A stretch of DNA of 64,000 nucleotides from assembly GCF_002831565.1 (NCBI RefSeq), contig NZ_CP025096.1:7989014-8053013 (forward strand), in the 5' to 3' direction. The DNA comes from Spirosoma pollinicola. GTDB taxonomy: Bacteria; Bacteroidota; Bacteroidia; Cytophagales; Spirosomataceae. The notes under the pieces were generated by a model. That model worked only from the letters and a program-made list of their open reading frames with translations, was not told where the DNA came from and did not search any database. The stretch's first letter is position 1, and every line of letters starts with the position of its first letter. Below are positions 1 through 64,000 of the stretch, piece after piece. The translations under genes were made by a program, and so were the position numbers.

Positions 1-324
1 AAATTTAGCTATATCGGCGATGCAAAAGGGTCGAAGAGCCTGGCGATCACCAACGACCGCTATCCACGAATCGAAATCCAGCACCAGGTAAAAGACAGGG
101 GACCGCTTGAGATTATGGTTCTTGAACCGGAAGGATTTATTGATGTGCGGGGCTGGAAGGCATTAGGCAATAAACTACCTTTTGCGAAAGTCAAAGACGT
201 TAAACTCCTGGAGCCCAAGATTGTCAAAGAAACAGCAAAAGCTGTTACTGTGGCTGAACCGATTACACTTGTTCCAACTGAAGTGGATGAGAAAGAATCT
301 GTTCAGTTAGGTTTGTTTTCCTGA
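1..324 (+). CDS. DNA topoisomerase IV / gyrase subunit A, C-terminal end (partial)
   Basis: The reading frame is open from the first base and stops at 322-324, so this is the 3' end of a larger gene cut by the window edge. The visible 107 residues contain a beta-propeller-like segment (NDRYPRIEI) and then FIDVRGWKALGNKL. That second stretch resembles the C-terminal tail of Bacteroidota type IIA topoisomerase A subunits, where a VKGWKAxGN-type sequence follows the last propeller blade. The final residues are a non-conserved acidic and valine-rich tail. A methionine at 115 lies inside the conserved part and is not the start. ParC and GyrA cannot be told apart from the tail alone. The next gene begins 4 nt downstream, which suggests co-transcription. 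Family assignment is by recognition of the tail only. Confidence 0.65.
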   Translation, partial: KFSYIGDAKGSKSLAITNDRYPRIEIQHQVKDRGPLEIMVLEPEGFIDVRGWKALGNKLPFAKVKDVKLLEPKIVKETAKAVTVAEPITLVPTEVDEKESVQLGLFS

Positions 325-328
325 TAAG

Positions 329-694
329 ATGGCAGAAACGAAACTTTTAGGCTTGCGTTCAGTAATCTATGCCGCCCCTGATCTGAATCGAGCCAAATCG
401 TGGTATGCACAGGCCCTAGGCATTGAACCATACTTTGACCAGCCGTTCTATGTTGGTTTCAACGTTGGTGGCTATGAACTGGGACTTGACCCCAATTTGC
501 CACTTGCAGAAGGAAGCACGATAACCTACTGGGGTATTGAAGATATAGAGGTTTCGGTACAGCATTTTCTGGATTTGGGCGCGAGCATTCACGCCCAAAT
601 CCAGCATGTAGGCGATGATATTCACATTGCCGCCCTGAAAGACCCGTTTGGTAATGTGGTTGGACTAATTGAAAATCCACATTTCAGCCTTTGA
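329..694 (+). CDS. VOC-family (glyoxalase/bleomycin-resistance-like) protein
   Basis: A 121-residue protein of one glyoxalase/VOC fold. It opens with the usual first beta strand and helix (SVIYAAPDLNRAKSWYAQAL), then a GFNVGGYELGL strand, and ends with the characteristic DPFGNVVGLIENP strand. The length equals a single-domain VOC protein made of two beta-alpha-beta-beta-beta repeats. The penultimate Glu of VGLIENP sits where VOC enzymes place a metal ligand. Substrate is unknown: family members range from lyases to dioxygenases to antibiotic-binding proteins. It begins 4 nt after the upstream gene and ends 4 nt before the next one, so 1-1403 looks like one transcript. Confidence 0.85.
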   Translation: MAETKLLGLRSVIYAAPDLNRAKSWYAQALGIEPYFDQPFYVGFNVGGYELGLDPNLPLAEGSTITYWGIEDIEVSVQHFLDLGASIHAQIQHVGDDIHIAALKDPFGNVVGLIENPHFSL

Positions 695-698
695 TTAA

Positions 699-1403
699 AT
701 GAACACGACCTTGGCTAAAGACTACAGCAACGATCCTCACCGCGAAGCGGCTGGAGTACGTGTGGTCAAGCGGGTTATCAAACTGACCATTTTTATTGTA
801 TTCATAGGGTCAACAGCTATCTTGTTTTGTAACTATTGGGTTGTTTACAACACGCGAAATCAGATTTATTTTAATATTCACGAACTTCCCGCCAATGACG
901 TTGGGCTGGTGCTCGGAACGAGCAAGTTTGTCCGGACCGGAAAAGAAAATCTGTTTTTCCGGTATCGGATGGAAGCTACCGCCCGGCTATGGAAAGAAGG
1001 TAAAGTGAAGTACCTTATTCTGAGTGGGAATAATGACTCAGAATATTACAATGAACCAGTTGACATGCAGCGGGCTTTAGTAAAACTCGGCATCCCGGCT
1101 TCGGTCATGACGCTCGATTATGCTGGCTACCGAACATTCGATTCGGTTGTGCGGTGTAAAGACGTTTTCAACCAGGAAAAAATTACGATCATCTCTCAAA
1201 ATTTTCACAACGTCCGCGCCCTTTATATTGGTAACCATGAAGGTATGGAGGCTATAGCATTTGCCGCTCAGGACGTGCCCGACGGATACTCCCTGCGTAC
1301 ATTAATTCGCGAGTATCTTGCTCGTCCCTACGCGCTACTCGATGTATATTTTATTCGACCTCAGCCCAAAAAAGATAACTGGGAGCATAAACGTAATTCC
1401 TGA
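699..1403 (+). CDS. SanA/YdcF-like (DUF218) membrane-anchored protein
   Basis: A 234-residue protein with one N-terminal membrane segment at about residues 27-47 (LTIFIVFIGSTAILFCNYWV), followed by a periplasmic DUF218/SanA-type domain. Family hallmarks are the early VGLVLGTSKF strand, the YLILSGNND motif, the MQRALVKLGIP helix and the DSVVRCKDVF region. SanA of enterobacteria affects envelope permeability to vancomycin at high temperature. The biochemical activity of the family is not settled. The gene starts 4 nt after the VOC gene and is followed by a strong terminator hairpin, so it is probably the last gene of this operon. A 71-aa frame overlapping its 3' end and the terminator is a shadow. 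Confidence 0.85.
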   Translation: MNTTLAKDYSNDPHREAAGVRVVKRVIKLTIFIVFIGSTAILFCNYWVVYNTRNQIYFNIHELPANDVGLVLGTSKFVRTGKENLFFRYRMEATARLWKEGKVKYLILSGNNDSEYYNEPVDMQRALVKLGIPASVMTLDYAGYRTFDSVVRCKDVFNQEKITIISQNFHNVRALYIGNHEGMEAIAFAAQDVPDGYSLRTLIREYLARPYALLDVYFIRPQPKKDNWEHKRNS

Positions 1404-1422
1404 TTACCCTAACTTTCGGGCT

Positions 1423-1475
1423 AAAACCAACAGCCTCCTGTGCAGCAAATACTGCGCAGGAGGCTGTTGGTTTTT
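1423..1475 (+). terminator. Long-stem intrinsic terminator
   Basis: Arms at about 1425-1445 and 1452-1472 pair over 21 bp with one mismatch, around a short AT-rich loop. The right arm runs into a T tract (GTTGGTTTTTAAC). It lies 20 nt after the SanA-like stop codon and is well placed to end the 1-1403 transcript. The stem is unusually long and belongs with the other long-armed dyads described below. Confidence 0.85.
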
Positions 1476-1606
1476 AACAAATTATGAGACAAGGAAGGAC
1501 TTAATTATGTTGTCTAATTTTATTTTTTGTTAATAAAATGGCTTGCGTATTGGCAATAAGGCAAGATTACCTACCGTTTAATCAACAAAACAAACCAAAC
1601 GCAACA

Positions 1607-2206
1607 ATGAAATTTACGTACTTTGCAGTGGGAATAGCGCTGTTTTGGGCAACAGCTGCGTGTCAATCAGACACGGAAAATGCTCAGACACCTGCACCGG
1701 TTATGTCTTCAATATATAAAGATGGAGGCACCGGAACCACCTCCCTAACACCAGACCTTGCAGGGGCTCGGGCTGCCCTGGCTACAACGACCCAGCAACA
1801 GGAAGTCCTGACTTACATCAATCAGGCCCGTTCCAAATCGTGTCAGTGTGGTACAACTGTATATCCGGCAGTACCCGCCCTAACACTGGATGCCCAACTT
1901 AATACGGCATCCGATAAATTTGCTGTCGATTTAGCTACCTATAATTATTTTAATCATACCGGTCGGGATGGGTCACAACCCTGGGATCGCATGACCCGCG
2001 AAGGGTATGCATGGCGTGCTGCCGGTGAAAACATTGCAGCTGGGTATACAACAACGCGCGCGGTTGTCGATGGCTGGCTCAAATCACCCGGTCATTGTGC
2101 CAATATAATGAGCGCCAATTTTAAAAATGTTGGCGTAGGATACGGATATAGTAGCACAAGCACCTACAAAAACTATTGGGTAACTGATTTCGGAACTCGT
2201 CGGTAG
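1607..2206 (+). CDS. CAP/SCP domain lipoprotein
   Basis: The start at 1607 gives MKFTYFAVGIALFWATAAC, a normal lipoprotein signal peptide with the acylated cysteine at residue 19. An upstream in-frame ATG at 1538 would add 23 residues before this signal and is unlikely. After a Thr/Pro/Ala-rich linker, residues from about 65 to 199 form a CAP (SCP/PR-1) domain. It includes LTYINQARSKSC, FNHTGRDGSQPWDRM (the His and following region of the cavity), GENIAAG and the near-terminal HCANIMSANFKNVGVG motif. Bacterial CAP proteins are secreted or surface-exposed, and their ligands are mostly unknown. The stop codon forms the first three bases of a 57-nt perfect-looking dyad. Confidence 0.9.
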   Translation: MKFTYFAVGIALFWATAACQSDTENAQTPAPVMSSIYKDGGTGTTSLTPDLAGARAALATTTQQQEVLTYINQARSKSCQCGTTVYPAVPALTLDAQLNTASDKFAVDLATYNYFNHTGRDGSQPWDRMTREGYAWRAAGENIAAGYTTTRAVVDGWLKSPGHCANIMSANFKNVGVGYGYSSTSTYKNYWVTDFGTRR

Positions 2207-2260
2207 ATCTTAGTTTGTCACCAATAAAATCAGATTTTATTGATGACAAACTAAGATCTA
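2204..2260. repeat. 57-nt dyad overlapping a stop codon (terminator-like)
   Basis: Left arm 2204-2231 and right arm 2233-2260 are 28 bp each, with a single unpaired base between them and only one mismatch, which would be a G-U pair in RNA. The arm begins at the TAG stop codon of the CAP gene. There is no T tract after it. It probably acts as a transcript end or an RNA-stabilising 3' hairpin. A virtually loopless 28-bp palindrome would also be prone to cruciform formation. Confidence 0.85.
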
Positions 2261-2678
2261 ATCTGGAGGCTTGGAAAAAAGATGCAATCAGAAAACGTTT
2301 GATCTTAAGCAGTCACATATACCTCTTTCTTTAAATCGGCAGCCAAAAGAGTGTTGTTGAGCCCGTTATATAAAACATGCTATTCTATTTTCTGTTACAG
2401 ATGAATTATCTCAGTTGATGCCATATTGTCTACGGGTAAAAGTGTTTCCGGATTTTTCGGAAGCCCTAAAATATTACCTTACCTTTGTCGATTATTTCAG
2501 CATTAGAATCTCTAAACGGGTTAATAAAGCTGTTTTTAAATAAAATATCCAACTTCTGGCTAACGTAAACTGAAATACTACGCCGGTTTTTAACCAGAAA
2601 AGATACGTCGCTGACTTGTACTGGCTGTAATGATTTACGCCCCAAGCTAATCAGGTAACGCTATTATCAGAATTGATT
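2261..2678. other. Intergenic region upstream of the DinB-like gene
   Basis: About 420 bp with no convincing coding sequence on either strand. The only recognisable element is the candidate -7 box at 2480-2487. Nothing else was recognised. Confidence 0.5.
2480..2487 (+). promoter_or_regulatory. Candidate Bacteroidota -7 element
   Basis: TACCTTTG matches the Bacteroidota primary sigma consensus TAnnTTTG. A T-rich stretch about 20-25 nt upstream (ATTTTTCGG) could serve as a weak -33 region but lacks the canonical TTTG. It would give a roughly 180-nt leader for the DinB-like gene. Based on pattern only. Confidence 0.35.
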
Positions 2679-3254
2679 ATGATCCCAAACGATGAACTAA
2701 TCCGCATCATTGATTTATTAAATACGACCTATGAAGGAGAAGAGGCTTGGCATGGTCCATCGGTCGTAGATGCATTGAGAGGAGTAACGCCCGATTTGGC
2801 TGGCCGACGGATTGCGCCCAATACGCACAGTATTGCCGAACTGGTTTTTCACATGACCAGCTGGCGTATATTCTGCGTAAAAAAAATGCAGGGTGACGAG
2901 TTGTTCGATATTACAACCCCTAATAAAGATTTTGGCGCCTTACCCGACAAGATCGATGCATTTGAGTGGGAAGCCCTGGAAATGGAGCTAAGCTTGAGCC
3001 AGGAAGAACTTGTCAATGAACTCGATAAACGCGACGACGATGAGTTTTTAGAAGATATTGTGCCTGGCCGTACATATACGTACTACGATATGCTTCATGG
3101 TATTATCAATCATGATCTATATCACACAGGTCAGATTATGATTATCCAAAAAGCATTAGCTGTTAAAGCCACTGGTTCTCGTTTCGATGATAATGACGCA
3201 GATGAATACGGTTCACCTTTCGGCAGTAGCAGCGAACACGACGATTATTATTAA
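2679..3254 (+). CDS. DinB-like metal-dependent protein
   Basis: A 191-residue DinB/YfiT-type four-helix bundle. Three histidines occupy the family's metal-binding positions: one in ELVFHMTSW and two in IINHDLYHTGQI. The extended frame begins at a TTG at 2673, but an ATG at 2679 yields MIPNDELIRIID, a typical start, and is preferred. In Firmicutes the family includes DNA-damage-inducible proteins and mycothiol- or bacillithiol-dependent transferases. The role here is unknown. The C-terminus carries a variable Asp/Ser-rich tail after the last helix. The EVE-domain gene follows 23 nt downstream. Confidence 0.85.
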   Translation: MIPNDELIRIIDLLNTTYEGEEAWHGPSVVDALRGVTPDLAGRRIAPNTHSIAELVFHMTSWRIFCVKKMQGDELFDITTPNKDFGALPDKIDAFEWEALEMELSLSQEELVNELDKRDDDEFLEDIVPGRTYTYYDMLHGIINHDLYHTGQIMIIQKALAVKATGSRFDDNDADEYGSPFGSSSEHDDYY

Positions 3255-3277
3255 TAAGTATATATCTCATTCACTCA

Positions 3278-3700
3278 TTGAATTACTGGATCGTTAAATC
3301 AGAACCTGAAACCTACGGGTGGCACCATTTTATTGAACAAGGCCGTGCCGTCTGGGACGGCGTTCGCAATTATCAGGCCCGTAATAACCTGAAAGCCATG
3401 CAACTGGGCGATCAGGTTCTGTTTTACCACAGTGTTACCAAGCCCGGTGTCGTTGGCCTGGCACGTGTTGTGCGCGAGTGTTACCCGGACCCAACCATAC
3501 CTGAAGACACCCGTTGGGTGGCCATCGAACTGGAACCAGTAATGGCCCTGGATAAAGCTGTCACACTGGCGCATATCAAAGCCGAACCCCTGCTGGCAAC
3601 GATTAGTCTCATCAAACAATCTCGCTTGTCGGTCATGCCCGTTCGGGTCGATGAGTTTGAACTAATTTTGAAAATGGGACAGAATAATAGTGAAGAGTGA
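3278..3700 (+). CDS. EVE-domain protein (TTG start)
   Basis: A 140-residue single EVE domain, a PUA/YTH-like fold that binds modified bases in nucleic acids. The N-terminus NYWIVKSEPETYGW and the VWDGVRNYQARNNLKAM motif are diagnostic. No ATG lies in frame upstream. The protein must start at TTG 3278, because family members begin M(N/K)YWLVKSEP. Some bacterial EVE proteins are linked to phage defence or modified-DNA recognition, but no restriction or modification gene lies near this one. The last five codons and stop (NSEE*) lie within the left arm of the dyad at 3689-3754, so the dyad has set the C-terminal sequence. Confidence 0.9.
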   Translation: MNYWIVKSEPETYGWHHFIEQGRAVWDGVRNYQARNNLKAMQLGDQVLFYHSVTKPGVVGLARVVRECYPDPTIPEDTRWVAIELEPVMALDKAVTLAHIKAEPLLATISLIKQSRLSVMPVRVDEFELILKMGQNNSEE

Positions 3701-3754
3701 ATAGTGAAGAATAAGGTGAAACTATTTTTCACTATTCACTCTTCATTCTTCACT
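3689..3754. repeat. Degenerate-unit dyad between EVE and methyltransferase genes
   Basis: The left arm (3689-3708 and flanking bases) is made of GTGAA/GAATA-type units. The right arm (3728-3754) is its reverse complement, with an 18-bp uninterrupted core and imperfect pairing beyond it. The left arm encodes the end of the EVE protein. The right arm finishes 10 nt before the next start codon. See the finding on the dyad family. Confidence 0.85.
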
Positions 3755-3764
3755 GACAATAAAC

Positions 3765-4658
3765 ATGGCTGATATACAACTGATTACCCCTGAGAAATGG
3801 GCAGATTATGAGTTAATAGATTCAGGTAATTTCCAGAAACTCGAACGCTTCGGCGAGTATATCCTGTCTAGGCCTGAGCCTCAGGCAATTTGGGATAAAT
3901 CGCTTTCTGATGCTGAATGGGAAGATCAGGCACAGGCGACTTTTAGGCGGGATAAGCAATCACCCGAGCGGGGCGATTGGAAAATATCGTCCGATATGCG
4001 TGACCCTTGGTACGTTACATTTAAACAAGGGGGCTTGAATCTGAAGTTTAAGCTCGCCCTGACAACATTCAAGCACGTGGGAATTTTTCCCGAACAGGCG
4101 AACAACTGGCAATATATACACGACAAAATAAAGGCTATTTCTGCTGAAGTTCCCCGGCCCAAAGTCCTGAACCTGTTTGCCTATACGGGTGGTGCGTCGC
4201 TGGCCGCTCGTCAGGCAGGCGCTGATGTTACGCACGTCGACGCCGTAAAGCCGGTTATTAGTTGGGCACGAGAAAACATGGACCATAGTGAGTTGGATAA
4301 TATTCGCTGGGTAGTTGAAGATGCAGTAAAGTTTGTTCGGCGCGAAGTTCGCCGGGGCAACCATTATAACGGCATCATTCTTGACCCACCTGCCTATGGT
4401 CGCGGGCCGGATGGAGAAAAATGGGTGTTAGAAGAGCAGATCAACGACTTACTCAAGTCTTGTGCTGATTTGCTCGACCGCAGCGATTTCTTTTTTATTA
4501 TCAATTTGTACTCGCTGGGCTTCTCGTCGCTTATTCTGGAAAACCTGATGGGCCAAATATTCGGCAACGTCCCAAATCCCGAATGGGGTGAGTTATGCAT
4601 GGAAGATAGCCATCAAAAGCGGCTACCTTTAGGTGTATTTTATCGATTCGCATCATGA
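3765..4658 (+). CDS. Class I SAM-dependent methyltransferase, RlmI/RlmK-like
   Basis: A 297-residue protein. The N-terminal third (residues 1-95) is a substrate-facing region, and a Rossmann methyltransferase domain follows. Motif I is LNLFAYTGGAS at about residue 134, a SAM-binding acidic residue lies in THVDAVKP, and motif IV is DPPAYGRG at about residue 208. This NLFxYTG...DPPxxxxG arrangement is typical of the rRNA large-subunit cytosine methyltransferase group (RlmI/RlmK/YccW-like). The N-terminal PUA domain of RlmI is absent, so the exact target is open. The 3' end overlaps the TPR gene by 4 nt (ATGA), implying translational coupling. Confidence 0.8.
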   Translation: MADIQLITPEKWADYELIDSGNFQKLERFGEYILSRPEPQAIWDKSLSDAEWEDQAQATFRRDKQSPERGDWKISSDMRDPWYVTFKQGGLNLKFKLALTTFKHVGIFPEQANNWQYIHDKIKAISAEVPRPKVLNLFAYTGGASLAARQAGADVTHVDAVKPVISWARENMDHSELDNIRWVVEDAVKFVRREVRRGNHYNGIILDPPAYGRGPDGEKWVLEEQINDLLKSCADLLDRSDFFFIINLYSLGFSSLILENLMGQIFGNVPNPEWGELCMEDSHQKRLPLGVFYRFAS

Positions 4659-5950
4659 ACAGTATAAAAGAGCGAAAGAGCGAAAGAGTAAAAGAGCGAG
4701 AGAATAAAGGTGAGAACAGGTGTAAATCGCGCTTTCACTCTTTTACTCTTTCGCTCTTTCACTTTTTCGCTCTTTCACTTTTTCTTTTCGCCTGCGGTAA
4801 CAACGATCGGCAGACGGCCCATATACCGGATTTCCCTAAACCTGGCGATAGTAGTCGGGTTGAGGGTGCATTACGGGCGCTCACACTGGCCATCAACCAA
4901 TCATCGCCTGCATCGGCTTATGCTAAACGGGCGGCTATTTTGCTGGCAATGGGCCGGATGAGTGATGCCCTCGAAGATATTGACGAAGCCATCAGCCGGA
5001 ATGATAATGCAGGTGCCTATTATTTAACCCGCGCTCAGATTCTGCGGGCTTTGCAGCAACCGGCTAAAGCCCTTCAAAACGCCCAGCGAGCAGAAATACT
5101 GGGTATCGACACCCCCGAACTATACACCTTGCAGGGGGATTTATTACAACAGCAGAATCAATTCGATAAGGCTAAACTATACGTAGCCAAAGCACTGCAA
5201 ATGGCTCCTTATGATGGGGAAGCCTACTTTTTTAATGGACTTATGGCCGCCCGGCAAGGCGATACCGCACAGGCATTAGCCCTTTATCAGCAGTCACTTC
5301 GGCTGAAACCCCGTTATCTGGAAACGTATAATCAATTAGCGTCTATCTATAGGATACTTGGTGATTTAAATTCGGCTCTCGCCTATAACCAGCAGGCATT
5401 ACGGTATTTTCCTAATAATGCCCGTCTTTACTACGGCCGGGGGTTGATTTACCACACAGTTGGGCAACTTGATAGTGCCATGACGTATTATCGACAGACC
5501 ATGAAAGTGCAGCCGAATTACTACCAAGCTTATTTTCAGGTGGGGCTGATCGATCAGAAATACCGGAATTATTATGCCGCACTGGGTAATTATCAGCGTG
5601 TTCAGCAACTTCGGCCTCAGTTTCCGCGTATTGATACGTACATAGGGTATTGCCATGAGCAGATGGGCCAGTATGATCTCGCCATTGCAGCGTACACGAA
5701 AGCAAGCCAGCAAAACGCCACCGACCAACAGGCTGCTGCCGGTTTATGGCGTTCACAACGAAGACAATACGCACAAAACTCGTATAACTCCTTATTTTTG
5801 CCGGATACGGTAGCTAAACCGATGGCGCAGGTGCGAAGCCGGACAGTGATCGACACAACCCGGGTTCGTATTTCTACCATTCAGCCAAAGCCTCGCGTAA
5901 CAACGAGTGCCGGCGATTCGCTACAGCGAACCATAAAACCGATTAATTGA
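4655..5950 (+). CDS. TPR-repeat lipoprotein with repeat-derived signal peptide
   Basis: A 431-residue protein. After an unusually long charged n-region (residues 1-28, KERKSERVKERE...), residues 29-46 are hydrophobic. A lipobox follows at LFAC with Cys47, predicting an outer-membrane-type lipoprotein. Residues ~65-365 contain about eight tetratricopeptide repeats (for example AYFFNGLMAARQGDTAQALA and ARLYYGRGLIYHTVGQLDSA). A Thr/Arg/Pro-rich tail ends the protein. The start at 4655 overlaps the methyltransferase stop by 4 nt, and no later in-frame start precedes the signal sequence. Both the charged segment and the hydrophobic segment are encoded by opposite arms of an inverted repeat (4668-4790). 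TPR proteins are scaffolds, and the partner is unknown. Confidence 0.85.
   Translation: MNSIKERKSERVKERENKGENRCKSRFHSFTLSLFHFFALSLFLFACGNNDRQTAHIPDFPKPGDSSRVEGALRALTLAINQSSPASAYAKRAAILLAMGRMSDALEDIDEAISRNDNAGAYYLTRAQILRALQQPAKALQNAQRAEILGIDTPELYTLQGDLLQQQNQFDKAKLYVAKALQMAPYDGEAYFFNGLMAARQGDTAQALALYQQSLRLKPRYLETYNQLASIYRILGDLNSALAYNQQALRYFPNNARLYYGRGLIYHTVGQLDSAMTYYRQTMKVQPNYYQAYFQVGLIDQKYRNYYAALGNYQRVQQLRPQFPRIDTYIGYCHEQMGQYDLAIAAYTKASQQNATDQQAAAGLWRSQRRQYAQNSYNSLFLPDTVAKPMAQVRSRTVIDTTRVRISTIQPKPRVTTSAGDSLQRTIKPIN
4668..4790. repeat. Inverted repeat inside the 5' end of the TPR gene
   Basis: The left arm (about 4668-4706) is built of AGAGCGAAAGAGTAAAAGAG-type units. The right arm (about 4733-4790) contains the reverse complement more than once (CTTTCACTCTTTTACTCTTT and variants). 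The best local pairing is about 25 bp with two mismatches. The left arm encodes the charged n-region and the right arm encodes the hydrophobic core of the signal peptide. Same type of dyad as 3689-3754, 9221-9291 and 9691-9756, but within a coding sequence. Confidence 0.8.
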
Positions 5951-5968
5951 TTTATGATATTTGAATTA

Positions 5969-6008
5969 AGATGCACGATTGATGGTATGTCAGCCTAAAT
6001 CGTACATC
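5969..6008. repeat. Short dyad between TPR gene and thrS
   Basis: GATGCACGATT and AATCGTACATC pair over 11 bp with one mismatch. Further AT-rich pairing is possible if bulges are allowed (ATTTATGAT upstream, GTAAAT downstream). There is no T tract. A weaker member of the dyad set, possibly a decayed one. Confidence 0.5.
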
Positions 6009-6075
6009 GTAAATACTATAAGTGGCTTGCAGTTGTAGGTAAGCCGCGGGTGCCCACAATTTAATTAGTAAAAGT

Positions 6076-8019
6076 ATGATTGCGCAGGACGAACAAATCC
6101 GCGTAACGCTGCCAGATGGCAGCGTTCGGGAGTATCCCAAAGGAAGCACCGGGTTGGATATTGCCATGAAAATTAGTGAAGGACTGGCGCGTAATGTGCT
6201 GGCCGCCAAAGTGAATGGGGTGGTGCAGGATGCCACACGACCTATTGAGGAAGATGCCAATGTCCAACTGCTGACCTGGAACGATACCGAAGGGAAATCC
6301 ACGTTCTGGCACTCATCAGCTCACTTACTGGCCGAAGCACTGGAAGCCTTGTATCCGGGCGTGAAGTTCGGTATTGGGCCACCAAATGAAACCGGTTTTT
6401 ATTATGATGTCGACCTCGGTGGACAGCCTTTTTCGCAGGAAGACTTCAAGAAAGTAGAGGATAAAATGCTCGAACTGGCCCGCCAGAAACAGCAGTATAT
6501 CCGCACCCCAATGGGCAAGGCCGATGCCATTGCTTATTTTGAGGAAAAAGGCGATCCATATAAACTTGACCTGCTCGAAGGGCTGGTCGATGGAACCATC
6601 ACGTTCTATACGCAGGGTGCTTTTACGGATCTTTGTCGGGGGCCACACATCCCGAATACAAGTTTTATTAAAGCGGCAAAGATCATGAACGTGGCCGGAG
6701 CCTATTGGCGCGGCAACGAAAAAAATAAACAGCTAACCCGTATTTATGCGGTTACGTACCCCAAGCAGAAGGAACTCGACGATTACCTGTTCCTGCTCGA
6801 AGAAGCCAAAAAGCGGGATCACCGGAAACTGGGCAAAGAGTTGGAACTCTTCGCGTTTTCAGAGAAAGTAGGAGCGGGGCTACCCTTGTGGTTACCCAAA
6901 GGAACTGTACTGCGCGAACGGTTGGAGAATTTCCTTCGGAAAGCGCAGGTTCGGGCAGGTTACTCGCCCGTTGTGACGCCCCACATCGGCAGCAAGCAGT
7001 TATATGTAACGTCGGGACACTGGGAAAAATACGGCGAAGATTCGTTTCAGCCCATCAAAACGCCCAACCCAGACGAGGAGTTTATGCTTAAACCCATGAA
7101 CTGCCCGCACCACTGTGAAATTTACAAAACCAAGCCCCGCTCGTATCGCGACCTGCCATTACGACTGGCCGAGTTTGGCACTGTATATCGGTATGAGCAG
7201 TCGGGCGAGTTGCATGGACTAACACGGGTACGTGGTTTTACGCAGGATGATGCGCACATCTTCTGCCGTCCCGACCAGGTGAAGGAGGAATTCATGAAAG
7301 TGATCGACCTGGTACTTTATGTATTCAAAACGCTCGGATTTTCAGACTATAGCGCCCAGATTTCCCTGCGTGATCCTGAAAATAAGACAAAGTATATCGG
7401 TTCCGATGACCTTTGGGAAAAAGCCGAATCGGCCATTATTGAAGCTGCCGCCGAAAAAGGATTGCCAACGGTTACCGAGCTGGGGGAAGCGGCTTTCTAT
7501 GGCCCTAAGCTGGACTTTATGGTGCGTGACGCCATTGGTCGGAAATGGCAGTTGGGAACGATTCAGGTTGACTATAACCTGCCGAATCGCTTTGAACTGG
7601 AGTACATTGGTGCCGACAATCAGAAGCACCGGCCTGTCATGATTCACCGGGCACCGTTTGGTTCGATGGAACGGTTCATTGCCATTTTGATCGAGAATTC
7701 GGGGGGTAACTTTCCACTCTGGCTTTCGCCGGATCAGATTGCCATTCTACCTATTTCCGAAAAGTATGAGGACTATGCCAACAATTTATTCTTCACTTTA
7801 CAGGAGAATGATATTCGCGGCTTTGTCGATTTGCGCGACGAAAAAATAGGCCGTAAAATCAGGGATGCTGAGATCAACAAAGTGCCTTACATGCTCATTG
7901 TGGGCGATAAAGAATCGGCCGAGGGTACTGTATCCGTTCGGCGCAAAGGCCAGGGTGACCTGGGTAGCATGAGCATCGAAGACTTTGTTAAAACCTTTCA
8001 GGCAGAGGTAAAAGTATAA
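6076..8019 (+). CDS. thrS: Threonyl-tRNA synthetase
   Basis: A 647-residue class II aminoacyl-tRNA synthetase that charges tRNA-Thr in the cytoplasm. Domains in order: TGS (residues ~5-65, [17 protein letters not shown]), editing domain (~70-240, with [11 protein letters not shown] and the [11 protein letters not shown] segment), class II catalytic core (~250-540), and anticodon-binding domain (~545-640, starting near [11 protein letters not shown]). The zinc-ligand region [13 protein letters not shown] and motif 2 ([22 protein letters not shown]) are intact. Length matches full-length bacterial ThrRS. It heads the conserved thrS-infC-rpmI-rplT order. Confidence 0.98.
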
Positions 8020-8032
8020 TGATACGTTGTCG

Positions 8033-8103
8033 GTAGTAAGTTCATATGTGATAAGGATCAGGTAAAGTTTGCCTCTGGGGCTTAGTACATATGAACTTAC
8101 TAC
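8033..8103. repeat. 17-bp-arm dyad between thrS and infC
   Basis: GTAGTAAGTTCATATGT (8033-8049) and its exact reverse complement (8087-8103) flank a 37-nt loop. It starts 13 nt after the thrS stop. No T tract follows. It could attenuate thrS-infC read-through or protect the thrS 3' end. Confidence 0.8.
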
Positions 8104-8216
8104 GTACAACTTCTTGCTCAAACTTGCACCGAATGAGTATTTTCGATAGATTCCCGAACTTTTTAAGCCACAGTACGTTTTCAAAACGAATTAAAATAGC
8201 ACACTAAACACAATTT

Positions 8217-8774
8217 ATGGCATTACCCCAGCGGAGACCACCCCGTCGTGTGGTTGAAGAACCCTACAAAGTTAATGAGCGTATCCTGGCTCGCGAAGTG
8301 CGTGTTGTGGGCGAAAATGTAGAACAGGGCATCTATGAGACAAATAAAGCGCAGGCAATGGCCAAAGCGCAAAACCTTGACCTCGTTGAGGTGTCTCCTA
8401 ATGCCGTGCCGCCCGTTTGTCGTATTGTAGACTACTCCAAGTTCAAATACGAGCAGAAGAAAAAGCAAAAAGAGATCAAAGCGAACGCTACAAAAGTCGT
8501 TATCAAAGAAATACGCTTCGGCCCGAATACCGATGATCACGACTTCGAATTCAAACTTAAGCACGCTATTAATTTCCTGAAAGAAGGGGCAAAGGTGAAA
8601 GCCTATGTTCAGTTTGTTGGTCGGGCCATCGTTTTCAAAGATCGAGGCTTCCAATTGCTGGAGCGCTTTTCCAAAGGATTGGAAGAATATGGCAAGATTG
8701 AGTCTGAGCCCAAACTGGAAGGCAAGCGGATGAGTATGTTCCTGTCGCCTAAAGTAGTCGTCGCTAAAAAATAA
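8217..8774 (+). CDS. infC: Translation initiation factor IF-3
   Basis: A 185-residue IF-3, which binds the 30S subunit and monitors start-codon selection. The N-domain (to ~residue 85) has the [15 protein letters not shown] entry and [26 protein letters not shown] lysine-rich linker ([10 protein letters not shown]) follows, then the C-domain ([18 protein letters not shown] ... [13 protein letters not shown]). The start codon is an ordinary ATG, so the AUU-based autoregulation known in E. coli is not evident here. Located between thrS and rpmI, as in many bacteria. Confidence 0.97.
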
Positions 8775-8821
8775 TAAGGTATTGAGTGGAGGCAAATCCT
8801 TCACTACATAGCACTAAACTG

Positions 8822-8870
8822 AAACCCCAATAGGAAATAAGCCATCGGCTTGGGTTCTATTGGGGTTTTT
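8822..8870 (+). terminator. Terminator/attenuator between infC and rpmI
   Basis: AAACCCCAATAG (8822-8833) pairs with CTATTGGGGTTTT (8858-8870) around a 24-nt loop, and the right arm ends in TTTTT. It sits 47 nt after infC. With the -7 element just downstream, it suggests that rpmI-rplT has its own transcript, or that read-through is attenuated. Confidence 0.75.
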
Positions 8871-8904
8871 AGTGATGAGAGTTACCCAGTAATGCTTTTT
8901 TGCG

Positions 8905-8912
8905 TATCTTTG
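8905..8912 (+). promoter_or_regulatory. Candidate -7 element for rpmI-rplT
   Basis: TATCTTTG is an exact match to the Bacteroidota TAnnTTTG consensus. It lies 44 nt before the rpmI start and just after a terminator hairpin. No convincing -33 TTTG was found at the expected distance, so it remains a pattern-based call. Confidence 0.45.
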
Positions 8913-8955
8913 CGGCCTGTTTACTTAATTTTCCATTACATAGCGGTTTACTATA

Positions 8956-9150
8956 ATGCCAAAAGTAAAAACCAATTCAGCTGCCAAGAAGCGTTTCAAG
9001 CTGACAGGCACTGGAAAAATCAAGCGGAAGCACGCCTTCCATAGTCACATTCTGACTAAAAAATCGACCAAGCAGAAGCGCAATCTTGTGCATGACACCA
9101 CGGTTGATCGTACAGACGAACGTCGCATCAAAGCGTTGTTGAACGTCTAG
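8956..9150 (+). CDS. rpmI: 50S ribosomal protein L35
   Basis: A 64-residue, highly basic protein with the L35 signature [20 protein letters not shown] and a conserved basic core including the [14 protein letters not shown] segment. Length is standard. It is followed by a small hairpin and a degenerate-unit dyad before rplT, giving a 178-nt gap that is wider than usual for rpmI-rplT. Confidence 0.97.
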
Positions 9151-9159
9151 TACAAAAAA

Positions 9160-9179
9160 AGACGCAGTTGCGTCTGGTT
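9160..9179 (+). terminator. Small hairpin with T tract after rpmI
   Basis: AGACGCA and TGCGTCT (9160-9166 and 9169-9175) form a 7-bp stem closed by two bases, preceded by seven A and followed by GGTTTT. Likely a weak terminator or attenuator between rpmI and rplT. Confidence 0.5.
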
Positions 9180-9220
9180 TTAAGTTTCACCCGGTGCCCG
9201 GCCCGTAAAGAGGAATGAAT

Positions 9221-9291
9221 AATGAATAATGGAAAATGAATAATTAAATCGGTTGTATCCGTAATACTTTATTCATTATACATTACACATT
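9221..9291. repeat. Degenerate-unit dyad between rpmI and rplT
   Basis: The left arm (9221-9243) consists of AATGAATAATG-like units. The right arm (9269-9291) is its reverse complement at about 19 of 23 positions. No T tract follows. The arm style (short A/T/G units on the top strand) parallels the dyads at 3689-3754 and 9691-9756. Confidence 0.75.
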
Positions 9292-9328
9292 AAACTCCCG
9301 CCGATCATCAAAAAACAGTTTACACACA

Positions 9329-9673
9329 ATGCCACGTTCCGTCAATCACGTAGCCTCGCGGGCACGTAGAAAGAAAGTAATGAAATTGGCCAAAGGGTAC
9401 TTTGGTCGTCGTAAAAATGTTTGGACAGTAGCTAAAAACGCTGTCGAAAAAGGGTTAGGGTATTCGTACCGCGACCGTCGTGCCAAGAAACGCGATTTCC
9501 GGGGTCTCTGGATTCAGCGTATCAATGCTGGTGCGCGTCTGCACGGTATGTCATATTCTGCCTTCATGGGTGCTCTTAACAAATCGGGCATCGAACTCAA
9601 CCGTAAAGTATTGGCCGATCTGGCCATGAACCACCCGGAAGCATTTGCTGCCGTTGTTGGACAAGTGAAGTAA
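9329..9673 (+). CDS. rplT: 50S ribosomal protein L20
   Basis: A 114-residue L20 with the standard start [19 protein letters not shown], the [11 protein letters not shown] motif and the [20 protein letters not shown] core. L20 binds 23S rRNA early in assembly and in several bacteria represses its own operon through leader mRNA. No such leader could be demonstrated here. The last gene of the translation cluster, followed by a strong dyad terminator. Confidence 0.98.
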
Positions 9674-9690
9674 ACAGAAATTAAGTAATA

Positions 9691-9762
9691 GGAGCGAGGA
9701 GTGAGTAGTAGGAGTGGCTAACGCAAGTTTGTCTCCTGCTACTCACTCCTCGCTCCATTTTT
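9691..9762 (+). terminator. 24-bp dyad terminator after rplT
   Basis: The left arm 9691-9714 and right arm 9733-9756 pair over 24 bp with one mismatch. The left arm is a run of GGAGTGAGTAGTAG-type units. The right arm is followed by ATTTTTATT, so on the plus strand it should terminate the rplT transcript. It also lies immediately downstream of the convergent NuiA-like gene and could serve both. Confidence 0.85.
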
Positions 9763-9763
9763 A

Positions 9764-10204
9764 TTACGTCTGTACGATCTTCGTTTTAATACCCGTTCGC
9801 GCACTATCTGCCTGTAGGCCCAGCAGGTACACATCTATTTCTGAATCACCTACCCGAAATACTTGCCTGACTGTTAGTTCGGTTTCCAGTAACGTTTTCA
9901 GTTGCTGAAATCTGGAGGTACGCGCTTTCTCCTCGTCGCCAAACCAATCATCTTCTATGGTAACGGGTTCCCAGAAGTCAGCTTCGGGAGTTTCTTCAAC
10001 ATAAATGGACGGGGGCAGCATGAGCCAATCCTTAATTTGACTAACCGTAAGGGGATCAGCCTGTTTCAGGTAGCAGGTTACCGTTTCAATAGGTTCATCT
10101 GATTCGCTTGGATAAAGTAAATCGGTAAGTAATGGACTTATCTGTTCGCTTAAGGGTCCATTTTTTAAAACCTCATCGCTACTTTTCGGGTTTTCGTTCG
10201 TCAT
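9764..10204 (-). CDS. NuiA-like (nuclease A inhibitor family) protein
   Basis: A 146-residue acidic protein. The segment LLTDLLYPSESDEPIETV closely resembles the opening motif of NuiA, the cyanobacterial inhibitor that binds the sugar-non-specific nuclease NucA, in which an LLxxSESDxPhE stretch is typical. The C-terminal part (TELTVRQVFRVGDSEIDVYLLG) also fits the small alpha/beta/alpha inhibitor fold. The first ~25 residues are a variable leader. No NucA-type nuclease gene is present in this window, so either the target is encoded elsewhere or the protein is a stand-alone family member of unknown role. Convergent with rplT. Assignment is from motif memory only. Confidence 0.6.
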   Translation of the reverse strand: MTNENPKSSDEVLKNGPLSEQISPLLTDLLYPSESDEPIETVTCYLKQADPLTVSQIKDWLMLPPSIYVEETPEADFWEPVTIEDDWFGDEEKARTSRFQQLKTLLETELTVRQVFRVGDSEIDVYLLGLQADSARTGIKTKIVQT

Positions 10205-10330
10205 AGGGAAGAAATAGATTCACGCTAAAATTAACCGATTCCTGCTGAAGTATGCAGCTAAATCCAGCTAATTTTAAGACTTGGTCTCCATTAAACCTAT
10301 TTCCGTTAACTTTTTTAAACAAAAGAAATC

Positions 10331-10891
10331 ATGTTAGAAACCTTAATGAATCTGGTTCAGCAGCAGTCCGGCCAGGCGGTCATCAATAATCCGGCTATTC
10401 CGAATAGTCAAAACGATAGCGTCATGCAGACAGTTGCGGGCAGTATCATGAGTGGTCTGGGCCAACAGGCGCAGGGTGGCGGTTTAGGCAATCTGCTCGG
10501 CATGGTTGTGAATGGTGGCGGAAACGTTCAGGGAAGCCCTGTAACACAAGGTGTTCAGCAGCATGTTGAGCAAAGCCTAATGGAGAAATTAGGTATATCG
10601 CCCGCAGTAGCCATGTCGGTGGCGAGTGCAGTAGTCCCTATGGTACTTGGCAAACTAATGAATAAAGCGTCTGATCCAAACGATTCCAGCGTAGATGGCA
10701 ATTCGATTCTGGGTGCCGCTACCGGCCAGCATGGCGTTGACTGGATGGGTATGGCTGGGTCAGCTATGGCCGACGGAAAACTGGACATGAACGACCTGAT
10801 GCGGGTTGCTGGTCAGCAGACCGGTAGTGGTGGCGGTGGTTTACTTGGCGGCCTGGGTGGTATGCTTGGCGGCATGTTCGGCGGTAAGTAA
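10331..10891 (+). CDS. DUF937/YidB-like Gly/Gln-rich protein
   Basis: A 186-residue protein with no signal peptide. The N-terminal helix (MLETLMNLVQQQSGQAV) and the middle segment (LMEKLGISPAVAMSVASAVVPMVLGKLM) match the pattern of DUF937/YidB-type proteins, in which a helical bundle ends in 'P.VL..L'. Gln/Gly-rich linkers separate the helices and the C-terminus is almost pure glycine, leucine and methionine. Function is unknown for the family. Monocistronic, with its own terminator 21 nt downstream. Confidence 0.65.
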   Translation: MLETLMNLVQQQSGQAVINNPAIPNSQNDSVMQTVAGSIMSGLGQQAQGGGLGNLLGMVVNGGGNVQGSPVTQGVQQHVEQSLMEKLGISPAVAMSVASAVVPMVLGKLMNKASDPNDSSVDGNSILGAATGQHGVDWMGMAGSAMADGKLDMNDLMRVAGQQTGSGGGGLLGGLGGMLGGMFGGK

Positions 10892-10911
10892 ACCTATATA
10901 AACTTTAGAGT

Positions 10912-10941
10912 AAAAGGCAGGCCATAGCGGTCTGCCTTTTT
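10912..10941 (+). terminator. Intrinsic terminator after the DUF937-like gene
   Basis: A 12-bp stem (AAAAGGCAGGCC with GGTCTGCCTTTT, one wobble pair), a 5-nt loop and a T tract. A classic rho-independent terminator. Confidence 0.9.
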
Positions 10942-11006
10942 GCATTAGTAGGTAAGTTATTTGACGCTTAATGTTTAACGATGGGAGTATTGTAAGACTG
11001 GAATGG

Positions 11007-11342
11007 CTAGTCGAAAACCAGTTCAAGCAAAACACTTACTACCGCTATGCAGGCAAATGCGACGGCTAATCTGGTATGGCCAAGTCGATAGAGCAGAAAG
11101 GCTGCCAGCCCGAAAGCCATAGCACTAAATAAGAGTCGAAAGGGTAAATCCAGCCTATTTGCTGATTTTGGCGCTGCCAGAATACCCCATAAAGTAGCTG
11201 CTAAAAGGGGTAAGCCCAGCCCAAGCAGGTATTTTTCAACTATTGATTTCTCGCCCTGAAATCCCCACATACCAAGTATAATAAGCATTCCAATTTCTAA
11301 CAGAAAGGCAACAAGCTGATGTAGTAGTTTAATGAGTTGCAT
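11007..11342 (-). CDS. YrdB-like (DUF2568) small membrane protein
   Basis: A 111-residue protein with four predicted membrane segments: residues ~8-27, 37-55, 65-83 and 88-108. The GMWGFQG..., LAATLWGILAAPKS and RLDLPFRLLFSAMAF stretches are typical of DUF2568/YrdB. Function unknown. It is transcribed away from dnaK, and the divergent 264-bp region should hold both promoters. Confidence 0.85.
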   Translation of the reverse strand: MQLIKLLHQLVAFLLEIGMLIILGMWGFQGEKSIVEKYLLGLGLPLLAATLWGILAAPKSANRLDLPFRLLFSAMAFGLAAFLLYRLGHTRLAVAFACIAVVSVLLELVFD

Positions 11343-11606
11343 CGTCTGTGAATTATTTAATTGATATATCGTTTGTACATGCCTTCTTCAGTGTAAGCGC
11401 TGACTTGCGATTCGTCCAATTCTGTTGACAGACTCTGCCATCTTTGGATTTTAGAACGTGATCGAACGCCAATATGGCCCATTTAATTGTATTATTCTGC
11501 CAATCTGACAGCAATACGAACATTTTTTCGGGCTGGCATTTGTATTGATAGAGTAGTGTTGTCTGTCAGTTTACAACCACAGCAAACAAAGAAACTAAAT
11601 CCAGTC

Positions 11607-13541
11607 ATGGGAAAAATTATTGGTATTGACTTAGGCACCACGAATTCGTGTGTGGCCGTGATGGAAGGCAACGAGCCGGTCGTAATCCCCAATTCCGAAG
11701 GAGCACGGACGACGCCATCGGTAGTCGCATTTATGGACAATGGCAACGGCGAACGCAAAGTAGGCGCACCCGCTAAACGCCAGGCCATCACCAACCCGAA
11801 ACATACGATTTCTTCGGTTAAGCGTTTCATGGGTAAACGCTATAGCGAAGTAACGAACGAAATTAAAAACGTCGCTTACGACGTTGAAAACGGCCCGAAC
11901 AGTACGCCACGCGTACGGATCGGTGATCGTCAATATACACCACAGGAGCTTTCGGCCCTGATTCTGCAAAAAATGAAGCAGACAGCCGAAGATTATCTTG
12001 GCCAAACGGTAACAGAAGCCGTTATCACGGTTCCTGCTTATTTTAACGACGCCGAGCGTCAGGCAACTAAAGAAGCTGGTGCGATTGCCGGTCTGGATGT
12101 AAAACGGATCATCAACGAGCCAACCGCAGCCGCTTTGGCCTACGGTCTGGATAAAACCAACCATGATCAGAAAATCGCCGTATTTGACCTTGGCGGTGGT
12201 ACGTTCGATATTTCGATTCTGGAATTGGGCGATGGCGTGTTTGAAGTTAAATCGACCGATGGTGATACACACCTGGGTGGCGATGACTTCGATCAGGTAA
12301 TTATCGACTGGCTCGCCGATGAATTTAAGAAAGATGAAGCTATCGACCTGCGTCAGGACCCAATGGCCCTGCAACGGTTAAAAGAAGCGGCTGAAAAAGC
12401 AAAAGTTGAACTGTCGAGTTCGAACTCAACAGAAATCAACCTGCCTTATATTATGCCGGTAAATGGTATTCCCAAGCACTTGGTGCGTACGTTGAGCCGG
12501 GCGAAATTCGAGCAGTTATCCGATTCGCTGATTCAGCGCAGTCTGGAGCCTTGCCGTCGTGCCCTGAAAAACTCAGGTCTGTCGGCTAGTCAGATTGACG
12601 AAGTCATTCTGGTGGGTGGTTCGACCCGGATTCCAAAAGTGCAGGAAGAAGTAGAAAAACTGTTTGGCCGTAAGCCGTCTAAAGCCGTTAACCCCGATGA
12701 AGCTGTAGCCATTGGTGCTGCCATTCAGGGTGGTGTGTTAACGGGTGAGGTAAAAGATGTTCTCCTGCTCGACGTTATCCCGCTCTCATTGGGTATTGAA
12801 ACGATGGGTGGTGTGTTTACCAAAATGGTTGACGCCAACACAACGATTCCAAGCAAGAAAGTTGAAACCTATTCGACGGCATCGGACAACCAGCCTAGCG
12901 TAGAAATTAACATTCTGCAAGGCGAACGCCCAATGGCCGCTCAGAACCGCCAGTTAGGCCGCTTTATCCTGTCCGATATTCCACCAGCACCCCGTGGTGT
13001 TCCTCAAATCGAAGTAACATTCGACGTTGACGCCAACGGTATCCTGCACGTAACGGCTAAGGATAAAGGCACGGGCAAAGAACAGAAAATCCGGATTGAA
13101 GCATCAAGCGGTTTGACCGACGCTGAAATCAACCGGATGCGTGAGGAAGCTAAAGCCAACGAAGCCGCCGATAAAGCGGAGCGTGAAGCAGTTGAAAAAG
13201 TCAACGCAGCCGACTCGATGATCTTCCAAACCGAAAAGCAATTGAAAGAATATGGCGACAAACTGTCGGAAGGCAACAAGTCGGCTATTGAAACGGCTCT
13301 GGCTACGCTTCGTACGGCCCACGGTGCTCGTGATGCAGCCGCCATCGACAGCGCGTTAGAAGGGCTGAATGCAGCCTGGGCAACGGCTTCGACCGAAATG
13401 TACAGCGCTACCGGTGGTGGAGCTGAAGGTAACCCAATGGACGGTGCCGGTTTCGGTGGAAAGGCTGACGGTGCCGACAACGGTCAGGGCCAGCCAGCCG
13501 GTGACAACGTTTCAGATGTGCCTTACGAAGAAGTGAAGTAA
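11607..13541 (+). CDS. dnaK: Molecular chaperone DnaK (Hsp70)
   Basis: A 644-residue Hsp70. The true start is ATG 11607 ([20 protein letters not shown]); an upstream frame extension to 11487 is not homologous and is rejected. The N-terminal ATPase domain (1-~385) carries the phosphate-binding loops [21 protein letters not shown] and [14 protein letters not shown] hydrophobic linker ([14 protein letters not shown]) leads to the substrate-binding domain (~393-500) and helical lid. The C-terminus is Gly/Asn/Asp-rich and ends in DVPYEEVK, close to the EEVK/EEVD-like end of many bacterial DnaKs. Neither grpE nor dnaJ is adjacent. Followed by a strong terminator. Confidence 0.98.
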
Positions 13542-13587
13542 TCTGAACCCGGATTTATTTGATTATCCTGATTATATTGATTTTCAT

Positions 13588-13621
13588 AAAAGCCCCTTCC
13601 GGAAACGGTGGGGGCTTTTTT
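13588..13621 (+). terminator. Terminator after dnaK
   Basis: AAAAGCCCC pairs with GGGGCTTTT, followed by a run of T. The stem is extended by imperfect CTTCCG/CGGTG pairing around the loop. Confidence 0.9.
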
Positions 13622-13880
13622 TGTCTTTAGCTTATCTACTTTTCTGTACAAGTATAGGGATGCAGGGAGCGACAAGAAAAGAGAAAAACTCAAAAGCTCC
13701 CATATCCACCCGGCCACCTTGAATACGTGGTTACCCGGCTAAGTCAGGGGTAAGGTTGATAATTTCGGTTTCCGGTATTGGTGGCCTCAATGAGGCAAGA
13801 GACAACTCGTAACCTGCCCAACCTGTTGCACTCGTGTGCAGAATTTTACAAAAACAATCAATTTTAAGGTATCTTGCTTC

Positions 13881-14318
13881 ATGGAAAGTAAGGATGTCAG
13901 ATGGGTACAGCGCTTCTCGAACTACAAAAAAGCGTTGGCTAAACTTGCGGAAGTTGCTCAGAACAGTACTATAGAAAACTTGTCCGAATTGGAGCGTGAA
14001 GGACTAATTCAGCGGTTTGAATATACAGTTGAGCTATCCTGGAAAACACTTCAGGACTTGCTTATAAATAAAGGATACCTGGATGTTATTAGGCCAACTC
14101 CTGTTTTGTCTCAAGCATTTAAAGATGGCTATATCCTGGATGCTGAAGGCTGGAAAAAAATGAAAAAAGCTCGTGAATTAACGTCGCATACGTACAATAA
14201 TGAAACGGCATATGAAATTTCCGAAGCAATAATAGCCACCTATTTTGGTTTACTTGATGCACTTAAGCAACGGCTTGATGTTGAACAGAGAGGGACACAA
14301 TCAACATTATTTGACTGA
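13881..14318 (+). CDS. HEPN toxin / nucleotidyltransferase substrate-binding protein
   Basis: A 145-residue HI0074-type HEPN protein. Start chosen at ATG 13881 (MESKDVRWVQRFSNYKKAL), the usual N-terminus; a longer frame from 13836 has no homology-like content. The helical fold includes GLIQRFEYTVELSWKTLQDL. Residues 98-105 (RELTSHTY) match the RX4HXY motif of HepT-type RNases, in which R and H form the active site and the Tyr is the site AMPylated by the partner. It overlaps the MNT gene by 1 nt (TGATG), so the two are translationally coupled. By family knowledge this is a type VII HEPN/MNT toxin-antitoxin module; toxicity here is inferred. Confidence 0.85.
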   Translation: MESKDVRWVQRFSNYKKALAKLAEVAQNSTIENLSELEREGLIQRFEYTVELSWKTLQDLLINKGYLDVIRPTPVLSQAFKDGYILDAEGWKKMKKARELTSHTYNNETAYEISEAIIATYFGLLDALKQRLDVEQRGTQSTLFD

Positions 14319-14641
14319 TGAAATACGGTTTGACCGCAGAAAATCTAACACAAATTACCCAGGTTTTTAAACGAAATCCTGCGGTACTGAAAGTATATTT
14401 ATATGGTTCGAGAGCGATGGGAACCAATCGCCCAGGTTCAGATATTGACTTAGCCGTTTCGGGTAATCAGCTAACGTTCAATGATTTTCTGAACTTAACT
14501 ATTCAACTAGAAGAACTTGATCTTTTATATGTATTTGATGTACAGCATCTTGATAAAATTAAAAACCCCGATATGCTTAACCACATAAATCGAGTTGGTA
14601 TCCCAATTTATGTGGCAATGATAACTTCGGATGTCTACTGA
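14318..14641 (+). CDS. MNT-type nucleotidyltransferase antitoxin
   Basis: A 107-residue minimal nucleotidyltransferase (pol-beta fold). The signature GSRAMGTNRPGSDIDLAV (residues 30-47) supplies the GS motif and the metal-binding Asp42 and Asp44. A third acidic residue is probably Asp74 in LLYVFDVQ. In characterised MntA/HepT pairs this enzyme inactivates the HEPN RNase by adding AMP to the motif tyrosine. It directly follows the HEPN gene with a 1-nt overlap. Both genes are somewhat more AT-rich than the flanking dnaK and dCMP deaminase genes, consistent with a mobile module. Confidence 0.85.
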   Translation: MKYGLTAENLTQITQVFKRNPAVLKVYLYGSRAMGTNRPGSDIDLAVSGNQLTFNDFLNLTIQLEELDLLYVFDVQHLDKIKNPDMLNHINRVGIPIYVAMITSDVY

Positions 14642-14723
14642 CGTACAGTGTATCGATGGACGAACCTGGCTGAGTTACGGGTTACATCTACCATTTGCTT
14701 GATTCAAGCCGTATCTTTACCAA

Positions 14724-15260
14724 ATGTTACGTACCACCGATACCCCTCTCGCTCATACAAAACCGCGTTTTGATGATATCTACATGGATTTGGCCGTTAA
14801 TCTGGCTAAGCGTTCGCACTGTATCAAAGCGCAGGTGGGGGCGGTGCTGACCCGCGAAACCCGCATCATCTCCATTGGTTATAATGGCCCGCCCGCCGGA
14901 ACCCATAACTGCGACGAGGAGTACCCGGAAGTGGGTTGTCCCCGCGATTCGAAAGGCTCCTGCTCACTGGCGTTGCATGCCGAGCAAAACGCGATTTTAT
15001 ATGCCGCCAAAAACGGCTCCGAAATAGACGGGTCAACCATATATGTGACGCTGTCGCCCTGTATTGCCTGTGCTCGTATTATTTACAGTATGAAAATCGC
15101 GCGGGTGGTTTTCTTGCATTCGTATGCGGAGTATAAAGGTATAGGCTCCGATGAGGGCGTAGATTTTCTGCGGACGTTTGGAGTAGCCGTCGAAAAGTAT
15201 GTGCCTGGAGAGGGGGTTACACTAGTATCTGAGCCGCCCATAGCCAAAAAGAAGGCATGA
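14724..15260 (+). CDS. comEB: dCMP (deoxycytidylate) deaminase
   Basis: A 178-residue zinc-dependent deaminase. His85 and Glu87 (LHAEQNAI) with Cys113 and Cys116 (SPCIACARII) form the standard catalytic zinc site. The extra insertion HNCDEEYPEVGCPRDSKGSC between the first strands is the second zinc-binding region seen in dCMP deaminases. It makes dUMP for dTTP synthesis. A TATCTTTA sequence at 14712-14719 resembles a -7 element but is only 5 nt from the start, so it would yield a nearly leaderless mRNA. It overlaps acpH by 4 nt. Confidence 0.93.
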   Translation: MLRTTDTPLAHTKPRFDDIYMDLAVNLAKRSHCIKAQVGAVLTRETRIISIGYNGPPAGTHNCDEEYPEVGCPRDSKGSCSLALHAEQNAILYAAKNGSEIDGSTIYVTLSPCIACARIIYSMKIARVVFLHSYAEYKGIGSDEGVDFLRTFGVAVEKYVPGEGVTLVSEPPIAKKKA

Positions 15261-15922
15261 ACATACTGGCGCACGGTTATCTTTCCGGGCCACGTTTGGT
15301 CGGGCCGCGTTCGGTCGGGCCACGCTTGGTCGGGTCACGCCTGGAAAATCATTACACAGGCTTGTTAATCGGTAATTTCATCGGTGATTTTATTAAGGGA
15401 GATCCGGCAAATCCGCGTCATAACTTACTAGCCGATGAAATTATGGGTGTTCGCGTACACCGCGCCATTGACTCGTTTACCGATGCGCACCCCGACGTTG
15501 CCGCCGTTCGCGAGTTACTGCATCCACGATGTCACAAGTATGCCGGGGCCGCTGTGGACATATTCTTTGACCATTTTCTGGCCGCAAATTTTATGCAGCT
15601 CACCGGCGAATCCCTGACCGAGTTTGTTCAGAATTTTTACCGTACATTGCAGGAAAATCAGAACCGATTACCGCCAGGAGCCGCCCGTATGACCGACTAT
15701 ATGATTCGGCAGGACTGGCTTACCAATTATCAATTTACCGAAGGCGTTGACCGATCTTTAAAAGGGGTAGCCCGTCGAACGGCTTTCCCATCGGGGTTAG
15801 ATACCGCCATACTGGATTTAGAGCGCTATTACGACGAGATTGGTATGCATTTTACTGAATTTTGGCCTACATTAGTCGAACATATTCAGCAAACGCGCTA
15901 TGCGTTTGCTTCACGATCATGA
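15257..15922 (+). CDS. acpH: Acyl carrier protein phosphodiesterase (AcpH) with tandem-repeat insert
   Basis: A 221-residue AcpH-type protein of the HD-like fold, which removes the 4'-phosphopantetheine arm from ACP. Typical sequence: MNILAHGYLS at the start, IGNFIGDFIKG, VHRAIDSFTDAHP, DIFFDHFLA and the C-terminal FPSGLDTAILDLERYYDEI. Residues 11-30 are an added stretch of (GPRLV/GPRSV)n encoded by four 15-bp tandem repeats, between the first strand and the GLLIGNFIGD helix where the canonical protein has a short loop. The start overlaps the dCMP deaminase stop (ATGA), and its own stop overlaps the next gene the same way. Confidence 0.88.
   Translation: MNILAHGYLSGPRLVGPRSVGPRLVGSRLENHYTGLLIGNFIGDFIKGDPANPRHNLLADEIMGVRVHRAIDSFTDAHPDVAAVRELLHPRCHKYAGAAVDIFFDHFLAANFMQLTGESLTEFVQNFYRTLQENQNRLPPGAARMTDYMIRQDWLTNYQFTEGVDRSLKGVARRTAFPSGLDTAILDLERYYDEIGMHFTEFWPTLVEHIQQTRYAFASRS
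15287..15344 (+). repeat. 15-bp tandem repeat within acpH
   Basis: Four copies of GGGCCACGTTTGGTC-like units (15287-15301, 15302-15316, 15317-15331, and a partial 15332-15344), each differing by 1-2 bases and each in frame, coding for GPRLV, GPRSV, GPRLV and GSRLE. The divergence suggests the expansion is not very recent. Confidence 0.9.
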
Positions 15923-16368
15923 ACAGGAAAAGAACAATCTCCTCACTTATTGGCCTAGCCATAATTCTCTGTATCGTTTTTGCCCAGGTTGGCTGGAAAA
16001 ACGCCGAACCTTGGCGTCCCGATCAGCTATTGGAACCCGCTGATTTAGCCGAAACGATCAACTCAACAGCTAAACTCAAGCCACTCATTATCAGTATTGG
16101 ACCAGCAGCCTCGATCAAAACATCCATTGGTGTTGGACCTGGTAGCGAAGCCGAAAATCTCGCGAAGCTGGAAAAGCTACTCAGCAAAGAGCCCAAAAAC
16201 CGGGAAATTGTTATTTACTGTGGTTGCTGCCCCTTCAAAAACTGCCCCAATGTTCGTCCGGCCTTTACGAAGCTTAACGAGCTTGGCTTTAAGAACCACA
16301 AGTTGCTGAATCTGACTAAAAACCTTAAAACCGATTGGCTCGATAAAGGGTATCCGGCAATTGATTAG
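15919..16368 (+). CDS. Membrane-anchored rhodanese-like protein
   Basis: A 149-residue protein starting at ATG 15919, which overlaps the acpH stop by 4 nt. Residues ~8-24 (SLIGLAIILCIVFAQVG) form a signal or membrane anchor. The remainder is a rhodanese-type domain with the persulfide loop replaced by VIYCGCCPFKNCP. That loop is cysteine-rich, unlike the single catalytic Cys of classical rhodaneses (CxxGxRS). Such CGCCP loops recur in a periplasmic subgroup whose substrate is not known. The third gene of a tight operon with comEB and acpH, though a functional link is not obvious. Followed by a bidirectional hairpin. Confidence 0.75.
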   Translation: MNRKRTISSLIGLAIILCIVFAQVGWKNAEPWRPDQLLEPADLAETINSTAKLKPLIISIGPAASIKTSIGVGPGSEAENLAKLEKLLSKEPKNREIVIYCGCCPFKNCPNVRPAFTKLNELGFKNHKLLNLTKNLKTDWLDKGYPAID

Positions 16369-16415
16369 AGAAATAGAATAGAGAATTTTACAACTTAAGA
16401 GAGATATTGAATCCC

Positions 16416-16445
16416 ATGGGCCGTGACAACACGGCCCATTTTTGT
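16416..16445 (+). terminator. Terminator between convergent rhodanese and permease genes
   Basis: ATGGGCCGTG and CACGGCCCAT form a perfect 10-bp stem with an ACAA loop, followed on the plus strand by TTTTTG. On the minus strand the hairpin lies just beyond the permease stop and may stabilise or end that transcript as well, though it lacks a U tract there. Confidence 0.85.
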
Positions 16446-16446
16446 A

Positions 16447-17820
16447 TCAGGAATCTATTTTGCTCGTTTCTGAAACTGGTGTCTTCTTGTTCCAGTACCA
16501 GTAAAATGGAAAGCCAGTAGCAATCAATCCAAGACCCGTTAAGGCTTCGCGAGGTTGATTTATCAGCGTCATAATGACCAATAAGATGCAGCAACTCAGA
16601 AAAAATAAGGGGACAAATGGGTAGCCGATAACCCGGTAAGGACGAGCTAGATGAGGTTGTTTCCGGCGCAGAATAAGTACGCCAAGCGCCGTAGCGCCGT
16701 AGAAAATGAAGGAAGCAAAGACCAACATATCGGTCAGTTGGTCGAAGCTCCCGGACCAAACCAGCACAATAGCCCAGGTAGCCTGAAGCAAAATGGCAAC
16801 CGATGGAGTTTTGTATTTTGGGTGTATCACCGCAACGGATTTGAAAAACAGTCCATCCCGTGCCATCGCAAAGAAAATCCGGGCGGGCATTAGGATAGAT
16901 GCGTTGGTTGAATTGGATGTCGTTACCAAAATTAATGCCGAAATAAACAGCGCTCCTGCCCATCCTGCCGCCTGCCGTACTACTTCCACAGCCGCAATCT
17001 TGTCTGGCGCACTCGCCAGTTGAGCCAGTGCATCAATGGGTAATACATAGAGGTACACAGTATTTAGCAACACATAGATACCTACCACAATGGTGGTGCC
17101 CACCCCAAGAGCGATGGGTAGATTCCGCTGTGGATCTTTGATCTCTTCGCCTATATAACCAATCTGATTCCAGCCTTCATATCCCCAAAAGGCCCCCAGC
17201 GATGCAATAACTAACGAACCCAGCAGCCCCCTGGGCGCACTTGACACCTGTTCCTGAACGGATTGCGTCAGATGGCTCAGACTACCTAGCTGAGACTGAA
17301 AGCCAACAACTGCTATAATCAGGACGGCAACAAACGTAAGGTAGATGAGAAACCGGCTAAGGCCTTCGGCAAACGATACGCCCCGATAATTGACTAAACT
17401 CAAAAAAATGATCAGTGAACAGGCAATCAACTTAACGACCAACTCGGCCGATGCGCCCTGTGAACCCGTGATGTTGACCAGCGATTGTCCAAAAATGTAC
17501 GCCAAAGCCGCAATGGTGGCTGTTCGCATGACCGTAAAGGCCCCCCATCCATACAGAAAGGCGAATAAGCGGCCATACACTTTCTTAAAATAAACGTATT
17601 CGCCCCCCGATTGCGGAAACATGCCCGCCATTTCGGCATAGGTCAAGGCCCCGGCCAGACTGACAAATCCAGCGACAATCCAGCAGGCCAGCACGAGTAG
17701 TGGAGACCCTAACTCAGCGGCCATTGGAGCAACTTTCTTGAAAACGCCAGACCCTACAATACCACTGACCACCAGCAAGATAGATGAACTAAGGCCAAGG
17801 GAACGGGAAAGTTTGATCAT
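16447..17820 (-). CDS. APC-family amino acid permease
   Basis: A 457-residue membrane protein with about 12 hydrophobic segments. TM1 carries the unwound-helix motif SGIVGSGVFKK, as in APC transporters. ALTYAEMAGMFPQSGGEYVYFKK is the conserved TM2-TM3 region, and EGWNQIGYIGEEIKDPQRNLP is the conserved TM5-TM6 loop of LAT/SteT-type exchangers. It imports or exchanges amino acids across the inner membrane; the substrate cannot be read from sequence. It is the last gene of the minus-strand set with DUF3445, epimerase and DUF1611 genes (28-nt gap), so an acidic or D-amino acid or dipeptide-derived substrate is a reasonable inference. Confidence 0.9.
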   Translation of the reverse strand: MIKLSRSLGLSSSILLVVSGIVGSGVFKKVAPMAAELGSPLLVLACWIVAGFVSLAGALTYAEMAGMFPQSGGEYVYFKKVYGRLFAFLYGWGAFTVMRTATIAALAYIFGQSLVNITGSQGASAELVVKLIACSLIIFLSLVNYRGVSFAEGLSRFLIYLTFVAVLIIAVVGFQSQLGSLSHLTQSVQEQVSSAPRGLLGSLVIASLGAFWGYEGWNQIGYIGEEIKDPQRNLPIALGVGTTIVVGIYVLLNTVYLYVLPIDALAQLASAPDKIAAVEVVRQAAGWAGALFISALILVTTSNSTNASILMPARIFFAMARDGLFFKSVAVIHPKYKTPSVAILLQATWAIVLVWSGSFDQLTDMLVFASFIFYGATALGVLILRRKQPHLARPYRVIGYPFVPLFFLSCCILLVIMTLINQPREALTGLGLIATGFPFYWYWNKKTPVSETSKIDS

Positions 17821-17848
17821 GCTGATTGTTAGTTGAAATTAGAGAAGT

Positions 17849-18769
17849 CTATTGATTATGCAGATAAGTAAGTAATGCGGGGAGAAAGTCTGTCATGCTT
17901 TTGTAATCGAGCATAGCCGGGGGCGTTGTGCTGAATACATTTGCCATATGGGCTGCACCGCCTGGGCGCGAATTGACCTCGTTGGCGAGTCGATTCTGGT
18001 ACGTATGAATCCCAAAGAGAATCGCGCCGGAACGAGGCAATCGGGTGAGCGTTTGTCGCTCGACACGAATGAAAAGCTGGTTGCCAATGGTGTTGGGAGT
18101 CAGGTAAGGCAATTGTTCGGCAAGGGCTTGTTTCAAGGCGGGCAGGTGGCGGCTTGTCATATCCAGCTGGTCTGTAACTTTCACGCTCCAGTTAAGCCGC
18201 CAGACAGGACGCCCAACCGGCAGGCGTTCCAGAGATTTCTGAGCCGCCCGCATCATCGGTTCTACAATCGGAATAATGGGTGCGTGAATTTGCCAGAAGG
18301 GTAGTCCGAGTTTCTCATCCAGACACCAGTCATTGGCAAAACAAAGATGCCCGGCAACTAATGAGGCATCTTCGCCAGCTAATAAAAGCAGGTCTTCCTG
18401 CACTTGCAGCCCCGCCCAATTCAGTGGGTCGGTGGGTAGTGTAGACGAATCACCCGGGATAAAATCTGTTTTTTCGTTAAGCAAATGATTGTTCCAGTGC
18501 CAGGTAGTTTGTTCTTTATGGAGAGTAAACTGGTCTGGTTTTGTTTGCGCCAGCGTTGTTAGAATCAACTCCAGAGCTTCCCATTGGGCGGTTTCGCAGC
18601 CGGGAAGCGTCTGATAATAATAGTCTGGCCGTTCACTTAGTAAGGCCCTTTTTAGTAAAAGCTCAGCCGGATAGTTATCGTCAACGTCAATGAGTGGGTC
18701 ATTTTCGCCGAACGGGTATGTGCCCATTTTGTCGTTAAACTGTTGGCCGAAGGGGAAATAAGGAAGCAT
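17849..18769 (-). CDS. DUF3445 family (haem-dependent oxidative N-demethylase-like)
   Basis: A 306-residue protein matching the DUF3445/HDOD pattern: MLPYFPFGQQF...G at the start, LAGHLCFANDWCLDEKLGLPFWQIHAPI in the middle (the haem-pocket region), an NWSV segment, RVERQTLTRLPRSGAILFGIHTY, and a short C-terminal helix. Characterised relatives use a haem-PAS fold to oxidise N-methylated amines such as dimethylamine. Nothing here fixes the substrate. It lies 43 nt after the epimerase and 28 nt before the permease, all on the minus strand. It could therefore handle an N-methyl amino acid, but that is inference. Confidence 0.8.
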   Translation of the reverse strand: MLPYFPFGQQFNDKMGTYPFGENDPLIDVDDNYPAELLLKRALLSERPDYYYQTLPGCETAQWEALELILTTLAQTKPDQFTLHKEQTTWHWNNHLLNEKTDFIPGDSSTLPTDPLNWAGLQVQEDLLLLAGEDASLVAGHLCFANDWCLDEKLGLPFWQIHAPIIPIVEPMMRAAQKSLERLPVGRPVWRLNWSVKVTDQLDMTSRHLPALKQALAEQLPYLTPNTIGNQLFIRVERQTLTRLPRSGAILFGIHTYQNRLANEVNSRPGGAAHMANVFSTTPPAMLDYKSMTDFLPALLTYLHNQ

Positions 18770-18812
18770 GAATGGACTTGCAATGGTTGGTTTACGACGT
18801 ACGACTTACCCG

Positions 18813-19883
18813 CTACCGAGTGTGTGTCAGGCCCAGGCCTGCTCCGCCGGTTGGGCGCATATAGCCATCTTCGACGATGAAACCGCCAGAAACAACATCT
18901 TCGGCTAGGTCAAAACTGCCATCGAGATCAAGGTAGCGCGTATTTGGACAGGCGAAAGCGGTATGCAAAGCCGCTGTAATGCTGATCCGGCTTTCGTCAT
19001 TACACCCCCAGAACAAGGAGATATTGGATGGCTGGGCAATATTTGCAATGTGAATAGCCGACCGGATGCCTCCGCACTTCATCAGTTTAATGTTATAAAT
19101 ACCAAAAGGTTGTGGTTCATTGGAGTATTTAATGGCGGCTTCGGGGCCTTTCAGCGACTCGTCGGCAGCTAACCGGCGTCGTGTTTCAAGAGGCAAAGCC
19201 AGCAACTCATACTCTTTGCCAACGGGTAGGGGCTGCTCGATCAGTTCTATATCTGCGGCCTGGGTAGCGCTCAGAAAACGCTGTAAATCAACGATACTAT
19301 AGCCCTGGTTTGCATCGACGCGTATAATTAAACCGTGTCCGTACGTTTCTCTCAATTTTAAAATTCGCTCAATATCTTCGGTAACATTCAGCCCTGTTTT
19401 GATCTTTAACACCCTAAACCCCTGCTTGATGTAGTCGGAGGCTTCGGCCAGGGTGCTGGCTACGTTCATGATGCCGATGGTTACGGAGGTGGGCAAGGTG
19501 CGAATATTACGACCGTAAAACTGCACAATCGGAATTCCCAGGTATTGGCCAAACGCATCATGAATGGCAATATCCATAGCGGCCAGTGTGCCGGGGGCGT
19601 TTGGGAATTGGTTGCGGACATCGTCAATCAATTCATGTATGCCACGAATGTCGCGGCCAACCAGACTTGTTGTCCACTCATTTTGTAAATTTTGGTGGGT
19701 CTGCTCCGGCGATTCACCCACAACCTCCGGGTCGGGGTTGGCCGCGCCCATACCCACCATGCCGTTTTCCAGTTCGATCTCCACGAAAACGTTTTCTACC
19801 TCTGAGGTTGTCTGGTAGGCAATGGTGTAGGGCTTGGTGAGAGCCAGGTTTCGGCGGTAAGCGCGGATGGCGTTAATGCGCAT
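18813..19883 (-). CDS. Enolase-superfamily dipeptide epimerase / DgcA-type racemase
   Basis: A 356-residue muconate-lactonizing-type enolase-superfamily enzyme. Catalytic lysines are Lys162 in the LKIKTG motif and Lys266 in NIKLMKCGG. Metal ligands are Asp190 (RVDANQGY), Glu216 (ELIEQPLP) and Asp241 (AADES). A DxD pair (Asp319 and Asp321, YLDLDG) is present after the last barrel strand. In L-Ala-D/L-Glu epimerases that motif holds the substrate's free amino group, which favours a murein-dipeptide epimerase. The DUF1611 neighbour instead recalls the DgcN-DgcA pair for N-acetyl-D-glutamate. The start overlaps the DUF1611 gene by 11 nt. Confidence 0.88.
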   Translation of the reverse strand: MRINAIRAYRRNLALTKPYTIAYQTTSEVENVFVEIELENGMVGMGAANPDPEVVGESPEQTHQNLQNEWTTSLVGRDIRGIHELIDDVRNQFPNAPGTLAAMDIAIHDAFGQYLGIPIVQFYGRNIRTLPTSVTIGIMNVASTLAEASDYIKQGFRVLKIKTGLNVTEDIERILKLRETYGHGLIIRVDANQGYSIVDLQRFLSATQAADIELIEQPLPVGKEYELLALPLETRRRLAADESLKGPEAAIKYSNEPQPFGIYNIKLMKCGGIRSAIHIANIAQPSNISLFWGCNDESRISITAALHTAFACPNTRYLDLDGSFDLAEDVVSGGFIVEDGYMRPTGGAGLGLTHTR

Positions 19884-20937
19884 GGGCCGTAGGGATCAAG
19901 GCGTGAATAATGGGTAAAATAGGTTCTACACCCTCTTCGAGTGGGAGTAAAACGGGGATACCAAACTGTTCTGCGTACTGTTTTTGGTAGGCAAAGGCTT
20001 CTTCGCGGGTGCAGCCTTCAGTGTTAAGGGCCAGCGCAATAACCGTTGAGCCATAACACTGAATCAAGGCAATTTCCGACTCAACGGATGGAATACGTCC
20101 CCAGGCTTCAATATGATCGTAATACGTCCGTTTGGGTGCATGAACCAGCACCACATGCCGGGCATTGCCTGATACTAAAAACTCGGAACCACAGGGGCCG
20201 CTGGGGTTTCGAAGCGAAGCCTGCCCTTCGATGAGCAATACATCCGCCCCGGTTTCGCGCCAGCAGGAGACCAGCGCGTGCTCCAGTTCGCCCGAGACGA
20301 AATCATTAAGCGTTGAGTCGAAGACAAAGCCATATTTACCCCCTTGCAGCCAGCCCGTTTGCCCGGTATAAATCATCTGGGCATTCAGGTCGTGCCGACC
20401 ACAGGCTTCCCGAATCAGGCGGGTCGTGGTGCGTTTGCCGAGGGCACAGTCGGTGCCCATAATCGCAATGATGGGTGCAGTAATATCATTGATCTCACCT
20501 GTCCAGAAATGAAGTTCATGGCGCGGTTTAGGTCGCCGGACATCAAATAATTGCCCGCCATGCTTCTTTGCCAGAGCGACTAATTCGGGTTTGTCATTCA
20601 GGAATTCATGCAGCCCGTTCACGACGGAAAGGCCGTTTTTAAGACACAATTCAATATCGGAAAGCATATTGGCAGGTAAAACACCCCCGCTGGTGGCCAC
20701 CGCAACAATGGCACAGTCAACAACATCAAGCTGCGAAAGAGCTTCATTGACGGATGCAAAAATGGGTATGTTTCTAACGTTACCATCGAGTATTGTGCCC
20801 GCGTCCTGTCCTGCCGTGGGCACGTCTACAACACCAACAACCGAGTACCGCTCTGTGCCCCGAATAAGGCCGTGAGCGGTTTTTGCATCAGTGGTGGTTA
20901 ATAAGCCATCAGTAAGCAGAATAGCATTTGTAGTCAT
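19873..20937 (-). CDS. DUF1611 / DgcN-type protein
   Basis: A 354-residue DUF1611 protein with two domains. The N-terminal Rossmann-like half spans ~1-145 (IRGTERYSVVGVVD...AIVAVATSGGVLP). The C-terminal P-loop half has GTDCALGKRTTT at residues 161-172 and GADVLLIEGQASLRNP as the Walker-B-like segment. DgcN was described as a D-glutamate N-acetyltransferase working with DgcA. Earlier annotation was simply DUF1611 next to dipeptide epimerases. First gene of the minus-strand operon, with 271 bp separating it from the divergent serine hydrolase/deacylase fusion. Family call is firm; the enzymatic role in this organism is inferred. Confidence 0.88.
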   Translation of the reverse strand: MTTNAILLTDGLLTTTDAKTAHGLIRGTERYSVVGVVDVPTAGQDAGTILDGNVRNIPIFASVNEALSQLDVVDCAIVAVATSGGVLPANMLSDIELCLKNGLSVVNGLHEFLNDKPELVALAKKHGGQLFDVRRPKPRHELHFWTGEINDITAPIIAIMGTDCALGKRTTTRLIREACGRHDLNAQMIYTGQTGWLQGGKYGFVFDSTLNDFVSGELEHALVSCWRETGADVLLIEGQASLRNPSGPCGSEFLVSGNARHVVLVHAPKRTYYDHIEAWGRIPSVESEIALIQCYGSTVIALALNTEGCTREEAFAYQKQYAEQFGIPVLLPLEEGVEPILPIIHALIPTAHAH

Positions 20938-21208
20938 CTTGTCAAAAAGCCTGTTTTAAGGTTAAAAGTATATTTTTATTCTTATAATTGAATGATTTTC
21001 CAAACTTTATAAGACTTTTCTTGAAATGAAAGAATATTATTCTTTATATATTGATGTACTCTACTGTCGGAAAAGGGGGACCACTCGCTGATTATAAAAT
21101 TGATACGAGTCATGTTATTTTGCTTCGCGCATACAAAATAACCTTTGTCAAGCCCCTTTAGCGTAAATCAAATTCTGAATCCACCTGAAACAAACTACGA
21201 ACAACCTT

Positions 21209-23743
21209 ATGATTCACCGGTTTCGATATTTCATAGTTTGCCTGCTGTTGGGACAACTCACGGTTCAGGCTCAATCAATCAATAAGCCCTTACCCGTTCG
21301 TTTAAAAACGCTTGATTCCGCTCTGACACGACTTCATGAGCAAACTATGTTTAACGGGGTCGTGCTGGTTGCAGAAAAAGGAACTACCCGCTATAAAAAA
21401 GTATTTGGCACGGCGAACTATGCCACAAATGAACCCCTTACAACGAATTCGGCCTTTAATCTGGCGTCTGTTTCGAAACAGTTTATTGCCATGATGATCA
21501 TGCAGTTGCAGGAGCAGGGTAAGCTTCGGTACAATGAGCTGGTGCGAACTTACCTGCCTGGTTTTCCATATGATACCATTACCGTTCGGCATCTGCTGAC
21601 GCACACATCGGGTCTGCCCGAGTATTTTGATTTGGCGCAGCAGTACACCGGGCCACTCGATACACTCACCAACGCGGGTGTGATCCAGTTGCTTAAAGAA
21701 CATAAACCACCGCTTGATTTTCGCCCTGGAGCAGGCTGGCGGTATTGCAACACAGGTTACGTTTTGCTGGGGTCAATTATCTCGACCTTGTCTGGTATGC
21801 CCGTTGAGCGATTCTTCGATCAGCAGATTGTGAAGCCGCTGAAGCTCAAAAACACTTATGTCTATTACCTCAATAGCAGCACCACCCCCCGAAACCGGGT
21901 GTATGGTTTTAAACGGGAAGACGGAAAAAACTGGCCAAACGATCTGATTCGGCTGGATGGCGTTATTGGTGATGGAAATGTGTATTCGTCTGTTGAGGAT
22001 TTGTTGGTTTGGGAACAAGCGCTAAGCACGGAAAAACTAGTAAAAGCCAGCACCTTTCGCGAGGCAATTACGCCGGTTAAACTCAATGACCAGAGTAGTT
22101 TCCCGTATGGTTTTGGCTGGTTTATTGAAGCTGATGGTAAGATATTGGCGCATACCGGCAGTTGGGTGGGCTTTTTGAACGTACTTGTTCGCTATACCGA
22201 TAAAAAAGAAACACTAATCGTATTGAGCAACGGGAGTGATGGATCGGCCCGGCGCATTGCCCGCGAGATTATGGAGGGTAAATCCGCCGAATTACTCCAA
22301 ACGAAACTGATTACCAACATTCAACTCATCGACGGCTCTGGTATCGCGGCTCGCAAGGCATCGGTACGGCTCCAAAATGACCGGGTTTGGGAGATAGGCG
22401 ACCTGACACCTTTTCCAAAGGAGCCTGTTACCGACGGTCGTGGTCTGGTGCTTGCCCCCGGTTTTATTGACAGCCATAGTCACCATGTGTCAGGCTTAAG
22501 TGAGCAGCCCGATGCACCAGCCGTTGTTAATCAGGGTATTACAACGATTGTGTCGGGGCAGGATGGCGGTAGTTATTCGATGGACACCTTACAGGCGATG
22601 CTGAAACGGCAACCCGTAGCGATCAACATTGCGACCTACACAGGTCAGGCAACGTTACGACAGCAGGCGATGGGCGCGAATGGACTTTACAGAACGTCGA
22701 AACCGGCCGAATTAAGCCGAATGAAAGCCTTGCTTCGGGCCGAATTGAGCAAAGGTTCGCTGGGTTTGTCGACCGGACTTGAATATGAAGCCGCCTTTTT
22801 CTCCAGCCGCGACGAGGTTATCCAACTGGCGCAGGTAGCCGCCGATTCGGGTGGGCGGTACATGAGCCACATCCGTAGTGAAGATATTTCGCTCGACGAT
22901 GCGGTGGACGAGATTATCCAGATTGGCCGGATCACGAAGATGCCGGTGCAGATTTCACACCTTAAAATCGCCCTTCGCGACAAATGGGGTCAGTCGGCTC
23001 ATCTGCTGGCCCAACTGGAGCAAGCCCGCATGGAAGGCATAAACATCACTGCCGATTGCTACCCTTACGACTACTGGAATTCGACCTTGCGGGTGCTATT
23101 TCCCAAACGGGATTACACGAATCTTGCCAGTGCAGAATTCGCTACCAATCACCTTTTCGACCCCTTGAAATCGGTGCTGGTGCGCTTTGCCGCCAACCCG
23201 GTCTATGCTGGCAAAACAGTAGGCGAAGTCGCAACGCTCCGCCATGAAAAACCCGCCCAAACGCTGATGGGACTAGTTGCTGAAGCCGCTGAGTTTTCAA
23301 CGAAGAACCCTGATATCAGCGGTGTCGAAGCCATCATGGGTAAGGCGATGGATGAACCTGACGTGGCTAATTTCCTGAACTGGTCTCACACAAACATATG
23401 CTCAGACGGAGCTAATGATGGTCACCCACGCGGTTATGGAGCGTTTACGCGGGTTTTAGGTCGATATGTTCACGATCAGAAAATCATGACGCTCGAAACC
23501 GCCATTCAAAAGATGACCAGCCTGACCGCCGAGCATCTTGGTCTCAAAAACCGGGGATTGATTGCACCTGGTTACTACGCTGATCTGGTATTACTAAACC
23601 CGGACACCGTGAAGGATAACGCCCGTATAGGCAATAACAAAGCGCTCTCTACGGGTATCGAAGCGGTTTGGGTTGCTGGTCAACTGGTTTATCAAGGGCA
23701 GAAATCGACGGGTGTTCATCCGGGGGTATTGATTAGGCGGTAA
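21209..23743 (+). CDS. Secreted fusion: class-C beta-lactamase-like serine hydrolase + N-acyl-D-amino-acid deacylase-type amidohydrolase
   Basis: An 844-residue protein with a signal peptide (residues 1-22, VCLLLGQLTVQAQ). Residues ~35-355 form a serine beta-lactamase/D-peptidase domain with Ser87-x-x-Lys90 (SVSK), Tyr179-x-Asn181 (YCN) and His315-Thr-Gly (HTG). Residues ~366-835 form an amidohydrolase of the D-aminoacylase type: HxH at 423/425 (FIDSHSHH), His554 (YMSHIRSE), His584 (QISHLK) and Asp733 (CSDGAND). The spacings 425-452 and 554-584 equal those between zinc ligands of characterised D-aminoacylase, but the bridging cysteine position is Asp452. Probably periplasmic. It could cleave D-residue peptides and then N-acyl-D-amino acids, feeding the divergent DgcN/epimerase operon. 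Confidence 0.9.
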   Translation: MIHRFRYFIVCLLLGQLTVQAQSINKPLPVRLKTLDSALTRLHEQTMFNGVVLVAEKGTTRYKKVFGTANYATNEPLTTNSAFNLASVSKQFIAMMIMQLQEQGKLRYNELVRTYLPGFPYDTITVRHLLTHTSGLPEYFDLAQQYTGPLDTLTNAGVIQLLKEHKPPLDFRPGAGWRYCNTGYVLLGSIISTLSGMPVERFFDQQIVKPLKLKNTYVYYLNSSTTPRNRVYGFKREDGKNWPNDLIRLDGVIGDGNVYSSVEDLLVWEQALSTEKLVKASTFREAITPVKLNDQSSFPYGFGWFIEADGKILAHTGSWVGFLNVLVRYTDKKETLIVLSNGSDGSARRIAREIMEGKSAELLQTKLITNIQLIDGSGIAARKASVRLQNDRVWEIGDLTPFPKEPVTDGRGLVLAPGFIDSHSHHVSGLSEQPDAPAVVNQGITTIVSGQDGGSYSMDTLQAMLKRQPVAINIATYTGQATLRQQAMGANGLYRTSKPAELSRMKALLRAELSKGSLGLSTGLEYEAAFFSSRDEVIQLAQVAADSGGRYMSHIRSEDISLDDAVDEIIQIGRITKMPVQISHLKIALRDKWGQSAHLLAQLEQARMEGINITADCYPYDYWNSTLRVLFPKRDYTNLASAEFATNHLFDPLKSVLVRFAANPVYAGKTVGEVATLRHEKPAQTLMGLVAEAAEFSTKNPDISGVEAIMGKAMDEPDVANFLNWSHTNICSDGANDGHPRGYGAFTRVLGRYVHDQKIMTLETAIQKMTSLTAEHLGLKNRGLIAPGYYADLVLLNPDTVKDNARIGNNKALSTGIEAVWVAGQLVYQGQKSTGVHPGVLIRR

Positions 23744-23988
23744 GCTTTAAGACAGGCACAGTAACCAGTCAACCAGAGAGTGGTCGATGTCAAGCTGTTA
23801 ATTGACGATGAGTAAAGTCGCTGGATTTATTGTTACAAAAAGATATTTTATGGATATATAAGATAGATTAATATTAATTGTATTGTCCAAGTAACCATTT
23901 TTTATTAATAAATTTATAGATAAGTATTAATTTAGTTTTATATATTTACTTCGAAAAAGCCACCGCAACTTCTTATAAACTATTATTT

Positions 23989-24249
23989 ATGGTATTATTT
24001 TTATTTTTAGGTAACAATGAAAATGGACGCCCTCAGAATTGTACGTATGGAGGCCCTGATTTGGAATCGGGTCTTGAGATGCTAACAGGGTTGGTTAACG
24101 GGGGCTGGCAATTAAGTAATGTCCGCGTATTAGATGGAAATAGACAAACGTTAGTCCTACCAATCGAGATTTTTGATGGTATATCGTTTAAAGAACCCAT
24201 CAAAAAGCTTCAGACCCAGTGGGAAGATCTATTGCTACTGCCTTCCTAG
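23989..24249 (+). CDS. Small hypothetical protein
   Basis: An 86-residue protein of unknown function in an AT-rich region. It contains GGPDLESGLEMLTGLVNGGWQL, then a VRVLDGNRQTLVLPIEIFDG strand pattern and an amphipathic C-terminal helix, which looks like a small folded domain rather than random sequence. No membrane segment or catalytic motif was seen. Neighbouring transposase fragments suggest it may be an accessory gene. The start is uncertain: the N-terminal MVLFLFLGNN reads like translated upstream AT-rich DNA. Confidence 0.45.
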   Translation: MVLFLFLGNNENGRPQNCTYGGPDLESGLEMLTGLVNGGWQLSNVRVLDGNRQTLVLPIEIFDGISFKEPIKKLQTQWEDLLLLPS

Positions 24250-24273
24250 TACTCTTCCAAATTAATTCTTACA

Positions 24274-24541
24274 TCAATTCGACTTATTAACCGGATTGAC
24301 TTGCTCGTACCACCGATTGAGTTTGTCTTCAGCCGTAGCCACCGTAAAACTCCAGTGTACTCTAACCGCCCGCTTGTTGCGTTCATCCGTCCACAATTCG
24401 ACTTGGCGAGTTAATTCTTCCAAACTACCAATCCGCCGGTTCAGGCATTGGCGGGCTAAAGCCGAAAACTCAATCTCGGCCATATTGAGCCAAGAGCCAT
24501 GTTTGGGCGTAAAGTGAAACACTAGTTTGCCGCCTAGCTAG
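24274..24541 (-). pseudogene. IS630-family transposase, C-terminal remnant
   Basis: The frame encodes KLVFHFTPKHGSWLNMAEIE and continues to a normal C-terminus (RWYEQVNPVNKSN). HFTPKHGSWLNMAEIE is the highly conserved last catalytic region (the DDE glutamate) of IS630-type transposases. The N-terminal two thirds are missing. The fragment stops abruptly at the CTAGCTAGCTAG junction with the next transposase fragment. It is the source of the frame starting at 24522, which lacks a real start. Confidence 0.85.
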
Positions 24542-24799
24542 CTAGCCATTTTCATCACTATGTGGCTTGTGAGCGATGCTGTCATCGGTCAACAAAAGCC
24601 CGTCAGGTTCCTGAATTTGGCGGATTAGGGGTTTGACATGTTGCCATAGGGTCCGATTATCGCCTTGAAGTCGATTGAGCAAATCCGTGACCGCATCGTG
24701 GCCAACTGCCCCGTCGGTTAAGCGGGAAAGTCCGGTAGCGGTGGTTTGTCCAAAGCTACTGAGTAGATAGTCGGTATAGAGATCAAGTGTAGTCTGCAT
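24542..24799 (-). pseudogene. DDE transposase, N-terminal remnant
   Basis: Starting at ATG 24799, the frame reads MQTTLDLYTDYLLSSFGQTT and continues to LLLTDDSIAHKPHSDENG, where it hits a stop in the CTAGCTAG junction. This resembles the N-terminus of IS4/IS701-like transposases, where the DDS motif carries the first catalytic Asp and SDEN leads into the core. Everything downstream is missing. A GC-rich inverted-repeat-like segment just upstream (about 24818-24850) may be the element's end. Element family is tentative. Confidence 0.7.
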
Positions 24800-27149
24800 A
24801 CTCAAATTTAAACCAACCGCCCAGAAGGTGGCGTAACATCAGTACTTAATACAAGGCTACTAAATTGATAGATAAAAAGCAAAATAATTATCCGGTTTTC
24901 AATTAGTTATTGAAAAGACTTAATAAATTGAACAATAGAATCAGATATGGAATTTTGTGAAAAATAAGTAATTTGTTTTTTACTAAAAATCAATATATGG
25001 TAGTTTTTGAAAATTTTTGTTAAAATATATTGAAAATTTTAAATATTTTATATGTCAAATGAAATTATAATATATAATAAAATTGCTTTTGGTGATCGTC
25101 TGTAATGGTTTATAGAGATTACTATAAATGGCTTAACATTCTGACAGTCAGAGCTAGATTCCGTCCAGTAAAAAAGTGGACAAGCCGGGATTAAAAACTG
25201 ATAGACCACTTAAGGTGTGTTGATAATATTCATTTATCTACGGTATAACTTTGTCGGAACAAGAGTTGTTTCGTTTACCTTCTTGTAAGACAAAAACGAC
25301 TTGCTAAACATGGACTTGCAACACAATACTGGACGCGGTCCCCGGGACAAAAATTTAAGCAACATGTTGAGGTTGCCTTTTACTGTATTCAACGGGTGAC
25401 AGATAGCCCAATGTTGAATCTCTTCGTTGACGTAGGATGGCCAGTGCCATTATACAGTTGAGCGGCCCCGTGCACCTCAATGTACTCAAACAGAGCCTGC
25501 GTAGCCATTTCAGCCCTGCTATTACTTGCCGATCAAACTAGCCCATGGTGTCGTTAAATAAGCCAACCTTCCCGGGTAGGGATATAACGGGGTCGCCCGT
25601 GCGGTCTTACTGCCTTCCAGTTTTCATGCAGGGCCGCCTGAGCGGTACACTAAGTTAGATCATGCTTAGCTCAATGTCTAGTTAAATGTAGCAAGTCCAC
25701 ATCAATAAAATGGCATCCATGTAGCCACCAGCCTATGTGAACATTCATATACTGAATGTGCTATAGTGCACTAGTTTACATGTTATTAAACCACATGGAC
25801 CTTCCGTCAGACGATGATAAGCGGCCTTATCAATAGGCAGACAGTGGTTTAATTTTGCCTTTTGTCTACAATTCAAGAATATTTTACTGAGCGGATTTAA
25901 AAATTGATAATCAGTAATTTAAGCTAGATTTTTGGCATTTTCTACGCCAATTCTATGCATTTATTGATTACTTAGAAAGTATGTATTAAAATAAATCTAT
26001 TGTTCACTAAGGAGAGTCTTTTAGTATTTTTCGTAATGTTTTTATATATAAAATAGAACTACTGTAAATAAATACTAAGATTCTATTTAATACATTTTCA
26101 GAAAGTCTTTCTATTATCTAATAGAAGTTTATTTATAACGAATATAAGTAACCAGCTTAGAAGTCAGTATGTCCATTTGCTTGATGTACATCTATTGAGT
26201 AGTCTTGCACTAAGTCTTTTTATTCATCAGACTACGCTTCTCCAAAAGTCTATCAGTTATTATGAGGGAAGTTATATTGAATCCTACTGATTATGAAACA
26301 TATTTCTGTTATCAAATATCTTTTCAATTTGGTTCTCATACAAGCTAAGCGCTTAAGCAAACTAAGTTCCCCAATGCTCTCATTGATGTTCAGAGGCCTT
26401 CCGCAGAATGCTGCAGCTGACAATAGACAACTCTTGAAAAACTTTACTCAACGGTTAGTTAATTACAAATGGACTGTTTGTTTGTCTGCTTCCAGTTTTA
26501 GTTTCAAGTTCGTATTAAACACAGAGAAAGAATTGGCTTACGATGAGTTAGTAGGATTTAATGCTTTGTAAAACAATTACTCCGATTAGCATGGTGGTCG
26601 ATCTTGTTCGCCTTAAAGAAAGTTAGAAATATTGAGTTTTTTCTGCCTGGAGAATTGCTTCAGCGACCCGGTACAACTAGTGCTTCCTGAACAAATAAAT
26701 CTCTTTTCAACAGGTCCCAAACTAAGACAAACATTCTTCTATAAAATGGGGAAATTTACTATTGACTAATTTGGGAAATTATTGAAGAGTTTGCTGTGTA
26801 AAAAAGAGAAGTGTTTAAAAATAAATAGCACTAGAATTATAAATATCATAAGACGCATGTTAATAAAATATTAGTTCAGCTAAAAAGTAACGTTAGTGTT
26901 GATATAATAAACAATCCTTTTAGTTAAATGTATGGGAGTAATCATCAACAAATATGAATACCAGTACGATTTAGCGTCATGTAAAAATATTTACTATTGT
27001 ATCATACGTTCATAATAATGGGCTCTTATAGTTTCGAGCTTTATTAGTCTTTGTCTAGAAGTAGTAGAAAAGTATTCTTATTTCTAGCTAAAAGAAAAAT
27101 TATAATACAAACGCCATAAACTGTTTTAACTTCTTTATTCTTATTGATC
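24800..27149. other. AT-rich gene-poor region with decayed mobile elements
   Basis: About 2.3 kb with no convincing intact gene. The stretch at about 25140-25900 has normal GC and contains the IS3 remnant described separately. The rest is strongly AT-rich with many stops. A 92-codon frame at 26293-26571 has no recognisable domain and is not called. Its position between the D-amino-acid locus and the polysaccharide locus fits an insertion hotspot. Confidence 0.6.
25355..25530 (-). pseudogene. IS3-family OrfB transposase, 3' remnant with frameshift
   Basis: Read on the minus strand, the DNA encodes RAEMATQALFEYIEV. After a frame change it gives TLGYLSPVEYSKRQPQHVA and a stop at 25355-25357. 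This is the invariant C-terminus of IS3-type integrases (ALFEYIEVFYN...HSxLGYLSPxEYE). The break between the two halves shows it is dead. TGGACGCGGT just beyond the stop looks like an IS3 terminal repeat. The 5' part of the gene is not recognisable. Confidence 0.75.
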
Positions 27150-27923
27150 ATGAATATTATTTCTACTCTCTTTAAGCAAAATGATTCAGAATTTATTTCA
27201 GATAAATTTGGAATAGATTATACTCCTATTGATGTTGATTTGCATAAAGATAGCAATACATTATTAAATATTTTCCTGCAATGGACGCCTGAACAGGAAG
27301 TTGTTACTCTGCCGCAGAGAACTTTTTATATCAACTTTGGAAAGCGCCTTATCGACATAGTTATATCAGGATTAGTCCTTATTTTTATCTTGTCATGGTT
27401 AATTCCTATTCTGGGTGTGTTAATTTTAATTGAATCAAAAGGGCCTGTTCTTTTTATTCAAACTCGTTCTGGCCGGAAGGGAAAGCCTTTTCACTGCCTG
27501 AAAATCCGTACGATGTTGCATGTTAATGAAACGAAAAAAACATTTAAACAGACTGATTTTGACGATAAGCGAGTAACATCTATAGGGAAATTTCTTCGTA
27601 GAACCAATATAGATGAAATGCCACAGTTTATTAATGTGCTGCTTGGTCACATGAGCCTTGTTGGGCCCCGCCCTCATGCTGTACCCCATGATGCTTTACA
27701 TTGGGCATCGCCGGCCTACCGTGAGCGTTATTGGGTACGGCCGGGTATTACGGGTTTAGCTCAGATTAGAGGTTCACGTGGCGCAACGAATTTGACACAA
27801 CAGATGGAACATAGAATTCGTTACGATCATCTTTATATTACTCGTCAAACGTTTTTGCTGGATATGAAAATTATATTTAAGACGATAAACTTAACACTAA
27901 AAGGAGATTCAAATGCTTGGTAG
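27150..27923 (+). CDS. Exopolysaccharide priming sugar transferase (undecaprenyl-phosphate glycosylphosphotransferase)
   Basis: A 257-residue protein with start at ATG 27150; the TTG at 27144 is a weaker alternative. After ~55 variable residues comes FGKRLIDIVISGLVLIFILSW, the membrane-re-entrant helix of the bacterial sugar transferase family. It is followed by LIESKGPVLFIQTRSGRKGKPF, LRRTNIDEMPQFINVLLGHMSLVGPRPH (the catalytic Asp-Glu region) and RERYWVRPGITGLAQIRG. It transfers a hexose-1-phosphate to undecaprenyl phosphate at the inner membrane, starting repeat-unit synthesis. The usual five-helix N-terminal region of WbaP/WcaJ is absent, as in PglC-type minimal enzymes. It is separated from the other polysaccharide genes by the NRPS-PKS pair. 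Confidence 0.9.
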   Translation: MNIISTLFKQNDSEFISDKFGIDYTPIDVDLHKDSNTLLNIFLQWTPEQEVVTLPQRTFYINFGKRLIDIVISGLVLIFILSWLIPILGVLILIESKGPVLFIQTRSGRKGKPFHCLKIRTMLHVNETKKTFKQTDFDDKRVTSIGKFLRRTNIDEMPQFINVLLGHMSLVGPRPHAVPHDALHWASPAYRERYWVRPGITGLAQIRGSRGATNLTQQMEHRIRYDHLYITRQTFLLDMKIIFKTINLTLKGDSNAW

Positions 27924-27951
27924 GTAGCGATTATACACATTATTAAAGCAT

Positions 27952-28146
27952 TTGCCCGCTATCCCATCAATTGCCGAAGTCGTGAAACAGGGCGTCGATA
28001 TAACGTATCTGAATACCAAACTTCTAGAAAAAATCGGAGAACTCACGCTATACATGATTGAGTTCAAAAAAGCATATCAGCAGAAAGGTAAACGCATCGA
28101 AAAATTGGAAGAACAGGCTTTGCAATCAAGCACATTCCATCCTTAA
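27952..28146 (+). pseudogene. Remnant of a tail-fibre/peptidase-S74-like C-terminal coiled coil
   Basis: The frame is open upstream (KHLPAIPS) and runs to a stop at 28144-28146, encoding IAEVVKQGVDITYLNTKLLEKIGELTLYMIEF and a charged coiled coil. In Bacteroidota this 'KHLPGIPS...G(V/L)D...MN.KLLEKxEELTLY' pattern is the extreme C-terminus of much larger surface or tail-fibre-like proteins that carry an S74-type chaperone domain. Here it has only a TTG start and none of the upstream domains, so it is most likely a fossil tail. It could alternatively be a free small protein. Confidence 0.5.
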
Positions 28147-28160
28147 TTTCAACAGAGTGA

Positions 28161-28227
28161 TATACAATTAATAGATCCCGTTGGGGCAGGTTTAGTACCT
28201 GCCCCAACGGGATCTATTAATTGTATA
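28161..28227. terminator. 31-bp perfect dyad between converging genes
   Basis: Arms 28161-28191 and 28197-28227 are perfect 31-bp reverse complements around a 5-nt loop. The centre is GC-rich (CCCGTTGGGGCAGG) and the ends AT-rich. It lies 20 nt before the NRPS stop (on the minus strand) and 14 nt after the small remnant, so it should stop transcription from both sides. Confidence 0.9.
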
Positions 28228-28247
28228 CGGTATATCGGGTTTTTGGC

Positions 28248-31200
28248 TTAACAATTATCCAAAACCCGTTGCAGAGTTCGCGCCAGCGCGTTGTCATTCG
28301 GGGGCGAAAACAGGTTAAAATGGTCGCCGGGAACCTCATGGATATTTATTCCTTTCAACGCAAACTGCTTCCAGCCATAAAATTCGCAATCTTCTAGGTA
28401 ATGGTTGCGCTTCTGAGCCCGAAACAGTTCGATTCTCACCTCCTGAGGGGCCAGCCGGTATTTATGAAAAGCTATTTCATTGGCCGTATGGACTTTATAA
28501 TAGTTGCCATAAAATACTTCGAGGTGATCTTCATTATAACGAACGCGTCGATACAGCTGATTGATCTTGCGTTTTGCCGATTCCCGCTTCGATTTCACCG
28601 TTTCCAGCGGGTTCCTTTTCAGCATGGTGAATAGATACATGCGCTCTTTCACGAACGACATGGAGTTGTTCCATACTTTGCTGATCCAGGGATCGAAGTA
28701 GTTTGACTGGTGGGCGTAAGTGTCGAACATAATCAACAACTTCACTTCCTTGCCCATCTGCATCAACTGTCGGCTCATTTCATAAGCGATCCGCCCGCCA
28801 AACGAGTAGCCGGCCAACGCGTAGGGACCATCGGCATTTTTTACCATGATGGCATCGATGTAGTAGGCTGCTATTTCCTCGATGCTTTCAAAAGGCTCGT
28901 CTTCGCTGTTGATGCCTTTCGCCTGCAACCCGTAAATGGGCTGATCTGCGTCCATGTTCATGGCTAACGTGTTGAATAACAGCACGTGAAGGCCCGATCC
29001 GTGAACGATGTAGAGCGGCATTTTGGTGCCATGCGGTTTTATGGGAACCAGCGAATCCCAGCTAATGGATCGGCCGTCCATCTGCAACATCAACGACAGC
29101 TTTTCAACGGTTGGGTACTCGAATAAGGTTGACAGGGGAATAGCTTTCCCCGTTTTCTTCTCCAGCCGGTTCATAACCTGTATGGCAATCAGCGAATGCC
29201 CGCCCAACTCGAAAAAATTATCAAATATATTTATTTTATCGAGCTTCAGGCATTCAAGCCATATATCGGCGACCAGTTTCTCGACGTCCGTGCGAGGGCC
29301 CACATAATCAACGTACTCTTTCGACTCATCGACAACGGGTTCAGGCAGCGCTATTTTGTTTACTTTACCGTTCGGGGTTAGCGGTATCTCGTCCAGTTCC
29401 ACCAACGTCCGTGGAACCATGTAACCGGGCAACTTCGCCTTCATGAAATCGCGGATTGCCTTTCGGTTCAGTTTACCTTCGGGCACAATATACCCGACCA
29501 GTTGTTTGTCCTGCACGATGTTGTCGTCTACAGCCACAACTGCGCAATTCTTCACTCCTGAATGCTGCCGGAGTACATTCTCGATTTCATTCAATTCGAC
29601 CCGATAGCCTCGAATTTTGACCTGCTCATCAATCCGTCCCAGGTACTCTACGTTGCCATCGGGCAGCCATTTTCCTAAATCACCGGTTTTGTACATTCGT
29701 TCGTCGGGTAGTTGGCCGAACGGATTGGCAACGAATTTTTCGGCGGTAAGGGCGGGCTTGTTGTGATACCCCCGTGCCAATCCGGCTCCGCCAATGTATA
29801 ACTCACCGGCCACACCAATCGGCAGCGGTTTGCCCTCCTCATTGCAGATGTAGATGTACGTATTGGCAATGGGCTTACCAATGGGAATTGATTTCAGCGG
29901 AAGACTACCGGGCGTGTACAGGTACTGAAGAGAACTGATCGTTGTTTCGGTAGGGCCGTATTTATTGTAAAACTGAACCCACTGACTCCAATTTCGGGCT
30001 AGATCGGGCGGGCATACTTCACCGCCGGAAATCACCCGTTTCAGTGTACTGTACTGGCCGGGAATCAATTGTTTAAGCAGACTTGGTGTAGCATGAAGGT
30101 GGGTTATTCCCTGTTCATTTATCGTTCGGGTGAGTTCGCTGGGGTCGATTAACGTTTCTCTGTTTATCAACACCAGCCGGGCACCGGTAGTCAGAGCCAG
30201 AAAGATCTGTTCGATCGAAGGGTCGAACGTGTAGGTACTGGTTTGTAGAATACAATCAAATTGGTCTATGGAAAATTCGTTCGACTGGTTGGTGATAAAA
30301 TTAACCAGGCTTTTGTGCTCAATAAGTACTCCTTTGGGCTGTCCCGTGGATCCCGATGTGTAGATCGCGTAGGCCAGGTGGTGAGCCTTCAAAGCAGGCT
30401 GTGGCGCCTGTTCGGATTCAGCGTCGATAATTTCCCGGTCACTATCGATCCGTATCAGTTCGGCTAAGGGCTGCGACCCCGTCCATACGGTGCTAACCTG
30501 CGAGTGGGTCAGCATGAGCTTGCTGCCTGAATCGGCCAGCATGAAGTCAATACGCTCCTGCGGATAGTCCGGGTCGATGGGCAGGTAAGCCCCGCCCGCT
30601 TTCAATACGCCCAGTATCGCAATGATCATGTCCGGAGAACGCTGAAAACACAGCGGAACAAGCGTGTCCGGCCGGATGCCGCGCCCAATCAGGTAATGAG
30701 CCAGCCGATTGGCCTTCTCATCCAGTTGCCGGTAGGTAAGTGTCGTATTCCCGAACAAGAGCGCTACGTTATCGGGGGTCTTCTGCACCTGCTGAGCGAA
30801 CAGATCGACAATTGTTTCATCTGTACCCTGCGAAACCTCTGGCTTTTCGGGGTGGGGGGAAAGGTGCTGGAAGAAACTACTGTCGGAACCAGTATGACCA
30901 CTATAGGGATTCTTGTTGATGATCATTGACGGATTGGCCACCAACGCCTTCAACAGGCGTTCAAACGTGTACATTATTCCATCAATAGTCTCGCTTTTGA
31001 ACAGTTGGGTATTGTAGAACCATTCGAAGGTCAGCGCTTTCTCCGATCCGCTGGCATTCAGAAACAGTTCGAAACCTCCGTATTCCTTGGGATTGCTGCT
31101 TAGATGATGCTCGAGACCCCAGAAGGAAGCTCCATCATCCATGTTCAGATCTATATTGAAGATAACGGGCACCAGTGGCACCCGCGACACGTCTCTGGTG

Positions 31201-32282
31201 ACGTTCAGTTGCTTCAGCAGGCTGCCAAACGTCAACTGCTGATGATCATAGGCATCCAGCGTTCTTTTCTTGCATAATTTCAGAAAGTTCAGAAAACTCA
31301 GCTCTTCCGAAAGTGTACTCCGTATCGGCAATAAATTCACACAATGCCCCACCAACCGGTGGTTTTGTGCCAGCGACTGTCCGGCCGTGGGAATGCCTAC
31401 CGTGATGACCTCCTGACCCGTTAATTGATGGATCAATACGTCGAACGCAGCCAACAAGGTTGTCACGAAACTACAGCCGGCCTGGGTCCCCATCTTTTTC
31501 ACCTTGCTGACCAGTTCACTATCGACCGGGTAATCCAGCCGGCTTCCCTTATACGTTCGTAAGGTAGGACGGGGAAAATCGATGGGCAGTTCTACTACCG
31601 GCACATGCTCGTTGTACTGGCTGACCCAGTAGTCAACAATCTGCTCGTGCTCTACGGATTTGTTAAACGCGATTTGTTCATCGGCATACTGGCTGAATGG
31701 CATCGCTTCGGGCAATTCAGGGCGTTTATTCTGCGCTAGTGCCGAATACAAAGCACTGATATCCTGGATGAGGATACCCATCGACCAGCCGTCACAAACA
31801 ATATGGTGAGCGGTTAAGATAAAGCAATGCTCCTGTTCCGACAGCTTCAGCAAGCTGGGTTTGAACAGGGGGCCATTAATCAAATCGAATACATACAGCG
31901 CATCCTGCTTGCAATACGTATCGACCAGTTGATCCAGACTGGAAGGCGGTTCCGCTGAGAAATCCTCGTAGTGAAGAACATTGGCTATCTGCTCCTGAAC
32001 ACAGATGTGCTGGCCGTCGGCGCTGAATACGGATCGTAGCGCATCATGCCGAAGGGTAAGCTCCTGCACCGCCTGCTCGAATGCTGCTTTATGAAAAGAG
32101 CCCTTGAGTCGAAGGGAGATCGACTCATTGTATGCCCGGTTTGCATCATCGCTCCCTAACAGGCAGGCGGTCCATATTTCTAACTGGGATTCGGTGGTTG
32201 GCGCTATATGAGTTATCTGTGGCCCGGAAAAGGGGTCATATTCAACGACATCAACGTGTGGAATAGTAAAATTTGCAGTCAT
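28248..32282 (-). CDS. NRPS termination module, C-A-PCP-TE
   Basis: A 1344-residue non-ribosomal peptide synthetase. Condensation domain (~25-455) has an intact HHIVCDG at 159-165. Adenylation domain (~490-985) has A3 YTSGSTGQPKG at 641-651 and the A10 lysine 973 (NGKVNK). PCP (~995-1065) carries the phosphopantetheine site Ser1030 (LGGHSL). Thioesterase (~1085-1340) has Ser1160 in GYSFGG, Asp1187 and His1321 (GDHFNLF). Aligned by eye to GrsA, the specificity residues read D-P-E-H-I-G-K-I-S-K, which I cannot assign to an amino acid. It begins 8 nt after the upstream PKS-NRPS gene, so the two are one transcript. No phosphopantetheinyl transferase is nearby. Confidence 0.95.
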   Translation of the reverse strand: MTANFTIPHVDVVEYDPFSGPQITHIAPTTESQLEIWTACLLGSDDANRAYNESISLRLKGSFHKAAFEQAVQELTLRHDALRSVFSADGQHICVQEQIANVLHYEDFSAEPPSSLDQLVDTYCKQDALYVFDLINGPLFKPSLLKLSEQEHCFILTAHHIVCDGWSMGILIQDISALYSALAQNKRPELPEAMPFSQYADEQIAFNKSVEHEQIVDYWVSQYNEHVPVVELPIDFPRPTLRTYKGSRLDYPVDSELVSKVKKMGTQAGCSFVTTLLAAFDVLIHQLTGQEVITVGIPTAGQSLAQNHRLVGHCVNLLPIRSTLSEELSFLNFLKLCKKRTLDAYDHQQLTFGSLLKQLNVTRDVSRVPLVPVIFNIDLNMDDGASFWGLEHHLSSNPKEYGGFELFLNASGSEKALTFEWFYNTQLFKSETIDGIMYTFERLLKALVANPSMIINKNPYSGHTGSDSSFFQHLSPHPEKPEVSQGTDETIVDLFAQQVQKTPDNVALLFGNTTLTYRQLDEKANRLAHYLIGRGIRPDTLVPLCFQRSPDMIIAILGVLKAGGAYLPIDPDYPQERIDFMLADSGSKLMLTHSQVSTVWTGSQPLAELIRIDSDREIIDAESEQAPQPALKAHHLAYAIYTSGSTGQPKGVLIEHKSLVNFITNQSNEFSIDQFDCILQTSTYTFDPSIEQIFLALTTGARLVLINRETLIDPSELTRTINEQGITHLHATPSLLKQLIPGQYSTLKRVISGGEVCPPDLARNWSQWVQFYNKYGPTETTISSLQYLYTPGSLPLKSIPIGKPIANTYIYICNEEGKPLPIGVAGELYIGGAGLARGYHNKPALTAEKFVANPFGQLPDERMYKTGDLGKWLPDGNVEYLGRIDEQVKIRGYRVELNEIENVLRQHSGVKNCAVVAVDDNIVQDKQLVGYIVPEGKLNRKAIRDFMKAKLPGYMVPRTLVELDEIPLTPNGKVNKIALPEPVVDESKEYVDYVGPRTDVEKLVADIWLECLKLDKINIFDNFFELGGHSLIAIQVMNRLEKKTGKAIPLSTLFEYPTVEKLSLMLQMDGRSISWDSLVPIKPHGTKMPLYIVHGSGLHVLLFNTLAMNMDADQPIYGLQAKGINSEDEPFESIEEIAAYYIDAIMVKNADGPYALAGYSFGGRIAYEMSRQLMQMGKEVKLLIMFDTYAHQSNYFDPWISKVWNNSMSFVKERMYLFTMLKRNPLETVKSKRESAKRKINQLYRRVRYNEDHLEVFYGNYYKVHTANEIAFHKYRLAPQEVRIELFRAQKRNHYLEDCEFYGWKQFALKGINIHEVPGDHFNLFSPPNDNALARTLQRVLDNC

Positions 32283-32290
32283 TTCAATTC

Positions 32291-35200
32291 TTAGAATTTA
32301 AACTGTAAATATTTCCCCGGCTGCTCCGGATCGACAACAAACCAGGCAGGATTCCCCTCCCTGTCTCTACCGAGTTTAGCTCCAGAAACGGGTGGCTCGT
32401 TAAACGAATAAGTAGTGTTAACTTTTTCCTTGTGTACAGTATGTTGTGGCAGATGACTTTGGAAAAATCCCGCGTTAATCATCTCACCTATACTATTGAT
32501 AAAGTGGTTTATGATCAAATTTATTTCGTTATCGGTATGTGCTTCGGTTGTGAAGCAGGGAAACCCGTCCCAGATATGAACACCCTTCTCCCGCATGAGT
32601 GTAAATAGTAATTCGGAATAGGGTATTTCCTCTTTGGGTTTGATTTTCCAAAGCGAACCAAACTGAGCCGCAAACAGGGGTATCTGGTGGCGCTCGAACT
32701 CGGCATTTAACGCCTTAGCGATTCGCTCGGCCTTGTGAGTCAGGGAGTTTTGCAAGTCCGCCCCCATCGTTTTCAGGTGAGACAGCGAAGCTTTGGCTGC
32801 TGCCAGGGCCAATGGATGACGAACGAACGTACCTGCAAAATAAGTGACGCCTTTCTCGGGGAAGGAAACGTCGCCATACTGCCACGTGCCGCCATCAAGG
32901 GCATCCATAAAGTCACGCTTGCCCGCAATTACGCCGATGGGGAGCCCGCCCCCAATTACTTTACCGTAAGAAGCCAGATCTGCTTTAACACCAAACAGCG
33001 CCTGAGCACCGCCGGGGTGCATCCTGAAACCGGTGATCACTTCATCGAAGATCAAGGCCGTTCCCGACTCTTCTGTAATGGCACGAACCTGTTTCAAAAA
33101 CTCGACAGGCCTGAATTCGGGTCGGCGGCTCTGAACAGGCTCCACCAGCACGGCGGCAAATTCATGCGCTCTTTCCCGAATAATTTTCAAGCTTTCCTCC
33201 GTACCGTAATCCAGAATCAACATGTTCTGTACAGATTCCGGCATGATACCCGGCGCGGCCGGAAATGACTTTAATTTTTTGGTGCCCCGAACGATCACCT
33301 CATCGACAATGCCGTGATACGATCCTGAGAACGCAACGATGAGCGACCGCCCCGTGACGGTGCGGGCAATCCGCATGGCGCCCAACACAGCCTCAGAGCC
33401 CGTGCTACACAAAGCGGCCCGGTCGAAGCCCGTGAAGTCACAGATCATACGGCTCACCTCGCCCGCCAGTTCATGCTGGGGGCCCACTTCAAACCCGCTT
33501 TCAATCTGCGTGTGGAGCGCATCTTTAATGAAATCGGGTTGATAACCGAACATGCTGGAGCCAAATCCATTGAGCATGTCGATGTACTCATTGCCGTCGA
33601 TGTCCCACAAGCGGCTGCCTTTCGATTTATTGACGACAATGGGGTAAACGAGTTCCTTGGTTAGCGGTTTGAAGCCTGAAACAACCCGGGGATCGGCCAT
33701 ATAATCGCGGTGCTCCTGCGTATAAGCTTTGCTGGCACCGGTCTTTTTATTGTACCGGTCAATGAGTTGCTGCAAAAACGCGTTTTGCGAAGGAGTCAAC
33801 TCAGTTGCCTGCCGCTCAATGCGGGCACTGGCCCCAAACGGCTTCTTAATTTCAATCTCTTCTTCCGGCGACAGGTCCGGCGTTTTAACGGGTATGGTTT
33901 TCGCACTCGCCGGGGCGGGTGCTGCCGGCATAGGCTGGTTGCCGCCCTGCATGAGCGCCACCTGTTTCGTGAGGATCTGCAACTGCTGAGCCATCAGGTC
34001 CAGTACCGAGTTCGAACTAATTTCAGTCTGCTGGATACTCGGCGCCACTAATGATGTTACCGGCGCCGGGCTGGCCACGGCAGGAACGGCCTGTGCCTTT
34101 GGTTCATAAGCACCCGCAGGCAGGTTGGTATCGAGGTAAGTGACCAGCTGGTCGAGGGTGGCGTACTCATCATTCAGTTGCCGGAATGTGATGGGCAGAT
34201 TAAACTCCCGCTTAAGAAGTATCGATACCTGGGTAAGCAACAACGAGTCGAGTCCGATTTCTAAAAAGTTCATATCCGGCGTTGCGCCTTCCATTTCGAG
34301 GCCCGATGCCTCTTCCAGCATTTCTTTTACTTTAAGGTGCAGAACATCTTTGCGCATGTTGATCGCGTATGGGTGAATTTCGGTTGATTGGCCATCGTGT
34401 GGTTCTTGTACGATTGGCGTAGTGACTGGAATGGAGATTACTGGTGTCGTTGAGGCAACAGGACCGACCCAGTAGCGTTTTTTGTCGAACGCGTAGGCCG
34501 GTAGGTTAACCCTGTTCCTGTCCTGATCGCGATAGAACGCCTTCCAGTTTGGTTCCAGACCACTCTGCCAAAGCTGGCCTAGGGTTCTTATGGTAGACTG
34601 GTAATCTGTTTGTTTGTCTTTACCGTCTAGGCTCGTTACAATGCTGAACGGTCTGGAACCCGCCTGCTGACGGGCAAATGTTGCCGTCACATTACCAGGA
34701 CCCACTTCGAGGAACAGCGGTCGCTGGAGTTTAAAAATAGACTCCAGCGCATCGGCAAAGCATACGGTCAACCGCAGGTGCTTCGCCCAGTAGTGCGGAT
34801 CTGTCGCTTCGGCATCCGTCAGCCAGTCTCCGCTCACAGTCGACATGATTGGTTTTTGGGGACGATTGAGTACTATACCCTCGACCACTTTCTGCAAATC
34901 CGGCACGACCGAATCCATCATGGCCGAATGAAACGCGTGGCTCGTATGCAGCACCCGGTTTGGTATGCCTTTCTCGTCCAGAACGCTGGCAAAAGCGGCA
35001 ATATCTTCGTCATGTCCAGCTACCACGCATAATTTGTCGCTGTTTATGGCGGAGATAGACAGCGGCTCGGGCATCAGTACCCCTACTTTTTCGGCCTCCA
35101 TTCTGACCGACAGCATACTGCCACGGGGCAGTTCACTGACCAGACGGCCCCGCATGGCAATTACGGTTAACACGTCGGCCAGTGAAAACACGCCGGCCAA

Positions 35201-38200
35201 ATGAGCGCCCACGAACTCACCAACACTATGCCCACAAAATACGGATGGTTCAATACCCCAGCTCATCCACAATCGGGCCAATGCATACTCGGTAACAAAC
35301 AGAGCCGACTGCGTATACTTGGTATTTTTCAGACGTTCTTCAGCAACCCTGCTCAGTTCGTCGGAGTACATGATCTGGCGAATATCGGTGTCCAGATGCG
35401 CACTGAGTAGTTCTGCACATTCGTCGACGGCCTGCTTATAAACGTGTTCGTTTTCGTACAGTTCGCGACCCATATTGAGGTATTGTGAACCCTGACCCGG
35501 AAACAGAAAAACAATTTCTCCGGGCGTTTCTTTAACTGTTTTTGCTGGCGATGAAGCCGAATCTGCATTGAGTAACGTGTTGACCAGTTGATCGCCCGTA
35601 GCCGCCACCACGAATTGCCGATGATTAAAGTCAACGCGGGTGGTGTGCATCGTAAACGCGACATCGCCCAGCTTTACCTGACTGTTTTTTTGCAGGTGAA
35701 CGGCCAGCCGATTGGCATAAGCGCCACAACTTGCGGTCGACTTTGCCGACCAACTGATGAGGTGTACCGGACGCTGTTTCTTCGACAGTTGTACGGTCGA
35801 CGGGGACGGTACTTCATGCGCATATTCTTCCAGCACCACGTGTACATTGGTACCACCAACCCCAAACGAACTCACCCCTGCTCTTCGCAGCATAGTATCG
35901 CCCTGTTTCGCCAACTTCCAGTCGGTAAGACGGGTATTGACAAAAAATGGGCTGTTGGCAAAGTCGATGTTCGGATTGGGTGTCGAAAAACCCAGCGAAG
36001 CCGGTAGCTGTTTGTGATATAGAGCCAGTGTGGTTTTAATGAATCCGGCAACGCCGGCGGCTGCGGTCAAATGCCCCATATTGCTTTTTATAGAGCCAAT
36101 GGCACAATACTGAAGCAAAGGCTGATAACCAAACGCCATTTTCAACCCGTCGATCTCTATTGGGTCGCCAATGGGCGTTGCCGTTCCGTGGGCTTCCACG
36201 TAGCTGATCGTCGATGGATCGAAGCGGGCATCGTTCAGGGCCATTTTGATAGCGCCGGCCTGTCCTTCGGCACTTGGCGCCGTAAAACTTCCTTTGCCAC
36301 CCCCATCATTGTTGATGCCTACTCCTTTAATAACGGCATAGACCGTATCGCCATCCCGTTGGGCAGCGTCCAGGCTTTTTAAAAGCACCACTCCTACACC
36401 ATCGCTGAAAACAGTTCCATTTCCACTGGCGTCGAACGACCGGCAATGGCCATCGCTGCTCAGCATGGACCCTTCCTGGTAGAGGTGACCACTGTTGATG
36501 GGCGCCGTTATGCTGGCACCACCCGCCAACGCGACCTCACACTGGCCGTTGCGCAGACTTTGAACGGCCTGCGTAATGGCTAACAGCGACGTTGAACAAG
36601 CTGAGTGTACGCTCACGGCTGGCCCTTTAAGGTTCAGCTGGTAGGCAGTGCGCGAGGCTATGTAGTCTTTTTCATTGATGGTCATTACCTGAAAAGGGCC
36701 AACCTGATCCATCAGGTCTTTATGGCAGAGCACATTGTTCAGGAAATAGGTATTGTTGCCACAACCGGCAAACACACCCACCCGACCGGCGTAGTGCTGC
36801 GGCAGATAGCCCGTTTGTTCCAGTGTTTCCCAGGCCACTTCCAGAAAAATACGCTGCTGCGGGTCCATAAGCTGGACAGTAGTAGGCGGCAGGCCAAAAA
36901 ACGAAGCATCGAATTGATCGGCCTGCTCCAGAACGCCCCGCGCCCTCACATATAAAGGATCGTTTTTGAGGTGGGCCGGTATACTCCCGTCCAGTTCATC
37001 ATACGAAAAGAACTGCGTCGTTTCTCGGCCTTCTCTTAATACATCCCATAGTTCATCAATAGTATTAGCGCCCGGAAAACGGCCCGACATGCCAATAACT
37101 GCAACGTCGGCGGCGCGCGTGGAGTCGCCGGAATTATCAAACTCAAGGCCGGCCGATGGTACTGTCTTCTTTACAGGCTGTAAATACTGAGCAATGCCTG
37201 CTGGCGTTGGGTACTGATATAGCTTTGTAACTGGTAGTACATATTGCTTCTGCTTCAAAGTAACAACGGTTCGTTGAGCCAGTAATGAGTTGCCACCCAG
37301 TTCAAAAAAATTATCGTCTGCCCCCACTTTGTCGATCTGCAACAACGCGGCCCATAGATCGGCAACGGTCTGTTCCAGTTCAGTTGTGGGTTGTTTGTAT
37401 AGTTCGGCCCAGTCGGACCGATTGCGCTCCGGGCTGGGCAATTTTTTCCTGTCGATCTTGCCGCTGCTGGTTCGGGGAAGATCATTCATCCAGACGAAAG
37501 CCGATGGCATCATGTATTCGGGCAATCGCTGCCTGAGCTCTTTCCGAATGGCCGAACTGTCGGTTAGTCCGGTTGACGAAATCAGGTAAGCAACCAACTG
37601 CTTCTGGCCGTCGGCGCTTTCGCGGGCCACAACAACAGCTTGTTGAACGGCGGGCATCTGGCTAATAACGACCTCAATTTCGCCTAACTCGACCCGATGA
37701 CCGCGAATTTTCACCTGATCGTCCCGGCGACCCAGAAATTCGATAGTGCCGTCGGGCAGGAACCGCGCCAGATCATCTGTGCGGTAGCAGCGTACGAGGC
37801 CGAACTGTGGCGTTTCCAGATCGATAAACTTTTTGTCGGTTAGTGCGGGCTGGTTCAGGTATCCCTGGGCAAGGCAGCGGCCACTAATGCAGAGTTCGCC
37901 CGGTTCCTGGTTATCAACGACCTGCATTTGCTCGTTGATAATGAACAGATCGACGTTGTCGATAGCTTTACCAATGGATGGCAGCTGGGGCCAGTTAGCC
38001 GGATTGCCGTCCAGTTTCAGCTCGCTAACTACGTGGCACTCAGTTGGTCCGTACTGATTGTATAAGACGCAGTTAGGAAGTGCCGAGAAAAACGCGGCTA
38101 CTTGTGGGGTAATTTTCAATTGTTCGCCAGCCGTCATCACTTCGTGCAGACAGGTGGGAAAGAGATGGGTACTGACGGCGGTTTCGGCCAGATATTGCAG

Positions 38201-39256
38201 CGCGACGAAGGGCAAAAAAAGCCGGTTCACAGCCTGCTTGTCAATAAACGCCAAGAGATTGCTCATGTCAAGCCGCAATTCCTCGTTAATCAGCATCAGC
38301 GTCCCCCCCGTTGTTAGCGTCGCCATAATCTCCTGAAACGACACATCGAAACTCAGCGGTGCCAGTTGCAGGGTGCGCGTGTAACGCCCGGCGCGTGAAT
38401 GGTGGGCCTGCCACAGCAACAAATTCACAAGCGGCCCGTGGCCCATGCAAACCCCTTTCGGTTTACCCGTTGATCCGGAGGTAAAGAGAATATAAGCCAG
38501 GTTGTGAGGAGCCATCGAAACAGGCATGATCTGCTTCGGTTCGTTCGAGATGGTCTTCCAGTCACGATCTACACAAATCAGGTCAAAGTCCACCTCCCGG
38601 CCCGTCAATACCCGACTGGAGCGGCTATCGGTCACCACGACTTCCCCCCCCACATCAGACAGAATGTACTGTATTCGCTCCTGCGGATAGTCCGGTTCAA
38701 TGGGTACATATACGCCCCCGGCCTTGAGTATGGCTAGCACGCCAATAATCATCTCCAGGGAACGACTGATACAGATGGGAACGAGGGTTCCTTGTTTTAC
38801 ACCATGTTTTTTCAGGTAATTCGCTAATTGATTCGACTGCTCATCCAGTTGTCGATATGTAACTGAGTTGCCTTCATGAATCAGCGCTACACTATCAGGC
38901 GTCGCGCTAACCTGATCAGCAAATAAATCGGTGACTAACTTAGTATCAATATCTGAAAAAGACGGAATTAAATTCTGCGCATTAGGTTTAGGCAGAGCTT
39001 CATCAGCAATTCCACCAGTAGTTTTTCTAGGAAACTCTTTCATCCAGATAAAATAAGAAGGTGTTATAAAAGTAGGGAGTTGCTGCTTAATTGCTTTATC
39101 AATATATAGTATGTCTATTTCTTCTTTTTTTGCAATCAAATAAGCGGCCAGTTGCTGTTGGCCCAATGTATTTTCCAGGGGCACAACAATGGCTTCCTGA
39201 ATGACTTCCAATTGTAACAAAGCAGTCTCGTTTGCTTTAATGTCATATATGTTCAT
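32291..39256 (-). CDS. Hybrid NRPS-PKS with aminotransferase: (A-C-subdomain relic)-A-PCP-KS-AT-ACP-AMT
   Basis: 2321 residues from ATG 39256; a TTG 39 nt upstream is the alternative. Residues ~8-91 resemble only the small C-terminal subdomain of an A domain, and its A10 lysine is lost (TTGGIADE). A full A domain follows (~100-607; FTSGSTGKPKG at 258-268, A10 Lys600). PCP has Ser657 (LGGNSL). KS (~715-1145) has Cys887, His1023 and His1062. AT has Ser1344 (GHSVGE) and HAFH at 1440-1443, the malonyl-CoA signature. ACP has Ser1671, followed by a Pro/Ala linker. A class III PLP aminotransferase (~1835-2265) has Lys2099 in SYGKVIGGG. No KR, DH or ER is seen. The A code reads D-V-Q-F-M-A-Q-V-V-K by eye, close to the proline type. 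It probably converts a beta-keto extension to a beta-amine. Confidence 0.93.
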   Translation of the reverse strand: MNIYDIKANETALLQLEVIQEAIVVPLENTLGQQQLAAYLIAKKEEIDILYIDKAIKQQLPTFITPSYFIWMKEFPRKTTGGIADEALPKPNAQNLIPSFSDIDTKLVTDLFADQVSATPDSVALIHEGNSVTYRQLDEQSNQLANYLKKHGVKQGTLVPICISRSLEMIIGVLAILKAGGVYVPIEPDYPQERIQYILSDVGGEVVVTDSRSSRVLTGREVDFDLICVDRDWKTISNEPKQIMPVSMAPHNLAYILFTSGSTGKPKGVCMGHGPLVNLLLWQAHHSRAGRYTRTLQLAPLSFDVSFQEIMATLTTGGTLMLINEELRLDMSNLLAFIDKQAVNRLFLPFVALQYLAETAVSTHLFPTCLHEVMTAGEQLKITPQVAAFFSALPNCVLYNQYGPTECHVVSELKLDGNPANWPQLPSIGKAIDNVDLFIINEQMQVVDNQEPGELCISGRCLAQGYLNQPALTDKKFIDLETPQFGLVRCYRTDDLARFLPDGTIEFLGRRDDQVKIRGHRVELGEIEVVISQMPAVQQAVVVARESADGQKQLVAYLISSTGLTDSSAIRKELRQRLPEYMMPSAFVWMNDLPRTSSGKIDRKKLPSPERNRSDWAELYKQPTTELEQTVADLWAALLQIDKVGADDNFFELGGNSLLAQRTVVTLKQKQYVLPVTKLYQYPTPAGIAQYLQPVKKTVPSAGLEFDNSGDSTRAADVAVIGMSGRFPGANTIDELWDVLREGRETTQFFSYDELDGSIPAHLKNDPLYVRARGVLEQADQFDASFFGLPPTTVQLMDPQQRIFLEVAWETLEQTGYLPQHYAGRVGVFAGCGNNTYFLNNVLCHKDLMDQVGPFQVMTINEKDYIASRTAYQLNLKGPAVSVHSACSTSLLAITQAVQSLRNGQCEVALAGGASITAPINSGHLYQEGSMLSSDGHCRSFDASGNGTVFSDGVGVVLLKSLDAAQRDGDTVYAVIKGVGINNDGGGKGSFTAPSAEGQAGAIKMALNDARFDPSTISYVEAHGTATPIGDPIEIDGLKMAFGYQPLLQYCAIGSIKSNMGHLTAAAGVAGFIKTTLALYHKQLPASLGFSTPNPNIDFANSPFFVNTRLTDWKLAKQGDTMLRRAGVSSFGVGGTNVHVVLEEYAHEVPSPSTVQLSKKQRPVHLISWSAKSTASCGAYANRLAVHLQKNSQVKLGDVAFTMHTTRVDFNHRQFVVAATGDQLVNTLLNADSASSPAKTVKETPGEIVFLFPGQGSQYLNMGRELYENEHVYKQAVDECAELLSAHLDTDIRQIMYSDELSRVAEERLKNTKYTQSALFVTEYALARLWMSWGIEPSVFCGHSVGEFVGAHLAGVFSLADVLTVIAMRGRLVSELPRGSMLSVRMEAEKVGVLMPEPLSISAINSDKLCVVAGHDEDIAAFASVLDEKGIPNRVLHTSHAFHSAMMDSVVPDLQKVVEGIVLNRPQKPIMSTVSGDWLTDAEATDPHYWAKHLRLTVCFADALESIFKLQRPLFLEVGPGNVTATFARQQAGSRPFSIVTSLDGKDKQTDYQSTIRTLGQLWQSGLEPNWKAFYRDQDRNRVNLPAYAFDKKRYWVGPVASTTPVISIPVTTPIVQEPHDGQSTEIHPYAINMRKDVLHLKVKEMLEEASGLEMEGATPDMNFLEIGLDSLLLTQVSILLKREFNLPITFRQLNDEYATLDQLVTYLDTNLPAGAYEPKAQAVPAVASPAPVTSLVAPSIQQTEISSNSVLDLMAQQLQILTKQVALMQGGNQPMPAAPAPASAKTIPVKTPDLSPEEEIEIKKPFGASARIERQATELTPSQNAFLQQLIDRYNKKTGASKAYTQEHRDYMADPRVVSGFKPLTKELVYPIVVNKSKGSRLWDIDGNEYIDMLNGFGSSMFGYQPDFIKDALHTQIESGFEVGPQHELAGEVSRMICDFTGFDRAALCSTGSEAVLGAMRIARTVTGRSLIVAFSGSYHGIVDEVIVRGTKKLKSFPAAPGIMPESVQNMLILDYGTEESLKIIRERAHEFAAVLVEPVQSRRPEFRPVEFLKQVRAITEESGTALIFDEVITGFRMHPGGAQALFGVKADLASYGKVIGGGLPIGVIAGKRDFMDALDGGTWQYGDVSFPEKGVTYFAGTFVRHPLALAAAKASLSHLKTMGADLQNSLTHKAERIAKALNAEFERHQIPLFAAQFGSLWKIKPKEEIPYSELLFTLMREKGVHIWDGFPCFTTEAHTDNEINLIINHFINSIGEMINAGFFQSHLPQHTVHKEKVNTTYSFNEPPVSGAKLGRDREGNPAWFVVDPEQPGKYLQFKF

Positions 39257-40374
39257 GATTATTTCTAAATTTATTTCTAGTATATAATTATGCAACTGGA
39301 GACTTATAGACTTATTTTCAAGAGAAAAAAAGCGGAATCTATATAGTTTTACGGTTCAGCTCAAACTATAGAGCCAATGTAAAAATTTGAGAATTGAAAT
39401 TATCTAACGTTGAATAGCGTACACCTGCGGTGCGTTTCTGATAAATGCAAAAAATACGTATAGACTATAAAAGGACTGTTTACAGTATGATAAAATATGT
39501 TCAGGCTTGATACTAATAGCAGCGAGATATTTCATTGTTATTAACATATAGCCAAACTAACAACTTGTAAATGTAATAGGCTACAAGAGTGAATTTGTAC
39601 GCTTATAACTAGTATCTAATTGAATCAACTAAATAATTTTACCATCACAGCTTGCTACGTTCACTTTCTGAAAACTGTGGGCAACCTTTAACTTTATAGA
39701 TCAGGGCATTAGTCCGTAAAGTAAATTCGTTACCAATTTGCAACTGGGCTCGACAAAAATACAAGTCATCTCGTTTGACTTTACAGACTTACTCACAAGT
39801 AAATAAGAACAAATTGATTTCAGTACATATAAATTATTCTTACAGCGATTGAAATAAAAAATTGCTAAAATGCCTGAACAATTAGTTGAAATTATAAGAA
39901 ATATATGGGAAATAGAAATAGCTTTTCAAGCAAAAGGAAAAAAACAAAAAATTTTAATTAAACAACATGTACTTTATTTTATATATATTGTTAACATTTT
40001 GTATGCTTTAGTTGAGTATTAGGCTATTTTATTATTGTATTTTAACAATAAAATATCAATTTTTCTCACAGTAAAATATTAATATTTATCAAAAGGTGGT
40101 TTTAATTAACTCAAATATTAGTCTATATTATAAAAATAATTATAATTTATATTTTTTTAATTATAAAAATATTTTTTATTTGGGGTCCTGTAAGACTTTG
40201 TTGCATAGCCTCTGCCGGGTAACACCCAACACGTTCTCAATGATATACAGCTTGTAAGAAATTTAAATAGAAATGAAAAGTTATTAATTATTATACTCCA
40301 GATCAACAGTAAATTTATACATCGACAGGCTTATTCGCTGTAATGAATTAATCATATGATACCAATTTATATTA
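39257..40374. other. Divergent AT-rich region between NRPS-PKS and cupin genes
   Basis: About 1.1 kb, very AT-rich, with no convincing open frame. It must contain the promoter of the NRPS-PKS operon (minus) and probably that of the cupin gene (plus). No clear TTTG/TAnnTTTG pair was found. A GC-richer patch at about 40190-40250 (GTAAGACTTTGTTGCATAGC) resembles an insertion-sequence end but is unsupported. Confidence 0.5.
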
Positions 40375-41271
40375 ATGGCTGCTAAGACTGTTGAACTGGC
40401 TCGACTAGGTGATATTGTTGTAGAGAAAAAGTATGGTATGACTTACGAGGAATTTAGCGAAAAACATCTTTTTGGTAATTATCCCGTCGTAATTGGTGAC
40501 GCTTGTAAGGATTGGTCAGCAAAGAATAAATTCACTCCGGAGTACTTCAAAACGGTCTACGGGGATCGAAAGATAGTTGTACAGGGCAACAACTATACGC
40601 TGAGTGAATACATCGACTTGATGATGGTTGCCACGGAAGATAATCCGGCTCCTTACCCCTGCAAATTACAGATTGACCGGGATTATCCTGAACTTTTACC
40701 GGATGTAACACCCCGGTTTATGTATGCATTACCCGACCGTATTACCAGTAAACTTCTGCCTAATAACTTCCTGGGAGGAGCTGATACACTTGAGATTTTC
40801 TTTGGTAGTCCGGGCGGTCAATTTCCTTATATTCATTATGACTATATGTGTTTGCACGCTTATATTACTCAGATATATGGACAAAAGGAATTTACAGTAA
40901 TCCCTCCTGAGCAGACTCCCTATGTCTACCCAAAAGCAAATAATGTATGGGTATCCGAAGTCAATGATGTAAGAAATCCTGATTTAGAAAAGTACCCTTT
41001 ATTTGCTAAAGCAACTCCTGTTTCTTTTGTTGTCGGACCCGGAGAAACTCTGTTTATTCCTTGTGGCTGGTGGCACACAGCGCGTTCATTGACAGCTACC
41101 ATTTCGGTGGCACTCGACTGCCTGAATGCATCTAACTGGAAAAATTTTATGAACGAAGTAGATATCAAATTGAACCAACGACGTCCCTTAATTGCCAAGG
41201 CCGCCCACGCCTACCTTTCTGCACTTGGTGGCGTGTTGAACACTTCCGAAAAAATCGGGATAAGTGTTTAG
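40375..41271 (+). CDS. Cupin-like JmjC-type Fe(II)/2-oxoglutarate oxygenase
   Basis: A 298-residue protein of the cupin_8/JmjC-like family. The iron triad is visible as His154-x-Asp156 (PYIHYDYM) and His234 (IPCGWWHTARSL). The GPGETLFIPCGWWH strand is characteristic, and the N-terminal FSEKHLFGNYPVVIGDACKDW region is typical of the family. Members hydroxylate protein side chains or small molecules using 2-oxoglutarate and O2. It is transcribed divergently from the NRPS-PKS across an AT-rich spacer. It could hydroxylate an amino acid unit or the finished product, but an unrelated role is possible. No terminator was seen after it. Confidence 0.85.
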   Translation: MAAKTVELARLGDIVVEKKYGMTYEEFSEKHLFGNYPVVIGDACKDWSAKNKFTPEYFKTVYGDRKIVVQGNNYTLSEYIDLMMVATEDNPAPYPCKLQIDRDYPELLPDVTPRFMYALPDRITSKLLPNNFLGGADTLEIFFGSPGGQFPYIHYDYMCLHAYITQIYGQKEFTVIPPEQTPYVYPKANNVWVSEVNDVRNPDLEKYPLFAKATPVSFVVGPGETLFIPCGWWHTARSLTATISVALDCLNASNWKNFMNEVDIKLNQRRPLIAKAAHAYLSALGGVLNTSEKIGISV

Positions 41272-41844
41272 TGGATGTCGACAGCCTTTAAAAAACGCAG
41301 GCCTTAATTTACATAAGCAGATGTTATAACGTACCAAAGCGTTACGCATACCAGCAATGTCCTGTCGTGCTTCTCCCGGAGAAGTGATCGATCATCATAA
41401 ATTCTTTATTAAAACGGTTGTGCTAGCAAATCAGGCCCTTGATAGACCTACCTGCGTGCCCTGTGATGGACCAAAAATGTCTTCAACTAGGCACGCAGGT
41501 GGACATCGCTCCACCGGCATGGTCATCCCTTTCTGAAGCTAAAGGCTGCTAAAGAACCCATTGGTTTTGGCTTCGAAATGGTGCCTTTGCGCAACGTCAA
41601 CAAGTCCGAATCGGGTTTGACAACCGTTTTGTTTGTGGGTTGACCGGAGGTTTGTCCACACTGGCCTGCAACACGTGTTGACCCCATGTTGTCCAAACGT
41701 GCGTTAATTGTCTTTGAAAGGATAAAAAAGCAGGCCGTTGCTGGATGACATCCAACTTATTATAGTGGGCATCAACCAGCGCCTGAAGTTCTTGACGGGT
41801 TATGAGAGCACGAAAAAGGAATGTAGAGCCAATGTAACCCTCTT
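41272..41844. other. Spacer between converging cupin and glycosyltransferase genes
   Basis: About 570 bp of intermediate GC content, so it does not look like the AT-rich promoter regions. On the minus strand a 99-codon stretch (41600-41896) is free of stops and has protein-like composition (for example RQELQALVDAHYNKLDVIQQ). It lacks an ATG and overlaps the 3' end of the glycosyltransferase gene. I do not recognise it; it may be the tail of a decayed gene. Confidence 0.4.
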
Positions 41845-43110
41845 TTAGTAGTTTTGAAATGCACCCTTTCCGATTGGTGATGTAACCGGAACAGACTCAT
41901 TTAACCGATTAAACAACCTTCTTAAGACCAGATTTCTATCAAACTGATTTACAAAGTTAAACGCGTTCGATTCGTAGAATTTGAACTGCTCTTTATTCTG
42001 CAAATAGTTGTCTATCAAAAGCTCCATATTATCAAGATCGTCAATATTAGCCGAAATGCCTAACTTGTTGTTAGCTACCACTTTGTATATTTCAGAATCT
42101 TTACCGGCAGCAACAAAAATCAACTTTTCCTTAGCCATTATACCCAGCAGTTTTGATGGGAAATAGGCATCGCCCGAGTCATTTTTCTGCGACAGAAAAA
42201 CTATATCCACGTCAGACAGGAAGTTGTAGTAATCTTCCTGCGAAAGGAAATCGATAAAGTCGATGTTGCTTGTTTTCTTGGTAGCAGCGTATGCTTTTAA
42301 ATTAATCAAATCGCCCCCTTGACCGATAATTAAGAAGACAAGATCTGCATAATCTTTAAATTTTTCGCTTAAGTCTATTAATACAGACAAACTTTGTTTT
42401 ACGCCTACATTGCCGGCATAGCCTACTATTATTTTATCCTTATACTTAGGGAATTTATCCCGGAATATGCCTTCAGTTCCCTTCTTATTTGCCTCATTGA
42501 CACTAATCCAGTTGGGCCACAAATAAATTTTATCGTCATCCAGCGCTACCTTCTGTCTAATTAGATTGATCATACCATCGGAGATGGACGTTACAATATC
42601 GGCTTCTCGATAGCTGTAGCTTTCTGCAACATTCATCGCGTCGATGATGGGTAGTTTCCCGAGCATTCCCAGTGACTGAGCCGCATCCAATTGTAAGTCT
42701 TGAACATTGATAATTAGTTTAGCTTTCCAGATCTTTTGAAACAGAACTCCTAGCAAGCCCAGGCTTATTGGCGTAGTAAACACAACGATTACGTCTTGCC
42801 TACCGGCACGGAAGAAATTAAAGAAAGCAAAAAGTATAAAGGTAATTTCCTGAATTATTCGGGTCAGCGAAGTGACTTTTTTAGGAACGTATAAGTAACC
42901 TCTCAGTACTTTAATAGATTTAAAATAATCTGTTCTAAATAATTTCCCTTTGTCTTCAGGTCTTTTTTCCCATTTCGGGTACCACGAAAAGCCCGTAACT
43001 ACAGTAACGTCATGCCCCTGTTCTGATGCGTATGTAGCAAAATCAGTGGAATATAATGATATGCCACTATGGTCTGGGGCAAAAGTCATACTACTAACTA
43101 ATATTTTCAT
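41845..43110 (-). CDS. WcaI-like family 4 glycosyltransferase
   Basis: A 421-residue GT-B enzyme. The N-terminal domain starts MKILVSSMTFAPDHSGISLY and contains DVTVVTGFSWYPKWEKRPEDKGKLFR and the NVQDLQLDAAQSLGMLG segment, both typical of WcaI (colanic acid) homologues. The C-terminal nucleotide-sugar domain includes IVGYAGNVGVKQSL and the ESDxxFLSQ-like region VDIVFLSQKNDSGDAYFPSKLL. It probably adds a sugar to the lipid-linked repeat unit on the cytoplasmic face. It is the only glycosyltransferase in the locus on the minus strand and is monocistronic. Confidence 0.88.
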   Translation of the reverse strand: MKILVSSMTFAPDHSGISLYSTDFATYASEQGHDVTVVTGFSWYPKWEKRPEDKGKLFRTDYFKSIKVLRGYLYVPKKVTSLTRIIQEITFILFAFFNFFRAGRQDVIVVFTTPISLGLLGVLFQKIWKAKLIINVQDLQLDAAQSLGMLGKLPIIDAMNVAESYSYREADIVTSISDGMINLIRQKVALDDDKIYLWPNWISVNEANKKGTEGIFRDKFPKYKDKIIVGYAGNVGVKQSLSVLIDLSEKFKDYADLVFLIIGQGGDLINLKAYAATKKTSNIDFIDFLSQEDYYNFLSDVDIVFLSQKNDSGDAYFPSKLLGIMAKEKLIFVAAGKDSEIYKVVANNKLGISANIDDLDNMELLIDNYLQNKEQFKFYESNAFNFVNQFDRNLVLRRLFNRLNESVPVTSPIGKGAFQNY

Positions 43111-43662
43111 TTATAAATAGTTTTAAATAAAGTATACATAATTTACATTTTCAAAATCGCTACTTTCTATATCGCTTCTATCAAGCCGAATTCCTTACGG
43201 AAGAGTATTGTGTGCAGATATTGTATGTCAATGAATTTCCTGGGAAATATAGAGAAGCATTTTATAAAGATGAAAAACAGATACATGGTAAGGTTTTGAC
43301 AGACAATAAATAAAGCTTGATAAGTAGTATACATTTATCTCTATATACTTAATTTTTTTTTACGTTAATTGAAAATTACAAACATGTGAGTTAGCTTTAT
43401 ACAATAGCAATTATAAATATTTGAGTAAACAACCGTTCAATAAGTAAGCAAAAATTGTTATCTATTAAGTTTTGAAGCGGGTTGTATACATTATTCGATT
43501 TTGCTTAATCTTGAACTGAAGGTACCCGCCGATACCAACTTAACAACAGTATGTTCGCAAGCGGTTTTTGTGCATCACTTAGGTAGCACCAGTGCTAACT
43601 ATCAGGTAAGTATTTTTAAATGTCTATTTCCTGGCTTCTACCGCAACATTACTACTGGCTGA
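43111..43662. other. AT-rich spacer upstream of the WcaI-like gene
   Basis: About 550 bp between two minus-strand genes, strongly AT-rich with no coding potential seen. It probably holds the promoter of the WcaI-like gene. No defined motif was identified. Confidence 0.45.
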
Positions 43663-46245
43663 TCAGGATTTCTGCTTTATAAAATGCTGGCTCGTTTGGT
43701 TTCCCTCTTTAAATTGAACTAACAAGAGATAAGAGCCTACAGGTAGGAACTGTATGTCAATGTCAGCTTCAGATTCAGCGGTGCTTGACTCTAACAATAA
43801 GATACCTAGTACAGAATATATTTTAAAACTTGCTCCCGCTTTCGACATTTCTATGTGCAGTTCGGTAGTAGCCGGATTTGGATATACTTTCGCAACGGCG
43901 GGTAATTCAGGACTGATGTCCGTCAAGCATGAAGCTGTTCGGATCGAAGCATGGCTAACCCTATCCAGACGGTCATCTTTTAATAGTATAGTAGAATTTT
44001 TAAGTTTCAGATTGCACACCAGTGTGTTATAAGATCCTGAATTAAGGTAGAGTGCATGATCACAGTTGATCGCGGTATTGTTTTGAAATATGCTGCCCAA
44101 TATCGCTGGAATTTGTTCTTCAACGTAACGGGCAGCCCCTGGCTGATACTGTAAGTAGTTCAGATAACCTTCGGGGAAATTGGCATCCACAATAGCGGGT
44201 ATATTGGGCTGCCCGGCCGTAAGTGTGTTGTTGCGTACTTCCAGACCAATTACCGACGTACCAAAGGTTTTTTCCTGAACGAACTGTACCGAGTGCACAC
44301 CAATAAAAACTCCGTTTTCTCCATTCGTATTCGATACTAAATTGCCAATTATCTGATTATTATACATAGGAATAAACTGCTGCGACAGGCTGGTTTCACC
44401 GCGTTCCTGCTGTATAGGTGCCAGATCGATTGATCCGCTGTTGATCAGCGTATTGTTAATGATAGCAACCTCATTGGTTGCATTGTGGTACAGGGTGATG
44501 CCCCGGCGGTTACCCTCCATTATATTTCCCTGCAACAACCAATTGCGTGCTCCCCAATTGAAGATGGCATAATGACTGCCAGCGGCAGGAACCACATCCC
44601 AGGGCCGATCTATTGTTAGTATATTAGCGGTACGGCTGGTGATCGTACGCCACTGGCCCACTCCCTTTCCGTTAACGATAGCAACCACCGGCCTTCGACG
44701 GACTTTGGCCCAGTTTTTAGTATTATCTGTTATGGTAATGGATGTTGCGTCGCTCATGATACCAGCGTCTTCGTCGATCCGATCCGGGCCACCGCCTTCG
44801 GCAATGATCGTTTCCCCATCATTACTATTTTGAGCGGGACCGTTAATGACCCTGAATTCGTTCGCCAACACCGCGACGTTTTCGGCGAAATTGAGAATGA
44901 GCACGTGATTAATGACACTAGCGGGATAACGGGCGGCTCCATCCCGGTAGACGCGGTTGTTTTCAAAAACCCCATTATGTGCATCATTAAAATTCAATCC
45001 ATCTACGGCATATGTAAAAGAGTTTCCGCTAACAACGAAATTGGCACATCCATTCAGTTGAAGTGGTCCACGATAGCCAGTGTTACTGGTCAAGCCCTGC
45101 GTAATGATGGAGTTGGCTATCACCAACTTATTACTGTTAGCCCACATCAGCCATTCGCCCCGGTTCAGGTCTATGAAGACACGCTGTAAAAAGACCTCCG
45201 TACACTGGCCTGTCATGTTACTCGTCCACTGCGCCGTATTGTCTACATTAAACAATGATAAATCGGCCAGGCCGGATTGGTTCGTAATGGGCGGCCAAAC
45301 AACGCCGGTACGTGGATTACTGGTATCGTAACCGAATTTGATAAATGTCTGGTCTTTGTCGACTCCCTGTATAACCACCCGATTACGCATTGTCAGGGCC
45401 GCAGAGCCACTGGCCAGAAGTTTGTAAGTGCCGGCGGGTAAATAAACGATACCGCCCCCGTCGGCGTTAGCCCGGTTAATGGCCCTTTGAATAGCAGGCT
45501 GATCGTTGGTTTGGCCATCGCCAACAGCTTTTAAACTCAACCGCGGGTCAGTCTTAACGTTATATATATTTTTATAGAAGTCGAATTTGGTCGCCCAGGG
45601 TACGCCTAACTGAAAGTAGTCGATCCCTGTTTTGATAGCCAACACGGTCTGTTCCATCCTGGTCTCCCCAGCGTCACCGCTAAACCCATTGCTGACAAAG
45701 AGATTATAATTTGTGCCGGGCTGGAGTGCGTCCGGTACTTTCACATTTAAAGTATATGGATCACTCTCCTCCGTGTTGACCACACCTACCTGCACGTCTG
45801 TGCCGTTCTGGCTCACAAAGCGCACGTTGGGTGAGACGCCACTAAGTTGCAAATTACGGCCAAAGATGCGTAGGTTTCCGCCAGGCGTCACCTCTGGCGA
45901 ATCCAGGTGCATAGAGCAGGGTTTGTTGACATAGACGCCCGGACTGCGCTGACCCTGCTCATCGACCCAGATCTGATACAGATCCAGCTTCAACCGGGCC
46001 GGTATCTGTACGGTTGCCTGTCCTGTGCTTTGCACCAGCACATGAAGCGGTATTGGGGTAGTGGATGTACCTTGTGTCAGGTATACTTTCGCATCGCTCG
46101 CAAAGTTTCCCTGAAGGCTAATTGCCTCGCCTGGTTTAGCCGATTGATTTATATTAAAAATTACTGTTTGCGCTATAACCGCTGATGTACGAATACAGCA
46201 GCCAAGTAGTAGAGTTAATGCAACAGACCGTAAGATGTGATTCAT
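43663..46245 (-). CDS. Secreted right-handed beta-helix (pectate-lyase-like) protein with T9SS sorting domain
   Basis: An 860-residue protein with a signal peptide (residues 1-26). Residues ~30-210 look like two Ig-like/IPT domains (VTPGGNLRIFGRNL). Residues ~230-300 contain the entry to a pectate-lyase-superfamily helix (DGQTNDQPAIQRAINRA, GGGIVYLPAGTYKL). Parallel beta-helix repeats then run to about residue 760, rich in NN-turns (VSGNSF, FENNRV, LQGNIM). The last ~75 residues (VYPNPATTELHIEM ... GSYLLLVQFKEG) are a type A T9SS sorting domain. It is therefore exported through the outer membrane. Likely a polysaccharide lyase or hydrolase that trims or binds the exopolysaccharide; catalytic residues cannot be named. 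Confidence 0.88.
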   Translation of the reverse strand: MNHILRSVALTLLLGCCIRTSAVIAQTVIFNINQSAKPGEAISLQGNFASDAKVYLTQGTSTTPIPLHVLVQSTGQATVQIPARLKLDLYQIWVDEQGQRSPGVYVNKPCSMHLDSPEVTPGGNLRIFGRNLQLSGVSPNVRFVSQNGTDVQVGVVNTEESDPYTLNVKVPDALQPGTNYNLFVSNGFSGDAGETRMEQTVLAIKTGIDYFQLGVPWATKFDFYKNIYNVKTDPRLSLKAVGDGQTNDQPAIQRAINRANADGGGIVYLPAGTYKLLASGSAALTMRNRVVIQGVDKDQTFIKFGYDTSNPRTGVVWPPITNQSGLADLSLFNVDNTAQWTSNMTGQCTEVFLQRVFIDLNRGEWLMWANSNKLVIANSIITQGLTSNTGYRGPLQLNGCANFVVSGNSFTYAVDGLNFNDAHNGVFENNRVYRDGAARYPASVINHVLILNFAENVAVLANEFRVINGPAQNSNDGETIIAEGGGPDRIDEDAGIMSDATSITITDNTKNWAKVRRRPVVAIVNGKGVGQWRTITSRTANILTIDRPWDVVPAAGSHYAIFNWGARNWLLQGNIMEGNRRGITLYHNATNEVAIINNTLINSGSIDLAPIQQERGETSLSQQFIPMYNNQIIGNLVSNTNGENGVFIGVHSVQFVQEKTFGTSVIGLEVRNNTLTAGQPNIPAIVDANFPEGYLNYLQYQPGAARYVEEQIPAILGSIFQNNTAINCDHALYLNSGSYNTLVCNLKLKNSTILLKDDRLDRVSHASIRTASCLTDISPELPAVAKVYPNPATTELHIEMSKAGASFKIYSVLGILLLESSTAESEADIDIQFLPVGSYLLLVQFKEGNQTSQHFIKQKS

Positions 46246-47611
46246 GAGTTACGTTTTATAATATTTCGTTAACCGGATATAATACATTGTATCCTTTATT
46301 GACTTCCAATAATTAGACTGTTTGTTAATTTAATATAATTTCAGGTAAAAAAAAGTTTATGTTTTTTGAATAAAGGGAAGATATGTAGTGTAGGTTATAA
46401 TAGCATTTGTCTAAATCAAATCAAAATTTTACATTTTTTTGTTTGATGCTTGTGCTTAGAAATAAACCAAAACTTACCAAACTAGTCAACGACTGAACTA
46501 ACTACCATTGTAGCAACAGCTTTTTATTATTGATTCAACAACGGATGCGATTCAATTCAAAAGATATTTCCAATGCTTTTATAATTTAGTTTTCAGGAAA
46601 TAATTTAATCTATGACAAAGGCTTCCTGAAGGCATTAGAATGCCTTTTGACAGGCAAACGAATAAAATATCGATTAAAGTTATTCAAAAAATACAAGTTC
46701 TCTCAAAGAGTAATTAAGCGGTAGGCTGGCTATGTAAAACTATCGACCCCATTCACAGTAGTTAATGAATTAAGATATATAGTACTATTGTGTCTTGTTT
46801 TGCTTCCGATAGGGATTGTCTTCGTACCCATTTATTACCCTGAGGCCCCTAATTCAAAACTTTTTGAGCATAAATTAATTTTTTTTGCAAAACGCCCTTC
46901 TAAAACCTCACTAAGCTTTATAGACCTAAGTTTTTTTTTGGTTACAAAAAAACATTGCCGATGAGTAAATTTGTATAATTATTTATCAGACGGACTTTAA
47001 TGAGTATAATTATATTGTTCATCAAATTATTTCAAATAACATATTTACGTACTTCAGAAAATATTAACCTAAATAGACGTTAGTTTACAGTTTGTCAATA
47101 AAGTTAATAAGCTATTTTTCTACATACGTACTGTTTTGCATATATAGATTGTATATTCTCAAAATGCTTCGCACCTTTCTAAAATAAATGCAGTCTATTA
47201 TATTATTATGACAGGTACGATAGCCGATTTTTATCATCAATATACAGTAAAATCTCAGTATTGATTTTGGATAAAAAACAATTATGATAATTTTATGACG
47301 AGTTTGTTATAATTTCTATTCACAGCAATAAATAAACATAATAGTAATTTTCGACATACAGACAGTACTGATAATGTTGTTGGCCTAAAGACATGTAAAT
47401 TGATCCTATTTACCCGTGTGCATTCATTGATCATAGTCAATCTGGGCAGAATGAGTGGATGAAATTCACTCCTGCCGAGTGCTATGATTATACAATCGAT
47501 CAGTTTAATTAAAGAGCATAACCTATTTATTTACAATTCCATTTTACGGTCAAAAATTTTATAGTAAACACTTTATATTGTATTGATATTTCAAATTGAA
47601 CATTATTTGAC
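46246..47611. other. AT-rich divergent region between beta-helix and wzc genes
   Basis: About 1.37 kb, strongly AT-rich, with no open frame of interest. It separates the divergent beta-helix and wzc transcripts and must carry the main promoter for the 47.6-62 kb polysaccharide operon. No clear repeats, riboswitch or terminator were recognised. Confidence 0.5.
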
Positions 47612-49945
47612 ATGACTAATGAATCAAATTACTCCTATACTACACATCAGGTAGTTGAATCGGAGGGATTAAATCTTCGTAACTTAATCTCTAGGTATAT
47701 AAAGAGATGGCCCTGGTTTGTGGTTTCTATAGGCCTCATGCTGGCAGGTGCCTATATTTATTTACTTGATAAACAGCCTGTTTATAAAATTCAGGCCAGT
47801 TTGCTGGTTCAGGATCAACAGAAAGGAAGTGAACAGAATAATACACTTAAAGAATTAGGGGTATTCACGCCTAAACAAGTTGTTGAAAATGAGATAGAAG
47901 TTTTACGGTCGTTCACCCTGATGAACCGCGTAGTTGAAAAGCTCCATTTGAATGTGCGCTATTACGAAGCTACTACCTTCAGCAAACGGGAGCTTTACGA
48001 GGATTCTCCAATTGAACTGATTATTGAGCAGCCCATATCAGCCCTATACAAAAGCCCATTAGATATTACTTTACCCGGCGATAATACCGTTACCATTAAT
48101 GAACACGTTTATCCGCTCAATAAAAGCATAGAAACTCCCTACGGACGCCTTAAAATCGTAAGCCGCAAAGCAACTGCCCGCATCAAAAAAATGATAGTGC
48201 AGGTGTCAAAACAGACCTCTGCTGCTAAAAGCTATTTGAGCAATTTGCATGTGATCCCCACCGGTAAAGGGTCAACAGTTATTCTTATCTCGCTCGAAGA
48301 TGGCGTTCCCTCAAAAGGTGAAGCCGTTATAAATCAACTTATCACAGAGTATGATCAGGCAGCCATCATGGACAAAAACAAAGTTGCTGCTAACACACTC
48401 AAATTTATTGAAGATCGGCTTAACATTGTTTCAGGTGAACTGTCGTCGGTGGAAAAGAATGTTCAGTCATACAAATCTCACCAGGGCATTACAGATCTAA
48501 GCGTTCAGGCACAGTCGTTTTTAGAAACAGTGCAACAAAACGATGCATCGCTGATTCAGGTGAATGTTCAACTGGCCGCGCTCAATGATCTACAGAAATA
48601 CGTTGAAACCAAATCGGAAAACCGGGGTAACACACCACCGGCTGTTGTTGGCTTAAACGATCCTGTTCTTCTCGGTCTTATCACCAACCTGACCACGCTG
48701 GAGCAGCAACGAGATCAAATGGCCCGAACCACCTCGGAGCAACACCCAATGCTGGAGACTATCAACAGTCAGATCAGAACGGCTGAAAACAATATGGCGG
48801 GTAATATTCTGACAATGAAGAATATGCTGCTCAGTACCCGGCAACAATATCTTGCCAAGAACGGCGAAGTAGAGGGAGCCATTCGTACGATACCCTTGAA
48901 AGAACGGATGCTGATGGATATCACCCGGCAGCAGGCGATCAAAAATAGTTTGTACACGTATCTGCTTCAAAAACGTGAAGAAACGGCAGTGGCTTTTGCT
49001 TCAGCCATTGGCGATACCAGAACAATTGATTTTGCCCTGAGTGATGATAAACCAATCAGACCGGCAAAAACTATTATTTACGCACTATTCGGTCTGCTGG
49101 GATTGGTATTGCCTATTGCTGCAATAGCTGGCAGCGATGCCTTGAATAATCGGGTAATGCGCCGGGGTGATGTAGAAGATGTTACGCACGTACCAATCCT
49201 GGGCGAACTGGTAAAAAAACGGCATCCCGGACCACTCGTCATATCGCCCAATAACCAATCTGTCATTGCGGAACAAATCCGGACACTGCGGGCCAGTCTG
49301 CCATTCCTACATAGCGAAGGAACAGAAAGCCAGGTCATCTTATTTACCTCCAGTATCAGTGGAGAAGGTAAATCATTTGTATCGACTAATTTGGGTATGA
49401 GCCTGGCTTATGTGGATAAACCAACGGTTATTCTGGACATGGATTTGCGGATGCCCAAGCTGCACAAAATATTCAACCTCGACAATACAAACGGAGTCAG
49501 TGAATATTTGCTGGGAGAGGCTACTGTCGATGAGGTATTGACACCCATTCCGGGCGCTACCAACTATTACGTAATACCAAGTGGATCGTTACCAAAAAAT
49601 CCATCTGAGCTATTGAGCAGCCCCAAATTAAAGCAATTGATCGAGGAGCTCCGTGAGCGGTTCGATTATATCATTATCGATACCCCTCCGGTTGGACTTG
49701 TATCAGACGCCCGGTTGATTGCACCCTTAACGGACGCTACTTTTTTCATGGTTCGTCATGATATGACGCCCAAGAATCACATCAAAATGATCGATAAGCT
49801 TTACCGGGAACAGCGTTTTCCCCAGTTGAATATTATACTGAATGCCGTTGACGGTACTGACTCCTATCACTATAGCGGATACAACAAAGATTACGCTTAT
49901 GGCGGTCAGCCAAGCAGAAAAATCTGGCAGTTCAGCCGCCGGTAA
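47612..49945 (+). CDS. wzc: Wzc-like polysaccharide co-polymerase / BY-kinase
   Basis: A 777-residue inner-membrane protein. TM1 lies at ~32-51 and TM2 at ~490-510, bracketing a periplasmic Wzz domain with a long coiled coil. The cytoplasmic kinase domain has Walker A SSISGEGKS (~580-588), Walker A' ILDMDLRMPK (~607) and Walker B YIIIDTPP (~685). A C-terminal tyrosine cluster (SYHYSGYNKDYAYGG, ~752-766) is the usual autophosphorylation site. It controls polymer length and export together with a Wza channel, but no Wza-type export gene lies in this window. Heads the polysaccharide operon, with a 233-nt gap to the next gene. Confidence 0.95.
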   Translation: MTNESNYSYTTHQVVESEGLNLRNLISRYIKRWPWFVVSIGLMLAGAYIYLLDKQPVYKIQASLLVQDQQKGSEQNNTLKELGVFTPKQVVENEIEVLRSFTLMNRVVEKLHLNVRYYEATTFSKRELYEDSPIELIIEQPISALYKSPLDITLPGDNTVTINEHVYPLNKSIETPYGRLKIVSRKATARIKKMIVQVSKQTSAAKSYLSNLHVIPTGKGSTVILISLEDGVPSKGEAVINQLITEYDQAAIMDKNKVAANTLKFIEDRLNIVSGELSSVEKNVQSYKSHQGITDLSVQAQSFLETVQQNDASLIQVNVQLAALNDLQKYVETKSENRGNTPPAVVGLNDPVLLGLITNLTTLEQQRDQMARTTSEQHPMLETINSQIRTAENNMAGNILTMKNMLLSTRQQYLAKNGEVEGAIRTIPLKERMLMDITRQQAIKNSLYTYLLQKREETAVAFASAIGDTRTIDFALSDDKPIRPAKTIIYALFGLLGLVLPIAAIAGSDALNNRVMRRGDVEDVTHVPILGELVKKRHPGPLVISPNNQSVIAEQIRTLRASLPFLHSEGTESQVILFTSSISGEGKSFVSTNLGMSLAYVDKPTVILDMDLRMPKLHKIFNLDNTNGVSEYLLGEATVDEVLTPIPGATNYYVIPSGSLPKNPSELLSSPKLKQLIEELRERFDYIIIDTPPVGLVSDARLIAPLTDATFFMVRHDMTPKNHIKMIDKLYREQRFPQLNIILNAVDGTDSYHYSGYNKDYAYGGQPSRKIWQFSRR

Positions 49946-50178
49946 TCTATGCTAATCTTTAGTTTTCGATAGCGTTGCAAACTGGGCAAAACTGGCGTTA
50001 AACGGGCTGCTTTAGTTTTTTTATATACGTGTTACTGCCTGTAATACGACCGCTAAGCAGCCTGTTCATAGCGATACGTTTTTGCCAGTTGGCAATGCAT
50101 TTTCGAGAAAAATCAATTTGGGCGAAAGTCAATGCTAAACGCCTGATACTTGTGACTACTACTCACATAAATAGAATT

Positions 50179-51180
50179 ATGAAAGTTTCGGTTTGTATTC
50201 CTACTTATAATCAGGCCAATTATATAGAACAGGCCATTCGAAGTGCTGTTCAACAAACTGTCCAACCCTGGGAAATAATTGTTTTTGACGATTGCAGCAC
50301 GGATGCAACACCTCAGGTTCTGGAACGCCTTGTGGCTGAAATACCATTTCTTAGTGTCGTTTACCAAAAAAAGAATCTGGGCATAACCGCAAATGCAGAT
50401 GCCAGCCTTCGGGCGTGTACCGGTGACTTTATTGTCAAGCTTGATTCAGACGATTATTTGTCGCCTGAATACGTAGAAAAAGTAGGTCAGCTTTTCGCTG
50501 AATATCCTGATGCCGGATACATACATACGGCTGTCGACGAAGTTGATCAGCATGGGAAATTACTTCAGGAAAAACGGCTGTTTAGAAAATCAGGCTTCCA
50601 GTCAAGTACCGATGCGCTGAAGTCAACGTTGAAAGGATACCGGGTAACGGCGAACATAATCATGTACAGACGTACGGCGCTTGAAAAGCTGAACTATCTG
50701 GCGGGGCGTTCACAACATTGTTTTGATTATCACCTTGCCGCGTCGATGTGCGCTGCCGGTTACGGTAATGTTTATCTGGACGAGATCTTGTCTTCTTACC
50801 GGGTCTGGACCGACAAATTCAGAAGCAAGCGTAAATACGATGAGATTACGGGCATCAGGCAGGTATTCGAAGAGGTGATTGAGCCCGCCTTTTCAAAACA
50901 GAACTGGAAATCGAGCGCCGTAAAAAATAGTCGAACAGATTTTGCCTGCCAGTATGCAAACTGCCTGAGCTGGACTGTTTATAACAACGACGAAAAGAAA
51001 GCGCTCGTGTCCGAATTACACAAACTTTCATCTGCACCTAAAGCCAGGATGTTTAGTTGGTTATACCTGAACGGGTTCGGGAATGCGATGTCTATCTTAT
51101 CAGATATACAATCAATTCCAAGGTCAATTTTTAAAACGGTTTTACTTCGTTTTAAAATGGTGGGTGCGCTGAGAAATTAA
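50179..51180 (+). CDS. Family 2 glycosyltransferase
   Basis: A 333-residue GT-A enzyme. The start at ATG 50179 (MKVSVCIPTYNQANYIEQAI) is chosen because the family begins exactly there; a longer frame back to 50029 is unsupported. FDDCSTDATPQVLE and the nucleotide-sugar/metal motif KLDSDDYLSPEYV are intact. The C-terminal half (FDYHLAASMCAAGYGNVYLDEILSSYRVW) matches GT2 enzymes that act on capsule repeat units. 21 nt upstream of the flippase gene. Confidence 0.92.
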   Translation: MKVSVCIPTYNQANYIEQAIRSAVQQTVQPWEIIVFDDCSTDATPQVLERLVAEIPFLSVVYQKKNLGITANADASLRACTGDFIVKLDSDDYLSPEYVEKVGQLFAEYPDAGYIHTAVDEVDQHGKLLQEKRLFRKSGFQSSTDALKSTLKGYRVTANIIMYRRTALEKLNYLAGRSQHCFDYHLAASMCAAGYGNVYLDEILSSYRVWTDKFRSKRKYDEITGIRQVFEEVIEPAFSKQNWKSSAVKNSRTDFACQYANCLSWTVYNNDEKKALVSELHKLSSAPKARMFSWLYLNGFGNAMSILSDIQSIPRSIFKTVLLRFKMVGALRN

Positions 51181-51201
51181 TTTTTAATCTAAATAAGTAG
51201 T

Positions 51202-52740
51202 ATGTCAACAGCGTCGCGATTAATTTCCGGTAGTGCGGCTTCCTGGGTGCGCATCGGAGTGAATATAGTCTCTCAGGTTGTTTTGGTGCCCTTATATCTT
51301 ACTCACTGGTCTATCGAAACCTATGGATTGTGGATAGCTATTCAGGCTTTGGTGGGCGTTCTGTTTACGTTGGATACCGGGCATCAGGAGTTTCTGGGCT
51401 ACGAATTCATGCGCATTGGAAAAGATAATCGCCCGAAACTAAGTAAGTATCTCTGGTCCGGCGTCAGTATCGGTATTGGGATCAGCCTGATTCAGATTTC
51501 GCTGATCATTGTATTTATAGTAACAAATGCGTTGCCATTCGTTCTTGGCAAAACCGATTCGCTGGATTCAAACTCGATCAATGCCGTGAGCATTGTTTTG
51601 CTGTTGCAGGGCGTTGCCTGGCTTATCTGCACCAGCGTGTCTGGCTTGCTATTCCGGGTGCTGGCACCATTTGGCTATTTCCCGCGAATGGCCTGGTGGA
51701 ACTGCGGATATGCAGTTGCCAACGCGTTAGTTCCGGCCGTAGCGGTTGTTTGCGGAGCTGACCTGTTGACCACCGGCGTTATATCGTCGGTCGTTGCCAT
51801 TATTCTGTATATTCCGCTGTACATCGATCTGTTTCGCATACTCCGCCGGGAGGACATTGCATTCAGCGCTCCATCGTGGGAAGTGGGCAGCAAGAATTTT
51901 ATTCATTCGTTGGCTGTTTTTGGTAAAATCATCCTGGAAAATCTGCGGCAACAGGGCGTACGGCTGGTATTGGCTCCGCTTACGGGTGCGGCCGGGCTGG
52001 TTGCTTTCGCCACCATGCGAACCGGAGCCAATGTTGCGTTGCAGGGCTTAAATACGGTTACCAATCCACTGATTCCAGATTTGATGCGGTTCTTACACGA
52101 GCGGGATCAGGATCGCAGCGAGTTGGCCTTTGGAACAGTGTGGATCATAATCGTTGCGATACTGGCTCCGGCAGTCGTCATTTTACAGGCATTTGTCGAG
52201 CCATTCTATATAGCCTGGACACGCGGTAAGGTTCCATTCGATCCTTGGCTTTTCGCCACGCTTTCGCTGAGCGTGCTTGTCTTCGCGGTGGTTCAACCTG
52301 CAACGACAGTTGTGATCGGCAACAACTTACTGAAGCCTCAACTATTTATTTCTCTGACGGCGGCTATTACGGTGGTCGTCTTCATTTACATTCTAGTGCC
52401 ACTGGTTGGTATTCTGGGGGGGGGTATTGCCTTACTGATTGCTGAAATTCTCACCACCGTAGGCTACGCGACAGTTGCCAGACGCTGGCTACAGCAGAAC
52501 GGCTTATCCTGGCCCATGCGCTCCTTTTTAATCGTACTTACGTCGGTTGTGATTTCAGCTGTCACAATGGCTGTTATGATCCTTTTTCCACATCTTCGGT
52601 GGATAGTACTGGGGGTATCCATGATATTATTTCTTGGGAATACCTGGCGTTACTGGCATGTTTTGCCCTCGCTGGCCACTCAACAGGCCAGGAAAATATT
52701 GAGCCATGTACCTGGAGTAGACAAATTATTTCCGGTTTAA
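51202..52740 (+). CDS. Wzx-type polysaccharide flippase (MOP superfamily)
   Basis: A 512-residue membrane protein with roughly 12-14 hydrophobic segments over its whole length. The start MSTASRLISGSAASWVRIGVNIVSQVVLVPLYLTHW is characteristic of lipopolysaccharide/O-antigen flippases. It moves the undecaprenyl-linked repeat unit to the periplasmic face. Loop residues are not conserved enough to infer the substrate. Placed between GT2 and GT4 genes, as in Wzx/Wzy loci. Confidence 0.88.
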   Translation: MSTASRLISGSAASWVRIGVNIVSQVVLVPLYLTHWSIETYGLWIAIQALVGVLFTLDTGHQEFLGYEFMRIGKDNRPKLSKYLWSGVSIGIGISLIQISLIIVFIVTNALPFVLGKTDSLDSNSINAVSIVLLLQGVAWLICTSVSGLLFRVLAPFGYFPRMAWWNCGYAVANALVPAVAVVCGADLLTTGVISSVVAIILYIPLYIDLFRILRREDIAFSAPSWEVGSKNFIHSLAVFGKIILENLRQQGVRLVLAPLTGAAGLVAFATMRTGANVALQGLNTVTNPLIPDLMRFLHERDQDRSELAFGTVWIIIVAILAPAVVILQAFVEPFYIAWTRGKVPFDPWLFATLSLSVLVFAVVQPATTVVIGNNLLKPQLFISLTAAITVVVFIYILVPLVGILGGGIALLIAEILTTVGYATVARRWLQQNGLSWPMRSFLIVLTSVVISAVTMAVMILFPHLRWIVLGVSMILFLGNTWRYWHVLPSLATQQARKILSHVPGVDKLFPV

Positions 52741-52770
52741 ACAGAGCAGTTTAGATGTTCTACATATTTT

Positions 52771-53925
52771 ATGACCGTCACTCAAATTTCCATTGGTCGA
52801 TTTCATCACTTTCACCTGGCTCGACAAATGGAAAGGCACAACTTGCTGGATTGCATATGGACTGGCTATCTGCGCTACAAACTGCGCGATGAGCAGGGCA
52901 TTCCAGCCAGCAAGATATGCACCTTCCCATGGTTGCATTCGCCTTACATGGCTCGTGGACGCTACGGAATGGCCCACTGGATGTGGCTTAGCCGGGAATG
53001 GCACTGGTGGGCCCAGGAAACACTGGACCGTCATGTAGCCAGCCGGCTTAAACACCCAACTACGCTGGTAGCCCTCTCGGGAACCGGTCTGTACGCGGGC
53101 GCATCGGCGCAACGCAATGGTGGCCGGCACGTGTGTGATCGAGGCTCGTCGCATATTCGATTTCAGGATCAGCTACTCCGCGAGGAATACGCCCGCTGGG
53201 GCCTCGTTTTCGACGGTGTAGACCCTCGTATCATTGCCAAAGAAGAAGCCGAGTATGAACAGGCCGACTGTATTACGGTTCCTTCCGAATTTGTAAGGCA
53301 GTCATTCCTCGATATGGGCATACCCGCCCGTAAACTGTCGAAAGTAGTTTACGGGGCTCGTCTGGATCGTTTTTGTAAAATAGCTGATCCGCCAAAGGAT
53401 ACATTCCGGGTCCTTTGGGTAGGATCGGTAGGCATACGGAAAGGATTTCTCGATTTGTGTAATGCCTTTCAGGCATTCAAACATCCTGCGAAAGAATTGA
53501 TTGTGATTGGTGACGTGGAGCTGGAGATGAAAGCGTTACTCGCAACGCAGGATTTGACTGGAATCACTTTTATGGGGACTGTACCAAATCAGGACCTGCC
53601 CCGACTATATAGCACGGCTCATGTGTTTGTCCTGCCAAGTATTGAAGAGGGGCTGGCTATGGTGCAGGGCGAAGCACTCGCTTGTGGCTGTCCGGTTATT
53701 GCAACGGCTAACTCGGGAAGTGAAGATTTATTTACGGACGGAGTTGAGGGCTTTATTGTGCCGATCCGGTCGCCGGGTCGTATCGCCGAGCACCTTCAAC
53801 AACTAGCCGATGACCCCGGCCTGCAAGCTCGGCTGTCCGAAGCGGCCATCAGCAGAGTATCTGCAATGAAAGGGTGGGATACGTACGGAAATACATTTGC
53901 GAACCTCCTGACATCGCTGCATTGA
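52771..53925 (+). CDS. Family 4 glycosyltransferase
   Basis: A 384-residue GT-B enzyme. An atypical N-terminal domain (MTVTQISIGRFHHFHLARQMERHNLLDCIWTGY) contains VCDRGSSHIRFQ. The C-terminal Rossmann domain has FRVLWVGSVGIRKGFLDLCNAF and the donor-binding PSIEEGLAMVQGEALACGCPVIATANSG, including the EX7E glutamates. The N-terminus resembles glycosyltransferases of Cytophagales and cyanobacterial EPS loci. The acceptor is unknown. Confidence 0.9.
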   Translation: MTVTQISIGRFHHFHLARQMERHNLLDCIWTGYLRYKLRDEQGIPASKICTFPWLHSPYMARGRYGMAHWMWLSREWHWWAQETLDRHVASRLKHPTTLVALSGTGLYAGASAQRNGGRHVCDRGSSHIRFQDQLLREEYARWGLVFDGVDPRIIAKEEAEYEQADCITVPSEFVRQSFLDMGIPARKLSKVVYGARLDRFCKIADPPKDTFRVLWVGSVGIRKGFLDLCNAFQAFKHPAKELIVIGDVELEMKALLATQDLTGITFMGTVPNQDLPRLYSTAHVFVLPSIEEGLAMVQGEALACGCPVIATANSGSEDLFTDGVEGFIVPIRSPGRIAEHLQQLADDPGLQARLSEAAISRVSAMKGWDTYGNTFANLLTSLH

Positions 53926-54003
53926 TCTACTTGCCAGTTCTATATCTATCAAAAATATATAGCTTAATAAATATCAATAGAAGCCATTCTATTTCTTACT
54001 AAA

Positions 54004-55686
54004 ATGACTCTACAGGCAACAGCGTCTCAATTCAAAACGACGGTACTTAATCAACGACCAAAGGCAGGCTTCCTTTCGCAGTTTGTCTTCTGGTCCTGGG
54101 TTATACTTTTGTTTGCTTCGGTCTTACAAATTATTCTATTCTATACACCCGACAATCTAATTGCCATTGGCTGCGTTCTGGGCGCATGGGTACTGACAAC
54201 AACCATTTTTCTGCGTCCGTTGCTATTAAAAAACTTTCCCTTTTCCGCTTTTTTAATCATTGGCTTTGTTTTTACCCAGTTTTATTTCCCGCTCGTTTTT
54301 ACCCTGCTAGAAGGCAAACCGCTTATCTACAATCTGCAATTGCCCGAAGAAGTTTTCCTTCATTCAATGTTGGCTTTAATTGTCCTCATCATTAGCCACA
54401 CTATATACTGGATGTTTGCGAATCAGGTTCAGTTATCGACAAAAGCGCCTAAACTTTTGACTGGCCTTGGCATTTTCAGCGTACCAACCGATTTGCAGGT
54501 ATGGCTTATCGGTTTTACCGGCCTAACGGCTATGTTCTATGTACATTTCTACTCGCCCTCGGTGGGTCATCAGGTTTCGGGCGGAGCCGACAAACTGGTT
54601 GAAGCGCTCATTCCATTTACCTATGCTCCTTTCTTTATTCCGTTTGGAAAGTTGTATGGTAAAAAGGAACCGCCCAAAACCAGATTAACTTTCCAGCTTA
54701 TAGCCTTTACCCTTCTTCTTTTCGTGGTGAGTATGGGCACAAACAGCCGGGGTGCCTTTATGCTGGGGTTTACTTCGGTAGGATTTACGTTCGGTCTGGG
54801 ACTTTTGCTGGAAATAGTAAAGACTCGCTTATTTACACTCAAGAATCTGGCGATCGGCCTTTTTGCTCTTTGGCTATTTACAGGCCCAATCGCCGACATT
54901 GGCACGGCCATGGTCATGGTCCGCAGCTTACGTGCCGATACGCCCCGGATGGAGTTGATCGCACTCACGCTGGACGCCTATACTCAGAAGGATGCACTAA
55001 AAGCCTTCCAGCAGGAGAATACCAGTAAAGGCGAAGATTGGGACGAGGAATACATGGATAATATTTTTCTGGCCCGGTTCTGTAATTTAAAGTATAACGA
55101 CGCGAGCCTTATTCTGGCCTCAAAAACGGGAAAACAGAACCCGGCTATTTATGAATTTACAATTGACCATTTCCTGTCTACTCTGCCCGTTCCCGTTCTC
55201 GATTTTCTGAATCTGGATGTAGAAAAAGATGTCGTCAATACCGTATCGTTCGGCGACTATCTTTATTACAGGGTCAGTGGTGATGCATGGTCGCTCGGTG
55301 TTTTCCGGACCGGTCATTTTGCCGGTACGGGCATGGCTGCTTTCGGCTGGTGGTACCTGCTCATATTGGGTATCGGCATGCTGCCTATTTATATGTTATA
55401 CGATATTTTATTTGTAAAAAAGCCGACTCTTGATAAAAACGGGAATAGTGATTTGATACTACAATTTAGTTTCTGCGGACTTCTTGGCCTCACGTCCATA
55501 TTTCAATTTTTTCCTATGGAAAGTGTAGAAGGAATAGCGGCCTTTTTACTGCGGGGCTGGGTTCAGAAAATTTTCCTCTATGCGCTTATTTATCACCTTA
55601 CCCGGTCAATAAGTGCTGTCGTAACCATGATGACCTCGGTGAGATTACAAAAAGCTTCGCTCACCCGCCTGGATCAGGCCAAGTAA
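54004..55686 (+). CDS. Polytopic membrane protein, probable Wzy-type polymerase
   Basis: A 560-residue protein with about ten hydrophobic segments and a large periplasmic loop between roughly residues 310 and 450 (MELIALTLDAYTQKDALKAF...YYRVSGDAWSLG). That topology is typical of O-antigen/EPS polymerases. No sequence motif proves it, since Wzy proteins share little primary sequence. Position between the flippase and several glycosyltransferases, plus the absence of another polymerase candidate, supports the call. TNSRGAFMLGF and the C-terminal FPMESVEGIAAFLLRGW are the most conserved-looking parts. Confidence 0.65.
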   Translation: MTLQATASQFKTTVLNQRPKAGFLSQFVFWSWVILLFASVLQIILFYTPDNLIAIGCVLGAWVLTTTIFLRPLLLKNFPFSAFLIIGFVFTQFYFPLVFTLLEGKPLIYNLQLPEEVFLHSMLALIVLIISHTIYWMFANQVQLSTKAPKLLTGLGIFSVPTDLQVWLIGFTGLTAMFYVHFYSPSVGHQVSGGADKLVEALIPFTYAPFFIPFGKLYGKKEPPKTRLTFQLIAFTLLLFVVSMGTNSRGAFMLGFTSVGFTFGLGLLLEIVKTRLFTLKNLAIGLFALWLFTGPIADIGTAMVMVRSLRADTPRMELIALTLDAYTQKDALKAFQQENTSKGEDWDEEYMDNIFLARFCNLKYNDASLILASKTGKQNPAIYEFTIDHFLSTLPVPVLDFLNLDVEKDVVNTVSFGDYLYYRVSGDAWSLGVFRTGHFAGTGMAAFGWWYLLILGIGMLPIYMLYDILFVKKPTLDKNGNSDLILQFSFCGLLGLTSIFQFFPMESVEGIAAFLLRGWVQKIFLYALIYHLTRSISAVVTMMTSVRLQKASLTRLDQAK

Positions 55687-55712
55687 GTTTTACTACTAAA
55701 TCAATCACCCCA

Positions 55713-56774
55713 ATGGTTAATATACTCTATTTCGGTGACAACAGTCCAGGCTCTACCTCTACCCACCGTGCAAACGCGCTCGTTCGACTTGGCCACGCTG
55801 TCTCCATTCATAATCCTTCGCAGGCAGCCGCCGGGCAGTTAGAATCCAGGTGGTTTCAGGCGCTCCACTACCGGTCGGGCTATCGGCTGTTGCAAAATAA
55901 GGTGGTGCGCTGGGTGAAAAAAATTAGTACCAACCAGCTTAAGCCAGACCTCGTTTGGGTAGATAGTGGCGAGTTATTTGGGCCCGAGTGCTTAAAATAC
56001 CTGAAAAGCCTGGGCTGCCCGGTATTGTTATATAACGTCGACGACCCAACCGGCAAAAGAGACGGACGTCGGTTCGATTCACTGGTCAATGCCATTTCCC
56101 TCTACGATCTGGTGGTTGTGGTCAGAAGAGAAACAGAAGAAGAGTGTATAAAGCTGGGGGCTAAACAAGTTATGCGGGTATTCCGTAGCTACGACGAAGT
56201 AGCACACAACCCGTTCGAAACCGAAGCCGCTATTCCTGCCTCGTTCAAGTCCGATGTGGCATTCATTGGCACCTGGATGCGTCACGAACGCCGGGACGAG
56301 TTTATGCTGGAGCTGATCAATCAGGGGGTGCCGGTCAGTATCTGGGGCGACCGCTGGACAAAATCCCCGCACTGGAAAAGTTTGCAGCCGGTCTATCGGG
56401 GGGGGGCTTTAGGAGGGCGTGACTATGTAGCCGCTATCCAGGGTGCTAAGGTTTGTCTCGGGTTTTTGTCGAAAGGAAATCGGGATTTGCACACCCAGCG
56501 GTCGCTCGAAGTCCCTTTTGCCGGGGGCCTGCTTTGTGCCGAACGTACATCCGAGCATCAGGAACTCTATGCAGAAGGCGTTGAAGCCGTTTTCTGGTCG
56601 AATGTGCAGGAATGCGCCGAAGTCTGCAAAACGTTGCTGTCCAACGACTCATTCCGCGAGGGTATTCGCTTGGCCGGTAAACAAAAGGTAGAGTCTCTGC
56701 GCGTGGGCAATGAGGATATATGCCGCAAAATTCTTGACGAAGTGCTGAAAAACAGCGTCGTGATCGACTACTAA
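55713..56774 (+). CDS. CgeB-like glycosyltransferase
   Basis: A 353-residue protein with a CgeB/DUF3880-type arrangement. It starts MVNILYFGDNSPGSTSTHRANAL and has LLYNVDDPTGKRDGRRFDSLV and YDLVVVVRRETEEECIKLGAKQV in the N-terminal domain. The C-terminal Glyco_trans_1_2-like domain contains DVAFIGTWMRHERRDEFMLEL and RSLEVPFAGGLLCAERT. Relatives include spore-coat CgeB and capsule glycosyltransferases. It begins 26 nt after the polymerase-like gene and ends 10 nt before the next, so it is operonic. Confidence 0.85.
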   Translation: MVNILYFGDNSPGSTSTHRANALVRLGHAVSIHNPSQAAAGQLESRWFQALHYRSGYRLLQNKVVRWVKKISTNQLKPDLVWVDSGELFGPECLKYLKSLGCPVLLYNVDDPTGKRDGRRFDSLVNAISLYDLVVVVRRETEEECIKLGAKQVMRVFRSYDEVAHNPFETEAAIPASFKSDVAFIGTWMRHERRDEFMLELINQGVPVSIWGDRWTKSPHWKSLQPVYRGGALGGRDYVAAIQGAKVCLGFLSKGNRDLHTQRSLEVPFAGGLLCAERTSEHQELYAEGVEAVFWSNVQECAEVCKTLLSNDSFREGIRLAGKQKVESLRVGNEDICRKILDEVLKNSVVIDY

Positions 56775-56784
56775 TCACCAGCGT

Positions 56785-57966
56785 ATGAACATTGTATTTT
56801 TCGCTCATCCAACCTTTCTGAACCAGCAAAGCATGCAACGCTTTGCGCGAATGCTAACCGAGGGGATGAAGCAGCGCGGACATACAGTGGAACTCTGGTC
56901 TCCGCAGGCCCGGGTGCTGCAACTTCCTGCTCTGCCGGTGATGCGGAAATGGCTGGCCTACATCGATCAATACATCGTGTTTCCTCGCGAGGTGCGGGCC
57001 CGGTTAAAAAATTGCTCGCCGGATACCCTTTTTGTGCTTACAGACAATGCCCTGGGCCCATATCTGCCCATTGTAGCCAACCGGCCGCACGTTATCCACT
57101 GCCACGATTTTCTGGCGCAACGCTCGGCACTGGGCGAAATTCCAGAGAACCCAACCAGCTGGACGGGCCGAAACTACCAGGCTTATATTCGCCGTGGTTA
57201 TTCGATGGGGAAGCGATTTATCCCTATCTCCCAGAAAACGAAAGACGATCTTTCCCGAATGCTTTCCGCTCCTCCGCTCACGTCGGAAGTTGTGTATAAT
57301 GGTCTGAACCAGCCGTTTACCCCGTCCGATCCCGGTGCGGCCCGAACGCTACTGAGCGAGAAGTTTGGCATTGACCTGTCGGCGGGCTATCTGCTGCATG
57401 TGGGGGGTAATATATGGTATAAAAATCGGCTGGGTGTGCTGGAAATATATGACGCCTGGCGCTCAACCGCTCAACAGAATCTACCCCTTTTAATGATTGG
57501 TGAAGCACCGGATGCACCATTACTGACGAAACAGGCGGCTTCAGCTTTCAAAACAAACATTCACTTTTTAAGCCGTGTCGACGATGAGTATGTTCGTTTG
57601 GCCTACGTTGGCGCTTCGGTCTTTCTGTTCCCATCACTTGCCGAAGGTTTTGGCTGGCCCATTGCCGAAGCGATGGCGTCTGGCTGCCCGGTTATTACAA
57701 CGAACGAAGCACCCATGACCGAAGTGGCCGGCAAGGCGGGCTTCCTGATTCCGCGCCGGCCCAATAACCCCGCCAGCGTTAACGACTGGGCCAACGAAGC
57801 CGCACGGGTTGTTGAAACAATACTCGACCTCTCTCCGGAAGAACACAAAACGGTCGTTGCGTTGGGGCTTAAAAATTCCGAACGATTCAACCCCGAAAAG
57901 GCGCTGGATCACTTTGAACAATTGTACCAGAAAATCGCAGAAGAAGATGGCCTTAATACCGCTTAG
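56785..57966 (+). CDS. Family 4 glycosyltransferase
   Basis: A 393-residue GT-B enzyme starting MNIVFFAHPTFLNQQSMQRFARML. The C-terminal domain has YLLHVGGNIWYKNRLGVLEIY and the donor motif PSLAEGFGWPIAEAMASGCPVITTNE (E...E spaced by seven), standard for GT4. Its last 20 nt overlap the acyltransferase start in another frame, indicating translational coupling. GC-rich like the neighbouring glycosyltransferases. Confidence 0.92.
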   Translation: MNIVFFAHPTFLNQQSMQRFARMLTEGMKQRGHTVELWSPQARVLQLPALPVMRKWLAYIDQYIVFPREVRARLKNCSPDTLFVLTDNALGPYLPIVANRPHVIHCHDFLAQRSALGEIPENPTSWTGRNYQAYIRRGYSMGKRFIPISQKTKDDLSRMLSAPPLTSEVVYNGLNQPFTPSDPGAARTLLSEKFGIDLSAGYLLHVGGNIWYKNRLGVLEIYDAWRSTAQQNLPLLMIGEAPDAPLLTKQAASAFKTNIHFLSRVDDEYVRLAYVGASVFLFPSLAEGFGWPIAEAMASGCPVITTNEAPMTEVAGKAGFLIPRRPNNPASVNDWANEAARVVETILDLSPEEHKTVVALGLKNSERFNPEKALDHFEQLYQKIAEEDGLNTA

Positions 57967-59005
57967 CAGCTATCGAGATGCACCAACAAACGCTGCCTTC
58001 TTAATCGCAGAGGAGAAGGTTTCAACTATTGGTAAAAGAAATATCACAGTAGACTTAGCCCGGCTTTTGGCTGCTTATGGTGTTATTGCTTTACATGTTC
58101 CTTTCAGCACTTCTGCGGCTGAGGGTTTTAATATTTTGTTTTGGCCGCTGTGTGTGCCCTTCTTTTATGCAATATCATTAACCTATTTTGTTTCCGGCCT
58201 TAAGCAAGCATCAATACCTGATATTATTACAAAAACATGGCGAAGAATTTTACTGCCATACCTTTCCTGGACTACAGTTTATGTAAGCCTTCTTTTAGCT
58301 AAAAGACTACTATTGGGAGGAGACTCTGGAATTATATTTTGGAGAGTTCTATTTTACGGTGAAAGTGCAGTACAATTATATTTCTTACCAACTTTAGTTC
58401 TGTTGCAATCAGTAACCCTCGCTATTTATCTGATTGTTACTCCCAATTCTACGAAACGGACATTGGGCACAACAATCCTTCTCATAGCGCTGGCATATTT
58501 GGCCTGGGGCGATTACAATGACTGCTTTGGCGTTGCAGCCACGGGTCAAGTTATTGGAATGACCGCTTTTATTGGTTCAGCCTTTTGGCTTTCACCAAGA
58601 ATACATACACTTACATTTCGACCAGGATATATAATCACGGCGATCGTGCTGATTGTGTCAGCAGTTTATCTTAATTATCGTGGATACAATCTTTCCGTAT
58701 TAAATTACCCGTTAATCCTACCTATTGGTGGCCTCGGACTACTGCTTTTAACGCTTTGCATTCCTACCTATACGTTACCAAACTGGTTATCAATTCTTGC
58801 ATCAACTTCTTTTGGAATCTATTTGAGCCATATACTTTTTTTAGAAGCCTTTGAATTTATCCTAAAAGTAACTCATCATGCTAATCTCGAATACAATTTT
58901 GTGGTGAAACTACTGGAAGTCACGTTGATTTTTTTATTGGCAGCAGCGTTAACTTTACTTATCAGAAAGATTCCAATATGTAAGCAACTATTTCTAGGAG
59001 AATAA
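57947..59005 (+). CDS. Acyltransferase family 3 membrane protein
   Basis: A 352-residue integral membrane protein. ATG 57947 gives MALIPLSSYRDAPTN; a longer frame to 57809 is a shadow of the upstream gene. The core is acyltransferase_3-like: ITVDLARLLAAYGVIALHVPF with the catalytic-region His in helix 1, WRRILLPYLSWTTVYVSLLL, and about ten membrane segments ending near residue 350. Members add acetyl or succinyl groups to exported polysaccharides, using cytoplasmic acyl-CoA. Its codons are clearly more AT-rich than those of the glycosyltransferases on either side, suggesting separate acquisition. Confidence 0.88.
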   Translation: MALIPLSSYRDAPTNAAFLIAEEKVSTIGKRNITVDLARLLAAYGVIALHVPFSTSAAEGFNILFWPLCVPFFYAISLTYFVSGLKQASIPDIITKTWRRILLPYLSWTTVYVSLLLAKRLLLGGDSGIIFWRVLFYGESAVQLYFLPTLVLLQSVTLAIYLIVTPNSTKRTLGTTILLIALAYLAWGDYNDCFGVAATGQVIGMTAFIGSAFWLSPRIHTLTFRPGYIITAIVLIVSAVYLNYRGYNLSVLNYPLILPIGGLGLLLLTLCIPTYTLPNWLSILASTSFGIYLSHILFLEAFEFILKVTHHANLEYNFVVKLLEVTLIFLLAAALTLLIRKIPICKQLFLGE

Positions 59006-59016
59006 AAAAGAAATCT

Positions 59017-60258
59017 ATGCGAATTCTACACGTAGCCGCCGAAATTGACCCTGAAACGGGTGGTGTATCTCAGGCGGTACGAACAATGATTAATGGCTTG
59101 AATAACGTAGGGGTTCACAACGAGGTGGTCAGTGTAGACGCGCCCGATGCGCCCTTCATCCAGACAGATCCGTTTACCATTCATGCCCTCGGACCAAGAA
59201 ATGGCCAGTGGGGCTATAACAGCAAACTCATTTCGTGGCTCGTTAACAATGCCGCTCATTTCGACGTCATCATTCTTCACGGACTGTGGCTGTATCCGGG
59301 CTACGCCCTTCGCCGGGCAATGAAAATTGTCAGAAACAAACAACGAAAAGGAACAGGGCCAACGTTCTTCGTGATGCCCCACGGCATGCTCGATCCGTGG
59401 TTTCAGAAGGCGTCGACCCGGAAAATAAAAGCACTGCGCAACTGGGCCTACTGGAAGCTGATCGAACGTGATATCATTGCCGATGCCGATGGATTGCTGT
59501 TCACCTGTGAGGCCGAATTACTGCTCGCCCGCGAACCGTTCCGGCCATATAAACCGAAAAAAGAGGCCGTAGTTGGACTCGGTGTCGATGAACCTCCGGT
59601 TTATACGCCTGCTATGCGGGAATCGTTCCTGAGAAAGTGCCCTGACGTGGCCGATACGCCATATTTGCTGTTTCTGAGCCGCATCCACGAGAAAAAGGGC
59701 ATCGATCTGCTGATCGACGCTTATAGCCAGTTGGTCAAAAGGTATTCAGCGCTGGAGGCTGAAGTCTGTGCCGGAGGAAGTACCGCAGCAGGCTTTGAGA
59801 AAATGAGCCTGCCCAAACTGGTCATTGCGGGCCCCGGTCTGGAAACACCCTATGGCCAGAAAGTGCAGCAGCAGGTTGCGCAGCAGCAGGCTCTGGCATC
59901 ACTTGTCTCGTTCCCCGGCATGCTCACCGACGATGCGAAGTGGGGGGCGTTTTACGGATGTGAGGCCTTCGTATTGCCGAGCCACCAAGAGAATTTTGGC
60001 ATTGCGGTAGTAGAAGCGCTGTCCTGCGGCAGACCCGTGCTGATTTCGGATCAGGTCAATATCTGGCGGGAGATTGAAATGGCGGGTGGTGGCCTGGTTG
60101 CGGCCGACACACGGGAAGGAACGGAGCAGATGCTGGACGGCTGGTTGCGACTGTCTGATGATCAGAAGCGGGCGATCGAACAGCAAACCCGAAAATCCTA
60201 CCAAATGTATTTTGCCGTTGAGCCGGCGGCAAAGAATCTGCTGACGGCAATTGTCTGA
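59017..60258 (+). CDS. Family 4 glycosyltransferase
   Basis: A 413-residue GT-B enzyme. MRILHVAAEIDPETGGVSQAV is the glycine-rich acceptor loop. FFVMPHGMLDPWFQKASTRKIKALRNWAYWKL is a segment common in GT4 capsule enzymes. PYLLFLSRIHEKKGIDLLIDAY and PSHQENFGIAVVEALSCGRPVLISD are the donor-binding parts. 11 nt after the acyltransferase. The sugar specificity cannot be read. Confidence 0.92.
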   Translation: MRILHVAAEIDPETGGVSQAVRTMINGLNNVGVHNEVVSVDAPDAPFIQTDPFTIHALGPRNGQWGYNSKLISWLVNNAAHFDVIILHGLWLYPGYALRRAMKIVRNKQRKGTGPTFFVMPHGMLDPWFQKASTRKIKALRNWAYWKLIERDIIADADGLLFTCEAELLLAREPFRPYKPKKEAVVGLGVDEPPVYTPAMRESFLRKCPDVADTPYLLFLSRIHEKKGIDLLIDAYSQLVKRYSALEAEVCAGGSTAAGFEKMSLPKLVIAGPGLETPYGQKVQQQVAQQQALASLVSFPGMLTDDAKWGAFYGCEAFVLPSHQENFGIAVVEALSCGRPVLISDQVNIWREIEMAGGGLVAADTREGTEQMLDGWLRLSDDQKRAIEQQTRKSYQMYFAVEPAAKNLLTAIV

Positions 60259-60304
60259 ACAACTATACTACAACACTTCTTTGCCAAACGAAAAAAAAGA
60301 ATCA

Positions 60305-61441
60305 GTGAAAATCTCAATCATACAGGGCGCCTTTTTGCCGGTTCCTCCGGTTCTGGGTGGAGCAGTCGAAAAAATCTGGTATAAACTGGGGCAGGAGTTT
60401 GCCGCTCTGGGGCACGAGGTCGTGCATATTGGGCGCTCTCACCCCGATCTACCGAACAAAAATAAATCACATGGTGTCACCTATGTGCGGATTACCGGCT
60501 ACGATACTCCATCTTCCATTGTCAGATTGAAATGGCGAGATCTGCTTTATTCGGTTCGGGCGGTAAAAGAGATACCGGAAGATACGGACATTGTGATTAC
60601 TAACACCTTCTGGTCGCCACTTTTGGTGAGTGGACCGCTTCGCAAAAAAGTATGTGTGAGTGTGGAGAGGCTCCCCAAGGGCCAGATGTGGCTGTATAAA
60701 CAGGCACCACTTCTGCGCGTAAACTCTGGCCCGGTTGCCGATGCGATCCGGCGGGAACTGCCCGTTCAGCAGCACCGGCGAATGGTCATTATTCCCAACC
60801 CGCTCCCGTTTCAGGGGTTGCCCCCGGTTCATGTCGATGAGAAAAAGCATGTGTTGCTTTATGTTGGCCGACTTCATCCCGAAAAAGGCCTGGAACTGTT
60901 GATAAAAGCGTTCAAAACCCTGAATTCGGGCTGGAAACTCCGCATCGTTGGGCCATCGGACGTAAGCACCGGCGGGGGAGGCCAGCCTTATCTGGAATCG
61001 CTCAAACAACTGGCCGGCGACGCCAATGTAGAGTTTACTGGTCCGGTCTTTGACATGAACCTATTGAATGAGTATTATGCTGAAGCGTCCATATTTGTCT
61101 ATCCCTCCGTGGCCGAAAAAGGCGAAACCTTTGGACTCGCTCCGCTGGAAGCCATGGCTTGGGGATGCGTACCAGTGGTGTCCGACCTGGCCTGTTTCCG
61201 CGATTTCATCCATCATGGAGCCAACGGATTAGTGTTCGATCACCGCAGTAACGATGCTGTTGCGCTGCTCAACAAAGCAATCGACGGACTACAAACAGAC
61301 GCTGAACGGCGGCACAAACTGGCCGAACAGGCGCTTAACGTTCGTCAAAGTCACTCTGTCTCGTACATCGCATCGCAGTTCATCGATGCGTTTGAAGGTA
61401 TTACGGGAAAACGAAACGTAGATAAACCTATCGCTTTATGA
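60305..61441 (+). CDS. Family 4 glycosyltransferase (GTG start)
   Basis: A 378-residue GT-B enzyme. The frame extends upstream to a TTG at 60251 within the previous gene. GTG 60305 gives VKISIIQGAFLPVPPVLGGAVEKIWYKLG, the normal family N-terminus with the GGxE-type loop, and is preferred; another TTG at 60281 is possible. The C-terminal domain carries VLLYVGRLHPEKGLELLIKAF and PSVAEKGETFGLAPLEAMAWGCVPVVSD. It overlaps the acetyltransferase start by 4 nt. Confidence 0.88.
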   Translation: MKISIIQGAFLPVPPVLGGAVEKIWYKLGQEFAALGHEVVHIGRSHPDLPNKNKSHGVTYVRITGYDTPSSIVRLKWRDLLYSVRAVKEIPEDTDIVITNTFWSPLLVSGPLRKKVCVSVERLPKGQMWLYKQAPLLRVNSGPVADAIRRELPVQQHRRMVIIPNPLPFQGLPPVHVDEKKHVLLYVGRLHPEKGLELLIKAFKTLNSGWKLRIVGPSDVSTGGGGQPYLESLKQLAGDANVEFTGPVFDMNLLNEYYAEASIFVYPSVAEKGETFGLAPLEAMAWGCVPVVSDLACFRDFIHHGANGLVFDHRSNDAVALLNKAIDGLQTDAERRHKLAEQALNVRQSHSVSYIASQFIDAFEGITGKRNVDKPIAL

Positions 61442-62001
61442 ATGTAAATGTCCATGCCCAGGTCAGCCCCTATGAAAGCCCCTGGACAGTTGATCAGCGT
61501 ATAAAAATGGTTCTGTGGGAGTACGTATGGCTCATATTCTGCTCATGGACTCCTAAACCGGCTAATGCCTGGCGGGTGGCCTGGCTGCGGTTGTTCGGTG
61601 CCAAAATATATGGAAATCCTTTTGTTCACCAACGCGCCCGTATTCAGATTCCCTGGAATTTAACCCTGCATGACCGCGCCTGTCTCGGCGACCGGGCCAA
61701 TGCCTATTCACTAGGGAAAATCGAAATTCATGCGCACGCTACTGTTGCGCAGGAGGCTTATATCTGCACGGGAACCCATGCCTTCGACCGACCTGAAATG
61801 AATTTACTTACCGCGCCCATTTCTATTGGTGCCCATGTGTTCGTTGGTGCCCGAGCATTCATTATGCCGGGCGTAACCATTGGCGATTATGCGGTTATTG
61901 GCTCCTGTAGTATTGTAACGAAAGATGTTCCACCCTATAAAGTTGCCGTAGGCAACCCGGCCCGCGTGATTAGTACACGCCAAGTTTCAGCATTTGTATA
62001 A
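61438..62001 (+). CDS. WcaF-like hexapeptide-repeat acetyltransferase
   Basis: A 187-residue left-handed beta-helix acyltransferase. The N-terminal helices (RIKMVLWEYVWLIFCSWTPKPANAWRVAWLRLFGAKI) are typical of the WcaF/colanic acid type. Hexapeptide turns follow (IEIHAHATVAQEAYICTGTHAF, ISIGAHVFVGARAFIMPGVTIGDYAVIGSCSIVTKDVPP), with the catalytic His in GTHAF. It probably O-acetylates a sugar residue before export. The start codon overlaps the upstream glycosyltransferase stop (ATGA). Last gene of the contiguous polysaccharide operon, followed by 265 bp without a gene. Confidence 0.92.
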   Translation: MNVNVHAQVSPYESPWTVDQRIKMVLWEYVWLIFCSWTPKPANAWRVAWLRLFGAKIYGNPFVHQRARIQIPWNLTLHDRACLGDRANAYSLGKIEIHAHATVAQEAYICTGTHAFDRPEMNLLTAPISIGAHVFVGARAFIMPGVTIGDYAVIGSCSIVTKDVPPYKVAVGNPARVISTRQVSAFV

Positions 62002-62266
62002 GCAAGGTGCCGTGCTACTGGTTACTCAGGCAATTGAAATAACTGGTGCAACGCAGCAGGCATACCGGATAAAAAATTAATCGCTTACCTGCTAAATATG
62101 ATTTAAATTAGCTTGAAATAAGTGATTAGTCAGACTTAAAAAACGGCATCGATAGTTGCTAATAAAATCGGGCTACTTAAAATAATTATACTATTCTAAT
62201 ATAAAATAATTCAACTCTACACTTTTTGAATTATCTAAACTAATCATTTTGCAAACAAACATTAGA

Positions 62267-63139
62267 ATGACGCTAGACTTAACGATTGCCATTCCCGTTC
62301 GAAACGAAGAAAAAAACTTACTGAATTGTCTTACGGCAATCGGTCTAGATCTGGCTCAATATATTGTTGTCATAGACTCCGGTAGTACGGACAGAACCCG
62401 TGAAATTGCAACTAATTGGGGCGCTGATGTTGTAAATTTTGACTGGAACGGTCAATTTCCAAAAAAGCGGAACTGGTTTCTAAGAAACCACCGACCCAAA
62501 ACCAAATGGGTCTTGTTTCTTGACGCAGACGAATCGCTGACGGAAGACTTTAAAGCTGAATTGCGAAATACACTTAACGCGAACGAAGACAAAGTAGGTT
62601 ACTGGCTTCGGTATAGTATTTATTTTATGGGAAAAGAGCTACGAGGTGGTTATTTCCTTCACAAGCTGGCACTTTTTCAGGTTACGGCTGGTGAGTATGA
62701 ACGAATAGATGAAGACCGCTGGAGTAATTGTGATATGGAAGTTCATGAGCACCCTGTGCTTGATGGTAAAGTCGGAACTATAAAAAGCAAAATCGACCAT
62801 CAGGACATGCGGGGTATTTCCTATTACGTCAGTAAACATAACGAGTATTCGAGTTGGGAAGCGGCTCGTTTTCTGAAAGCATCTCACAATACAAAAAGCT
62901 CCTGGACGTGGATGCAGCGTATAAAGTATGGCCTGATGGGAACACCTTTTATTGGCGTAGCTTACTTTTTTGGTAGCTTCTTTCTGATGGGTGGTTTTCG
63001 GGACGGCACACGTGGATTTACGTTCGCTATTCTTAAGATGGGCTATCTAACCCAGATGTATCTTAAAATTCAGGAAATGAAAAATGAGGAGAAAGTAGCC
63101 GCAAAGCCAATAGCCAGACAATCGGAAGTGGTATCCTAA
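62267..63139 (+). CDS. Family 2 glycosyltransferase (WaaE/KdtX-like)
   Basis: A 290-residue GT-A enzyme. ATG 62267 (MTLDLTIAIPVRNEEKNLLN) is preferred over TTG 62249. VIDSGSTDRTREIATNWGADV and WVLFLDADESLTEDF carry the donor-binding DSxSxD and DxD-like motifs. GYWLRYSIYFMGKELRGG and MEVHEHPVLDGKVGTIKSKIDHQD match the WaaE/KdtX and EPS GT2 subgroup. A C-terminal amphipathic/hydrophobic stretch (YGLMGTPFIGVAYFFGSFFLMGG) suggests membrane association. It has its own AT-rich upstream region and is probably separately transcribed. Confidence 0.9.
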   Translation: MTLDLTIAIPVRNEEKNLLNCLTAIGLDLAQYIVVIDSGSTDRTREIATNWGADVVNFDWNGQFPKKRNWFLRNHRPKTKWVLFLDADESLTEDFKAELRNTLNANEDKVGYWLRYSIYFMGKELRGGYFLHKLALFQVTAGEYERIDEDRWSNCDMEVHEHPVLDGKVGTIKSKIDHQDMRGISYYVSKHNEYSSWEAARFLKASHNTKSSWTWMQRIKYGLMGTPFIGVAYFFGSFFLMGGFRDGTRGFTFAILKMGYLTQMYLKIQEMKNEEKVAAKPIARQSEVVS

Positions 63140-63666
63140 TGGAATAGTTACCAGTCTCAATACATATCCTTACTTACAAAATTTATATCGATCAGAAAAC
63201 GAATTAGTTTATGCGTAATCTGTGCGGATTATGTATAAGCCTACTGTTATATAAGATAGATACGATTGAATTAGCCGTAAATGCGTTTTTTATCTCTTAC
63301 TTACGACCATACTTTTCCCGAGCGCTAAATACCATTGTAGGATCTGTTAGTCAAAAGATACCTGATTGCTCTGCCTGCGACTCAACATCATTGACAGGGC
63401 TTCTCTATAAAAACTAGATTCACATGCTAATGACTAAAAATGGCTCCGCACAGGTGGCCCGTGCGGAGCCATTTTTTTTGTAAAAGCCCTGATATAATTG
63501 ATTAACCTTTCTGCCGCTCAAAACGCCGGTACTGTCATTGAGCTGTCTCCTCAAAACGTTTGTGAGCAGAGACACCAGCCCAATGGTATAGTAGGGTAAG
63601 CGGACTTGACTTCTGCTTAATCAGTAGATTATCAGCACAGTAACGATCTTAACTGTAACGATCAAA
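63140..63666. other. Intergenic region with terminator
   Basis: About 530 bp containing the hairpin at 63437-63479 and no convincing gene. A 68-codon frame at 63211-63417 has no recognisable domain and atypical composition and is not called. Confidence 0.5.
63437..63479 (+). terminator. Intrinsic terminator after the GT2 gene
   Basis: AAAATGGCTCCGCAC and GTGCGGAGCCATTTT form a perfect 15-bp stem with a 9-nt loop and are followed by further T residues. It marks the end of the polysaccharide region transcript at 62267-63139. Confidence 0.92.
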
Positions 63667-64000
63667 ATGAAAAAATTAAAATTTATAAGTCTATCCGTTC
63701 TGTGTATTCTGGTTCTTGCTGAACTTGTTGCACGATATCTTGGCCTTGATCAGTTTCCATTATTTATGGAGAGTAAAGAATTTGAATATATACACAGGCC
63801 TAACCAGACAACGAGAATATACGGCAACAATTTCAAAACGAACGAGTACTCTATGCGTAGTGAGCCAATCAACAAAAGTGATACATGCGTTGTATTACTC
63901 ATTGGTGATTCTGTTTTAAATGGAGGTAATTCTATTGATCAGGATGAACTGGCGTCAACACTCTTGGAAAATAGCCTGAACAAAAAATTAGGTAAAAAAG
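63667..64000 (+). CDS. SGNH/GDSL-hydrolase-like protein, N-terminal part (cut by window end)
   Basis: From ATG 63667 the frame is open to the window edge (111 codons). The N-terminus KKLKFISLSVLCILVLAELVA is a signal anchor. After an extracytoplasmic linker (EYIHRPNQTTRIYGNNFKTNEYSMRSEP) comes VVLLIGDSVLNGGNSIDQDELAS, the GDS nucleophile block of SGNH hydrolases. Such membrane-anchored SGNH proteins are frequent in polysaccharide loci, where they add or remove O-acyl groups. The rest of the protein lies outside the window, so the Asp-His dyad cannot be checked. Confidence 0.75.
   Translation, partial: MKKLKFISLSVLCILVLAELVARYLGLDQFPLFMESKEFEYIHRPNQTTRIYGNNFKTNEYSMRSEPINKSDTCVVLLIGDSVLNGGNSIDQDELASTLLENSLNKKLGKK

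Follow-up and report, generated by a model that had tools for sequence, protein, structure and literature searches.

What does a two-gene PKS–NRPS locus of Spirosoma pollinicola make, is it peculiar to this genome, and what does it work with? The stretch of DNA analysed here, called the window, comprises 64,000 nucleotides (G000:C1:7989014-8053013) of a genome of 8.79 Mb, and all positions below are counted within the window unless another locus is named. The reading favoured here, to which sequence comparison lends a probability of roughly 0.6, is that the gene pair is a local copy of a Bacteroidota-wide family and would work within a surface-polysaccharide locus.

The gene pair and its predicted chemistry

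The two genes are adjacent on the minus strand, separated by 8 nt, and presumably share one transcript. Gene 1 is open without interruption over 32291-39295 when read from a TTG, or to 39256 from an ATG, and gene 2 is continuous over 28248-32282. Their domains are listed below, with the residues of gene 1 in ATG numbering.

32291..39256, minus: gene 1, (relic A subdomain)-A1-PCP-KS-AT-ACP-AMT, 2321 aa from the ATG
38984..39229, minus: relic of the C-terminal subdomain of an adenylation (A) domain, by blastp against the protein's own A1
37457..38923, minus: A1 adenylation domain, code DVQFMAQVV, which we take to be proline-like
37181..37372, minus: PCP1, S657
35987..37108, minus: ketosynthase (KS), C887/H1023/H1062
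34667..35512, minus: acyltransferase (AT), S1344 in GHSVGE, HAFH motif
34166..34393, minus: ACP, S1671, borders set by hand
32435..33748, minus: class III aminotransferase (AMT), PLP lysine K2099, borders set by hand
28248..32282, minus: gene 2, C-A2-PCP-TE, 1344 aa
30915..32207, minus: condensation (C) domain, HHIVCDG at residue 159
29364..30800, minus: A2 adenylation domain, code DPEHIGKIS
29094..29273, minus: PCP2, from Pfam
28269..29018, minus: thioesterase (TE), S1160 in GYSFGG, H1321

The Pfam matches of gene 1 are AMP-binding, PP-binding in two stretches, ketoacyl-synt N/C, Acyl_transf_1 and Aminotran_3; those of gene 2 are Condensation, AMP-binding, PP-binding and Thioesterase. Together with the two open frames, they confirm the domain order read in the first-pass annotation, whose residue numbers for the KS, AT and AMT and for the TE serine are correct in ATG numbering, and whose HHxxxDG motif is present in the C domain. 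Neither a frameshift nor an inactive KS or AMT, which it had named as grounds for doubt, was found. The Pfam scan recognised no KR, DH or ER in gene 1 or gene 2, which supports a single extension without beta-reduction, as it had proposed; the HAFH motif of the AT is presumably the malonyl signature. Among the best 25 NCBIfam families per protein, only the generic amino-acid adenylation domain model scored above cut-off.

Gene 1 begins with an additional segment of about 80 residues preceding A1, which is 40% identical to A1's own C-terminal subdomain over 82 aa (blastp) and has a glycine at the place of A1's A10 lysine. Among 41 loci compared, the relic stands as a separate N-terminal segment in the window only. 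It had escaped the earlier annotation, as had the oxygenase of JmjC type and the polysaccharide surroundings described below. This remnant and a transposase fragment at 24274-24522 indicate past rearrangement, and one of the three copies of the system in this genome (L021) has its gene 1 split, so that the whole locus might be imagined as a non-functional relic. This is highly improbable, as the reading frames are open over 3,665 codons and the checked catalytic residues are present.

The aminotransferase points to the type of chemistry. Its best PDB matches are the MycA structures 6kfm and 6kfu (E about 1e-119), followed by glutamate semialdehyde aminomutases (5e-53), and its homology to the MycA AMT extends over 428 residues, in agreement with the mycosubtilin-type assignment made on first pass. 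MycA (mycosubtilin/iturin; 6kfm, 6kfr, 6kfu) has KS-AT-ACP-AMT followed by a C domain, and the window shows the same succession, with the PLP lysine and without KR, DH or ER, as in MycA-type hybrids. MycA starts from a fatty acid, whereas the window line has A-PCP for loading an amino acid, and acyl-ligase or fatty-acid loading is absent from it; with an amino acid loaded instead of a fatty acid, synthesis would lead to a vicinal diamine.

The nature of this amino acid is suggested by the A1 pocket. A1 keeps D235, as an amino-acid type A domain, with a proline-type pocket. When its pocket region (141 residues) is compared with solved structures, the best matches are TycB1 of tyrocidine and GrsB1 of gramicidin S synthesis (9bfd, 8p5o), at 4e-24 and 5e-22, both of which we take to be proline-activating domains, and the next match comes at 9e-8; the earlier description of A1 as proline-like thus holds. 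The window differs from these two systems in that its PCP hands over to a KS rather than to a C domain. A1 may load a residue other than proline, such as pipecolate, hydroxyproline or some other residue that Gln322 tolerates, giving a different 3,4-diamino acid. In favour of this, its code differs at 3 of 9 positions, including H322Q, from that of TycB1 (DVQLIAHVV, read off the pocket alignment), and other family members have codes that we would name Thr-, Ser-, Val- or Asn-like. We nevertheless consider it rather unlikely, since the pocket match to the two solved proline domains lies 14 orders of magnitude above the next, and since L137 (DVQFIAHVI) and L133 (DVQYIAHVV), of the same architecture, carry proline codes. 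For A2, the pocket search returned matches spread over E 7e-18 to 1e-15 (8g95/8g97, LgrA, GrsA), with no clear winner.

A course of synthesis can be proposed from these domains. A1 would load proline or a close analogue onto PCP1, and the KS would condense the bound residue with malonyl-ACP. The AMT may then convert the beta-keto group to a beta-amine, yielding a 3-amino-3-(pyrrolidin-2-yl)propanoyl unit (a 3,4-diamino acid). The C domain of gene 2 would couple this unit with a second amino acid, which A2 selects, and the TE would release the product. That gene 1 acts before gene 2 is supported by natural fusions, as four loci (L022, L052, L111, L118) carry both genes fused into one. This assembly-line reading is well supported by the sequence, and we regard it as very probable.

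A family spread over Bacteroidota

The locus is not a one-off, the same layout being spread over Bacteroidota. Of 36 genomes of the same genus, 30 contain an AMT relative with 65% identity or more (29 of them have a main-family copy), as do 5 of 25 genomes from other genera of the same family. A scan of named genomes gave at least 80 loci, including Larkinella, Hymenobacter, Puia, Pedobacter, Mucilaginibacter, Parapedobacter and Flavobacteriaceae; among the matches listed, AMTs of Nostoc, Calothrix, Xanthomonadales and Burkholderiales come after these, at about 60%. When 392 Bacteroidota genomes were drawn evenly, 19 had a match at E<=1e-100, 14 of them at E<=1e-230.

The layout was counted in 116 loci, the window included, after L069, L070, L073, L075 and L080 had been dropped as repeats and A domains split by an insertion had been merged. 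Two-gene loci make up 84 of them, 4 are fused, and the 28 others include copies that are split or cut, loci whose second gene is longer, and the sister clade. The window, with its adjacent and co-directional genes, belongs to this A-T-KS-AT-T-AMT / C-A-T-TE family. Orthologous pairs, which the first-pass annotation had suggested looking for, therefore exist elsewhere, and the two-gene cluster is not unique to the window. In an AMT tree of 127 rows, rooted at its midpoint only, the window AMT falls among Bacteroidota rows and groups with L029, L061 and L062 (SH-aLRT 96); that of Larkinella terrae (L061) is the nearest to it in identity.

Amino-acid choice varies within the family. Among the 93 loci with exactly two A domains (L027, L060, L069, L070, L073, L075, L080 and L113 having been dropped), 60 have a proline-like A1 and 67 a Gly-like A2, according to class patterns of our own making (proline-like DV[QH]..[AS]Q; Gly-like DI.Q..[MLV], wider than the textbook glycine codes). 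A Gly-like A2 is thus common without defining the family, and DPEHIGKIS of the window does not have it. Well-supported branches of the AMT tree force 9 label changes for the proline-like A1 and 14 for the Gly-like A2. On the simplest reading, A domains would have been exchanged repeatedly against a steadier KS-AT-ACP-AMT core, although exchange of the AMT gives the same signal. Some relatives also carry an insertion inside A2, which is a methyltransferase in Larkinella terrae.

No Bacteroidota product of this family was found in the available portions of the literature consulted (PMC9248904, PMC12181424, PMC10734526, PMC9100364, PMC3870968), and the earlier statement that no product of this architecture is described stands uncontradicted to that extent. 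It needs a qualification, as the gene-1 layout was catalogued in 2013: Table 2 of the paper gives Pedobacter heparinus C6XWU5 as A-CP-KS-AT-CP-PLP1, with antiSMASH type Nrps-t1pks and the prediction Nrp-Mal-Gly-Pk, and, in the part available, without a product (PMC3870968). C6XWU5 has its phylum and gene-1 domain order in common with the window. Going by that description, the window differs in its A2 code, which is not Gly-like, and adds the polysaccharide locus and the neighbouring oxygenase. Other Pedobacter members of the family are L072, L076, L087, L093, L095, L102, L107 and L121. As far as could be found, the family is widespread and uncharacterised.

Polysaccharide genes and an oxygenase beside the synthase

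The following genes surround the pair in the window.

27144..27923, plus: initiating sugar transferase (Bac_transf), from Pfam
40375..41271, plus: JmjC/cupin_8 2-oxoglutarate oxygenase, HxD...H intact, from Pfam and a PDB match
41845..43110, minus: glycosyltransferase, whose 79% homologue in Larkinella terrae (L061) immediately precedes gene 1
43663..46245, minus: secreted beta-helix (pectate-lyase-like) protein with Por_Secre_tail, whose L029 homologue (60%) follows gene 2
47612..49945, plus: Wzz/Wzc-type chain-length / kinase protein, from Pfam
50029..63139, plus: glycosyltransferases, acyltransferase and hexapeptide transferase, from Pfam

The polysaccharide locus spans 41845 to 63139, and the sugar transferase is 5 kb from the synthase; the ORFs 51202-52740 and 54004-55686 gave no Pfam match. 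The synthase genes run on the strand opposite to the main polysaccharide operon, of which they are not part, and the JmjC gene lies divergently between the two. The gene order of Larkinella terrae (L061) ties the two together, although the layout in the window is a rearranged one: homologues of 60251-61441 (54%), 61438-62001 (70%), 62249-63139 (69%) and 41845-43110 (79%) stand in the order 60251, 61438, 62249, 41845, directly before gene 1. Gene 1 comes after a glycosyltransferase gene of this group in L029, L061 and L062 alike; in L029 and L062 this glycosyltransferase is only 29-30% identical to the window's.

Similar surroundings recur in Spirosomaceae, where 28 of 40 loci have OEP-family and Wzc-like genes next to the synthase and 27 have a GT2 of one group there, the common order being GT2-OEP-Wzc-like-gene1-gene2. 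L023, for example, has a GT2, an OEP, a 729-aa Wzc-like protein, gene 1 and gene 2, with a flippase on the opposite strand. Its Wzc-like protein (L023:2512-4698) had no match in a Pfam scan and is so named from BLAST grouping with L085:18893-21049 (AAA_31, sub-threshold Wzz match). The two components also occur together. Across 36 genomes of the genus, 28 have both the Wzc-like gene and a main-family synthase, adjacent in all 28, one has the synthase only, none the Wzc-like gene only, and 7 neither (Fisher 1e-6), with a self-chosen cut-off of at least 59% identity for the Wzc-like gene (the next group reaching at most 52%, and paralogues being uncounted) and with 2 of the 7 lacking both incomplete (71% and 82%). 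Given their mutual adjacency, the two genes are gained and lost together.

Linkage was then counted in 16 genomes, a sample picked for unusual contexts and sister-clade copies and thus not blind. There, a Bac_transf or Poly_export gene is found no more than 30 kb away from 16 of 19 main-family copies, but from none of the 9 sister clade B copies (p 3e-5). One orthologous operon accounts for 10 of the 19, and 7 of the other nine pass the 30 kb test; the failing copies outside this standard operon are the 1.45-Mb copy (L022) and that of G042 (38 kb). The latter (L033) was counted as main family and has no second gene in the stretches examined. Eight of the nine sister-clade copies are in the AMT tree, and the broken L059 was placed by its GNAT neighbour and its code; more distant AMT genes (G013:C20, and G011 at 585 kb; 47-48% identity) fall outside both groups. 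Some draft genomes have short contigs, on which linkage can escape notice in either group.

Beyond the genus, 29 other Bacteroidota genomes were chosen from the at least 80 loci after flank clusters had been seen, hence not blindly. A Bac_transf gene was observed within 30 kb in 15 of them, against 1.19 expected from random placement, and within 50 kb in 19, against 1.90 expected. In L074, L077, L082 and L085 (Mucilaginibacter or near), Bac_transf-group, OEP-group and Wzc-like genes follow close behind the pair, a flank reading that was Pfam-checked in L085. The linkage exceeds chance, in samples that were not blind and in loci that are partly related. With regard to these counts, many of the loci are close relatives.

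Such linkage may be merely positional, polysaccharide loci being recombination hot spots in which islands collect accessory genes without shared function. The many A-domain class changes on the AMT tree (9 and 14 forced) suggest that the loci do recombine, and gene order in the window has been rearranged in comparison with Larkinella. Hitch-hiking of this kind is quite unlikely to be the whole explanation: the sister clade is unlinked in the same genomes, the linkage recurs across different polysaccharide loci, genera and classes, and the OEP/Wzc-like order is kept in most Spirosomaceae loci.

The oxygenase gene between the pair and the polysaccharide operon is a further candidate component. 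Its product matches the oxygenases JMJD5 (6f4m) and FIH (1h2k), with which it has the Cupin_8/JmjC sequence assignment, the HxD...H triad and the conserved lysine in common. Oxygenases of JMJD5/FIH type act on proteins, whereas the window oxygenase travels with an assembly line. Homologues were found by tblastn in 16 of 128 other stretches compared, and the metal triad and lysine are kept in all 22 matches across these 16 loci. The closest ones (62-67%) belong to Winogradskyella thalassocola, W. marina and Flavobacterium segetis, where the JmjC gene lies between gene 1 and gene 2 on the same strand. This position, directly after gene 1, makes a hydroxylation step in the pathway likely, and the predicted JmjC oxygenase is a probable third component of the system, which probably hydroxylates an intermediate or the product. 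A tie between JmjC presence and a particular A2 code was considered and rejected, the codes showing no pattern.

Possible roles: a free metabolite or a partner of the sugar coat

The strongest competitor to a polysaccharide role is a free, secreted small molecule, for instance a peptidase inhibitor, a vicinal-diamine metal chelator or a signal, with the synthase merely co-regulated with polysaccharide loci or parked in them. We would give this close to an even chance. It is favoured by the terminal TE, and by the PPTase-type gene that 33 of 54 loci have next to the pair (one member Pfam-checked), as in ordinary metabolite clusters. This gene is a common trait of the family, not a defining one; the Pfam scan found none among the window neighbours, and a gene of the group lies near L021, another copy in the window genome. 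Nor does every copy have polysaccharide neighbours: no polysaccharide marker occurs within 1.5 Mb of the third copy in this genome (L022, at 1.45 Mb), and among the 29 other genomes 14, including Gelidibacter, Winogradskyella and Flavobacterium, have none within 30 kb. What speaks against a free molecule is the arrangement with export-type genes in Spirosoma and in L074, L077, L082 and L085 (Sphingobacteriaceae-type), the co-occurrence with one Wzc-like gene, and the fact that the scan of window neighbours recognised no gene dedicated to export or resistance. The proposed assembly-line steps are compatible with a free molecule.

A functional tie to surface polysaccharide is, on these grounds, somewhat favoured. 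The product would then be used with the polysaccharide, either attached to the polymer or released alongside it. The more specific idea that a nonribosomal beta-amino-dipeptide is covalently mounted on the surface polysaccharide seems unlikely; no sugar-attachment enzyme for the product was recognised. A terminal TE normally frees its product, which is a point against a polysaccharide role.

A precedent for a PKS gene inside capsule clusters is offered by the wcbR/rkpA type I PKS, described as standing members of proteobacterial capsular-polysaccharide clusters (PMC3908369). The likeness lies in this setting; NRPS and aminotransferase parts are unmentioned in the portion of that source available (PMC3908369). 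A title-level search for a nonribosomal synthase or NRPS hybrid in a polysaccharide locus returned nothing on point, which is weak evidence of absence. What is new here is the polysaccharide setting of the synthase family.

PKS–NRPS lines are usually taken as makers of free metabolites, and the recurrence of this family beside polysaccharide genes suggests that its product may be a part or a partner of the sugar coat. If the product were covalently mounted, repeated A-domain exchange would diversify the glycan coat in a serotype-like manner, by PKS–NRPS chemistry beyond sugars. The family would also constitute a widespread predicted source of proline-derived 3,4-diamino acids.

The N-terminal relic and unmatched reading frames of the window

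Gene 1 of the window (A-T-KS-AT-T-AMT, T standing for a carrier protein) carries an additional segment fused ahead of its adenylation domain A1:

38984-39229, relic of an A-domain C-terminal subdomain

A separate segment of this kind is absent from the domain layouts of the other 40 loci compared. The relic suggests that a module once lay upstream and was lost, or that recombination left a scar here. Four further stretches of the window are listed below:

24274-24522, DDE_3 transposase fragment (Pfam match barely above the cut-off)
24542-24805, adjoining ORF, without a Pfam match
51202-52740, ORF of 512 aa inside the polysaccharide locus, without a Pfam match
54004-55686, ORF of 560 aa inside the same locus, likewise without a Pfam match

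The last two are candidates for the roles of polymerase or flippase.

Further copies in the window genome and fused forms

The polysaccharide-embedded standard copy of the window genome (L021, G000:C1:4770000-4789900) may be decaying or misassembled: the KS domain of its gene 1 is broken, leaving two overlapping ORFs, and the adjoining Wzc-like gene contains a stop. The other copy, L022, is a single fused gene (A-T-KS-AT-T-AMT-C-A-(insertion)-T-TE, about 3,970 aa), as is L052/L069. The fused gene of S. utsteinense is preceded by a Poly_export gene; no marker of that type is found near L022.

Sister clade B and variant architectures

Sister clade B (L057, L058, L059 and L141-L146) forms 8 rows in the AMT tree with a support of 100, the broken copy L059 having been left out. 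Its loci consist of a lone A-T-KS-AT-T-AMT gene with a GNAT acetyltransferase gene immediately upstream, with no C-A-T-TE gene in the fetched stretches and no polysaccharide marker (Bac_transf or Poly_export) on the contigs carrying them. The A-domain code in L057-L059 is DFWNIGMVH, which is of the Thr type.

Related lines in Nostoc carneum (L130) and Calothrix membranacea (L134), whose codes are Val-like, are distributed over four ORFs (A-T, KS-AT-T-AMT, C-A-T and C-T-TE). In Flavobacterium micromati (L103), one A-T-KS-AT-T-AMT gene is surrounded by three C-A-T-TE genes, as if several second modules could be fed from one first module.
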